Shown here in pieces: positions 1 to 41,934 of a DNA stretch of 41,934 nucleotides. Position numbers and translations under genes: made by a program. The notes below the pieces were generated by a model, which had not been told where the DNA came from, did no database searches, and saw only the letters and a list, made by a program, of their open reading frames with translations. Each line of letters opens with the position of its first letter. The stretch's first letter is position 1. Location of the stretch: contig PBZS01000065.1 of NCBI GenBank assembly GCA_002730235.1, positions 1 to 41,934 of the forward strand, given 5' to 3'. The stretch comes from Gammaproteobacteria bacterium (GTDB taxonomy: Bacteria; Pseudomonadota; Gammaproteobacteria; Pseudomonadales; Litorivicinaceae).

Positions 1-309
1 AGGTGGACTGAACAATCCGATAAAGAACAATCCCAAGGGTAAAATAGAGGCGTATAAAAACGGGTGACGCCGTCCGTTAGACCCTTGCCAATTATCCGAA
101 AGCGAGCCAATCAACGGATCTGTTATGGAATCCACTGCTAAGGCGATACCAATGGCAATTCCGGTATACACCGTTGGCAGACCGAGCACTTGGGTATAGT
201 AAAAAAAAACGAATACGTTAAAAGCAGCGTTTTTAATACCTTCAGCCGCTTGACCGACTCCGTAGCTGACCTTTATGCCGCGAGTCAGGGGCGGTTTAAT
301 GCTGTCCAT
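1..309 (-). CDS. GPH-family (MelB-like) sugar:cation symporter, N-terminal part only
   Basis: The reading frame is open from an ATG at 309 to the window edge, giving 103 residues of a protein that continues outside. After a short polar start come hydrophobic segments, then a cytoplasmic loop with D-P-L-I-G-S-L-S-D followed by G-R-R-H-P-F. That is the signature loop between helices 2 and 3 of the glycoside-pentoside-hexuronide:cation symporter branch of the major facilitator superfamily. Family members take up sugars or glycosides with H+ or Na+. The substrate cannot be told from this fragment. The gene faces away from the polysaccharide locus and is probably unrelated to it. Confidence 0.8.
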   Translation of the reverse strand, partial: MDSIKPPLTRGIKVSYGVGQAAEGIKNAAFNVFVFFYYTQVLGLPTVYTGIAIGIALAVDSITDPLIGSLSDNWQGSNGRRHPFLYASILPLGLFFIGLFSPP

Positions 310-333
310 TGATCTAGGTTACAACGAGAAGCA

Positions 334-776
334 ATGTATGTAACGCCTTACCCAAAGGCAGTTGAAGATAAGAAAATGCAGCCTCATCCCCTAACTCATG
401 CTCCGCTTATAAGCCCAGTACAAAACGTGATTGAATACTGGATAGACTATAACAGCCACTTAAATATGGCGTTCTATAACGTGATTTTTGATCGAGCAGC
501 TGGCTATTTTACGATCTGCCGCGCGGTGGTTCACCATATGCTCGCACCGCCGCTAAGTCGCGTTTCGCGATGAGCGCCCATGTTAAGCTCCTCAATCAAA
601 TTTCTCTGATACAACATAAATTGAAGCTCGCATTTCTTTAATGTGAACAGTAGTCACAGCATTGCTTTCGGAAAACGAGTCACATGCACGAACGATTCCT
701 AGAGGCGACGTTGGGGATATTAGTCCTGCATGTTGATGTGAGAACTCGGCAGGCTCGGGAGCCTATACTTCCCTAA
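334..776 (+). pseudogene. Degraded hotdog-fold acyl-CoA thioesterase (pseudogene)
   Basis: Two pieces of one thioesterase lie in order on the plus strand. The first (frame from 334) contains Y-W-I-D-Y-N-S-H-L-N-M-A-F-Y-N, then F-D-R-A. This is the conserved 'WIDYNGHMN...AYY...DRA' block of 4HBT thioesterases linked to carnitine/acyl-CoA metabolism. The frame then becomes nonsense and stops at 573. About 80 codons downstream, as expected for the intact family, another frame (around 684-776) reads E-R-F-L-E-A-T ... L-V-L-H-V-D-V-R-T-R and ends in TAA at 774-776, matching the family's C-terminal 'AAT..QL.LHVD..TRR'. The middle carries stops in every frame I tried. I infer an inactivated gene; no complete product can be made. 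Confidence 0.65.
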
Positions 777-943
777 TTGAATGGGCTAGAGGAGATGCCT
801 TTAGGACAGAAGCCCCTCTCGATCCCTATTCAGATGGCACATAAGAATCTTAAACTTGTCTGGATTAGCCTCCTATACGTTCGTCTCGTTCTCTCCTACG
901 CGTGTCTTTTGCAATTTGCATTTTCACCAAATAGCTAGTGCAT

Positions 944-1729
944 TCAATGATCGCTAGGTTTTTTCAGGTCGAGAAGGACATACTGATGAAGGGGCTGAAG
1001 CCACCGCACTCCTTGTAAAATCCTTTCCGCCCAATCAGTAACTCTCAATACCGGATTGTTTGGGTAAGGACGCAACAGGACGGAGGTTACCATTGCTGCT
1101 GGCGCGCTAAGCAAGCCGTAATAGCGGCTTGCGACATTGAAATGTTTCGCAATCCAATTTAAATCACGCTTGTAGAGAGGTTTTTCGTCAATTGTACGCG
1201 CGGCCGGCGTAAGCTTTCTAAATAGCTTCAACATAGGATTTTCACCTAAAGGCTCGACAAACATTGCCCTGCCACCAGGTTTCAAAACTCGCTTAATTTC
1301 CAACAAGCTGACTGGCAGGTCCAAGTGGTGAATAATCGCTCTTCCGACAACCAAGTCGAATGTATCGTCCTCGAACGCCAAACTGTGTGCGTCCATCTCC
1401 GCAAATGTACATTTATCGCTCACGCCTGCATCCGCCGCACTTTCTCGGGCTTGGCAAATATAGTTTTCGGCTATATCAATCCCGGATACGGTAGCTCCCA
1501 GCCCAGCCATAAAGATACTCTTTTGTCCGAATCCGCACCCGAGGTCCAGGACCCTCTTTCCATGTAGATTCTCGTAAACAGCATTCTCGTCAGCGTCACA
1601 ACGCCGCATCGTTGGCGAATTCATAACATGCGGAAACCTTCCTTTTAACTCAAAAGACCGCTCTAAAACCCCATCCTCGTCGTGCTGCACTTTCTCCCGC
1701 GCGACTCTTTCTTTAAGGTCTTCAATCAT
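944..1729 (-). CDS. Class I SAM-dependent methyltransferase
   Basis: A 261-residue methyltransferase. Motif I is V-L-D-L-G-C-G-F-G-Q-K, followed by the acidic G-I-D-I that binds the ribose of S-adenosylmethionine, then F-D-L-V-V-G-R-A-I-I-H-H-L and V-L-K-P-G-G-R-A. This is the Methyltransf_11/UbiE-like pattern. I place the start at ATG 1729, eight bases after a GGAG, rather than at a GTG 18 bases upstream that lacks a ribosome site. The substrate is unknown; nothing in the sequence links it to sugars or lipids. It is followed upstream by the acyl-CoA dehydrogenase on the same strand but separated by about 230 bp, so it may be transcribed independently. Confidence 0.85.
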   Translation of the reverse strand: MIEDLKERVAREKVQHDEDGVLERSFELKGRFPHVMNSPTMRRCDADENAVYENLHGKRVLDLGCGFGQKSIFMAGLGATVSGIDIAENYICQARESAADAGVSDKCTFAEMDAHSLAFEDDTFDLVVGRAIIHHLDLPVSLLEIKRVLKPGGRAMFVEPLGENPMLKLFRKLTPAARTIDEKPLYKRDLNWIAKHFNVASRYYGLLSAPAAMVTSVLLRPYPNNPVLRVTDWAERILQGVRWLQPLHQYVLLDLKKPSDH

Positions 1730-1963
1730 CGAACAGTCTCCAATCACTTAACAATGAATTTACTCAATCTTTTTGACTCCACCTTGAGTTGAGACTGTTA
1801 TTTTGCCATTCAAGTATTTTTGGTCTCCATCGCCGTAGCAATCCTTTCGCTATGACAACTGTCTTGAACAAGGGCAGAAGGGCCCTACTGCTGTTTGAGC
1901 AGCATAAAAAACTCAATTTCGAATGCGTTGCTGAGTATTTTACTAGTTATTTGGGTTGAAGGA
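1730..1963. other. Intergenic spacer, no gene seen
   Basis: A 234-base spacer between the methyltransferase start and the acyl-CoA dehydrogenase stop. It holds small inverted repeats (for example CTGCT-GTTTG-AGCAG near 1888-1902) without a following T-run in the direction of transcription, so I do not call a terminator. No credible ORF on either strand. Confidence 0.5.
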
Positions 1964-3103
1964 TTAGTAGCCTTCCAATATCCCGTAGCGGTCCCTGTGA
2001 AAATTAACATCACCAAAAGTCTGTTCTGCCACGGCCGCTCGCTTTATGAAAAAACCTATTTCAAACTCGTCTGTCATCCCGATACCTCCGTGCATTTGGA
2101 TGCCTTCTCGGGAAACCAGACTATAAGTTTCACCCACTTTGGCCTTGGCCAATGAGGCTAATTTTGCAACTTCCGCGACTTCACGGCGTTCGTCCAGGGC
2201 CGTGAGCGCCTCTAAAACACAAGATTTAGCAAGCTCGATCTCACAAAACATATGAGCTGCACGATGCTTGAGAGCTTGGAACGAACCTATCGCAACGCCA
2301 AACTGCTTTCGTTCTTTCAAATAAGCGATAGTACGCTCGAAGCATTCTTGGGCGCCTCCTAACATTTCCGCAGCTAAACCAATTCGAGCTATGTCTAGCG
2401 CCGGATCGAGAATTTCTGCTCCTTTGCCTTCTTCTCCTATGACTCCTCTCGCAGAAACTTTGACATTCTCCAGCCTTACGATAGCAGCATTTCGCGAATC
2501 GGCCATGATTGTACGGGTAACCGATAGCCCTTCGGCTTCACAGTCAACAAGTAAGAGCGTCAACCCCTCTCGCTCGCTGCCTGATCCTGAAGTTCGTGCA
2601 ACAACTAATAGTTTGTCGGCAATGTGCCCATCCAACACAAACGTTTTTTTACCAGATACCAAATATCCATCCGCATGGGGCTCCGCCACCGTATTTACGC
2701 CATAAGGAGCGTGTCGGTGAGACTCTTCGAGAGCCAGTGCAAGTTTGAGATCACCTCCAGCCACCTGGGGCAAAAGCTCTGATTTTAAATCTTCTCTGCC
2801 GCCTAAATTGATAATGGATCCGCAGACCCAGACTGAGGAAAATAGAGGGCTCGCCACGAGAGTCCGCCCACACTCCTCCGTGACAACACCAAGACCCTTA
2901 TAACCAAAGGCGAGCCCACCGTGAGCCTCATCCCACGGGATCGAGGCCCATCCCAATTCGACCATCGATTTCCAAGTTTCATCATCGAACCCAAGAACAT
3001 CCTCCTCGTCTCTGAGCCTTCGAAGCTGCGAAATTGGCGCATTCGCGACGCAGAATTCCTTAGCAGTATCTTTGAGCATCGTTTGTTCTTCATTGAGTAT
3101 CAT
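1964..3103 (-). CDS. Acyl-CoA dehydrogenase family flavoprotein
   Basis: A 379-residue protein, the usual length for the FAD-dependent acyl-CoA dehydrogenase family that oxidises acyl-CoAs to enoyl-CoAs. It has the N-terminal helical domain (E-E-Q-x-M-L-x-D-T-A-x-E-F), the central beta domain with G-K-K-T-F-V-L-D-G, and the C-terminal helical domain with E-R-K-Q-F-G-V-A-I-G-S-F-Q and Q-M-H-G-G-I-G-M-T. The ATG at 3103 is preceded by AGAGG at good spacing. The neighbouring thioesterase relic suggests this was once part of an acyl-CoA catabolic patch. The substrate cannot be assigned, and no electron-transfer partner is present. Confidence 0.9.
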   Translation of the reverse strand: MILNEEQTMLKDTAKEFCVANAPISQLRRLRDEEDVLGFDDETWKSMVELGWASIPWDEAHGGLAFGYKGLGVVTEECGRTLVASPLFSSVWVCGSIINLGGREDLKSELLPQVAGGDLKLALALEESHRHAPYGVNTVAEPHADGYLVSGKKTFVLDGHIADKLLVVARTSGSGSEREGLTLLLVDCEAEGLSVTRTIMADSRNAAIVRLENVKVSARGVIGEEGKGAEILDPALDIARIGLAAEMLGGAQECFERTIAYLKERKQFGVAIGSFQALKHRAAHMFCEIELAKSCVLEALTALDERREVAEVAKLASLAKAKVGETYSLVSREGIQMHGGIGMTDEFEIGFFIKRAAVAEQTFGDVNFHRDRYGILEGY

Positions 3104-3135
3104 TTGTTTTTCCTCTTGCTCCTTTTCAGGGCACT

Positions 3136-3141
3136 ATTATA
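3136..3141 (-). promoter_or_regulatory. Candidate -10 element (TATAAT) for the acyl-CoA dehydrogenase
   Basis: On the minus strand a perfect TATAAT lies 32 bases before the ATG at 3103. The -35 region is weak (TAGCTT at 16 bp spacing), so this is a plausible but not certain sigma70 promoter. Confidence 0.4.
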
Positions 3142-3219
3142 GGGTTTTGTTAAGGCTAAGCTAGGGCCGGCCGAGGTTTTACGGAACTTCTCCTCTGTCC
3201 CAAGATGCGCAAACATATA

Positions 3220-3250
3220 TTGCTTGCGGAATTGTTCTTTTTTAGAGAAC
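3220..3250 (+). promoter_or_regulatory. Candidate promoter and small inverted repeat upstream of the MvaT-like gene
   Basis: TTGCTT (3220-3225), a 17-base spacer and TAGAGA (3243-3248) resemble a weak sigma70 promoter. An inverted repeat GTTCT-N7-AGAAC (3234-3238/3246-3250) overlaps the -10 and could be an operator. The 190-bp region between the divergent acyl-CoA dehydrogenase and MvaT genes contains AT-rich steps of the kind bound by H-NS/MvaT proteins, so autoregulation is an inference. Confidence 0.35.
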
Positions 3251-3296
3251 TTCTGTAACGCCGACTGTCGAGCGACGTTTTGATCTGGAGACGATG

Positions 3297-3683
3297 ATGG
3301 ATTTAGCACAACGAAAAGCGAAACTAGAAAAGCAAAAAGCTCTTTTAGAAAAACAACTCAAGAACATTGAAAATAGTGCGGCTTATCGAAAGGAGCTGGA
3401 GCTGGAAAAAGCGCTGGACAAGTTTGTAAAAGTGCACCGCACGAATAAGAAAGTCCTAGTGAATCTGTTGCTGAAGCGAGACGATTCAGCACGGAAACTC
3501 AGGAGCAAATCCGCAAGCTCGCCCAAGAAACGACGAAAACCTCGAAAGCTGAAAATCTACAAAAACCCCAATACGGGTGACGTTGTAGAGACAAGGGGAG
3601 GCAACCATAAGATCCTGAAGGCGTGGAAATCAGATTACGCCCTGAAGGACATTGCGGAATGGCTGATAGAGACTAAACCCTAG
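3297..3683 (+). CDS. mvaT: MvaT-family H-NS-like nucleoid protein (xenogeneic silencer)
   Basis: A 128-residue basic protein. Residues 1-60 are a charged heptad-like helix (K-A-K-L-E-K-Q-K-A-L-L-E-K-Q-L) expected to form the coiled-coil oligomerisation domain. A lysine/arginine-rich linker follows. The C-terminus reads Y-K-N-P-N-T-G-D-V-V-E-T-R-G-G-N-H-K-I-L-K-A-W-K, very close to the AT-hook-like DNA-binding motif of Pseudomonas MvaT/MvaU, including R-G-G-N. Such proteins coat AT-rich foreign DNA and silence it. Of two adjacent ATGs I choose the second, which sits six bases after GGAG. It is the only plus-strand intact gene near the locus, so it could silence the polysaccharide genes beside it, but this is inference. 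Confidence 0.85.
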   Translation: MDLAQRKAKLEKQKALLEKQLKNIENSAAYRKELELEKALDKFVKVHRTNKKVLVNLLLKRDDSARKLRSKSASSPKKRRKPRKLKIYKNPNTGDVVETRGGNHKILKAWKSDYALKDIAEWLIETKP

Positions 3684-3714
3684 TCGGATAGAAGCCGCAC
3701 AATCACCGCCCTCC

Positions 3715-3774
3715 ATGTTCCTCTGGTTCATGTTCCTCTGGGTCATGTTTCTCTGGTTCATGTTTCTCCGGCTC
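3715..3774. repeat. Four tandem copies of a 15-bp repeat
   Basis: Four head-to-tail 15-mers lie between the convergent MvaT and ugd genes. The unit is ATGTTCCTCTGGTTC, with one or a few changes per copy (ATGTTCCTCTGGGTC, ATGTTTCTCTGGTTC, ATGTTTCTCCGGCTC). The repeat is a multiple of three and open in several frames on both strands, so it could encode a pentapeptide repeat, but neither frame has a good start or joins a gene. It lies just beyond the stop codons of both flanking genes. A slippage-prone minisatellite in a convergent 3' region is the simplest reading. Confidence 0.85.
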
Positions 3775-3803
3775 GCTGGCGATTCAAAAACAGCCCAATT
3801 TTT

Positions 3804-4982
3804 TCAGTTCTCACCAAATACGTCTCTGCTAAAACATTTGTGTTTGACATCGTCTAACGACGGGTGAAGCCTGTTTGCAACAATTAAATCGCACGTTTGC
3901 TTAAACTCTTGAAGGTTGTTGATGACGGGAGAGCCACGGAAACTCGGTTCATTTAGCACCGGCTCGTATACGACTACGCTTATCCCGAGAGCTTTCATTC
4001 GCTCCATCACATCCTGAATGGCTGACGCGCGAAAATTATCACTACTTTCTTTCATTGCTAGTCGAAAAAAACCAACGACCTTTGGATTTAACCTGAAAAT
4101 TTCGTGAGCTATGTAGTCTTTCCTAGTAGCGTTAGAACTGACGATGGCTTGAATCAGGTTCTGTGGAACTCTTTCATAATTAGCAAGGAGCTGTTTGGTA
4201 TCCTTTGGCAAACAGTATCCCCCATAACCGAAGGAGGGATTGTTGTAGCCCTGCCCGATCCTATCATCCAAACAGACCCCGTCGATAATGCTTTTGGGTT
4301 CTAAGTTGTTGGCTAATGCATAAGAATCTAACTCGTTAAAGAAAGACACTCTCATTGCGAGATAAGTATTTGCAAATAACTTCGTTGCTTCGGCCTCTGA
4401 TGAATTCATGAACACGAGATGCACATCGCTTTTGAGCGCACAATCTTGTAATAAGACACCGAAGTCTTTCGCGGGGGAATCAAAACCACCGACAATTATT
4501 CTAGAGGGGTACAAGTTATCTAATAAAGCGCGCCCTTCTCTTAAAAATTCCGGCGAAAATACGATCCTGCTGGTCCTATGCCTCTTCTGCAAAGACACCG
4601 TATGGCCCACCGGTACAGTCGATTTAATAACTATCAAGGCACTCGGATTTAATCTGAGGGCATCCCTAACGGAGGCATCAACAGAACTCGTATCGAATCG
4701 ATTTGTGCCGCTATCATAATCTGTTGGAGTTGCAACGACGACATAGTTCGCTTCCCGATAGGCAGCCCGTTTATCAAGCGTCGCGGTCAAACTTGCCTTC
4801 CCCGAGGCCAAAGATTCCTCGATCTCCTTGTCCACTATTGTCGACTCGCGTCTTTGCACTTTTTCTACGCGGACTGGGTCGGTATCTAGAACCGTGACCT
4901 GACAGCGCCGAGATAGCAACACCGCCAACGACATTCCTACGTAGCCACATCCGACAACGGTCACTTTAACTTTTTGAGACAA
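3804..4982 (-). CDS. ugd: UDP-glucose 6-dehydrogenase
   Basis: A 392-residue short-type UDP-glucose dehydrogenase that makes UDP-glucuronate with NAD+. Residues 8-16 carry the Rossmann motif V-T-V-V-G-C-G-Y-V-G. F-S-P-E-F-L-R-E-G lies near 142-150. The catalytic cysteine is Cys257 in F-G-Y-G-G-Y-C-L-P-K-D. The length matches the E. coli-type enzyme rather than the longer 430-450-residue type. The best start is a TTG at 4982; the next in-frame ATG falls inside the Rossmann fold. It stands alone after a 514-bp gap and supplies glucuronate for the polymer assembled by the rest of the locus. Confidence 0.93.
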   Translation of the reverse strand: MSQKVKVTVVGCGYVGMSLAVLLSRRCQVTVLDTDPVRVEKVQRRESTIVDKEIEESLASGKASLTATLDKRAAYREANYVVVATPTDYDSGTNRFDTSSVDASVRDALRLNPSALIVIKSTVPVGHTVSLQKRHRTSRIVFSPEFLREGRALLDNLYPSRIIVGGFDSPAKDFGVLLQDCALKSDVHLVFMNSSEAEATKLFANTYLAMRVSFFNELDSYALANNLEPKSIIDGVCLDDRIGQGYNNPSFGYGGYCLPKDTKQLLANYERVPQNLIQAIVSSNATRKDYIAHEIFRLNPKVVGFFRLAMKESSDNFRASAIQDVMERMKALGISVVVYEPVLNEPSFRGSPVINNLQEFKQTCDLIVANRLHPSLDDVKHKCFSRDVFGEN

Positions 4983-5496
4983 AGCTTGGAACTCAAAATT
5001 TTCGGTAAAAACATGCCAAGTATTGAAGGGAAACTACTGTCCTAACTCTTATCCAATTAGCGCAGCCCTTTTTCACGACACTACCCATCACGGTAAGTGA
5101 TCAAACAAAACCCGTACCACTTGTTTCTGCAGTTTGAAACGATCCTTGGCATCAGGAAGACGCCCCAGAGCATGCTGTGGCGCGTTTCGGCTGACCTAAA
5201 TGGTAACCAATGCTGGACCAAGTATACAAGGCGCAAGATTTCAAATCATCCAGCGCCAAAGATATCTACTAATTGGGACCGTCTCACCATTTACTTTTTT
5301 CGGTTACACCGGTAGACGAGTTCTGCCCCTGCCTAGGTATAACAACGGGCACAGCAGCTTTTTTTAGGTTTTAGGTGAAAAGCCGAAGTGAGTGACTAGG
5401 TGCACGCAAGCCAAGGTACAGCCTACCTTCGAACCCAACATAACTCAGTGCGAAGGTGGTTGAACCTAAACCATAAATATCCCGTGAAGACTTCCA
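4983..5496. other. 514-bp gap between ugd and fcl, no gene recognised
   Basis: Short plus-strand ORFs here have no recognisable motif and no good ribosome site. The region holds a perfect inverted repeat AAGGTA-CAGCC-TACCTT (5413-5429), which is not followed by a T-run on either side. A promoter for ugd must lie here if ugd is not read through from fcl, but I see no convincing -35/-10 pair. Confidence 0.5.
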
Positions 5497-6432
5497 TTAC
5501 CCCGCGGCACGCAGCCATGAGTGATACGTATCCGTTATACCTTGTTTTAATGATCTGTGTTCTTGCCAGCCAAGTGCGTTTATTCGACTGCTATCCATCA
5601 GTTTTCTCGGCGTGCCGTCTGGTTTGCTCGAATCAAAAACTAACTCGGCTTGGCAACCAACAATATCCGCAATTGTCTCTGCGAGCTGTCGAATAGTGAT
5701 CTCTTTTCCTGAGCCGACATTAATGTGCTCGAACTCAGAGTAGGATTTGAGCAAAAATACCAACGCGTCAGCAAGATCGTCGCAGTGTAAAAACTCGCGA
5801 AGGGGCTTTCCGGAACCCCAAAGAACCACTTGCTTGGCACCTGAAGTTTTGGCTTCGTGTAATTTTCGGATGAGTGCCGGTAAAACGTGTGACGTTTCTA
5901 AGTCAAAATTATCCCCTGGCCCATAAAGATTAGTCGGCATAGCAGAGATCCAATCACGCCCATGCTGCTGTCGATACGCCTGACATAATTTAATCCCCGC
6001 AATCTTTGCAAGCGCATAGTATTCGTTCGTCGGCTCGAGAGACCCCGTTAATAAAGTGTTTTCTTTAATTGGCTGCTCAGCATACTTAGGATAGATGCAA
6101 GACGAACCTAAGAACAATAACCTTTCGACATCATACGCGTGTGCAGAGCGAATGATATTCGTCTGTATCGCCAAATTATTCTGCAAAAAATCAACGGGGG
6201 CGGCATTGTTGGCCAAAATCCCCCCGACTTTCGCGGCCGCTATTACAATGGCATCTGGACGAGCTTGCTTCATCCACCTGGAAACCGCTGCCTGGTCACT
6301 GAGGTCGACGATATCTCTCGCGACTACGAGAACCTCACAACTTTCTAATTTCAATCTTCGCGCGACCGCAGCGCCGACCATTCCCTTGTGACCAGCTACC
6401 CATACACGCTTACCATTTAGTGAGTACACCAC
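5497..6432 (-). CDS. fcl: GDP-L-fucose synthase
   Basis: A 311-residue short-chain dehydrogenase of the GDP-4-keto-6-deoxy-mannose epimerase/reductase type (WcaG), which completes GDP-L-fucose synthesis. It shows G-H-K-G-M-V-G-A-A (res 14-22), the fucose-synthase hallmark L-G-S-S-C-I-Y-P (108-115), the Y139xxxK143 dyad in N-E-Y-Y-A-L-A-K, and F-L-H-C-D-D-L-A-D-A. It starts with GTG two bases after the gmd stop, so the two are translationally linked. It is the last gene of the gmd-fcl pair. Confidence 0.93.
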   Translation of the reverse strand: MVYSLNGKRVWVAGHKGMVGAAVARRLKLESCEVLVVARDIVDLSDQAAVSRWMKQARPDAIVIAAAKVGGILANNAAPVDFLQNNLAIQTNIIRSAHAYDVERLLFLGSSCIYPKYAEQPIKENTLLTGSLEPTNEYYALAKIAGIKLCQAYRQQHGRDWISAMPTNLYGPGDNFDLETSHVLPALIRKLHEAKTSGAKQVVLWGSGKPLREFLHCDDLADALVFLLKSYSEFEHINVGSGKEITIRQLAETIADIVGCQAELVFDSSKPDGTPRKLMDSSRINALGWQEHRSLKQGITDTYHSWLRAAG

Positions 6433-6434
6433 AG

Positions 6435-7553
6435 TTATAACTCAACAGATGCAGGCAATCTCAGACCATGATCACGAAGCAACGCATTTCTGCATGCAGT
6501 TTTGTAGTCTTCTGAAATCATTTCTGAGCACATTTCTTGAGCAGAAATTGTCGCGACCCATCCGAGATCTGCTTGGGCTTTGGCACTGTCCCCGAGTAAA
6601 CTTTCGACTTCACTAGGCCTGAAGTACCTCGGATTGATTCGCATAACGACATCTCCTACCTTTACGGCCGGCACTTTATCTCCATAAATTGACGCGACGC
6701 GCGCTATCTCATCAACGCCCTCGCCTTCAAATTCGAGAGTTAGGCCTAATTCTTCGCCAGCCCAACGAATAAACTGTCTCACGGAAAACTGGATGCCCGT
6801 CGATATAACGTAATCCTGAGGTTCATCTTGTTGCAGCATCATCCACTGCATAAGAACGTAGTCCTTTGCATGACCCCAATCTCTAAGGCAGTTGATGTTT
6901 CCCATGAAAATACAAGACTCAAGGCCTAAAGCAATATTCGACAGGCCGCGCGTTACTTTACGTGTTACGAATGTCTCGCCTCTCCGCGGCGATTCATGGT
7001 TAAACAGGATCCCATTGCACGCATACATTCCATAAGCTTCTCTGTAGTTTACAGTTATCCAGTAAGCGTAAAGCTTTGCAACCGCATATGGTGACCGAGG
7101 ATAAAACGGCGTGCTTTCTTTCTGGGGCGATTCCTGAACGAGACCGTACAGCTCCGAGGTAGATGCTTGATAAAATCGAGTGTGGCCCACTAAATCAGCA
7201 AAGCGGATGGCTTCAAGCAATCTCAAAGCTCCAAGAGCACCCACATCGGCGGTATATTCGGGCGATTCAAAACTAACAGCAACGTGCGACTGCGCTCCTA
7301 AATTATAGACCTCATCGGGCCGGATATTCGAAAGCAAGCGCGTGAGATTCGAACTATCAGAGAGGTCACCATAATGTAATCTGAATCGGCCATCATGGAT
7401 ATTTTCATCTTCGTATATATGGTCAATCCGTGACGTATTGAACGTGGAGGACCGCCTCTTTATTCCATGCACTTCATAACCTTTTTGCAAAAGTAACTCC
7501 GCCAAATAAGAGCCGTCTTGCCCAGTGATTCCAGTAATCAGTGCCTTTTTCAT
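6435..7553 (-). CDS. gmd: GDP-mannose 4,6-dehydratase
   Basis: A 372-residue extended SDR that converts GDP-mannose to GDP-4-keto-6-deoxymannose. It begins [15 protein letters not shown], the classic Gmd N-terminus. It carries [17 protein letters not shown] (catalytic Y/K) and F-N-H-E-S-P-R-R-G, all diagnostic. I choose the ATG at 7553 with AGGA eight bases upstream over an in-frame TTG 24 bases earlier. Together with fcl and manC elsewhere in the locus it completes the route from mannose-1-phosphate to GDP-L-fucose. Confidence 0.95.
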
Positions 7554-8010
7554 TACAAAGTCCTTTTGCGGTATCAACGATAATTCGAAACCGTGTTCAC
7601 ATACCGTGGTAACCCTAGTCTTGCCAACTCGCGTCGTGTACCGACAAGTACTACCATGACTTAGGGATCCTCGCTGATGAACAAGATTAGCAAGTGCGTC
7701 GAGTTTTTCTCTACTCTTCCAATTTTCTTAAATCTAGCAATCAGCTTTATTTGATAACCGAAAGACTAAAAAGAAAAGAATTGTCGCAGGCAAGAAGCCA
7801 AGACCTGAATTTGCGACGCGTCCGCACTGAGTTTATTGCCTTATAGAATCCCGATAAGATGACCATCAAGTATCTCAGCGGATGAGATAATTGCACCAGC
7901 AAAACGTCTCCAGCTACCGTCTTCGTGTTACTTCATTGGCTTGTAAGCAAGGCGTACGCCTTTTGCCGTCCGCACTTGCAAATGATGAGTTTCAGGGGCA
8001 CAAGCAGGCA
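7554..8010. other. 457-bp gap with a 14-bp palindrome, no gene recognised
   Basis: No credible ORF. The perfect palindrome AAGGCGTACGCCTT sits at 7949-7962, about 50 bases downstream of the stop of the sugar transferase gene and flanked by GC/TTGC. It could be a transcript-end hairpin, although no T-run follows in the minus direction, or a protein-binding site before gmd. Confidence 0.5.
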
Positions 8011-8742
8011 TTAATGTCCTCCACCTTTACTTATGACCAAAATCCCTTTCCATATGATCCACAAATCTAGTTTTAAAAGGCTCCAAGAAGAGCGATTAAG
8101 GTACTCCTCGATATATTCATACTCATATTTTGACCTACCCATTTCCTCGGTGCCCTTGTTTATGTGACCCAGACCTAAGAGCCCGCCTTTGAGAAACTTT
8201 CGTGCAACGTTGCCTTGGGCTAAATCGCGCTCATAGTGGATTTCGGACAAAGGGCGAGGTCCGACTATGCTAATATCGCCAATCACAACACTCCAAAACT
8301 GGGGCAACTCATCCAAATACCATTTTTTTGCAAAAGCTCCGACAATCGTCCGGCTCTCTGCGTTCCATTCGGCCGAATAAGCACGCCACTCGTGTCCCTC
8401 GGCAGCCTGCGCATCTATATATTCCGCTTTAATAAGCCGCAGTTTCCATTTTTTAATTCGTTGGCCCTCACTGATCCCCCAATAGTAGAACAACATTGGC
8501 CCGCGATTGCGCGGGATCAGCAACCCTTCGATTACATAAGCCATTTTCAAAACGGCTAAGATAGGGCAACTACATATAAACAGTAAAAGACCAGTTATTC
8601 TGTCGAATAGTACTTTGGGCCATCGGCTGGGGAGCGCGTCAGCCCTCGAGAAAATATGGTTATAACGATGTTTCACCTCCTGCGATGGCGCATCATATGG
8701 AAAGGCCTCGGGAGACTCCGCCTTTTCTCTATCTGTAACCAT
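8011..8742 (-). CDS. Initiating sugar-1-phosphate transferase (bacterial sugar transferase family)
   Basis: A 243-residue protein of the PF02397 family, which transfers a sugar-1-phosphate to undecaprenyl phosphate to start the repeat unit. It has the short, monotopic architecture of the PglC/WbaP catalytic core. A hydrophobic re-entrant segment lies near 46-70 (L-F-D-R-I-T-G-L-L-L-F-I-C). The core K-K-W-Y-L-D-E-L-P-Q-F-W with D-I-S-I-V-G-P-R-P contains the catalytic Asp-Glu pair. The usual 'G..F..KFRSM' stretch is replaced by Q-R-I-K-K-W-K-L-R-L-I, so it is a divergent member. The sugar it uses is unknown. It is the last gene of the assembly operon. Confidence 0.88.
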   Translation of the reverse strand: MVTDREKAESPEAFPYDAPSQEVKHRYNHIFSRADALPSRWPKVLFDRITGLLLFICSCPILAVLKMAYVIEGLLIPRNRGPMLFYYWGISEGQRIKKWKLRLIKAEYIDAQAAEGHEWRAYSAEWNAESRTIVGAFAKKWYLDELPQFWSVVIGDISIVGPRPLSEIHYERDLAQGNVARKFLKGGLLGLGHINKGTEEMGRSKYEYEYIEEYLNRSSWSLLKLDLWIIWKGILVISKGGGH

Positions 8743-8772
8743 CGCTTTCTCTTTATTTATTAAATGAAAATA

Positions 8773-9789
8773 TCACCATTCTTCAGGACATTCACGACGC
8801 CAATCTTCTAACGCACTGCGCAAATCGAACTCAAAATCATAGCCATCGTCTATTAAATATTTTGGAACGATATCATTCGACCGAATCATTTTCCGGAGCC
8901 TCACCGGGTCGAAAGGATGGTTAAAGCCAAGCAACCGCGCTGAGAGAGTAATAAAATAGGAAGCGCAAAGAAGTATACTCACTGGCACACTGAGTATCGG
9001 CAACTTTTTTTGAAGCATATCTTTAATATTTGTAGCATATTCCTCGACCGAAGGAGCAGGGTCCATACTCAGATTGCAAAGAGCAAACGCGTTCTGTTTA
9101 AACCGATCGCTTTTTCGGACCCACGTGACTGCTTTGCAGAGCTCTTTTACGTAGATCCCAGCTTTTCTAGTATCTCTATTCGCCATATAAAAAAAATAGT
9201 TTCCTTTGATCGCTTTTATTAATCGAGAAACATTTCCACCTTCTCCTGGGCCAAACACAACGCCAGGTCGTATAATTAATAGTGAATTATCATTATCTCG
9301 CAGCAACCACTCTCTATGGATTTTTTCAGCCACCAGCTTGGACGATCCGTAAGCAGTTACTGGAACAGGCAAGGTATCTTCTGTTTTCCGGTGCTCCGAT
9401 ATTCCATAAGGTGATATGGAGCTTGAGAAAACAACCGATCTGCAATTTACCTTCGACGCGAAATCACAAACGTTTTCAGCGCCTAGCACGTTGCACCGAA
9501 AATACTCCTCATCCGCATGACCTGGCTCACGATGCACAGCTGCGAAGTTCGCAATTAGATCCACCTGGTCTGCGTGAGGTCGCCATTCAATCGTCTCAGT
9601 GACGTCCCCGATCACCGTCTCTATATTCGTATAGCTTTGCAACGCCATAGCCCTGAAACCTTCTGGCATTGTTGCATTAGCGCATAAATCATACAGATAA
9701 ACCCTATCGAAGTTTTCAATATCCACGAGGTGCCTCGCGAAAAACGATCCGATAAAACCGCTGCCACCAAAAACTACCGCCGTTGCCAA
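8773..9789 (-). CDS. NAD-dependent epimerase/dehydratase (extended SDR)
   Basis: A 338-residue nucleotide-sugar epimerase-like protein. It has the Rossmann motif F-G-G-S-G-F-I-G-S near the N-terminus, F-S-S-S-I-S-P-Y-G as the serine motif, and Y-G-S-S-K as the catalytic Tyr-Lys. I-R-P-G-V-V-F-G-P-G-E-G-G-N follows. It is distinct from GalE and Gmd in this window; the exact reaction is not readable. It starts at TTG 9789 and lies 30 bases before the sugar transferase, so it may prepare the initiating sugar, which is inference from adjacency. Confidence 0.85.
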   Translation of the reverse strand: MATAVVFGGSGFIGSFFARHLVDIENFDRVYLYDLCANATMPEGFRAMALQSYTNIETVIGDVTETIEWRPHADQVDLIANFAAVHREPGHADEEYFRCNVLGAENVCDFASKVNCRSVVFSSSISPYGISEHRKTEDTLPVPVTAYGSSKLVAEKIHREWLLRDNDNSLLIIRPGVVFGPGEGGNVSRLIKAIKGNYFFYMANRDTRKAGIYVKELCKAVTWVRKSDRFKQNAFALCNLSMDPAPSVEEYATNIKDMLQKKLPILSVPVSILLCASYFITLSARLLGFNHPFDPVRLRKMIRSNDIVPKYLIDDGYDFEFDLRSALEDWRRECPEEW

Positions 9790-9861
9790 ACTTTACTCAA
9801 CTTTTAACTCCCTACTTTAGTCTCTTTCGTGACACAAAGTGTCATGCACCGAGCATCGGTT

Positions 9862-11046
9862 CTAACCGCCACGTTCAATGATACTTAAGCAGGTAGCTAT
9901 TAACAGTTTGCGATCAAATTTTTTTAGTAGGCCTGCTCGAGCAGCCCTGATCATCTCTGGTTGATCTAGACCTCGCATATCAAGCAAATTCTGGATCGAA
10001 AGAACTATGGTTTTTGGATCCCATGTAGTTTCGACCGCGACACCACTTTGCTGATTAAGAAGCATCTCTAGCTCTGATCCCTTATCAGTTATTACCAACA
10101 GTAGAGATCCAGAAGCCAGCACGTTCGGAAGCTTGGATGGTAAAGATCCAGCAGAAGTTCCTGGGGCTTGCGGAATGATTTGTACCGATGATTTTCCTAA
10201 TAATTCGCCTAGTTCATCCTCTCTGACCAACTGATAGAATCTAATCCGGTCATCTGTATTCTTATCTTTTAGCTCCTCAAAGATCGGCCCACCGGAAAAA
10301 AAATTGAACGTGTACCCGTTTCCGACCCGAACTATTTCTCTTGCAAGCTCCATGAGATGCCAAGGTGACTGTTTCTCTCCGAGAGCTCCTGAATATACTA
10401 TGTTAACTTCGTCTCCCCATAACTGTGAGGACAAGCTTCCTTTGTCTGAAAAATCTGAAACCGTGACCGGTGGGTATATGACTTGACTTCCACTTTTCGA
10501 TACAGAGTAAATTTTCATCGACAACTGACGCATTTCTTCTGATAGAAAAACCGTCAGACGCGAAGATCTTAAACCGAAACCTTCGACGACCGTTATGATA
10601 CCCGCAATGATTTTTTTTAATCTGCTGGGTGATTCCCCAACATGAACGACTTGTAAGTCGTGCACTATCGACACTGATTTTTTCCCGAACGCCCAAGAAA
10701 TCATGGACAGAAAGAGCGACGGAGGAACTATTGAGATGATTAAGTCTGAGCGATATAAAAGTGGCCATCGAGTAAGCACAAATATCGCAAACCACAGTTC
10801 CAGAACAGCGCGTCTCAGGAACAAATTTTTTGGATATCGCAAACTTCGCCCAGCGCGGTGAATCCTGACGCCTGGCAAAGTCGCTACACTCTTCGCAGGG
10901 ATCCAGTCGGGGTAAAGAGGATGAGAGCACAAGACATCTATTTGCCTGCCACTGCCAGCAAGCTCGCGAACGAGCTCAGTGTTGTACTTGCCGGTAGATA
11001 TCAGTTCAGGATAAAAAAAAGGACTGATCACCGTTATCTTTTTCAT
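9862..11046 (-). CDS. GT4-type glycosyltransferase, WcaI-like
   Basis: A 394-residue GT-B protein. The N-terminal half starts V-I-S-P-F-F-Y-P-E-L with S-T-G-K-Y-N-T-E-L, as in the colanic acid transferase WcaI. The C-terminal donor domain holds F-F-S-G-G-P-I-F-E-E-L and I-P-Q-A-P-G-T-S-A-G-S-L-P-S-K-L-P-N-V-L-A-S-G, the WcaI-like 'PSKL.N.LASG' block. WcaI-like enzymes commonly add fucose or another early sugar. It is preceded by the WcaF-like acetyltransferase, the same pairing as in colanic acid clusters. Donor and linkage are unknown. Confidence 0.85.
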   Translation of the reverse strand: MKKITVISPFFYPELISTGKYNTELVRELAGSGRQIDVLCSHPLYPDWIPAKSVATLPGVRIHRAGRSLRYPKNLFLRRAVLELWFAIFVLTRWPLLYRSDLIISIVPPSLFLSMISWAFGKKSVSIVHDLQVVHVGESPSRLKKIIAGIITVVEGFGLRSSRLTVFLSEEMRQLSMKIYSVSKSGSQVIYPPVTVSDFSDKGSLSSQLWGDEVNIVYSGALGEKQSPWHLMELAREIVRVGNGYTFNFFSGGPIFEELKDKNTDDRIRFYQLVREDELGELLGKSSVQIIPQAPGTSAGSLPSKLPNVLASGSLLLVITDKGSELEMLLNQQSGVAVETTWDPKTIVLSIQNLLDMRGLDQPEMIRAARAGLLKKFDRKLLIATCLSIIERGG

Positions 11047-11130
11047 TTAATCACATCCGTCGGCGGGCACAACGATATAAACTAGGCATCAGCTAAAACA
11101 TTTCGCCCTGTCAAAAACTCGCTACGAATT

Positions 11131-11691
11131 CTAAGGCGACAAATTTGCTTTTCTCCAACGGATGACTTTCGCAGGACTTCCAGCACAGACGCTTTCTGGA
11201 GGCAAATCGGCGAAGACAGTGCTTCGTGCGCCCACGACACAGCCAAAGCCGATTGTTATACCCGGAGCGATGAATACGTCACTAGCAATCCAAGCTTCAT
11301 CTTGTATGAAAATAGGTTTTCGAATCATATCGAAACAATAAGACGTAATATCGTGCGTCCCAGTGCAGACATAAGTGTTTTGACTGACGACAACGTGATC
11401 GCCAATGGATATTTCACCCAAACTATACAGCTCCACATTATCACCAATCCACGACCAATCACCGATTCGCACTTTCCAGGGGTAAGTCATTCTTACCGAA
11501 GGCCGCAGAATTACCCCCTCACCGATTTTCGCACCAAACGCACGAAACCAAAACCTCCTCCACCCGTACATGAACTGCGGTGAGCATCCAATTACGACAG
11601 ATTGAAATATCCACCAAAATTGAACAAAAAAAGCACCACGCCCCCTGAATCCATCTGGCAGCTTGAACCTCTGGAGATCGTGAAACTTCAT
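11131..11691 (-). CDS. wcaF: WcaF-like O-acetyltransferase (left-handed beta-helix)
   Basis: A 186-residue hexapeptide-repeat acyltransferase. The N-terminal F-W-W-I-F-Q-S-V-V-I segment and R-R-F-W-F-R-A-F-G-A-K-I-G are typical of the WcaF/NodL-type colanic acid acetyltransferases. Isoleucine-patch repeats follow (I-G-E-G-V, I-G-D-W-S, I-G-D-H-V). The catalytic histidine region is C-T-G-T-H-D-I. The end reads A-G-S-P-A-K-V-I-R. It acetylates a sugar hydroxyl with acetyl-CoA in the cytoplasm before flipping. The ATG at 11691 directly abuts an AGAGG, so translation may be weak. Confidence 0.88.
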   Translation of the reverse strand: MKFHDLQRFKLPDGFRGRGAFFVQFWWIFQSVVIGCSPQFMYGWRRFWFRAFGAKIGEGVILRPSVRMTYPWKVRIGDWSWIGDNVELYSLGEISIGDHVVVSQNTYVCTGTHDITSYCFDMIRKPIFIQDEAWIASDVFIAPGITIGFGCVVGARSTVFADLPPESVCAGSPAKVIRWRKANLSP

Positions 11692-11758
11692 CCTCTTCTA
11701 CAGCTAACCTGTGTATGTCGAACGGTAAACACGGCATTTTAATAGCGCGCATTTTTTC

Positions 11759-12934
11759 TCAAAAAATAAAATCAGGCTTAGACCCCTCGCCAATCACCCA
11801 CTGATACACCTGCAACATTTCGGAGCTAGGTCTACTCCAGTCGTTCTGAAGAGCAATTTCCCTTGCGGCTTCCGCCATTCCCTCGAGCTCCAAGGTGTTT
11901 TTCGCAAAAATTTGCTCAAGCGCGACCACCAGCTCGCTTACGACTGGCTTTATAATAACACCCGCTCCATTTTTTTGAATCACAGACCAGGGAGTCCCCA
12001 CGGTCGTGACAGTGGGTATACCCGCAGACAACGCTTCCGCTATAACCATGCCATAGTTTTCGGATTGCGTCGGAAGTACAAAAACATCACTGGCACCAAA
12101 CACATTTCGCCTCGAATCACCTTTAACCATCCCGAGCCATCTCACATCTGCAGCAACACCGAGCCTTGACGCTAGGTTTCTGCAAAAAACAGAATAGGTG
12201 CTGCTATAATCTGGCCCAGCCACCAACAACTGCCAATCCTGATTCTGATTTTTCACTGCAGCGAAAGCTTCGATCAGTATCGCCAAACCCTTTTTTTCCT
12301 CGATGCGGCCCATATAGAGTATGTGCCGGTCCTTCGAGTTTAAATTCAACGCAACTTTGTGGTCATGCCTGTTACCCAGCTCAGAAAATTCACCTGTGTC
12401 GACCCCGTTTGGAATTAACGCCACAGGCGATCGAGGCGCTATTTTTCTAATTGCGTCTACCTCTTCCTCTGAGGTCGCATGAATAACAGCAGCGCCTCCA
12501 AAAATCAGATTTCCAAACAAAGATAAATAAAGTTTCTTTTTAAAATAACCCCTTTTTAGGTTCCAATCGAACAATGTTCCACGTGGCGATAAAATTACAG
12601 GTATACCCAACTGCGTCCCGACGTTTTGAGTAACGATAGGCACGTAATTCCAAATATTATGGCAATGGAACAAATCAGGCTTCAAACTTACCAAGTAATC
12701 TCTAATAGAACCGTTATAAGCAAGCTTAGGATGCAACTGCGCTGGAAACGTGATGGACTTCAAACCGTACCGTTCCACCAACTCATTTCTTTCGTCGTTT
12801 TTAAAACGCAGAGAAACAACTTCGTGTGCCCAATCACTCGAAGTCATCCCTCGCATGAGTTCCGGTATCGATCGAGCGGGCCCGCCATAACTATCGTCTA
12901 GGTTAAGCACGATATGGGAAGCGCGCTTATTCAT
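11759..12934 (-). CDS. GT4-family glycosyltransferase
   Basis: A 391-residue retaining GT-B transferase. The N-terminal domain has the acceptor motif Y-G-G-P-A-R-S-I-P-E-L. The C-terminal domain has I-L-Y-M-G-R-I-E-E-K-K-G-L, then V-F-V-L-P-T-Q-S-E-N-Y-G-M-V-I-A-E-A-L, the E-x7-E nucleotide-sugar site with both glutamates present. The start ATG lies inside the end of the polymerase gene (8-base overlap), so the two are translationally coupled. The transferred sugar is unknown. Confidence 0.9.
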   Translation of the reverse strand: MNKRASHIVLNLDDSYGGPARSIPELMRGMTSSDWAHEVVSLRFKNDERNELVERYGLKSITFPAQLHPKLAYNGSIRDYLVSLKPDLFHCHNIWNYVPIVTQNVGTQLGIPVILSPRGTLFDWNLKRGYFKKKLYLSLFGNLIFGGAAVIHATSEEEVDAIRKIAPRSPVALIPNGVDTGEFSELGNRHDHKVALNLNSKDRHILYMGRIEEKKGLAILIEAFAAVKNQNQDWQLLVAGPDYSSTYSVFCRNLASRLGVAADVRWLGMVKGDSRRNVFGASDVFVLPTQSENYGMVIAEALSAGIPTVTTVGTPWSVIQKNGAGVIIKPVVSELVVALEQIFAKNTLELEGMAEAAREIALQNDWSRPSSEMLQVYQWVIGEGSKPDFIF

Positions 12935-14183
12935 CTACTATTTTTCTCGCACTAAGGGCCTCAGATAATGCTGCTTGCGTTATTCGAAAGACAAAGTAAA
13001 TAAATAATCCCATATAAAAGGGGAATAAAACTGCGCCTATTTCTTGGCGATGCACGTAAAACGCAAGCAGCGTCGATCCAGCTAACAAGTGAGGCGCCAA
13101 TATACCACCAGAGAAGAGCAGACGATTAAGGATGAAAATCGCCGATACAAACCAAATGGCGGCCAACAGCGTTCCCAAAGGACCTGCCACGTAATAAGCT
13201 AGGCCCCACATTGACGATGCCATGCCATAATTGACGGTCGTGTAATACCGCTCATTGAGCAAGTCTGAAAGCGTATCCGGGCGAATTTGCAAAACCGCAA
13301 TATATAGGTCGGAGACAAAGGGTATAATGCGGAGCAAGACTAGATCCACGAAAGACCCGAAACCGAATTCGGAGAATTCAATGGCTCGCTGAAAATTGAG
13401 CAGTACAATTGATTCACCTCCGCGTGTCAGCCGGAATAAAACTAGTTCCCAATTCGCCGCCGCATCTGCAATGAGCGCAAAGTCTAATAATAAAATATAC
13501 TGATATACATTTTTAAAAATTATCAAAAATGCAAAGCCAAAAATCAAAAACAAGATCCGCCTCACACTTCCAAAAATTACAAAGCCTTCTTTCATCGAGA
13601 AAAATACTAAGAGCATAGCCAAGAAACCGGTTGTAAGATACGCACGGCTCCCCGCTAATAGTGTCGAAGCCAAGAAAAGAACAGCGAGGGCCAAGTGACC
13701 AAAGCTCTTCGTTTTGACCGAAAAAATTCCGTAGGTGATAGCGGATACCCAATACACGCTATAAATTGCTCCGTAGGAAGCTGCACTAAAACCGCCAACT
13801 TCAGATGGAAAGAAAGCGCGTGGGCTTTGAATAAAAATTATAAGAAATATAGTCGATAGCAGTAATAAATTAAATTCAAGCAAAAACTTTGCTCGAACGA
13901 TTTTTGTTGTTCTTTGTACGAAAAAACGATCGTTGAGAACAACCCCTAAAAACATCAACATAAGCAAAAACGCGTAGAACCAGTATATGTGATCATGAAT
14001 CTTTAGGTACTGATGACTATCAGGGTCGTAAATCACACCGCTAGCCAAAGTAGAACTGTAGTACGCGCAAGACGCTATAGCCAAAGTGAAAAGGTCTGGA
14101 CGACGCTTGCGAAAACCAACATAGCCAACTGCGACGATCATGCAGAAGCCGTAAAAGAAACTCATATATATGCTAGAGGTCAA
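12927..14183 (-). CDS. wzy: O-antigen/polysaccharide repeat-unit polymerase (Wzy-like)
   Basis: A 418-residue polytopic membrane protein with about 11-12 hydrophobic segments and a large periplasmic loop in the second half. V-N-Y-G-M-A-S-S-M-W-G-L-A-Y-Y-V-A-G-P-L-G resembles the loop motif of Wzy polymerases, which join lipid-linked repeats in the periplasm. No sequence motif is universal in this family, so the call rests on topology and on its position between a GT-B protein and a GT4 gene in a Wzx/Wzy cluster. The TTG at 14183 overlaps the previous stop; an ATG at 14165 is an equally possible start. Confidence 0.8.
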   Translation of the reverse strand: MTSSIYMSFFYGFCMIVAVGYVGFRKRRPDLFTLAIASCAYYSSTLASGVIYDPDSHQYLKIHDHIYWFYAFLLMLMFLGVVLNDRFFVQRTTKIVRAKFLLEFNLLLLSTIFLIIFIQSPRAFFPSEVGGFSAASYGAIYSVYWVSAITYGIFSVKTKSFGHLALAVLFLASTLLAGSRAYLTTGFLAMLLVFFSMKEGFVIFGSVRRILFLIFGFAFLIIFKNVYQYILLLDFALIADAAANWELVLFRLTRGGESIVLLNFQRAIEFSEFGFGSFVDLVLLRIIPFVSDLYIAVLQIRPDTLSDLLNERYYTTVNYGMASSMWGLAYYVAGPLGTLLAAIWFVSAIFILNRLLFSGGILAPHLLAGSTLLAFYVHRQEIGAVLFPFYMGLFIYFVFRITQAALSEALSARKIVDE

Positions 14184-15561
14184 ACATCACAATCGGAGAC
14201 CGGCCCACCGAGCCGCGATCTTCGTTAAGGATGTTTAGTATAAGGTTATTTACCATCGATGGCTCCTTACCCTCGAAAAACTCGCCGAATGAACCAATGA
14301 AATACCTTAGTCCTGTGCGGGAAGGTTCGTAGCCGCTTTTCGATACCAATACTAGCAAAGCTCGTAAGTCCCCCACCTCTCTGCAAGACAAACATACTCC
14401 CCGCCTCACAAACCCATAATAGTCATCGACGCCCCCAGACATATCATTAAGGTAGATCGGGACTTTCCCAAGCGAAGCGGCCTCCAAGAGTAATGTTGAA
14501 TTGCCACTTATCAAATACTTCAACCCGCCCAAAAACGCGCCAGCATTCTCGGTTGACGGATCACTCATAAGCAACCCCTCATTTGCAGCAAACCTGGCCA
14601 ACCGAGTCAAATACTTACCACTTAAATTAGGATGGGGGCGCAGTATAACCTGTCCAAAACCATCCAACTGGTGAAGTACGGCGCTTAGCACGCCAATTTC
14701 GTCAGTGCCTTTAACTGCTAGGCCTAGTGCATCTCCTACTGCCTCCGGATTTGCAACTGCGCTTTGCAGCCGCCGAAGTCCGCCAACTATATAGCACCTT
14801 CGGTTTTTAACTCTTGGAGAGTCCACACACCTGCGTTGCTCGCATAGTTTATAAATGTCCAACGCATTCTGACCGTCCAGAAAGCTATGATTGAATTCTA
14901 ATGCGTGAAAGCGTGTCGAGACTGTCGCGTGAGGCACGTAAGCCGTCTCGATTGACCGTCGCTTGCATAACTCAATCAACGTCCGACATTCCGGATTATG
15001 ATCGTTAGCTAAAACCACTAGCTTTGGCCGAACCTCCTCCAACAATTTTTGATGACATACTAGCCAGTAGTATGAGGCGCAAAAACTCATAAAGCGTCGA
15101 CGCACTAACAAGGGATTTTTATTGAAAAGCGCGAAAAGCAAGACAGGCACCCTAATACAGGTCAGCACGAGGACTTGGAAAAACCCCCACAGATTCACGG
15201 TTGCCTTTTTACGATCAAGCAACGTCGCCCCGATCTTCGGCGCCCGAAAAGTTGGCGATACTACAAACGTGTAGCTATATTCTGGATCTGATGTTACCAA
15301 AGGTTCTAAAACAGAAAATTGGTTTTGCGTAGAGCAAAAAAACAGGACCTCGCCTGACGAAGCATCAACCCTGCGCAGGCGCGTGCCCACAATCCATAGT
15401 TTAGCCAAACGTAGCACTTGCAACGGAAACTCAAAGTGACCCCCGCTAGTGAAGCGAGCCAAATTTGTTTCAGTGTTTTGTCCAGCTGAGAATTCTAACC
15501 ACGTCTCGGAGTTTTGCTTTAGAACCGCAAAGGACTCTAGAACTGAGCTCATCAGACCCAT
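14173..15561 (-). CDS. GT-B-fold glycosyltransferase-like protein, function unassigned
   Basis: A 462-residue soluble protein with one or two hydrophobic patches (around res 125-150). The second half has I-L-R-P-H-P-N-L-S-G-K-Y and Y-L-I-S-G-N-S-T-L-L-L-E-A-A-S-L-G-K-V-P. That 'RPHP...S.STLLEA..LG.P' pattern is shared by CDP-glycerol/polysialyl/Kdo-type GT-B transferases of capsule clusters. A nonulosonic-acid transferase is an attractive role given the NeuB module nearby, but this is speculation. It begins in a TAATG overlap with the flippase stop and overlaps wzy by 11 bases, so it is embedded in the assembly operon. Confidence 0.6.
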   Translation of the reverse strand: MGLMSSVLESFAVLKQNSETWLEFSAGQNTETNLARFTSGGHFEFPLQVLRLAKLWIVGTRLRRVDASSGEVLFFCSTQNQFSVLEPLVTSDPEYSYTFVVSPTFRAPKIGATLLDRKKATVNLWGFFQVLVLTCIRVPVLLFALFNKNPLLVRRRFMSFCASYYWLVCHQKLLEEVRPKLVVLANDHNPECRTLIELCKRRSIETAYVPHATVSTRFHALEFNHSFLDGQNALDIYKLCEQRRCVDSPRVKNRRCYIVGGLRRLQSAVANPEAVGDALGLAVKGTDEIGVLSAVLHQLDGFGQVILRPHPNLSGKYLTRLARFAANEGLLMSDPSTENAGAFLGGLKYLISGNSTLLLEAASLGKVPIYLNDMSGGVDDYYGFVRRGVCLSCREVGDLRALLVLVSKSGYEPSRTGLRYFIGSFGEFFEGKEPSMVNNLILNILNEDRGSVGRSPIVMFDL

Positions 15562-16817
15562 TATGCATTTCCATTACGATAAGTAAGCCGTCGAAAAACC
15601 AGAAGCGTTGCTATCAGGTGAAACAGACCTGCGACGATCTGAAGCAACAAAAACTCAACAACGTCCAGAGTCAAAAGACAGAGTATTAATATAACGAACA
15701 AATGCTGCGCCAAAGTCAGTCCATAATAGCGCCTCAGGTATTTCAAATTTCGTTTTATGTAAGCCAGTATATGATTTTTAAAAAAAGACGTGACTGCTAT
15801 CAACGACATCAAGAAATAGATCAATGGAACGAAGATCTCGCTAGGTTTTTCTTCAAAAAAATCAGCCACGTAAGGGAGCCAAAACACAGCTAGAGAGAAT
15901 ATCGTAAGCGTAATTACAGATTGGAAAATTACCATCCGCAGAATCTGACGATCTTCTTCCGCATTGATTTCCGAATTCGCCAATATTATCGGGGTCACGG
16001 CTTTGAAAAACGCCTGCTCGGCTGACCTTACCACACTGAACAGAGATGACGAAAAAGTCAGAGCAGCTACGGCGGTCGAACCGAAATTGCTGAGGATAAA
16101 TGTCCTAGCGATAAGATCGACAGAGTACTTGGCTCCCAAAGTAGGAATAGAGAGTGAAGTATATCCAAAGAGGTAATAGAAGACGAACTTCAACCTCTTT
16201 TTAGAGTAGGCGCAGGGCGCTAGGAACGAGGTGTTGCGAAGAAATACGACACTTATGGCAAAAAGATTACTAAGCGAGATAACGACTAGTACGACGTCAA
16301 GACTTAAAGTTTCCACGAGGAAGCAACCAAGCAGAGATGTGGCTGGTGGAAGCGATGTGACTAACCCATAATCTGCGGTATTACGCTGCGCATTAAGGAT
16401 AGACGCAGCTAAATTTAAGTAAGAAAAAGTGCAGGTGTACGCAAACAAAATAAATGGTTTAGGGACTGCATTTTCTCCGCTGAATAGTTTTGTTACTAAG
16501 CCCAATTCGGCCGCAGCTACAAATATGAACGTATAAGTTGCAAACAGCCCCAAGCAGGCTAACGCAAACACCGCGTTCACCGTACTACGCAATTTTGTCT
16601 TGCTGTATAGCTTTTGCGCGCTTGCCTCAGTGTTCATCGTAAGAAGCAAACTAGCAATCATCGCGAGGCTCTGGATTATTCCGTATACCGCATATTCAGG
16701 CACTGATAGACGCTGAAAAAGCAAAAGAAATAGAAATATAGAGGTGGCGACTTTTATGCCTTGAAAGATCAGATAGAAGCTTACTGTGTGTACTAATCGA
16801 TTAGATCGAAAGGTCAT
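15561..16817 (-). CDS. wzx: Wzx-type repeat-unit flippase (MOP superfamily)
   Basis: A 418-residue membrane protein with about 12 hydrophobic helices. An early F-Q-G-I-K-V-A-T-S-I-F-L-F segment and L-S-V-P-E-Y-A-V-Y-G-I are the usual first-helix region of polysaccharide transporters of the MOP/PST family. It would move undecaprenyl-linked repeats across the inner membrane. Its ATG overlaps the TGA of the ParB-like gene (ATGA), and its TAA overlaps the ATG of the GT-B gene. Assignment is by topology, length and context. Confidence 0.82.
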   Translation of the reverse strand: MTFRSNRLVHTVSFYLIFQGIKVATSIFLFLLLFQRLSVPEYAVYGIIQSLAMIASLLLTMNTEASAQKLYSKTKLRSTVNAVFALACLGLFATYTFIFVAAAELGLVTKLFSGENAVPKPFILFAYTCTFSYLNLAASILNAQRNTADYGLVTSLPPATSLLGCFLVETLSLDVVLVVISLSNLFAISVVFLRNTSFLAPCAYSKKRLKFVFYYLFGYTSLSIPTLGAKYSVDLIARTFILSNFGSTAVAALTFSSSLFSVVRSAEQAFFKAVTPIILANSEINAEEDRQILRMVIFQSVITLTIFSLAVFWLPYVADFFEEKPSEIFVPLIYFLMSLIAVTSFFKNHILAYIKRNLKYLRRYYGLTLAQHLFVILILCLLTLDVVEFLLLQIVAGLFHLIATLLVFRRLTYRNGNA

Positions 16818-17548
16818 TTGGACATCCGAGACAAAAGGTCAAAAAAGACTTCGCGATGATCCCAGAAATACACCGGTCGGTTCGATTCAATATCGACGCG
16901 CACCTCCTCCATCGTAACCACTAGGGTATCAATACATACGAATCCTCTGTAAGCCGCAACGCAGCGCCTGTGGCTACCATCTAGCTGTACATATGAGCTT
17001 TTCTCGCCCAAATCGTTGATTTGAATTGCTATCGGGTAATCATCAAGTCCCTCAGAAATTGAGTAATTACCGCGAAGAAAACCGTTCAGACCGCTTAGCG
17101 TATTGCCCTCCCTGGCAAACCAAGAGTTGATTTTTATTACGCGGTACGCCTTTTTCAGCACGTTTTTCTCTGCCCTAACTCGAAAAATCAAACCGTTAGC
17201 TAGGAAGGGAAGCATTAGATCTTTATAGTAATCGGACGATCGCACATCCTTAAAGCCTTTTGGATCCATGGTCAGCAGCGACTCAATCATAGGGTATCTG
17301 GCAGACATTCGATTTGTCTCACCTAGTAACAGAGCTAGAACACTGCGGTTGATATACGATGAATCTATGGGAGTTGGCCTCACCTTCCCGAGGGCGCCCG
17401 CGCGAACTTGAGATCGAATGTACTTTTTCAGACCCGACACATAATGCTCGAAAACAAAACACCCGGAGTTTTGAACAAGTACATCAACATATGGAGAAAA
17501 GTTTCTGGGATTTCCGGCCATTAAACACCTGTCTACAAAATCAAACAC
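16814..17548 (-). CDS. ParB/Srx-like protein of unknown function
   Basis: A 244-residue protein I do not recognise as a named family. The C-terminal third contains Y-V-Q-L-D-G-S-H-R-R-C-V-A-A-Y-R-G-F (res 186-203) followed by a short hydrophobic strand. This resembles the D-G-x-H-R-x-x-A-A-x-x-x-G core of ParB/sulfiredoxin-fold proteins, a fold that includes nucleotide hydrolases and small-molecule kinases such as the free-serine kinases SbnI/SerK. The N-terminal part has no recognisable motif. The start is GTG 17548, or the ATG nine codons later (17521). It is coupled to wzx by an ATGA overlap and follows the sulfotransferases. A sugar-modifying or PAPS-related role is only a guess. Confidence 0.6.
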   Translation of the reverse strand: MFDFVDRCLMAGNPRNFSPYVDVLVQNSGCFVFEHYVSGLKKYIRSQVRAGALGKVRPTPIDSSYINRSVLALLLGETNRMSARYPMIESLLTMDPKGFKDVRSSDYYKDLMLPFLANGLIFRVRAEKNVLKKAYRVIKINSWFAREGNTLSGLNGFLRGNYSISEGLDDYPIAIQINDLGEKSSYVQLDGSHRRCVAAYRGFVCIDTLVVTMEEVRVDIESNRPVYFWDHREVFFDLLSRMSK

Positions 17549-17586
17549 TCGACAGTGGCAAAACCGTGAGGAGTAATTAACGAACT

Positions 17587-18429
17587 TTAGGTGTCTAGGA
17601 TATTACGCCCAATACCGATTGCGCCAGTTTCCAGATTTGATTCGATAAATTCTTGGAGCTCAGCATAGTCTACATGCTCATTGGGAAAACGATGCCATTT
17701 TTCGCCGCCCCCCACCAATATAGACTGCGTTTGTTTCGCTAACGAAACTGCTCGCTCACATAGCTCCCGATCAGGCTCCAGACCCAGCCAATAAAGGATC
17801 AGTGCAAGCGTATTCGATGGATCGTGAAAAAGATTTTCAAAACTTATTCGTAGCGAATTAGTGCCTCCTTTAGCGATGTCAGCGAATGACGAATACTGAG
17901 CAAGCGTTTCGTCCCTAGTATTGTCATACAAATCCTGAGGGCCGCTATACGCGGACCTAAATCTTCTGTCGCAGTTGAACTTCATAAACCACGAAACCAT
18001 CGCCTGATCTTTCCGATCTCTATATGTATGCAAAACCCTCACTCCCCTCCACGAGAAGGAACGGAGAGACATGTGAGATCTCGGCAAGTCTTTAATCCCC
18101 AAGGCCCCGATTCTGTAATCAGGTTGTTTGCGCGATAAAACAAACGTATATCCGCTGTGCCAGCTATTCGGAAAAAACGAGTCAACGATGGCATGGTCGA
18201 CTTCTACCACCGGACCGTTATCATATTTCTCGCTCCACAAAGCGGCGTAATAGGCTAATAAAAACCTGACATAATGCGTTCCCGTCTTCGTGGTTGTAGC
18301 CAAAATCACGATGTCTTTTTTTTGTAAGTTAGAAACACAAAGCCTGAGGGAAAATAAGATCCTTGCGACTAGGTCGTTGTCCACTAGGGGCCTTATGATT
18401 GCTACTCGAGCCCTCTGAAAAATACTCAC
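17587..18429 (-). CDS. PAPS-dependent sulfotransferase 1
   Basis: A sulfotransferase-family protein. The 5'-phosphosulfate loop is A-T-T-T-K-T-G-T-H-Y (about res 44-53) and the 3'-phosphate site is V-L-H-T-Y-R-D-R-K-D-Q-A-M-V-S-W (132-147). These bind 3'-phosphoadenosine-5'-phosphosulfate. I place the start at GTG 18429, five bases after AGAAGGG and three bases past the stop of the next upstream gene. A longer ATG start (18492) would overlap that gene by 61 bases with no ribosome site. Unlike its neighbour it lacks a clear C-terminal 'G..G.W...F' PAPS loop. It probably sulfates a sugar of the repeat unit; the acceptor is unknown. Confidence 0.82.
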   Translation of the reverse strand: MSIFQRARVAIIRPLVDNDLVARILFSLRLCVSNLQKKDIVILATTTKTGTHYVRFLLAYYAALWSEKYDNGPVVEVDHAIVDSFFPNSWHSGYTFVLSRKQPDYRIGALGIKDLPRSHMSLRSFSWRGVRVLHTYRDRKDQAMVSWFMKFNCDRRFRSAYSGPQDLYDNTRDETLAQYSSFADIAKGGTNSLRISFENLFHDPSNTLALILYWLGLEPDRELCERAVSLAKQTQSILVGGGEKWHRFPNEHVDYAELQEFIESNLETGAIGIGRNILDT

Positions 18430-18431
18430 TA

Positions 18432-19361
18432 TTACCCTTCTAATATCATTGCTTCGATATCGATCCCGCGAGCCAAGAATTTGTCTTTCCAAAATAAAAA
18501 TTGACGGTCAGTGTAATGTTCTCGCCACTGCCCAACCTGACCGCTGGAAATAAAGCTGCCCCTAAGGCCGAGCGCCTCTGGATTGACCTTGCCACCAAGA
18601 TTTTCCGCTTGTTTAACGTTTTTGATAGTCGACGCAGCCACTGCTTCCTCGAGCGCTGGCCCATCGACTTCACACCCCAACCATTCAACAATTGAGCGCA
18701 ACCAAAAGTGTGGCTCGAAAATTAGGCTCTCGTAAGCGATCCTTAAAACAGAATACCGGCCATCTGACGATGCACGGGTGTAGCTCTCATACATCTGACA
18801 ATAGTTTTCAAATTTCAGTTCAAGAACTTCTTCCGGAGACTCGCACCGATCTGGCAGGTCCGGCCTTTTTTTGTGTTTGTAGTTATACAAGGACACTGAG
18901 TAATCCAGAGGATTTCTGTATAAATGAAGCACTTTATGGTGACGCCAATACACCTTTTGAAAAAGCGAATGAGACCGCGTTATCTCGTCGAGACGAAGGT
19001 AAGCGATATCCCCGTTGGGCGGCTTTGGAGGCGAAGCAATCATTGGGCCAAATGGAAGCTTATGGTACGACATATAATTGAGATGCCAATTATTTGGCAA
19101 CATTATGTTCATTTCCGATGGACCGATCGGCAGCTTCCTGCTCGCGAGGGCGGCCACGTAATTAGTCAACAATAACATAGCATAGTGCGTTCCTGACCGT
19201 GCGATAGTCGCTATGATCATCATTTTATGTTGCTCTATCCCACGCTCACGCAAATGGCCCTTGTAAAATAACGCATAGCTGAAGCCGCGAGCCAGAAAAT
19301 CTAGCGACTTGCCTGGCGGGATTCTACGAGCAACATCTCTTATAGACTGATTGAGATTCAT
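18432..19361 (-). CDS. PAPS-dependent sulfotransferase 2
   Basis: A 309-residue sulfotransferase with all three family landmarks. These are the 5'-phosphosulfate loop I-A-T-I-A-R-S-G-T-H-Y (50-60), the 3'-phosphate site K-V-L-H-L-Y-R-N-P-L-D-Y-S-V-S-L-Y (143-159), and a C-terminal R-G-S-F-I-S-S-G-Q-V-G-Q-W-R-E-H-Y (267-283) like the R-K-G-x-x-G-D-W-K-x-x-F motif. It is a paralogue of the next gene, with shared T-H-Y after the loop and P-N-x-W-H before the acceptor region, but clearly diverged. Its ATG overlaps the TauE/SafE stop. The predicted role is sulfation of a polysaccharide precursor. Confidence 0.9.
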   Translation of the reverse strand: MNLNQSIRDVARRIPPGKSLDFLARGFSYALFYKGHLRERGIEQHKMMIIATIARSGTHYAMLLLTNYVAALASRKLPIGPSEMNIMLPNNWHLNYMSYHKLPFGPMIASPPKPPNGDIAYLRLDEITRSHSLFQKVYWRHHKVLHLYRNPLDYSVSLYNYKHKKRPDLPDRCESPEEVLELKFENYCQMYESYTRASSDGRYSVLRIAYESLIFEPHFWLRSIVEWLGCEVDGPALEEAVAASTIKNVKQAENLGGKVNPEALGLRGSFISSGQVGQWREHYTDRQFLFWKDKFLARGIDIEAMILEG

Positions 19362-20074
19362 AAGTCGTTATACTCAGTGAAAACCTTTGTCAGAATAATC
19401 ATGCCTACACCACCGACGAATAAGTTTGTAATATCACGATAGCGTTCTCCTGGTACTCGAGCAAACATGATTGATCCAGCAATATAAGAAAGTAGGGGAA
19501 CGATAAGATTCATCACCTCGAAGGCTCGAAACACCCTCGGCCCATCAACGAGTAACACCGTCGCCAGCTGAATTGATGCCATCAGCCCGTACGAGAAGGC
19601 AACCAAGCTCCTAGCCTCGTTTTTGTCAGAAGTCTTCACACCAGACCACCACAAAAGAAGCGCTCCACCCTGATTTGTAAAGCCATGAATTATGCCTATT
19701 ACGGGCATTGCAACTTTTTCGTCTTTCGCAAAGGAGTTCGTGAGCGCATCGCTGCGCGCAAAATGGAGAAGCGAACTGAATACCAAGGAAAGCCCAACTA
19801 AAAGAGTCAGAATATCGATCGATCTTTCCAAAGCGAACCACGTGCCAATAGCGATTGTAAAAGTCAATAAAATAATTCCGGCCGGCGTAACGCCCCTCAC
19901 TCCCGCGTGCAAAACCGTGGAGACGGAAACAGTTATCGAAATAGGTAAAAGAAGAATCAACACTTCAAAGAAGTCGTAGCCGAGCATCAGAAACACCGGA
20001 GTTCCAAATAAAAGTACCCCGACCCCAATGATCGATTGAACCACGGACAATAAGACTAGTATGAGGAGTTCCAA
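19358..20074 (-). CDS. TauE/SafE-family membrane permease
   Basis: A 238-residue membrane protein with seven or eight hydrophobic helices and the duplicated architecture of the TauE/SafE (DUF81) family. The repeats are marked by Q-S-I-I-G-V-G-V-L-L-F-G-T-P near the N-terminus and G-I-I-H-G-F-T-N-Q-G-G-A-L-L-L in the middle. Members export sulfite or sulfonates or import small anions. Being stop-start coupled to two sulfotransferases, it may move a sulfur oxyanion for the sulfation step, which is inference. The start is TTG 20074; it is slightly shorter than the usual 245-265 residues. Confidence 0.8.
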   Translation of the reverse strand: MELLILVLLSVVQSIIGVGVLLFGTPVFLMLGYDFFEVLILLLPISITVSVSTVLHAGVRGVTPAGIILLTFTIAIGTWFALERSIDILTLLVGLSLVFSSLLHFARSDALTNSFAKDEKVAMPVIGIIHGFTNQGGALLLWWSGVKTSDKNEARSLVAFSYGLMASIQLATVLLVDGPRVFRAFEVMNLIVPLLSYIAGSIMFARVPGERYRDITNLFVGGVGMIILTKVFTEYNDL

Positions 20075-20147
20075 ATCTTCGCGCTCGCCTCAAATTCTGA
20101 TGGGGTTAATCCTGACAGCTTAAGGTTTTATATTTAATTCAATTGCG

Positions 20148-21068
20148 CTACCAACCTTCTCGAGTCAGTAAAGGGCGACCAGAATAAGATGACTGATCAA
20201 AATTAATCACGGGACTGTCTTTATTAACGTGCCGAAACACGCATAGTCCTCGGCCACCCAACTCGAGCGTTAAGGCAGCGTCGGGATCTTTACGAGCTAC
20301 GGACCACGCACTGTGCATGCCCTCAGACCAAAAAATATCATCGAAGAGAATGGCCCCGCCCTCCGAAAGCAAGCCCTTTATGCGGTTTGCGTAATAGAGT
20401 GTAGCTTTCTCCTCATGTTGACCATCGATGAATGCAAGATCGAAACGCTCTCTGGACTCGTCGAGCTCTGAAAGCGCGTCATCAAACAGACTATTTTCAA
20501 CATGGTATGCGCTGGAGAAGGATCCAAGGTTTTTCCTAGCAATCTCGCTGAGCTTTTGACTGCCTTCAATCGAATATAAAAAAGGCCTTTGCCGGGCACT
20601 CAAAAAGTAGCATCCGGATAATCCTGTGTTAGTCCCTAATTCCAAAATTCTGTTAGATCTGAGCGCCTCAGCCACCTTCCTAAGTTGAATTCCGCCGAAT
20701 GCACCAGTTCCCGTTCGTGCGAATCCAGCGTTCGTGCTTTTTACCGCCGCACCTGGTACTACTTGCCCTCTGTCATCAAAAAGGCTCGTTCCGCTATGGG
20801 GGGAGCCAAACGTTTCCACTGTATCTTCTCGATATCCAGTGGAGACAGCTTCTCGTATTGCCTCAACTTTTTCGACCACAATTCGATCTTGATTAGTAAA
20901 GAGAGGTGTATACGAAAATAGTGCTACTTCGACTAAATTTGCCGGCAGTTTCTCTTTTACATCCCGTACATACCTACCCTTGCTAAGCGCAGTGCGAAGA
21001 AATTGGATGGCCCTATGCCGGACTTTGCGAAAATTATTAATTAGTCTCAATATATTTTTCAATCTCAC
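20148..21068 (-). CDS. Class I SAM-dependent O-methyltransferase-like protein
   Basis: A 306-residue methyltransferase. Motif I is R-I-L-E-L-G-T-N-T-G-L-S-G, followed by a second strand with S-I-E-G, then F-D-L-A-F-I-D-G-Q-H-E-E and G-G-A-I-L-F-D-D-I-F-W-S. The D-G-x-H and D-D-I pairs are typical of metal-dependent O-methyltransferases (Methyltransf_24/OMT-3-like). The N-terminal 80 residues are basic and of unknown function. The GTG at 21068 overlaps the DUF4910 gene by 32 bases. Context suggests methylation of the nonulosonic-type sugar or its acyl side chain. Confidence 0.8.
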   Translation of the reverse strand: MRLKNILRLINNFRKVRHRAIQFLRTALSKGRYVRDVKEKLPANLVEVALFSYTPLFTNQDRIVVEKVEAIREAVSTGYREDTVETFGSPHSGTSLFDDRGQVVPGAAVKSTNAGFARTGTGAFGGIQLRKVAEALRSNRILELGTNTGLSGCYFLSARQRPFLYSIEGSQKLSEIARKNLGSFSSAYHVENSLFDDALSELDESRERFDLAFIDGQHEEKATLYYANRIKGLLSEGGAILFDDIFWSEGMHSAWSVARKDPDAALTLELGGRGLCVFRHVNKDSPVINFDQSSYSGRPLLTREGW

Positions 21069-22392
21069 GTGGTTTTGAAGATATCAGATTTTTTGATTCC
21101 CATGCTGCGATCAGTTCGTTTAGCTCAACGAAATCACACTCGAGATCCAAACAAATTTCGCTCAACAGCTTATCATTTTTGATTTGCCAAACTAGCTTTT
21201 CTTGGAGATTGTATTTTTCCCGGTGTTCTGAGGGATTGAAGAAAAGACCGTGCCTGCTGAGCATTGGAATTCCTATAAAATTACGTTTTACGTAGAGGTC
21301 GTTTTCTAAAACATATATAAATCGCTGTATATATTTTATCGCTTCCCTCAATGCGCCAAGATCCGAATTTTCAATGGTGTCCTCAGACGTATGATACCTT
21401 CGGTACGGGTGATCCGCATTTTCTCTACCAGAAGCTCGAGTAATGCTCGCCGAGGGCACATCAATCCCAGGAGCGCCAAATACCTTCTCGTCGTTTCGAA
21501 TGACGCCCAAAAATTCTGTGAACCTGGCACTCGGTATAACCCCTTCTGCAGCCGCTTTTAGCGCTCGCGTTACGTAACTCTCGGGGTGCTCGCTCATTTG
21601 AATATGCAACGGAGTGCCAAGCGCCAGCATCTCAGTGAATATTGCCATATGCATATTTTCAAAGCGCTTAGAGTCAGAACAATAAGCGTGGGACCCAATG
21701 GTTTCGGGCATGAAGAGAAACTTGTAGGTGTAGCTAGGTTTTGGATAAAATTCCCTCAGCCAGCCGCATAGATAAAAATTCACAAGCACCCCAACCAACC
21801 CATCATTGAACTGAGCTGGGTGACACATATGGGATAAGAAAGTTACCTCTTGGGTTTGAGCACCAGGGATTATTATCTCAGCTACCTTCAACGATCCCGG
21901 ATAGTGCCTCGTCTTAAGCTCAACTGCGTATTTTTTTTCGTCCTCCAGAGAGTTCCATTCATCCTGCGTAAGAGAAATTCTCCAAGAGTCATCGTAATAC
22001 ACATACTGATGCTTGATGGAAGTTGGAAGATTATTCGCCACGCTGCAATGCATTTTAAGCTCAAGACCAGTCAGCTCACCGCTAAAAGCGTTAGAGTGGG
22101 ACGCAACACGGAGCGGATGATCGAGACATACAATCACCTCGGACGTTTCGCAATCCAGCACCTCGAGACTATCGCATACCCAGCTCTCAGGTACTCGCCA
22201 GTCAAGAATCTCTGCCCCCGTAGGAAACTCTAACAAGTCACAATTCGTATGAGCCTTAAGCTGTTGAAAAGCTTCATCTATGCCTTTGCCAGTAATACTC
22301 TTGTGTAACCCAAAAATATTTCGAGCGAAATTGACGGCCTCCAAAAAGCGGCCTTCGTGAATATCTAAAGCCTCAGATTTGACTGAAGTCAT
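21037..22392 (-). CDS. DUF4910/DUF2172 aminopeptidase-like protein
   Basis: A 451-residue cytosolic protein matching the DUF4910-type family: an M28-like zinc aminopeptidase fold with an inserted DUF2172-type domain and a C-terminal winged helix. Metal-site motifs visible are S-H-M-C-H-P (187-192), N-D (196-197), M-P-E-T-I-G-S (228-234) and R-Y-H-T-S-E-D-T (332-339). The C-terminal 60 residues form the helix-turn-helix-like tail. Members occur in sialic/legionaminic/pseudaminic-type clusters and other polysaccharide loci with no settled reaction; removal or transfer of an amide-linked group has been the usual guess. The ATG overlaps the stop of the VOC gene. Confidence 0.82.
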   Translation of the reverse strand: MTSVKSEALDIHEGRFLEAVNFARNIFGLHKSITGKGIDEAFQQLKAHTNCDLLEFPTGAEILDWRVPESWVCDSLEVLDCETSEVIVCLDHPLRVASHSNAFSGELTGLELKMHCSVANNLPTSIKHQYVYYDDSWRISLTQDEWNSLEDEKKYAVELKTRHYPGSLKVAEIIIPGAQTQEVTFLSHMCHPAQFNDGLVGVLVNFYLCGWLREFYPKPSYTYKFLFMPETIGSHAYCSDSKRFENMHMAIFTEMLALGTPLHIQMSEHPESYVTRALKAAAEGVIPSARFTEFLGVIRNDEKVFGAPGIDVPSASITRASGRENADHPYRRYHTSEDTIENSDLGALREAIKYIQRFIYVLENDLYVKRNFIGIPMLSRHGLFFNPSEHREKYNLQEKLVWQIKNDKLLSEICLDLECDFVELNELIAAWESKNLISSKPREIEKYIETN

Positions 22393-22784
22393 ACTTCCTC
22401 CAAGAATTCCGTCAGCTGACCCGCTAAATATGCAAAGAATGTTCGACCGCCACCAAATAGCTCGACAGGAGCTGGCATTGATGGACGAACAACTTTCTTC
22501 TCAAAACGCGCCAACGTTTCCTCATATTTCTTTGTCTGGTAGCAAATATGGTTAATTATCAAGCGCCGTTTTTGAGAATTAAAAGCGGGGGAATCTTTTC
22601 CAACCGGAACAATCAGCTCTAAATCAGGGTCTCCTGATTCAGGACTCCTTAACATCACGATGTTCACTTTCTGATTTCTTACGAAAATCGGACCAACTTT
22701 CACTGAGTACCCGAAATTGTCGCAATAGAACTTAGCGCTACGATCCAGCGATTGAACAACATAACCAATATGATTTATTTTCAT
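22389..22784 (-). CDS. VOC (glyoxalase/bleomycin-resistance fold) protein
   Basis: A 131-residue vicinal-oxygen-chelate protein with the two beta-alpha-beta-beta-beta halves. The first begins I-N-H-I-G-Y-V-V-Q-S-L-D-R-S-A-K-F-Y and the second I-I-N-H-I-C-Y-Q-T. Metal-ligand candidates are the two histidines at the start of each half and glutamates in D-L-E-L-I and T-E-F-L-E. The reaction is unknown; similar stand-alone VOC genes are found in acyl-CoA epimerase and sugar-modification clusters. ATGA overlaps on both sides show tight coupling to the PglD-like and DUF4910 genes. Confidence 0.8.
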   Translation of the reverse strand: MKINHIGYVVQSLDRSAKFYCDNFGYSVKVGPIFVRNQKVNIVMLRSPESGDPDLELIVPVGKDSPAFNSQKRRLIINHICYQTKKYEETLARFEKKVVRPSMPAPVELFGGGRTFFAYLAGQLTEFLEEV

Positions 22785-23470
22785 GGATGAAGAAATTTAA
22801 GTCTTCTTTCAGCTTTCTGTACGCTCTCCGGCAGCGGCACCACAGCAACTTCAGACCTCGCCGAAACTATCGAATCGCTCTTTGGAGATTTGCTTACCAC
22901 GGTGCCCGCATTTATAAAAACGTGATGATGAATGTCTCGAGTCACCGAACAATTCGCGGAAAAAAAAGAGCTTTTACTGACGTTTACAGAGCCTTTGAAT
23001 ACACAACCGGCCGACACAAATGTCGACTTCGCTAAATTTACCTCCCGGCTACACACCGAATTAAAAAGGATAATACTAAAGTCACCCACAACGGCATCAC
23101 TATCGACAACAACCCCGGGCGCAATGTAGACACCCTGACCCACCCGCGCCGTAGAAGAAACTGCAGCTTGAGGGTCAAGCACGCTTGCGCTTTTTAATCC
23201 AACCTCTTTTAAAAACGTTTCGATTTTGTTTAATCGACCGAAGATGTCATATGGTTTGAAAAAAGCAAAGATGATCTCATCCTTTGGGTCACGGACGTTA
23301 ACTAACCTGTCCGGCGAAATCACGTCGCAGTTATAGAATTCGGATCCAACGACACTTTTGTCATCATCAACGAAAATAACTTCTGTATATTTGGTCTCGC
23401 CCCGTTTGACCGAGTCAAAGATTGACTTACCAATCCCGCTACAACCGTATATGTATAGCTTGTTTCTCAT
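22781..23470 (-). CDS. PglD/NeuD-like sugar acyltransferase (left-handed beta-helix)
   Basis: A 229-residue protein. It has an N-terminal Rossmann-like PglD domain (L-Y-I-Y-G-C-S-G-I-G-K-S-I-F-D) and a C-terminal hexapeptide beta-helix (A-A-V-S-S-T-A-R-V-G-Q-G-V-Y-I-A-P-G). PglD/NeuD proteins acetylate a sugar amine or the O-position of nonulosonic acids. The repeats are less regular than usual and the catalytic histidine normally found after the first coils is not obvious. The active site may therefore be modified or use another acyl donor. It overlaps the end of the ANL gene by 32 bases. Confidence 0.78.
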   Translation of the reverse strand: MRNKLYIYGCSGIGKSIFDSVKRGETKYTEVIFVDDDKSVVGSEFYNCDVISPDRLVNVRDPKDEIIFAFFKPYDIFGRLNKIETFLKEVGLKSASVLDPQAAVSSTARVGQGVYIAPGVVVDSDAVVGDFSIILFNSVCSREVNLAKSTFVSAGCVFKGSVNVSKSSFFSANCSVTRDIHHHVFINAGTVVSKSPKSDSIVSARSEVAVVPLPESVQKAERRLKFLHP

Positions 23471-24899
23471 ACGCTGCTTTATTCAAAATCTGATTGATGC
23501 GCCAAATTTCTGGCTTGCCATTTTCAACACGCGGTATATCTCCCTCTAGGACAAATATCCTGAAGGGAACGCGCCCTAAAAGGTTGCTAAAAACCGACTT
23601 TTCCACCCCACTATACTCCAAAGCAGCGACCACCTCTGCTTGTTTTTGAACACTACGATATTGATTGCTATATATGCCGATTAGTAAGCGTTCGCGTTTA
23701 CCTTCATCTGCGCATATAAAACAGGCCTCAATCCCTAAAACGGACTCCAAAGCCAATTGAATTGGCGTCATCGCTACTCTGCGGCCCCCAATTTTAACAA
23801 AATTTTTGTTACGGCCTAGGATAAATAACTGGCCGTCAACAAATGAACCAATATCACCGGTACCGTAGTAAGGTACGCCTTCCCAGACACGTTTATCCAT
23901 AAACTCCGAGGCGTTCTCGCAGATTGAAGGTGAATCCAGATATATTTCTCCTTCTCCGTCGGAATTTGGTTCGTTAACTCGAACACCAATTCCAGGGAGC
24001 GGTGGGCCAACACATCCACGCTTTGCAGTTTCGAGTGTTGGTTTATACTGTGCAATTCTCCCAGAAAATTCAGTTTGGCCGTACATTATCCAGACTGCGA
24101 TATTCGGTCCTAGTTCTAATAATTCCTTTAGATCACGATCTTTTAAACGCCCCCCGGCCTGGGTCAGCATTCTTATATGAGAGTTTTTTAATTTCGCGAT
24201 ACCCCATTTCGTCAAAAGTGAGTATGTGTAGGGAACCCCAGAGAAAATTGTGATTTTCCTGCTAATAATCTCTGCAAATAGCAGTGAAGGCCGAGAAATG
24301 CTCGCGCAAGGAATGGCGAGTACGCCCCCCGAGATTAGCCAGGTAAGAACAATGGATAGTCCGTAAACGTAATTAATAGGCATGTAAAACAACTGCCTGT
24401 CATTGCTTTTTACATTAAGCGCTGCTGCCACTGCCTGCGCTTGAAATCGAACAGATTTTTCCCCGATCTCAACCGCTTTCGGAACACCGCTGCTGCCGCT
24501 GGTATTGAGTGTTAGTTTAAACTCAGACCGGCAGCGGTCTAGCTCCGGAGGCCTCGTTGTTGCACCTTGCACGTGCTCCTTCCTGGCGTTACTGTGGATT
24601 AAGGAGCGGAGTCTTGCATCGATTACATCATCAAAATCCGAATCTTTCTCTTTAGACTCGGGTCTGTGCGGCAAAATTGCCACAGAGGCCCCAAGCTCCC
24701 AACCCAAAAGAAAGCCATAAAGCGCCTTTGTTCCATCTTCAGCGTAAACTATCACCTCAGTAACTCCAGCAAAACAAGGAGCTTGAGAGTCAGCCACAAG
24801 ACTGCTCACTAAAGACCTCCAGCTAATTGCTCTCCCTGACGCGAACTCTAGTGCAGGAGACTCTGAATCTGCGCTACCCAACCATGAAGACAATCTCAT
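23439..24899 (-). CDS. ANL-superfamily acyl-activating enzyme (AMP-dependent ligase)
   Basis: A 486-residue adenylate-forming enzyme, a bit shorter than a typical acyl-CoA synthetase. Motifs in order are the P-loop T-S-G-S-S-G-V-P-K (133-141), Y-G-Q-T-E (273-277), Y-G-T-G-D (345-349), hinge L-G-R-N-K-N-F-V-K (361-369) and the catalytic lysine K462 in N-G-K-P-E. The core is complete, so it should activate a carboxylic acid as acyl-AMP and pass it to a thiol. The acyl carrier protein is encoded six bases upstream in the same operon, making acyl-ACP the likely product. The acid is unknown. Confidence 0.88.
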   Translation of the reverse strand: MRLSSWLGSADSESPALEFASGRAISWRSLVSSLVADSQAPCFAGVTEVIVYAEDGTKALYGFLLGWELGASVAILPHRPESKEKDSDFDDVIDARLRSLIHSNARKEHVQGATTRPPELDRCRSEFKLTLNTSGSSGVPKAVEIGEKSVRFQAQAVAAALNVKSNDRQLFYMPINYVYGLSIVLTWLISGGVLAIPCASISRPSLLFAEIISRKITIFSGVPYTYSLLTKWGIAKLKNSHIRMLTQAGGRLKDRDLKELLELGPNIAVWIMYGQTEFSGRIAQYKPTLETAKRGCVGPPLPGIGVRVNEPNSDGEGEIYLDSPSICENASEFMDKRVWEGVPYYGTGDIGSFVDGQLFILGRNKNFVKIGGRRVAMTPIQLALESVLGIEACFICADEGKRERLLIGIYSNQYRSVQKQAEVVAALEYSGVEKSVFSNLLGRVPFRIFVLEGDIPRVENGKPEIWRINQILNKAAYEKQAIHIRL

Positions 24900-24904
24900 G
24901 ATAG

Positions 24905-25132
24905 TCAGGTTTCGAAATACCGAAGAATTTTTTCAGCCGTATCTGTTGCTTCCATATCTTCGATCGATAGTTCGATATCATACTCCTCTTCCAAAGCCGT
25001 CATGATTTCCAGATGAACTAAAGAATCCCATCCGTCGGTTTCTCCGAGCCCAAACGAACTTGGATCCTGCGCAATTTCAGCGGAGTCCACTTTTATAATC
25101 TCGCTAATTATGTCGATTATCGTTTCGTTCAA
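24905..25132 (-). CDS. Acyl carrier protein
   Basis: A 75-residue acidic carrier protein with the phosphopantetheine site G-W-D-S-L (Ser37), preceded by a helix I-I-S-E-I-I and followed by acidic helices (E-E-E-Y-D-I-E-L-S, I-E-D-M-E). The TTG at 25132 is the best start: it lies seven bases after GAGGAG and four bases after the stop of the AAC(3)-like gene. A TTG five codons earlier would sit inside that ribosome site. It is too divergent and wrongly placed to be the fatty-acid-synthesis ACP, so it is a dedicated carrier for the ligase next to it. Confidence 0.9.
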   Translation of the reverse strand: MNETIIDIISEIIKVDSAEIAQDPSSFGLGETDGWDSLVHLEIMTALEEEYDIELSIEDMEATDTAEKILRYFET

Positions 25133-25136
25133 AATT

Positions 25137-25865
25137 TCACTCCTCAATTAACGCCATGCGATTTGCCGCCAAACGTGGTGCGGCGAAGTCCACAAATGCG
25201 GCTACGTTAAAAAGCCTGCATGGCCTGCTATTAAACGAAAGTTGCGTGTCGCACTGCGAAAAATATGCCTCACGAATTGGGTCTGGGATCATTTTTTTTA
25301 CATCTGATGTTCGGGCATAGAAATCGGTGAAAGACGCAAAGCTCTCTGACTCAGTGTGCACGACTCCTGAAAACCTTTGCAGCTTGCGATAGGGCACCCC
25401 TACCGTTTGCTCCACATAATGAACGAGAGAGAGGATATCAGTTCCCAATTGCAATATTTTCCCTCCAGACCGGTTGAGTTGACCGACGATAGATCCTTCA
25501 CCATAGGAACTATGGTCCCATTGCTCAATGAATTCCGAGGCGCTGTTGCCGATCAAGTAGTATGAGGTCATTCCATCTGGAACTCGTTCCACGCTTTTTT
25601 CTCGTGAAAACAGCGTCGTCAAGGCTCCAATTGACGACGAAGTTTTTTGCAAATGAAAGGCATCAGGAAATGTAAACGTAAAGCTTGGCGTTACCAGCAA
25701 GCCTTCTTCCCCGACCCTATGTCTAAACACGTCTACAAGACCGTGACCGCCACCCTCTAAGCGACCAAATATCCTCAGGTCCGCATGAATTAGGACGTGA
25801 TCTCCTTTAGAAATACCAAGATCCTCTAGCAATGTTGCAACATCTTTCAGCAGCGTTTTTTTCAT
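25137..25865 (-). CDS. AAC(3)-family N-acyltransferase
   Basis: A 242-residue protein of the aminoglycoside 3-N-acetyltransferase fold (antibiotic_NAT). Near the N-terminus is I-H-A-D-L-R-I-F-G-R-L-E-G-G-G, the family's 'vHsSl..lG.v.GG' motif, followed by L-L-V-T-P-S-F-T-F. In the middle G-K-I-L-Q-L-G-T-D-I-L-S-L-V-H-Y-V-E carries the conserved His and Glu. Members outside resistance acylate amino sugars. With an ACP and acyl-activating enzyme directly after it and a nonulosonic-acid pathway before it, the likely job is N-acylation of an amino-sugar intermediate from acyl-ACP. Resistance to an antibiotic is unlikely here. Confidence 0.85.
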   Translation of the reverse strand: MKKTLLKDVATLLEDLGISKGDHVLIHADLRIFGRLEGGGHGLVDVFRHRVGEEGLLVTPSFTFTFPDAFHLQKTSSSIGALTTLFSREKSVERVPDGMTSYYLIGNSASEFIEQWDHSSYGEGSIVGQLNRSGGKILQLGTDILSLVHYVEQTVGVPYRKLQRFSGVVHTESESFASFTDFYARTSDVKKMIPDPIREAYFSQCDTQLSFNSRPCRLFNVAAFVDFAAPRLAANRMALIEE

Positions 25866-25878
25866 TCGGAGAGCTCAA

Positions 25879-26589
25879 TCATCGTGCAGACAGAAACATT
25901 TCTGGTTTTTCAAGGGAGGTTAATTCCCAATATGGAACAGTAATAACATCGCGACCAGCGCACAGGCGGCGCAACTCATCTAATTCTGACTGCAAATCCA
26001 CAACGAACCCGAATCTCGAGTGGTCGTCTATTTGGTTCACACAACCATATGAACCAAATATTTCTTCGCGGTATAGGTGTTGAGTTATGTGCTCCCTATC
26101 CACCAACGCTCTGGCCTCTCGGACTGATTTTTTAAAAAAATCGGCCCGCATCAGCTCGGCGCTTATTCCATACGGAAATCTTCTATCGAATAGATTACTC
26201 ACGAAATCAAATTCGCGGGCCGCACCGATTGTATAGTTGATTAGACTATTGTCGATTAGCGGGGAATCACCGTTCAGTCTCAAAAAATATTCCGCGCCAC
26301 TCAAATCTAAAGCTTTCTCTGTGCGTCTGACTAAGTCGTGAGCATCACCTCGAATCACGGGCAGGCCAATCTCCTCCGCAGCTCGACACAGATCATCATC
26401 TAGGCCGCGATCCGTTGTTACTAGGAACTGACAATCTAATTTTGTCTGGAGACTTCGTTCATAAACTATCCTGAGTATACTGTGGCCCTCGATACTCATA
26501 AGGATCTTACCGGGTAACCGCGACGAATCGCTTCGAGCGTAAATAAAGCCAGCGACGAGAGGCGAGGCGGCTGACACGTCACTCACCAC
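25879..26589 (-). CDS. SpsF/NeuA-like cytidylyltransferase (CMP-sugar synthetase)
   Basis: A 236-residue nucleotidyltransferase of the cytidylyltransferase family that activates 3-deoxy-ulosonic acids with CTP. It has A-R-S-D-S-S-R-L-P-G-K-I-L near the N-terminus (the R-x-x-S-x-R-L-P-G-K CTP loop), then L-R-L-N-G-D-S-P-L-I-D, a metal-binding stretch. It resembles SpsF and the pseudaminate synthetases more than NeuA proper. It begins at GTG inside the end of the neuB-like gene; the alternative GTG at 26577 has AGGTGG eight bases upstream and may be the true start. Confidence 0.85.
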   Translation of the reverse strand: MVSDVSAASPLVAGFIYARSDSSRLPGKILMSIEGHSILRIVYERSLQTKLDCQFLVTTDRGLDDDLCRAAEEIGLPVIRGDAHDLVRRTEKALDLSGAEYFLRLNGDSPLIDNSLINYTIGAAREFDFVSNLFDRRFPYGISAELMRADFFKKSVREARALVDREHITQHLYREEIFGSYGCVNQIDDHSRFGFVVDLQSELDELRRLCAGRDVITVPYWELTSLEKPEMFLSAR

Positions 26590-27670
26590 CTATCATTTTT
26601 TTCTCTTTCATCTCGTTAGCCCAAAAGGCACTAGCCTCCTTGCAATTAGAGCCCACGATTGAAACGTTAGAGCCCGTGCCCAGAGCACTATATTGTGGCG
26701 CCGCTTCAGTAATCAGCAAACCGACCAAATCTCGAGGGTCATGCCCTTCATATTCAGAACTGGGACGAACGAACAATAAATCGTCCTCTGTAATCCGATG
26801 ACCTGCCTCTAGGTCCCTTGACGCGTATATGCCTCTTCTCGCTCGAATCTTTGTTTTCAATTCTCCAGATTCAGAGGACAGACTTTCTTCCGACCAATTC
26901 AACGCCTCCTCACAAAGTGCGACGGTTTGTACATAATTATTTAGCTCTTCAGGGCTTTGAGCATGAGCGTGATCGAAACCAGCTAAAGTCTTATCAAAAG
27001 TGAAATGCTTTTCAAAAAATCTGGCACCTGCGGTCCACGCGAGTATTGCTGAGCGCTCGTCGATAGTATGGTCTGAGTAACCCACATCCAATCCGAAGGC
27101 GCTCTTTAAGGCACTGATTCTAGATATCTTCGACTCCTCGAACGCACACGGATACATAGACACACAATGTAAAAGCTTTAGATCTATTTTTTGGTTCGCC
27201 GCTTTAGCGACAGAAACGGCATTTGCAATCTCCGCTAGGCTAGCCATCCCTGTACTGAGCAATACGGTCGAAAATTCTTTACAAACCTTTTCAATCAGCA
27301 AGTGGTTCGTCAGATCCGTCGAGGCGATCTTTACGTATCCAGCTCCTAATCTCTTCAGAAGGCTAATGCCGCGATCACAAAAGACTGAGGCGCTTATATC
27401 GATCTCCCTTAAAGCAGCATACCTCCATATCTCTTCCCATTGCTCGTCGCCAAACTCCTCTGATCTTCGTTGGGCGTAAACCTCACTGTCGTAATAGCTC
27501 CCGTCGATTAAATATTTTGGGAGGTAAAGCCCCTCTGAGAAGATAAACTGGAATTTTACCGAACTTGCGGATGCTGATTTGGCAATATCTATGAGCTTTT
27601 TCGCATCATTCAAACTCCCGTTATGGTTACTACCCGCCTCCGCGATCACACCCCCATTATGATATTCCAT
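26579..27670 (-). CDS. neuB: NeuB/PseI/LegI-type nonulosonic acid synthase
   Basis: A 363-residue enzyme that condenses phosphoenolpyruvate with a 2-acylamino sugar to give a nine-carbon sialic-acid-like sugar. TIM-barrel motifs are all present: I-A-E-A-G-S-N-H-N-G (9-18), V-K-F-Q-F (37-41), Y-V-K-I-A-S-T-D-L, L-L-S-T-G-M-A, L-L-H-C-V-S-M-Y-P, G-Y-S-D-H-T-I and F-E-K-H-F-T-F-D-K. A C-terminal SAF antifreeze-like domain starts near residue 280 with R-R-G-I-Y-A-S-R-D-L. The usual substrate-loop 'PDH..SL' is replaced by F-D-H-A-H-A-Q. Which sugar it makes cannot be read from sequence. It overlaps both neighbours. Confidence 0.92.
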   Translation of the reverse strand: MEYHNGGVIAEAGSNHNGSLNDAKKLIDIAKSASASSVKFQFIFSEGLYLPKYLIDGSYYDSEVYAQRRSEEFGDEQWEEIWRYAALREIDISASVFCDRGISLLKRLGAGYVKIASTDLTNHLLIEKVCKEFSTVLLSTGMASLAEIANAVSVAKAANQKIDLKLLHCVSMYPCAFEESKISRISALKSAFGLDVGYSDHTIDERSAILAWTAGARFFEKHFTFDKTLAGFDHAHAQSPEELNNYVQTVALCEEALNWSEESLSSESGELKTKIRARRGIYASRDLEAGHRITEDDLLFVRPSSEYEGHDPRDLVGLLITEAAPQYSALGTGSNVSIVGSNCKEASAFWANEMKEKKMIGGE

Positions 27671-28592
27671 GTAAATTCCTCAATTCAGCATCTATTTGCT
27701 GCGCTAATAATGATCCATAGCGGGCAAAGTTTTTTTTATGTAAAAGCGCATTTAATGTTTGCCAAGTTTCAACATCCTCCGCCAGGCGAGAGACCGTTTT
27801 TGAACTAAGGCTCTCTAAGTCGATCTTCTTACACCATCCATTTTCGTAAAAAAAACGATTCTTATGATGCGCATTAGGTCGGACGATGGAAATAGCCGGC
27901 ACGGCTCGTGCTATGGCTTCAAAAAGCATCAGTCCGTCGCCCGTAACAAATAAATCGACATGACCGAGAGCGCCCCAAAGATCATTATTTGCAGATAGAA
28001 AACTTATTTCACAATCGACGTTGTTCGCTATCGCACCGTTATGACCAACCACGATGACTTTTTTTATGGAAGTTACGCGTGATAACCCTTCTAAGATCGT
28101 TTCGATATCGGCGTACGACTCTCCACCTGAGATACAGACGCCCACAACCCTATTACGAGGCCTCACGGCCTCGCAAATCTGATCCGGGCATAGCCCTGCG
28201 AAGGCAAATCTCGGGTCTATGACAACTCTGCCGCCTGCCTTTATAACGTCAGCCGTCGTGTCAGTGTGTGCCCTGGTCATTGCACAAGAAAATATTTCCC
28301 CCTTGTCAAAGACCGGGGAGATCAAGATTTTTTTCCTGAATGCATCCGACAGAGAACGGAATTCAGGGAGTATGGAAGTTGCATCAACTATCAACACATC
28401 CCCTCGCGCATCCGCGGCAACGCTTATCTCATAGCCGGACTCAACGAGAGTAGCACGAGCGCCCCTACTAAAGTTGCCAGTGACAGTAACGCCGTGCCCA
28501 AATGCCATGAGCTGAGCAATTACTTGTTTCGATCTGTTTAGGTGCCCCGACCCATCTCTTTCGCCAGCGCCAATGTAGAAATGCATATCCAA
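27657..28592 (-). CDS. pseG: PseG/SpsG-like UDP-sugar hydrolase
   Basis: A 311-residue GT-B-fold protein. The N-terminal G-S-G-H-L-N-R-S corresponds to the G-x-G-H-x-x-R loop of PseG, which holds the catalytic histidine. The second half has V-G-V-C-I-S-G-G-E-S-Y and a final nucleotide site F-V-T-G-D-G-L-M-L-F-E-A-I-A-R-A-V-P, close to PseG's 'GG.T..Ea...G.P'. PseG removes UDP from UDP-2,4-diacylamido-trideoxy sugars before NeuB-type condensation. Order pseG, neuB, cytidylyltransferase agrees with that. It starts at TTG 28592 or ATG 28586. Confidence 0.78.
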   Translation of the reverse strand: MDMHFYIGAGERDGSGHLNRSKQVIAQLMAFGHGVTVTGNFSRGARATLVESGYEISVAADARGDVLIVDATSILPEFRSLSDAFRKKILISPVFDKGEIFSCAMTRAHTDTTADVIKAGGRVVIDPRFAFAGLCPDQICEAVRPRNRVVGVCISGGESYADIETILEGLSRVTSIKKVIVVGHNGAIANNVDCEISFLSANNDLWGALGHVDLFVTGDGLMLFEAIARAVPAISIVRPNAHHKNRFFYENGWCKKIDLESLSSKTVSRLAEDVETWQTLNALLHKKNFARYGSLLAQQIDAELRNLHGIS

Positions 28593-28593
28593 G

Positions 28594-29694
28594 TCAGGCT
28601 AGCCTACATAAATTTACGTAGGCCTCCACAAGGCCTTTGAATTCTTCGAGAATCTCGATTTGATCTTCATGAATGCTAGCCCATTTCCCTTTTCTAAGTG
28701 AATCATCGGCGGAAATATAGCCACCTTCCCTGATAAGCGTGTCAATCATAGGTCCGGCGTCGCCTCCGCAGTCCATCATCTTTATCGAGCTATCGAGGAC
28801 CCCTAAATCCGAACAGAGACTCTCTGCTCTCTCGTCATAAGTGATGTTCACAACAGGTTTATTAAAAGCGATCGCGGGCAGGCTCGCGTGTAAACGATAA
28901 CTCACTAACATCGAACAGTTAGATATCAGGGACAGATATTGATAAACATCGTTCGTGTAAACAGGGTCAACGCTGAATGCACCTTTAAATTGAACAGCGA
29001 AATCCAAATCTCTTGAGTCATTACAGAGAATTCGAACTCGGTTATGACCGGACTCTCGCAGGGCATAAATAGCAGTCTCAATGTGTTTTTGAACAAGGTT
29101 CTGTTGGGAGATGGGTAGATTCATTAATGAAGGCGTGCGTATGGAAATGAGCGACCCTACTATCTCCGAATCTGGAAGTGGGGGCAAAAAGCTTTTATAC
29201 CCGTTCAAATTTATAGTGGGGCAAAAACCGATTCTGTCGTTTTCCCCCAGCCCACGAATGTAATTGTATGTAGCTGTATCACGAGACGCTGATATGTCGG
29301 AGGCGCGAACTAGACTCTTCAATTTTTGGTCCGAAATTACGTCAGTGCGCTCCTCTAAACTTCCATTGCGCCCATACACCCGCCCTCGAGAGTTTGAAAA
29401 AAGCATTAGTGGAGCCTTAAGGTTCGCTAAGGCTACAGGGTCAACTTCAATTTCGTTATTCTCGTAAAGATTTCCGCCACCCACTATAACCCCGTCAGCG
29501 AAGCGGTTGATCTCATGAACGGTGCTTTTTGTAAGCCCAGCTCTCGCAGTACTCTCATAACGAGATGTTGCCGGATAGTCTATTATAGTGACTAAGCGAC
29601 CGAAAACCTCGTAAAGCATATGCCTCATTGCGAAGCTTATCGCCGTGTTTCCTACGTTGTGCCCAAACGGCCTTATATTCGCTAGTGTATACAC
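28594..29694 (-). CDS. Polysaccharide pyruvyltransferase family protein
   Basis: A 366-residue protein of the polysaccharide pyruvyl transferase family (CsaB/WcaK-like), which makes pyruvate ketals on sugars using phosphoenolpyruvate. Visible motifs are P-F-G-H-N-V-G-N-T-A-I (early glycine loop), V-I-V-G-G-G-N-L-Y-E-N-N, S-D-I-S-A-S-R-D, and the late S-Y-R-L-H-A-S-L-P-A-I-A-F-N-K-P (the 'R.H..i.A...g.P' signature). GTG 29694 follows GGGGAG by eleven bases. Its TGA is two bases from the pseG start, so it heads the nonulosonic module, directly after the GalE gene. Confidence 0.85.
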   Translation of the reverse strand: MYTLANIRPFGHNVGNTAISFAMRHMLYEVFGRLVTIIDYPATSRYESTARAGLTKSTVHEINRFADGVIVGGGNLYENNEIEVDPVALANLKAPLMLFSNSRGRVYGRNGSLEERTDVISDQKLKSLVRASDISASRDTATYNYIRGLGENDRIGFCPTINLNGYKSFLPPLPDSEIVGSLISIRTPSLMNLPISQQNLVQKHIETAIYALRESGHNRVRILCNDSRDLDFAVQFKGAFSVDPVYTNDVYQYLSLISNCSMLVSYRLHASLPAIAFNKPVVNITYDERAESLCSDLGVLDSSIKMMDCGGDAGPMIDTLIREGGYISADDSLRKGKWASIHEDQIEILEEFKGLVEAYVNLCRLA

Positions 29695-29748
29695 TGAGCT
29701 TTAATCTCCCCTGTCTTTTATATCTGAAAAGGTGGCCTGTCCTAATAA

Positions 29749-30792
29749 TCACTTATTGGACGTGCTAGCGTTTCTCTTAATCCATTGATATGCGTGGGCG
29801 CACATATCATGCAAAGAGAATCGCGTCTCAAACCCTAATATCTTCTTCGCGCTGGCGTTAGATGTCCAAACTTCTCCCACATCGCCCAATCTACGACCTA
29901 CGAATTTTACGTTGACTTTTTGACCCGACACCTCTTCAAATGCACTGACCAATTGCATCACAGAAGTCGGCTGCCCCGTTCCTAAATTAAAGATCTCACT
30001 GTCTTGTACCTCAGAAAGGTGTTCTATTCCTAAAACGTGCGCGCGGGCCAAGTCCATGACGTGTATGAAATCTCGCACACCGGTACCGTCCACCGTGTTA
30101 TAGTCATTACCATAAATTTCTAGTACTTCTCGCTTTCCGCTCACAATATCTAATATCACTGGCATTAAGTTATTGGCTGGGCCAGTGGGATCTTCGCCTA
30201 ACTTACCGCTTACGTGTGCTCCCACTGGGTTGAAATAACGAAAGATAATTGCGGAGTTAGCGTCGTTTGACAACGCCCATTCTGCGATAACTTTTTCGGC
30301 TAATAGCTTCGATACGCCATATGGATTGGCAGGGTCAGTGGGATGTCCCTCATCGCAAGGGATGTAAACAGGCTCTCCGTAAACTGTAGCTGATGAGGAA
30401 AATATCATAAGGCTACATCCGCAATCGGCCATGGCTCTCAAAACGTTAATTGTTCCATAAACATTAACGTCAAAGTAATCTAACGGTCTTTCGGTGCTCT
30501 CGACGACGCTTTTTAGTCCAGCAAAATGAATGACTACGTCAGGGGCGAACTCACAAAATAAGCGACTTAACTCCACTCGATCGAGCAAGTCGCAGTGATG
30601 GAAAATAGGCTCTGCGCCAGCAACTGCGCCAACAGCGTGTATTATAGACATTGCTGAGTTAGATAGATTATCTACAACAGCCACTTCGTAACCCTCGCGA
30701 AGCAGCTCCACGCACGTGTGACTTCCAATAAACCCGGCACCTCCGGAGACCAAAATTCGTTTAGGGGGCAACAATGTTTCTTCCAAGCACAA
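29749..30792 (-). CDS. galE: UDP-glucose 4-epimerase
   Basis: A typical GalE of about 340 residues that interconverts UDP-glucose and UDP-galactose (or the N-acetyl forms). It shows V-S-G-G-A-G-F-I-G-S-H-T-C-V-E-L-L at the N-terminus, H-F-A-G-L-K-S-V-V-E-S, S-S-S-A-T-V-Y-G, Y-G-V-S-K with the catalytic Tyr and Lys, and F-R-Y-F-N-P-V-G-A-H. Starts are TTG at 30792 or, better spaced behind GGAAG, TTG at 30774. A gap of 187 bp separates it from manC. Confidence 0.93.
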   Translation of the reverse strand: MCLEETLLPPKRILVSGGAGFIGSHTCVELLREGYEVAVVDNLSNSAMSIIHAVGAVAGAEPIFHHCDLLDRVELSRLFCEFAPDVVIHFAGLKSVVESTERPLDYFDVNVYGTINVLRAMADCGCSLMIFSSSATVYGEPVYIPCDEGHPTDPANPYGVSKLLAEKVIAEWALSNDANSAIIFRYFNPVGAHVSGKLGEDPTGPANNLMPVILDIVSGKREVLEIYGNDYNTVDGTGVRDFIHVMDLARAHVLGIEHLSEVQDSEIFNLGTGQPTSVMQLVSAFEEVSGQKVNVKFVGRRLGDVGEVWTSNASAKKILGFETRFSLHDMCAHAYQWIKRNASTSNK

Positions 30793-30979
30793 ATTCCAAT
30801 TTCTTCTCTCTGCGATTTCTTGTCGACCAGGTCTGATGAAACCAACGTTAAGTCAATTCCGAAAAGCTATATTTTCTAACAGGACCTTTATTTTTTAATC
30901 TGATCGATATCTGGTTAAACTATGATGGTAAGCTCTAGTTAGGGGCTTAAACGATTTCGTTTTTTACTCTTATCAATTA

Positions 30980-32374
30980 CTAGGATCGGCCGTAGATATC
31001 GCTCTCCCTGACTATATCGTCCTCGCCCAAGTAGGAGCCTGTCTGAATCTCGATAATTTCTAGAGGAACTTTCCCCGGGTTTTCTAGCGCGTGTACAACG
31101 CCTATCGGGATATAGGTCGATTCATTTTCCGAGAGCAGGTATGTATCTTCACCGTTCCTGACTTTTGCAGATCCAGAAACTACAGTCCAATGCTCTGCCC
31201 TGTGATGGTGCATTTGAACACTGAGCTTAGCTCCGGGTTTTACTGTGATTCGTTTGACCTGATATCTCGCGCCCTTATCAATCGAGTCGAACTTCCCCCA
31301 CGGCCGATAAACTTCCCTGTGCGTTTCCCACTCTTTGCGCGAGTCGGCTTTCAATTGAGCCACTATAGACCTCGCTTCTTGAACCGTGTATTTACTCGTC
31401 ACCATCACAGCATCCTTAGTAGACACAATAACCATGCCTTGCACGCCAACTGCCGCCACCAATTTATCTTCGGATCGGATATAACTATCAGTCGTATCTT
31501 TGAGGATCACGTCCCCGACTATCGCGTTGCAATCATCGTCTTTTTGGCTAACATCCCACAAAGAAGCCCAAGACCCAATGTCATTCCAACCCGGGTCCAT
31601 AGGCATGACAACGGCTTCTTTTGTTTTTTCCATCACAGCATAGTCAACGGAATTTTCGGGACAACCTTCGAAAATTTGGGCATCAATGCGGGTGAAATCT
31701 GAATCAGATTTCACCGACTGCGTCGCCGCAGCGCAAGTCTTGAAGATCTCAGGACAATAGGTTTCAAGTTCCTTGAGATATCGACTAGCTTTGAAAAGAT
31801 AAACGCCGCTATTCCAGTAGTATCCACCACGCTCAAGAAAATCTTCTGCCGTTTTCAAGCTAGGTTTTTCGTGAAAAGAGGAAACCTCGAAACCTTCCCC
31901 GCAACGTCCACCCGCCTCGATGTATCCATACCCAGTGTTGGGTGCTGAAGGCAATATACCGAAAGTCACCAGTTTTCCCCGCTCCGCCAGAGGCGCTGCA
32001 CATTGTACGGCCTCCGCAAACGCGGCTTTGTCCGACATCACGTGATCTGCGGGGAGTACCAATAGCAGAGGGTCGTGCGAGACTTCTAAGAGGGCAGCAA
32101 GCGCGATGGCAGGGGCAGTATTGCGAGCGACTGGCTCTAGAATAATCGGTCCAAGCATCCCTTTTTCGCGAAGTTGCTCGGCGACAAAAAATCTATGCTC
32201 CTCATTACAAATCGTTATTGTTGGTTCCGCCGTTATCGCAGAAACGCGGTCGACCGTGGCCTGAAGCATCGTTTCCTCTCCCTGCATAGCCAAGAATTGC
32301 TTAGGATGGCCGGACCGGGACAGAGGCCACAATCGAGTGCCTGCGCCGCCGGCTAGAATAACTGGAATGATCAA
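30980..32374 (-). CDS. manC: Mannose-1-phosphate guanylyltransferase/mannose-6-phosphate isomerase
   Basis: A 464-residue bifunctional type II PMI-GMP (ManC/AlgA). The N-terminal nucleotidyltransferase domain opens V-I-L-A-G-G-A-G-T-R-L-W-P-L-S-R and P-K-Q-F. S-F-H-E-K-P-S stands where F-V-E-K-P is usual. The C-terminal cupin isomerase has Y-R-P-W-G-K-F and Q-M-H-H-H-R-A-E-H-W. It gives GDP-mannose for gmd and for mannosyl transfer. The start is TTG at 32374, six bases after a strong AAGGAGG. No phosphomannomutase is in the window; that step must come from elsewhere. Confidence 0.95.
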   Translation of the reverse strand: MIIPVILAGGAGTRLWPLSRSGHPKQFLAMQGEETMLQATVDRVSAITAEPTITICNEEHRFFVAEQLREKGMLGPIILEPVARNTAPAIALAALLEVSHDPLLLVLPADHVMSDKAAFAEAVQCAAPLAERGKLVTFGILPSAPNTGYGYIEAGGRCGEGFEVSSFHEKPSLKTAEDFLERGGYYWNSGVYLFKASRYLKELETYCPEIFKTCAAATQSVKSDSDFTRIDAQIFEGCPENSVDYAVMEKTKEAVVMPMDPGWNDIGSWASLWDVSQKDDDCNAIVGDVILKDTTDSYIRSEDKLVAAVGVQGMVIVSTKDAVMVTSKYTVQEARSIVAQLKADSRKEWETHREVYRPWGKFDSIDKGARYQVKRITVKPGAKLSVQMHHHRAEHWTVVSGSAKVRNGEDTYLLSENESTYIPIGVVHALENPGKVPLEIIEIQTGSYLGEDDIVRESDIYGRS

Positions 32375-33743
32375 AGCTGCCTCCTTAAGCTTTTTCTAGC
32401 GCCTCTAACGGAGTCCGATAACGCACCATTCCGCGCGTGCCGTTGACGAGGTAGGTTTGACTGCCTATCCCGAGCGTTCTTTAGGGAGTCGTCGGGGGGT
32501 TTTTGCAAAATGTGCAGCTTCAGCTGTTGGCGGATGCAAAAAACCGAAGAATAGGGACACTCTATCGAGTGGGACCCGTAGCCCGTTGCTTCTATTTGCT
32601 CGAACCATTTCTAACGCGTTTTCGGAGGGTGCCTTTCCTTTGTAGTCATCTTGTCTTGACTTACTAGCGCAATCATAGCACCTATCCTATTTGTTGTCCT
32701 ACGCTTCTAGCCGAACCTGAATTGCATGGAAAAAACAGGGCGGTGTTAGAATTTGGTCTCTGCAAGAAGAAAAGCCTCTTTTCCCCGAGTTGTGTTAAAA
32801 ACATGTGACTTGATCACGGTTTTTTCTGACCACCAAAAAACGGGCGTTGTTTCGTGCAGCGCCGCACATTCGAGCCACGCCCTAAAGCCTTCCAACTCAA
32901 AAAGAGCGGATCAAAGGAAAAACAATGACCGCCTGATCCGAAGCGAGCTGCAACGACTTTCATCTAGAAGACCTACTAGCAACTGCCACTGTTACATCTT
33001 AAATATCTATATCCCATTGCGTCTACGGATAAAGTTTCCGCGTTCACGACACCAGTATTCTCAGCACAGTAAATGTTCCCCAATAGTTTGGTCGTTTAGC
33101 AGCACGCGTTATAAATCTGCTTACAACTTAATTTATAATCCCGCTTAAGCGCTTTAACGACCCGCGAGCACCCTAAGATTTTGCTCCCGAGACTTTGGGA
33201 ATGTTTTAACACTACAACTTAATGTTGCCCAATTCGTCAGGTTAGATAGACCAAACTGCATGCTCATCTATCCCGTGCTGCATACCATTAATGCTTTTTT
33301 TGGTGCCACGATTTCTTATTCCCTTGTCGGGGGTTATGTAACGCTCTCAACACAACTGACCCCGTCACGTAGAAAGAGGGGGATTCAGACATCGGATTGT
33401 CTATTTGACACCAAGTCATCGGGCTCTTATGTGTCCAATAAAGTCGCCACAAAGTCTGATACTCTGTCGAAACAAGCGGACTCCGAGAAATCAACGCTTA
33501 GCAGAAGTTGCAATTCCTCCGCTTTGCTCCACTCGGTGTCGGCCTCTGTTTCCCCAAAGTAGCCTTAAAAAACGCATCTCTAACGCAAAAACAAAACACC
33601 CAACCCCGACAATGTTGATGGAGACACCCTTGCCTTGAAAGGTTAGGTCGCCTCGTTCTTCAGGCGTTACCATTTTTTTTGCGCGGCGACACTAGGTATC
33701 CGTACATTCGCTCAAGTACATTTGAGGTCAATTGCGACGTGCT
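32375..33743. other. 1.37-kb stretch between manC and wzz without a credible gene
   Basis: Plus-strand ORFs exist (the longest about 32753-33148 and 33260-33562), but they have odd composition (Ser/Arg/His-rich), TTG starts, no ribosome sites and no known motif. The stretch contains an 11-base direct repeat TACAACTTAAT (33122-33132 and 33213-33223). A plus-strand hairpin CGCCT-N8-AGGCG near 33649-33666 is followed by ACCATTTTTTTT. It also contains several TATAAT-like boxes. It could be promoter/regulatory DNA for manC and downstream genes, a relic of a deleted gene, or host an sRNA. I cannot decide from sequence alone. Confidence 0.6.
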
Positions 33744-34715
33744 CTACGATTCTGCCTCGTCGCGTTTGAGGCCGCTCCGAGTTCGAAAATAATGGCGGAT
33801 GAGGACATAAAATAATGCAAGCGTCCCACCAGACGCCGCACCTAAAATAGAGATAAGGGCTCGATTGGGCTCCGACTTAACTTCAGCAGCGACGGGTGGG
33901 TCAATTATTTGAAACACATACTCCGTTGAAGCATTTGCGAGCATGACTGTCTTCGTCTGTTGCTCTATCAGGTCAGCGAACACCTCGGTAAGCGAGACAA
34001 GACTAGTTTTTTTAGTCTGCTCATTCAGAAAGATTATCGAGTTTTCAGCCTCTTGAACGTCCCGCTGTCTAACTGCATCGTTAACGCCATCGACCAGCAT
34101 AAACACCCAGTCTCTTGCCACCTCGGGCGAGTAATGAACAACCGCAACCGTGACTATACCGAGCTGCTTATCGTCAGTAATCTCTACGTGATCTTGTACG
34201 AATTTTTCGTAGGCCTCTTGAACACTAGGTTTAGCGCTTAACGGCGCTGAAACCTTCCGCACCCAGGCCTTTGTTTGGGGATCATAGATCGACGGTTCGA
34301 TTATTGTAAGGTTTGAAGCAGGGTCCCAGCCCGTCGCAGCCATCAGATCGACCAAGACGCTTTCGTATAAGTATTTTTCAAAAAAATTGCGGGATTTCAG
34401 CACATGCAGCGCGACCCTTGATTTGTCCGCTTCCCCCATTCCCCCTAGGCTAACTCCAGCTATCCCAGCTAAGCCACCGTATTGCGCAGCTAATTGACCA
34501 AGAGCACCCCCAGGTCTACTTTCAACCCGTGGTACTAGGGTCGCCTCAGATCTATATCTGTCGGAAACCGAAACCGCTATAAATACTGAGGCGGAAGCAA
34601 AGGCCAAAGTTATTAAGAATATCGATAGCCTGCCTCCCCACAAAACTGCAAAAACTTTCTGCAGATCAACTTCTCTCTGCGCATGCAAAGCAAGACCTTC
34701 ATCAATATTTCTCAT
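33744..34715 (-). CDS. wzz: Wzz-type chain-length determinant without kinase domain
   Basis: A 323-residue polysaccharide co-polymerase. The first transmembrane helix is around 31-51 after the cytosolic R-E-V-D-L-Q-K-V-F-A-V-L-W. A long periplasmic helical region follows, then P-P-V-A-A-E-V-K-S-E-P-N-R-A-L-I before the second helix (about 287-306). That proline-rich motif is typical of Wzz/Wzc/FepE. It ends in the cytosol with a short charged tail and lacks the tyrosine-kinase domain of Wzc. Its ATG lies seven bases after the wza-like stop. It probably controls polymer length and bridges to the outer-membrane exporter. Confidence 0.9.
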   Translation of the reverse strand: MRNIDEGLALHAQREVDLQKVFAVLWGGRLSIFLITLAFASASVFIAVSVSDRYRSEATLVPRVESRPGGALGQLAAQYGGLAGIAGVSLGGMGEADKSRVALHVLKSRNFFEKYLYESVLVDLMAATGWDPASNLTIIEPSIYDPQTKAWVRKVSAPLSAKPSVQEAYEKFVQDHVEITDDKQLGIVTVAVVHYSPEVARDWVFMLVDGVNDAVRQRDVQEAENSIIFLNEQTKKTSLVSLTEVFADLIEQQTKTVMLANASTEYVFQIIDPPVAAEVKSEPNRALISILGAASGGTLALFYVLIRHYFRTRSGLKRDEAES

Positions 34716-34722
34716 AGTAGGA

Positions 34723-37413
34723 TCAGAGCCTAAATAACGGATACAAAGAAGCTACGCTTTGAAAAACAACTGTAGACACTTCTTTGTACCTCGAAATCAA
34801 AGGCAAATATTCTTCGTTTACCGGAACAACAATCGTGTCTCCAGGTCTCAAATCGTCTTGATCGGAGCGCTTGAAGGAAAGTAGCGATACGCCACCACCA
34901 ATGTAGTCGATGCTCCCATTCGCTCGGACGACGTAGGTTTCCTTTTCGTCAGCTCTTACAGTATTACCCGCAGCCTCTTCAATGTAGTCACTAAGACTAC
35001 GATTGCTCTCGAAAATGAACGTCCCAGGTTTCCGAACCTCTCCAAGCACTGAGACAGTATTGTTGAATTCGGGCACCGTTAGACTGTCGCCTGACTCAAG
35101 CTTAATATCCGCGCTCTGGTCCCCCCTCAGAATAGCGGGCAAATCGATCACAACTCTTCCAGTTGCCTCACTTTCCAACATAGACTTCAGAAGCTGTATT
35201 TCACCTCTGATATCTCCAGATACTGGACTGGTTTCTCTCTCCCTCGTCTGTGCCTCCGCCAAGGATGCTCTTTGAATGGTATTGATCATCTGTTCCAGTT
35301 GCGCCCGTTCTCGCTTCTGAGCCTCAACTTTGATCAAGACGCTGCCCTCAGCGAAAGCATTCGGATTCAGTCCGCCAGCTCGCTCAATCAAGCTAGACAG
35401 CCGCTCCCCTTGAACAATAGGGTAGGTCCCGGGAAATGCCACCGAGCCGTTGATTTCAACCTTATTCCCGTAAGACCAGTTTGGAATTCTACTGACACGT
35501 ATTTGATCTAGTGGTTCTAGAAGAAAGGGTTTGTAGTCACTTGACCCTTTTAGAGGGACTTTTATCGAGGATATGAACGCCTCTCCCTGACTTTTAAAAT
35601 TGGTACGTGTAACCTCCACGAATCCAAGAAAAGCCGAATTTGCAAACCCCCCAGCCAAGGAAATAAGAGCTTCAATGCTGCGATCCTGGAGTAATGGGTA
35701 TTTGCCTGGCAGGCGCACGTCACCCGAAACCTCTATCACCCTAGTGTCGGAAGGAGCTTTGGCCTGGGCTTCCAGGCGAAACACAGCCTGCTCTATAAGA
35801 TCTGAACGGTCTTCGAAACCTTTCTCAAAATCCTTTCCCTCACCTTTGAGCGGTTCGGCTTCGGTTATTGTGTTTAAGTTGGTCATTTCATACTGTTCGA
35901 ACCTATCGAATCCCATTGGGACGTCACCCGGTTCATCAGCTGCTTCAATCAAGGCCTGATAACTATCGTTCAAGTACGGCAATGCAAAGACTAGAAGCTC
36001 GTCCTTCGGTTGTAATATTAGATCCTCAGTTCCCCCTGAATTCTCGATCGCGTTCTCCAAGTCCAGAGATAAGGCCTCAATTTCAAGGCCATCACCGGTT
36101 CGGCGAAGCACTAATCCTGTCGAAATATCTGTTTCATCTAAAAGATCTTCGTCCAGGCTACCCAAGAGATCAGATACTCGCTGACCAGGAAACCATTCAT
36201 AACCGCCTGGACGAGCTACCGCACCGCGAAGGACTACCTGATTGACTACTTCATCCTTGATTGCTGCGACGAACAGAGAGTCGCCGTCGCTCAACTCCGT
36301 TTTAAGGTCTTGCTTGTCTGCAAGATTGACTTGCAACCTGATCGCATTTGATCCGCCTTTTTCTGGACGTTTAAGCGAGGCAGATTTAGCGTATCCATAA
36401 GCGGATAGACCTCCTGCCATATCTATCAGGTCTCCCAGGTCCTCTGATTCGTCTAGTTCATAAATTGCTGGACGCTTCACCTCGCCGTCTACCGTTACTA
36501 ATCGCTCGACGGTTGGCACAAATATCGTGTCGCCCGAGACCAATCGGATGTCTCCAGACGTGTCGCCGCGCAGCAAAATATCGTAGGTGTCTAGCTCAGC
36601 GACTGTTTTCCCATGGCGCTTAACTTGGATATTTCGAAGACTCCCAATATCGGAAACACCGCCGCCCGCGAAAAGTACCTGCAAAGTAGTAGCAAGCCCA
36701 GAAACCGAGTAACTGCCAGGCGCCTTGACATCGCCCGCGAGGTAGACGTTCATCGCGCGCAGCTTGCCAAAACTTACTACCGCCTTCGTGCCTACTAACT
36801 GCGTGGCGACCTTGGCGCCAACAATTTCTTTAACCTCAGCCAAAGTCAAACCAGCGACGTGTAGAGGTCCTAATCTTGGAAGCAGTAAGAGTCCGTCGCG
36901 ATTCACTGAAAGCGACAGATCCAGCTCCTCGTTGCCGTACAAAAAGATATTAAAAGAGTCGCCGGGGCCGACAGGGTAGGATTCTGGTATCGGCATATCG
37001 TCCACTGGGGAGAAAGTGCTGACTTCTAAATCAAAAAGTTCTAAGCCAAACCGTTTTAGCTCAGCGGCCTCACCATCTTTAAACTTCGCTGTCTGTTCAG
37101 TCATAGCCCTTTCAACTTGCATCCGCTCAGCGCGCTCGAACATCTCTAGCTCTTTCCCTGGGCGGCCCAATAAATCGTCTTGCATCACCTCCACTGAATA
37201 ACTGTCGTTTGTGGGCAAATCGAAGCCGTATTCTCTCGCCAGCGCGACCTGCTCAGAAGGCGACATAGTCTGCAGCTCAGCCAAAACAGAGGGTGGAATG
37301 TTTGGCACAGCTGGATGTGCTGTCTGAACGAATGTGAGGCAGAGCAGTGCTACCAACCCACCTATTAATATGTGAGTAAGTCTCTGCGAATTTGCCTTAT
37401 TTTGTTTACTCAT
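34723..37413 (-). CDS. Large Wza-like polysaccharide exporter with six SLBB domains
   Basis: An 896-residue protein with an N-terminal hydrophobic signal (res 12-33). The Poly_export domain begins at P-V-G-P-G-D-S-F-N-I (about 143). Six SLBB/beta-grasp repeats follow, each marked by a G-x-V-x-x-P-G/A-x-Y pattern: G-D-V-K-A-P-G-S-Y, G-E-V-K-R-P-A-I-Y, G-A-V-A-R-P-G-G-Y, G-D-V-R-L-P-G-K-Y, G-S-V-A-F-P-G-T-Y and G-E-V-R-K-P-G-T-F. A C-terminal aromatic/amphipathic stretch may cross the outer membrane as in Wza. Wza itself has about 380 residues and fewer repeats, so this is a long periplasm-spanning version. No lipobox is obvious. Confidence 0.88.
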   Translation of the reverse strand: MSKQNKANSQRLTHILIGGLVALLCLTFVQTAHPAVPNIPPSVLAELQTMSPSEQVALAREYGFDLPTNDSYSVEVMQDDLLGRPGKELEMFERAERMQVERAMTEQTAKFKDGEAAELKRFGLELFDLEVSTFSPVDDMPIPESYPVGPGDSFNIFLYGNEELDLSLSVNRDGLLLLPRLGPLHVAGLTLAEVKEIVGAKVATQLVGTKAVVSFGKLRAMNVYLAGDVKAPGSYSVSGLATTLQVLFAGGGVSDIGSLRNIQVKRHGKTVAELDTYDILLRGDTSGDIRLVSGDTIFVPTVERLVTVDGEVKRPAIYELDESEDLGDLIDMAGGLSAYGYAKSASLKRPEKGGSNAIRLQVNLADKQDLKTELSDGDSLFVAAIKDEVVNQVVLRGAVARPGGYEWFPGQRVSDLLGSLDEDLLDETDISTGLVLRRTGDGLEIEALSLDLENAIENSGGTEDLILQPKDELLVFALPYLNDSYQALIEAADEPGDVPMGFDRFEQYEMTNLNTITEAEPLKGEGKDFEKGFEDRSDLIEQAVFRLEAQAKAPSDTRVIEVSGDVRLPGKYPLLQDRSIEALISLAGGFANSAFLGFVEVTRTNFKSQGEAFISSIKVPLKGSSDYKPFLLEPLDQIRVSRIPNWSYGNKVEINGSVAFPGTYPIVQGERLSSLIERAGGLNPNAFAEGSVLIKVEAQKRERAQLEQMINTIQRASLAEAQTRERETSPVSGDIRGEIQLLKSMLESEATGRVVIDLPAILRGDQSADIKLESGDSLTVPEFNNTVSVLGEVRKPGTFIFESNRSLSDYIEEAAGNTVRADEKETYVVRANGSIDYIGGGVSLLSFKRSDQDDLRPGDTIVVPVNEEYLPLISRYKEVSTVVFQSVASLYPLFRL

Positions 37414-37448
37414 TTTTCGATCCCCTGCAAGCGTCCCTCGGCCGCAAC

Positions 37449-38003
37449 TTAAATCAGCTTGATCTCGGTCGGCGAAGAATCGGGAGATACCAAGTAGTAC
37501 AAGGACACAAGCTCCCCGCGGACGTTTAGTGTTATCACATTGCTATATCGGCTAAGAGCCCCTTTTGCACCAAGACACTCTTGCGTCCATCCCGTGCCTA
37601 TGCGGACCCATGGCTGGCAGGAACTCGAAATTGGGTTTCGACGCCCGTCCGAGTACTCTAATTTAAAGGTTCCCGAGCCATTAGTCTCACTTTTGATGAA
37701 GAAATCCTTTTTCCGTTTCCCGTCGTGAAACGAAAACTGAGTCACCTGCCACCCATCAAAAGAAACGAACAATCCTTTATCGTTCGCGAAGAACGTTCCG
37801 CCTTGGTGATTTACGGCGAACGCTGGATAAGTGCGACCTTGAAACAGGACCACCCAATTTTCTGGCAACTTTTCCTGCTGCCCATTTCGCGTAAGTAACT
37901 CTTTGATAAAAGTGTATTGATTGGACTGCAAGGATACAGAGCAACCTGATAGCACTAATAGTAGAGTGGATATCGACACTAGGGTGATAAAACCTCCTCT
38001 CAT
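37449..38003 (-). CDS. yjbF: YjbF/GfcB-like outer-membrane lipoprotein
   Basis: A 184-residue lipoprotein. The signal peptide ends in a lipobox L-V-L-S-G-C (Cys21). The mature part is a beta-rich domain with W-V-V-L-F-Q-G-R-T-Y-P and W-V-R-I-G-T-G-W-T-Q-E-C, similar to the YjbF/GfcB family (DUF2886) of group-4-capsule-type clusters. The ATG overlaps the yjbH TGA. Its family mate GfcC/YjbG is absent; the SLBB repeats of the next gene may substitute, since GfcC has related beta-grasp domains. Confidence 0.82.
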   Translation of the reverse strand: MRGGFITLVSISTLLLVLSGCSVSLQSNQYTFIKELLTRNGQQEKLPENWVVLFQGRTYPAFAVNHQGGTFFANDKGLFVSFDGWQVTQFSFHDGKRKKDFFIKSETNGSGTFKLEYSDGRRNPISSSCQPWVRIGTGWTQECLGAKGALSRYSNVITLNVRGELVSLYYLVSPDSSPTEIKLI

Positions 38004-40102
38004 CGAGGCACCATTCTCGAGATGTTCCTGTCCAAAACATCATAACGAAACGAACGGCGGTCGAACCAAAGTGCGCCGCCAAAATTTTCCAATCGACGGC
38101 CGCCGTCACGTTCAAGTGGTCTCAAAACTGTACTGTACGAGGAGCGAGTATTTCCCGGAAGAAATCCATCAAAAGGTATCCGGAAAAACAGACCTTTATC
38201 AAAACTACCTTCTCCAAATTCCTGGGCAGAGACGTTAGTGCGAGTAAAAAAACCGCCTATTGAAAAGCCATTGTCGAAGCTTCTTCGCGCCTCGAAAGTA
38301 TAACCTTTGTCGCCCGCCAAATAGCGGCCAACATGAAGCGCAAAATCTACGTCATAAAATGGGCTCGCGTAAAATCCACTAACAAAAGCACTTATTGTTT
38401 CGTAATCTCGAAATTGAAAATCCCTTTCAAAACCGCGCTGTTTTACACCATTCAAACCAAAACCCAAGGCCCAACGTTGCATGTATGGCGAGAAAAGCAG
38501 CTCTCCTCCAACGCCTCCGTACATAGTTTCGAGAATGCCCGCGTACACCCAACTGTGAACAGAGCTGCCGAGACTGCGTTTATCTTCTATGTACAACTGC
38601 TCTAAACCGGAGGCACCGTTCACTAAGTAATTATTGACAAGGGTTTTTACCTGCGGCAACGCAGAGGATGCGTTTCTTTCCGTTGTAAAATCGTTGAAGA
38701 GGTCTTGCTCATATCGAACAAATATATTTACATGCTCTGACAGCTCCGCTTTTGCAGTAAGTTTTGCAAAAATCTGCTTGCGAAGCGGGTCGTCGGGATC
38801 CATGAGCTGCACTTTCGCTGCAAGATCAATTCCGAGACCCAGCTTCGGGTATCCGTAATCGGTGCGATTTGAAACTTTGGTCAGCTCTCTCGGCGCGAGA
38901 ATCTTAATCCGGCTACGCAGTTCCGATCGCCCATCCTCAACATTTTGACCTTTGTTTAAGGAGTAGTTAATTGTTGGGCCAACCTGCCCGTTCTCCTGAA
39001 TCAATAAATCGAGGGACGTGACGTGCCTTGGTGAGTAGATTTCGCTCATTGTCATTACGTGATTCAGGGCATCGGCCGTTAAATTGTAGGAACGATTCTC
39101 AATAACTAAAGATGCTTTCTTCTGCCCCTTTCGCAAGTCGCTTCTTCTGAGGTCCACTCCTCCTCGCTCACTTTCAAAAAGCATTCGATCGTACCAGGAG
39201 CTCGGGTTATAACCCTCGGGCAAGCCTGTTGTTTCATCAAGATCAACGGAGCTATTCGATCGGCTGTACTTTCTAGGCGAGGCGCGTTTAGCTTCGATCT
39301 GTGAGGACAAAGCCAAACCAAATGTGTTACCGCGAAGCCAAGATAATCGCAACGAGGTTGAGGGAAACGGATGCCACGATAGAGCGAAGTTAAACGCTGA
39401 TGGGTTCTCCAAAGTACCTAAGTTTGTCTCTCGTACGTATCGATCCGACTCATATTCAGCAAGAAAAGTAAGGTTAGTATCCGGTATCTTTAGAGCTACT
39501 CCTCCAAAAAACGAGGCTTCTCCTTTGAAAAAACTCGCGCCTCTGCTCGTACCAGCTTGCGGTCCACTCACTTCAAGACGATCTGGCCGCTCCTCAAAGC
39601 GTCCTCCTAGGACACGCAACGGATTTGAAAAGCTTGCCCTAGAGCCTAGACGTCCCCACCCTATTCCCAAAGTGAAATCGAAATTTTCCCATCGCTTAGA
39701 GGCAGCAACATACTCAGCCTCCCAAGCCCCCGTACCGAGGATATCTCTAGCTCCAACGGCCACTTGCGGTAACAGCCTCGATTCACCTAATACCTGAGCT
39801 TTCACCTCATAGCTCCTATCTCGAAGGTCGTCGGTTGAAGCTTCGACACCCCTCGGATTGAATATCGTATACCGAAATGTAGCTTGTACTTTGGGAAGAG
39901 CTTGAAAGGTTAGGTTATGGAGATTAGCGACTTCATCAAACGCTATCGTCGCCCTTAGCGTTGAATCTTCCGCCATACGAGCGTTAGGCGTTTTAATGAG
40001 CCCCGAGGTGCCAAAATCCGAGCCAGTATCTTCAGCCGCGAAAGCTAGACCGCCAATGACCGCTCCAATAAGCAGTACACCCATGTTGACTGTCTTGGTC
40101 AA
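38000..40102 (-). CDS. yjbH: YjbH-like outer-membrane protein (DUF940)
   Basis: A 700-residue beta-strand-rich protein. A signal peptide ends near A-F-A-A, then comes F-G-T-S-G-L-I-K-T-P-N-A-R-M-A-E-D-S, the diagnostic start of the YjbH family. T-F-R-Y-T-I-F-N-P-R-G follows. The C-terminal half has alternating aromatic strands expected of an outer-membrane barrel. YjbH/GfcD proteins form the exit route of group-4-like polysaccharides. It starts at TTG 40102 behind GAAG; a downstream ATG (40084) would give a signal peptide without its basic n-region. Confidence 0.88.
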   Translation of the reverse strand: MTKTVNMGVLLIGAVIGGLAFAAEDTGSDFGTSGLIKTPNARMAEDSTLRATIAFDEVANLHNLTFQALPKVQATFRYTIFNPRGVEASTDDLRDRSYEVKAQVLGESRLLPQVAVGARDILGTGAWEAEYVAASKRWENFDFTLGIGWGRLGSRASFSNPLRVLGGRFEERPDRLEVSGPQAGTSRGASFFKGEASFFGGVALKIPDTNLTFLAEYESDRYVRETNLGTLENPSAFNFALSWHPFPSTSLRLSWLRGNTFGLALSSQIEAKRASPRKYSRSNSSVDLDETTGLPEGYNPSSWYDRMLFESERGGVDLRRSDLRKGQKKASLVIENRSYNLTADALNHVMTMSEIYSPRHVTSLDLLIQENGQVGPTINYSLNKGQNVEDGRSELRSRIKILAPRELTKVSNRTDYGYPKLGLGIDLAAKVQLMDPDDPLRKQIFAKLTAKAELSEHVNIFVRYEQDLFNDFTTERNASSALPQVKTLVNNYLVNGASGLEQLYIEDKRSLGSSVHSWVYAGILETMYGGVGGELLFSPYMQRWALGFGLNGVKQRGFERDFQFRDYETISAFVSGFYASPFYDVDFALHVGRYLAGDKGYTFEARRSFDNGFSIGGFFTRTNVSAQEFGEGSFDKGLFFRIPFDGFLPGNTRSSYSTVLRPLERDGGRRLENFGGALWFDRRSFRYDVLDRNISRMVPR

Positions 40103-40114
40103 TTATCTTCGCAG

Positions 40115-40144
40115 AAACAAAAAAGCCCTCCATCTGAGGGCTTT
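40115..40144 (-). terminator. Rho-independent terminator downstream of the yjbE-like gene
   Basis: A perfect 9-bp stem AAAGCCCTC/GAGGGCTTT with a 5-base loop, followed on the minus strand by a T-run. It lies between the yjbE-like stop and the yjbH start. It should end most transcripts after the first gene and leave a smaller amount reading into yjbH and the export genes. Confidence 0.85.
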
Positions 40145-40170
40145 CCACCGCGCACCTTTCGTTTTAACCG

Positions 40171-40521
40171 CTAGGTTCCGGTCGTCGTCGTGGCAGTCGT
40201 CGTTGTCGACCCACTGATAGTAGTAGTAGTAGTCGTGGCGGTAGCTGTCGTTTCCTCTTCTTCTTCGTCCCCGGCTGGCGCGGTCGACGTATCTCCGCCA
40301 TCATCGTCGTCGTCATTCGCAGCCGCTATTGCTGCTGCGGCAATAGCCACTCCTATTACTCCGATTGCAACCGCACTTAGGCCTGCAGCTCCTGCAGCGG
40401 CGCCCGCTCCTGCTCCTCCCGAACCGGCTTCACCCCCCGATCCACCTTCGGCAGCCCGCACTGAGACACTAGCAAGCAATAGCAGCGCTACTGAGAGTGC
40501 ACTAACGATATTTTTTAACAC
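40171..40521 (-). CDS. yjbE: YjbE-like secreted low-complexity protein
   Basis: A 116-residue protein. It has a signal peptide (cleavage after V-R-A-A), then a Gly/Ala-rich stretch with a hydrophobic segment (A-V-A-I-G-V-I-G-V-A-I-A-A-A-A-I-A-A), an acidic run (N-D-D-D-D-D-G-G-D), E-E-E-E-E and a threonine-rich tail (T-T-T-T-T-T). E. coli YjbE has the same plan (signal, Ala/Gly/Ser-rich, Thr-rich tail) and also precedes the yjb polysaccharide genes. GTG 40521 lies six bases behind AGGAG. Function unknown. The repeated codons make it prone to length variation. Confidence 0.8.
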   Translation of the reverse strand: MLKNIVSALSVALLLLASVSVRAAEGGSGGEAGSGGAGAGAAAGAAGLSAVAIGVIGVAIAAAAIAAANDDDDDGGDTSTAPAGDEEEEETTATATTTTTTISGSTTTTATTTTGT

Positions 40522-40682
40522 AACAAGCTCCTAAATTTATTCTTTTCAGGGCGATGAATTGTAAGTCTCCCCAAGCGCAATAAGGGTAACCCAAACTGCA
40601 CCAACATCACTATTTCTATCTACCGCGTTCTTCAGCTCTTGAATGCCACCGAAACTGTACCTCGATCTACATTCGGATTTGC
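40522..40682 (-). promoter_or_regulatory. Long 5' leader of the yjbE transcript with an ops-like element
   Basis: About 155 bases separate the predicted transcription start from the GTG. On the sense (minus) strand it contains GCGGTAG (complement of 40620-40626) within A-C-G-C-G-G-T-A-G-A-T-A, near the GGCGGTAG core of the ops element that recruits RfaH in long polysaccharide operons, with one mismatch at the first base. No full JUMPstart is seen. No known riboswitch was recognised. Confidence 0.35.
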
Positions 40683-40712
40683 ATTATAACGTTAGCGCAA
40701 ACAAGCCCGCAA
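40683..40712 (-). promoter_or_regulatory. Sigma70-like promoter for the export/EPS genes
   Basis: On the minus strand TTGCGG (40707-40712), an 18-base spacer and a perfect TATAAT (40683-40688) form the best promoter in the window. It lies immediately after the DUF3108 gene's stop and reads into the yjbE leader. Transcription would start near 40676. Confidence 0.7.
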
Positions 40713-40713
40713 A

Positions 40714-41586
40714 TCAACTCCTTCCAATGATCGCCCCAAGCGGCGTCGCCACTTGAATTTCATTTATTAGCAGATGCATGGGGCTTCGCTCATCCAAATT
40801 TTCGATCACCCATAAATCAAACGAAAGCTCACGGTCACCATCGCCAAAGGGCCACAGTGCGGCCACGCGACTGGATAGTATAGATGGCTTCGCATTACTG
40901 GCTGCGTTTTGCTGGCCCTCTGAATACATAGTGATTTTGCAAAAATAGCGCCGAGCTATTTCGCCCTCGAGCACTTCAACGTTGGCAGATCTTTTAGCGC
41001 GAGAGGCACCCTCTTCACTTGGATCCAAGCGCAACAAGTACCGCCGTTTGCCGTCGTAGCCCCAAGTCTGCGCCGTGCATTCCCTGTTGTTCATGCCGGA
41101 TTCGAGCATCAGCTTGAAGACACTCAGCGGATTAGAGCTGTCCTCAGCCCACGCTGCCTGAGGTTGCAGCGCATTCTTTGCCGTTGAGTCTTCAAAAATG
41201 CTTACTTGAGGCATCAGGTTGGGCGCAAAAATAATCTCCCGTTGTTCGGGCTGACCATTGTCCTGACCTATTAGGGTCATCGCATTCTTGCCGCTAGCGT
41301 CAAGTTGTACGTATTTCACCGTTGCTTGGTAATCCTCGACCAGCCGCAGCGGACCCCTTGTTCTGCCGGTCAGTTCAATCAGCGTCTTCGGGCCAGCGAA
41401 GGGTGTCCCGCTAGTTTCAACCATTGCCTGATGATCTTCGACCGGCAGCGAAACCTTGAAATCCATGGTCGCGACGGGCAGCCCTTTCCATTTGAACTGC
41501 AACGTTTGATCAATGGTCGCAACCTGCGCTATCAGGCCTCCAGCGGGTATCAGCAGGCAAAACATGAGCGCCATTGATCGTCTCAT
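40714..41586 (-). CDS. DUF3108-type periplasmic protein
   Basis: A 290-residue secreted protein. The signal peptide spans roughly 1-20 (M-R-R-S-M-A-L-M-F-C-L-L). The mature beta-rich domain has F-K-W-K-G-L-P-V-A-T-M-D-F near the start and N-P-L-S-V-F-K-L in the middle, resembling DUF3108 proteins found in proteobacterial periplasms. The family's role is unknown. The ATG is seven bases after AAGGG. It lies 29 bases after the ThDP enzyme gene and so may be co-transcribed with it rather than with the polysaccharide genes. Confidence 0.65.
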   Translation of the reverse strand: MRRSMALMFCLLIPAGGLIAQVATIDQTLQFKWKGLPVATMDFKVSLPVEDHQAMVETSGTPFAGPKTLIELTGRTRGPLRLVEDYQATVKYVQLDASGKNAMTLIGQDNGQPEQREIIFAPNLMPQVSIFEDSTAKNALQPQAAWAEDSSNPLSVFKLMLESGMNNRECTAQTWGYDGKRRYLLRLDPSEEGASRAKRSANVEVLEGEIARRYFCKITMYSEGQQNAASNAKPSILSSRVAALWPFGDGDRELSFDLWVIENLDERSPMHLLINEIQVATPLGAIIGRS

Positions 41587-41615
41587 CGTCTTGCCCTTGT
41601 CCCTCTTGGCGGCCG

Positions 41616-41934
41616 CTAAACCAACGCCTCAATCAGCGCAGGGCCGTTATGTCGAAGCCCAGCCTCTAGCGCTGTATTGAATTCTTCCAGTGTGGTCGCT
41701 CGCCAAGCCGCGACACCCATACCTTCAGCCAATGAAACCCAGTTCAACTCTGGGTTCGACAGATCCAACATGCTCATGGCCTTGGGGCCAGGGTTATGCG
41801 CACCGACTCGGCCAAATTCGATTTGCAGGATCGCATATTTACGATTGGCGAAAATAATCGTGGTGACGTTGAGATTTTCTCGGGCCTGGGTCCACAGGGC
41901 CTGCAGCGTGTACATGCCGCTACCGTCAGCCTGC
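41616..41934 (-). CDS. Thiamine-diphosphate enzyme, acetolactate-synthase-like, C-terminal part
   Basis: The frame is open to the window edge; 105 residues are visible, ending at TAG 41616. The first residues read A-D-G-S-G-M-Y-T-L-Q-A-L-W-T-Q-A-R-E, which is the G-D-G thiamine-diphosphate/Mg2+ motif followed by the Y-T-x-Q-A-L-W-T typical of acetolactate-synthase/benzoylformate-decarboxylase-like enzymes. F-G-R-V-G is the family's late loop. It is shorter after this motif than IlvB. The aspartate is A-D-G rather than G-D-G. The precise substrate cannot be told; it lies outside the polysaccharide locus. Confidence 0.82.
   Translation of the reverse strand, partial: QADGSGMYTLQALWTQARENLNVTTIIFANRKYAILQIEFGRVGAHNPGPKAMSMLDLSNPELNWVSLAEGMGVAAWRATTLEEFNTALEAGLRHNGPALIEALV

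Follow-up and report, generated by a model that had tools for sequence, protein, structure and literature searches.

The window (the whole stretch of DNA analyzed, 41,934 nucleotides from a bacterium known from a genome bin only) contains a run of eleven genes on the minus strand. The run was revealed by ORF prediction and a Pfam scan, encloses a ligase-ACP-AAC(3) trio at 23439–25865 and is set among polysaccharide export genes. In the order of transcription it comprises genes for a polysaccharide pyruvyl transferase family protein (28594–29694; PF04230, 65.6 bits), a PseG-like protein (27657–28592), a NeuB-family nonulosonic acid synthase (26579–27670; PF03102, 191.6 bits) and an SpsF/KdsB-like cytidylyltransferase, a predicted CMP-nonulosonate synthetase (25879–26589; PF02348, 62.6 bits). 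They are followed by genes for an AAC(3)-fold (Antibiotic_NAT) N-acyltransferase (25137–25865; 242 aa), an acyl carrier protein (ACP; 24905–25147; 80 aa, TTG start) and an ANL ligase, a predicted acyl-ACP loader (23439–24899; 486 aa). The remaining genes encode a NeuD/PglD-family left-handed beta-helix (LbH) protein (22781–23470), a VOC/methylmalonyl-CoA-epimerase-like protein assigned by profile matches and conserved residues (22389–22784), a DUF4910/DUF2172 protein (21037–22392; PF16254, 153 bits) and a SAM methyltransferase assigned by a profile match (Methyltransf_24; 20148–21068).

The NeuB gene overlaps the cytidylyltransferase gene by 11 nt, and the latter is separated from the AAC(3) gene by 13 nt. 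The AAC(3) and ACP genes overlap by 11 nt, the ACP and ANL genes are 5 nt apart, and the ANL and LbH genes overlap by 32 nt. As the first-pass annotation had described, the AAC(3), ACP and ANL genes are thus present, intact and tightly coupled, judging from the ORFs, Pfam matches and gap lengths. Its view of the cassette as a set of three genes proved too narrow: the LbH, VOC, DUF4910 and methyltransferase genes come after ANL in the same run, overlapping by 4–32 nt (32 nt between the last two). No G or C tract of at least 8 nt was found at the locus, and a PHROGs scan gave no named function except ACP.

The window NeuB is 30% identical to a PseI-like protein encoded on another contig of the host genome, C11. 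The PseG-like protein gave no Pfam or NCBIfam match and no PDB match below E 0.7; it was recognized by its similarity to the C11 PseG-like protein (21% identity; blastp 3e-8 with three proteins as the comparison set).

The AAC(3) protein belongs to the Antibiotic_NAT family (PF02522, 92.8 bits against a cut-off of 25; E 3e-26). Its AlphaFold (AF2) model has a mean pLDDT of 95.7 and matches solved Antibiotic_NAT structures with VIA Z scores of up to 24.6; the ligand in the solved enzymes is CoA or acetyl-CoA. The catalytic His and Glu residues of the family are present as H27, H149 and E152. In the alignment, the two His residues mutated in the meta-AAC0038 structures correspond to H27 and H149, E152 is invariant across 48 aligned rows, and H27 is retained in just 38 of the 48. 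A search of genome contigs with the window AAC(3) alone as the query found no relatives.

The ACP (PF00550, PP-binding, 29.5 bits, 9e-7) carries the G-W-D-S-L motif with the serine at position 42 by count. The ANL protein (PF00501, AMP-binding, 87.8 bits, 8e-25) shares invariant TSG, G..PK, YG..E and Y.TGD motifs and the C-terminal lysine (K462) with 12 other aligned ANLs. At the A4 position it has Val178, while 11 of the 12 other cassette ANLs have Asp, the residue of amino-acid-adenylating (DltA-like) enzymes. Since the motif-A4 Asp is missing, the window ANL probably loads a non-amino acid, and an amino acid was rejected as its substrate. The four nearest relatives of this ANL, found among 368 other genomes of the class, all lack the Asp and have YxxG at A4. 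An ACP gene directly adjoins two of them, and a partial ACP match lies roughly 0.8 kb from a third; no AAC(3) match was detected near the four in the regions retrieved. The ANL was also modeled (mean pLDDT 66.3, from 13 sequences), but this fold model was set aside. An HMM search of the window for FkbH gave no match; one FkbH gene is located elsewhere in the host genome, on contig C84, with its own ACP.

The LbH protein scored 97 bits with TIGR03570 (cut-off 160.8). Alignments with 4ea7 and 2vhe revealed no His at the catalytic place of PglD/PerB, and the protein was therefore rejected as the N-acetyltransferase of NeuD/PglD type. In the VOC protein, the ligand-type residues H5, E56, H79 and E126 are invariant in seven cassette proteins. 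The DUF4910 protein, a homologue of PDB 3k9t, keeps three Zn-site residues of that structure (H191, D197 and H334) and differs from M28 peptidases in having A193 and P229 instead of the catalytic Asp and Glu.

We then surveyed 58 unique other AAC(3) loci for same-strand neighbors no more than 6 kb away. The loci were picked by AAC(3) similarity and the rates apply to that group only; L015 and L018, which share genomes with L034 and L050, were dropped. The HMM seeds for the neighbor counts were partly drawn from the counted loci; seeds in the wrong frame (three for ACP, one for NeuB) were excluded from the counts, while the spacings come from a search with those seeds. The controls were regions at GNAT genes of the same genomes, considered on either strand. 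Twenty places were hand-picked from GNAT matches (four of the regions shorter than 14 kb) and 18 were kept, L134 and L141 being dropped as sharing a contig with an AAC(3) locus.

DUF4910 was the commonest neighbor of AAC(3) (46/58), followed by a loader (37/58) and ACP (36/58). Loader and ACP occurred together at 35 loci, and 29 had DUF4910, ACP and loader. The loader was of the ANL type at 18 loci and of the FkbH type at 19, never both; ANL was accompanied by ACP at 16 loci and FkbH at 19. None of the 18 control regions contained DUF4910, ACP, ANL or FkbH, and NeuB and a VOC match were each found in one. A refutation test set beforehand, under which the proposal would have fallen if the three genes never co-occurred elsewhere, failed: ANL and ACP were present beside AAC(3) at 16 of the 58 loci. 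Recurrence of the trio supports the earlier view that ligase, ACP and AAC(3) work as a unit for acylation within a locus for nonulosonic acid. With Aeromonas counted once, 50 loci remained, with DUF4910 at 38, ACP at 28 and a loader at 29. When DUF4910 was taken as the anchor in the order, AAC(3) accompanied two of the four other matches.

Many other bacteria carry comparable sets whose acid-loading enzymes are exchangeable. FkbH-ACP-AAC(3)-VOC-DUF4910 forms a single run in Balneatrix and at nine Aeromonas loci; the window has ACP, AAC(3), VOC and DUF4910 on one strand as well and, in place of FkbH, an ANL within 6 kb, corresponding to the ANL-ACP-AAC(3) form. Within the family to which the Campylobacter bin G613 belongs (14 genomes sampled from the 24 with a PF02522 match), pseB-pseC-DUF4910-AAC(3) is followed either by ACP and FkbH (L112, L113, L116) or by ANL and ACP (e.g., L109, L117). 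On a tree of 65 AAC(3) rows built by a quick method, loader labels required 14 changes against 31 in shuffles; loader types are therefore clustered yet have switched several times. The window protein is located on a branch of 2.17 outside any supported group.

The best explanation of the locus, one in which our confidence is evenly balanced, is a dedicated N-acylation module for the nonulosonic acid of an exported polysaccharide. What is observed comprises the genes, their conserved active-site residues, the gene packing, the recurrence of the module and the alternation of ANL and FkbH. We infer from these the ACP as donor, the target nitrogen and the order of steps; the dependence of AAC(3) acylation on ACP is suggested by gene order. 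The ANL ligase would activate a carboxylic acid and load it onto the small ACP, and the VOC protein may fix the stereochemistry at the alpha carbon of the loaded acid. DUF4910 would take off or otherwise handle a prior acyl group, most likely the GlcNAc-derived N-5 acetyl. The AAC(3)-fold enzyme would move the new acyl group from ACP onto an amino group of either the nonulosonic acid or a precursor of it, and the methyltransferase may O-methylate the product. The module would replace an N-acyl group, probably at N-5 rather than at the position of PseH. Tentatively, and with somewhat less than an even chance, this may be a plug-in exchange in which DUF4910 frees or swaps the acyl group, AAC(3) reacylates the amine with a dedicated ACP as the source, and the loader is exchangeable, with FkbH providing glycerate, DltA-like ANLs amino acids and the window ANL another acid.

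It should be mentioned that several observations run counter to the module reading. They include the CoA-bound AAC(3) structures, the partial retention of H27, the absence of the M28 Asp and Glu from DUF4910, the long branch of the window AAC(3) and the nearest ANL relatives without an AAC(3) match. In addition, NeuB was found near AAC(3) on the same strand at just 6 of the 58 loci (against 1/18 controls), 16 of the 58 hold AAC(3) and DUF4910 but neither ACP nor a loader, and the gene at the AAC(3) position is out of frame in a glyceroyl-making C. jejuni.

PseH acts on the 4-amino group, later N-7. The cassette could acylate this group of a UDP sugar in place of PseH, with PseB and PseC supplied by the flagellar island. 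The first-pass annotation had noted the absence of a GNAT, and none was indeed found among the 35 Pfam-scanned ORFs of the window (the scan covered a minority of the ORFs under 180 aa); contig C11 would supply a PseC above its cut-off and a PseB-like gene. However, C11 carries a flagellar Pse island with a GNAT in the place of PseH (84 bits, under the PseH cut-off of 93), so that the absence does not extend to the genome and PseH replacement as the main role is weakened. Moreover, PseH matches above the curated cut-off were found in 6 of the 35 genomes searched, all six of which also carry a related AAC(3); weaker GNAT matches, present in 34/35 genomes and 13/14 control genomes, are uninformative. 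The association with DUF4910 also points elsewhere, as C. jejuni Cj1295, a DUF4910-type protein, is required for pseudaminic acid to carry glyceroyl at N-5, and its mutant is without 5-N-(2,3-di-O-methylglyceroyl) pseudaminic acid (PMC3068675). A stand-in for PseH is therefore less supported, and we give it a minor but real chance.

Rather improbable, in our view, is that AAC(3) uses acetyl-CoA while ANL and ACP serve another acceptor, e.g., via the LbH protein. The left-handed beta-helix fold includes the acyl-ACP enzymes LpxA and LpxD, the LbH gene overlaps ANL, the LbH protein has a weak LpxD-type match (52 bits; cut-off 207), and loci with AAC(3) and DUF4910 alone fit this explanation. Against it are the lack of the PglD/PerB His in LbH and the proximity of ACP to the AAC(3) match, at most 24 nt in 9/9 Aeromonas loci and at most 63 nt in 9/14 Campylobacter-family loci. 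Das et al. weighed transacylation as the function of CA_C2195 (PMC4000134), and DUF4910 could accordingly be the transacylase, AAC(3) acting in another step; in C. jejuni NCTC 11168, the N-acetyltransferase gene Cj1296/7 is listed as in frame for neither variant, yet the glyceroyl sugar was made (PMC3068675, Table 1). As the AAC(3) fold and catalytic residues are kept and DUF4910 is missing from the same-strand 6-kb neighborhood of AAC(3) at 12 of the 58 loci, we regard such a role as quite unlikely. Least credible, to the point of being nearly dismissed, is an aminoglycoside resistance gene placed beside a polysaccharide locus by chance: the fold matches AAC(3), but the protein, at 71.9 bits, falls short of the cut-off (270) set for the resistance-enzyme equivalog (NF033082, AAC_3), and both gene coupling and module recurrence argue against coincidence.

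If the plug-in exchange is true, AAC(3) enzymes would be relatives of ACP-dependent sugar acyltransferases, and a module with an exchangeable loader would assign roles to DUF4910, the VOC protein and AAC(3) homologues in glycan loci. For many unusual N-acyl groups we know of no enzyme that adds them. Such groups are common on bacterial surface sugars (review PMC3210612), and an exchangeable-loader module would permit their prediction from genes; for example, the 376 Da Aeromonas sugar, measured in A. piscicola AH-3, would be predicted to be mono-O-methylglyceroyl-Pse. The origin of C. jejuni glyceroyl-pseudaminic acid would become testable with purified proteins. The FkbH-type neighborhood is already known (PMC4000134), while among the literature matches listed, mostly screened by title, we found no statement of a loader-ACP-AAC(3) or exchangeable-loader mechanism.

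Among known systems, AAC(3), FrbF and YokD (Antibiotic_NAT) share the fold and catalytic residues of the window protein; characterized members use acyl-CoA, and we know of no ACP partner of these enzymes. DltA-DltC likewise combines an ANL with a small ACP but differs from the window ANL in having the A4 Asp. The C. jejuni flagellin island Cj1293-Cj1302 is similar in that a DUF4910-type gene adjoins pse genes and an N-acetyltransferase gene (PMC3068675, PMC7099621). It contains an fkbH-domain gene, cj1302 (PMC7099621), and, unlike the ANL-type window locus among polysaccharide export genes, is FkbH-type, flagellin-related and phase-variable. The published C. acetobutylicum neighborhood CA_C2187-CA_C2199 brings together NeuB (spsE), SpsF, glyoxylase, DUF4910, an amino-sugar N-acetyltransferase and ACP (Das et al., 2014; PMC4000134, Table 2); its final gene, where the window has ANL, is annotated as N-acetyltransferase with HAD phosphatase, which we read as FkbH, and sections 6 and 10 of that paper state no loader-ACP-transfer mechanism. 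The Aeromonas islands (L029–L033, L035–L037, L045) share the ACP, AAC(3), VOC and DUF4910 parts with the window but have FkbH instead of ANL, and an SpsF-like gene was not seen there; L037 also has a Methyltransf_24 gene and PseI/PseG/PseF-like genes nearby.

The three genes of the cassette, encoding an AAC(3)-fold acyltransferase (25137–25865), an ACP (24905–25147) and an ANL ligase (23439–24899), all on the minus strand, were found intact by ORF and profile checks, at the position given in the first-pass annotation. From the pyruvyl transferase gene (28594–29694) through the methyltransferase gene (20148–21068) the largest intergenic gap is 13 nt, and these eleven genes therefore probably form a single transcript. 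Judging by profile matches, the run sits in what looks like a locus for a polysaccharide: Wzz, Poly_export/SLBB, YjbH, a bacterial sugar transferase, GDP-mannose dehydratase and glycosyltransferases were matched, as were two sulfotransferase-like genes, of which one scores under the Pfam cut-off. The latter two genes lie near the cassette with a TauE/SafE-like gene, at 17587–20074, and point to a possibly sulfated polysaccharide. Between glycosyltransferase genes, at 11131–11691, there is another LbH (hexapeptide) acyltransferase-like gene, the second of the window. The source genome is a 2.1 Mb bin of 109 contigs (88% complete).

The AlphaFold2 model of the AAC(3) protein (48 sequences) has a pLDDT of 95.7. 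Among the 50 structures listed, 29 Antibiotic_NAT entries matched it with Z of 23.6–24.6, and the next entry scored 6.7. H27 and H149 align with the two histidines mutated in the meta-AAC0038 structures; in the alignment E152 is conserved in 48/48 rows, H149 in 46/48 and H27 in 38/48. The protein falls far under the curated resistance-enzyme score and has no definable place in the tree of AAC(3) proteins.

The ANL protein contains the core motifs and the C-terminal Lys. The Asp of motif A4 is a mark of amino-acid-activating enzymes; this position is occupied by Val in the window, by Asp in 11 of the 12 other aligned cassette ANLs and by Gly in the remaining one (L055). A class-wide draw of 368 other genomes (up to four candidates scored per genome, E 1e-30) revealed four relatives over the threshold, all with the YxxG form. 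An ACP directly adjoins two of them and a partial ACP match lies about 0.8 kb upstream of the third; no ACP match was found in the region of the fourth, and no AAC(3) match in the fetched regions of any. The window enzyme is predicted to be an acyl-ACP ligase acting on a non-amino acid.

Relatives of the AAC(3) protein were detected in one of 243 other drawn genomes of the order (E 1e-8) and 11 of 397 of the phylum (E 1e-10); a search of genome contigs gave 34 loci. None of the seven other drawn genomes of the window's genus contained a relative, and thus the locus looks accessory. Pfam-family matches were present in 24 of 81 genomes from the family to which the Campylobacter bin G613 belongs, and loci from 14 of these 24 were compared.

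In total, 58 unique loci were analyzed for neighbours located within 6 kb of AAC(3) on the same strand. DUF4910 was found in 46 of them, an ACP in 36, a VOC protein in 13 and NeuB in six. A loader was present in 37 loci (ANL in 18, FkbH in 19, never both) and was accompanied by an ACP in 35, the exceptions being L024 and L057 (a 3.7-kb contig). AAC(3) and DUF4910 occurred without ACP or loader in 16 loci, and in four DUF4910, ACP, ANL and FkbH were all absent. Both strands were searched in 18 control regions taken at GNAT genes of these genomes; none contained any of the four, one had NeuB and one a VOC match. Fisher p values, with Aeromonas counted once, were 7e-9 for DUF4910, 9e-6 for ACP, 1e-3 for ANL and 0.02 for FkbH, and are optimistic because the loci share ancestry. 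With DUF4910 as the anchor the link to AAC(3) was weaker: of four other matches in the 243 order genomes, one (G103) is a full FkbH module, one (G202) shows NeuB together with a divergent AAC(3) that lies about 5 kb off, one (G114) has NeuB and no AAC(3) on its 10.5-kb contig, and one (G099) has neither.

Of the Zn site of PDB 3k9t, the window DUF4910 protein retains all three residues (H191, D197, H334), but it lacks the M28 catalytic pair (A193 and P229 instead), so that it may be a deacylase. The same combination is described for CA_C2195, for which transacylation was considered first and an amidase reaction second (Das et al., PMC4000134). Each of the nine further rows of the alignment (L015–L118) has Asn in place of the Zn-ligand Asp that the window protein shares with 3k9t. 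In the VOC protein H5, E56, H79 and E126, which we take to be the usual metal ligands of the superfamily, are identical across seven cassette proteins. Among the proteins that it matches in NCBIfam and PDB are methylmalonyl-CoA epimerases (44 bits, cut-off 115) and glyoxalase-type proteins; it could act as an alpha-carbon epimerase on an acyl thioester, which would suit an acid whose alpha carbon is a stereocentre.

The first-pass annotation assigned the cassette to the step of PseH. The genome also has a contig, C11, that carries PseB-, PseC-, PseF-, PseG-, PseH- and PseI-like genes adjoining a flagellin gene (most named by inspection; PseC is over its cut-off, the gene in the PseH place is a GNAT and flagellin was matched by profile), so PseH function is probably not missing. 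N-5 comes from GlcNAc and requires deacylation before a new group is attached; N-5 as the target would therefore explain the pairing of AAC(3) with DUF4910. The C11 island (1449–13258) also contains a PseA-like amidotransferase and HisH/HisF-like genes, and hence its product is likely an acetamidino Pse. On contig C84 (402–5841) a second carrier-protein cassette contains FkbH and ACP, together with genes that inspection suggests to be GNAT-like, MaoC-like and methyltransferase; no AAC(3) or DUF4910 match was found in 15 kb there.

In eight of the 14 Campylobacter-family loci (L108–L110, L112–L114, L116, L117) PseB- and PseC-like genes lie just upstream of DUF4910. In L112, L113 and L116, ACP and FkbH come after DUF4910 and AAC(3), and the two of these loci that were scanned for it (L112 and L116) also have a methyltransferase gene; in others (e.g., L109, L117) ANL and ACP come next instead. 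Of the 14 loci, 11 have a G or C tract of 8–11 inside or within 60 nt of a DUF4910 or AAC(3) match, which agrees with the phase variation described for cj1295 and cj1296 (PMC13130089). L108–L110 show three AAC(3)-like genes and several ACP-like ORFs in one flagellar Pse locus, and L109 has two ketoacyl-ACP-synthase-III-like genes. A related neighbourhood of C. acetobutylicum was tabulated in 2014: NeuB, SpsF, glyoxylase, DUF4910, N-acetyltransferase, ACP and an N-acetyltransferase+HAD gene (PMC4000134). Among the literature matches listed, none states that exchangeable ANL or FkbH loaders feed an AAC(3) enzyme.

FkbH enzymes put glyceryl groups on ACPs. Cj1296/7 is presumably an AAC(3) gene, as its place after Cj1295 suggests. 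Cj1295 was associated with 5-(2,3-di-O-methylglyceroyl)amino pseudaminic acid and proposed to remove the N-5 acetyl, and Cj1296/7 was named an N-acetyltransferase (Hitchen et al., 2010, PMC3068675); the calculated oxonium ion is 391.17, against 391 reported. In NCTC 11168 Cj1296/7 is out of frame in both variants (PMC3068675), so glyceroyl transfer there may be performed by something else, or low-level expression may be enough.

The FkbH cassette was found in nine Aeromonas loci. Close to it in A. bestiarum (L037), on the opposite strand, lie a weak Methyltransf_24 gene, an MptE-like gene, presumably Maf-type, and PseI/PseG/PseF-like genes. In two papers (PMC7874193, PMC4875605) the ACP and ligase genes found in flagellar islands are classed under fatty acid synthesis; for Aeromonas, the genes meant seem to belong to a second ACP/ANL set of the island and not to the FkbH cassette. 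In L031 a second set (ACP, ANL and LuxE-like; 10100–13186) is separated from the FkbH cassette by about 7 kb. Aeromonas piscicola AH-3 is reported to carry a Pse derivative of 376.14 Da (oxonium ion 377.2) and a 102 Da moiety (PMC7874193). Calculated masses are 102.032 for a mono-O-methylglyceroyl residue and 376.148 for Pse bearing it in place of one acetyl, and we predict that the AH-3 sugar would be mono-O-methylglyceroyl Pse.
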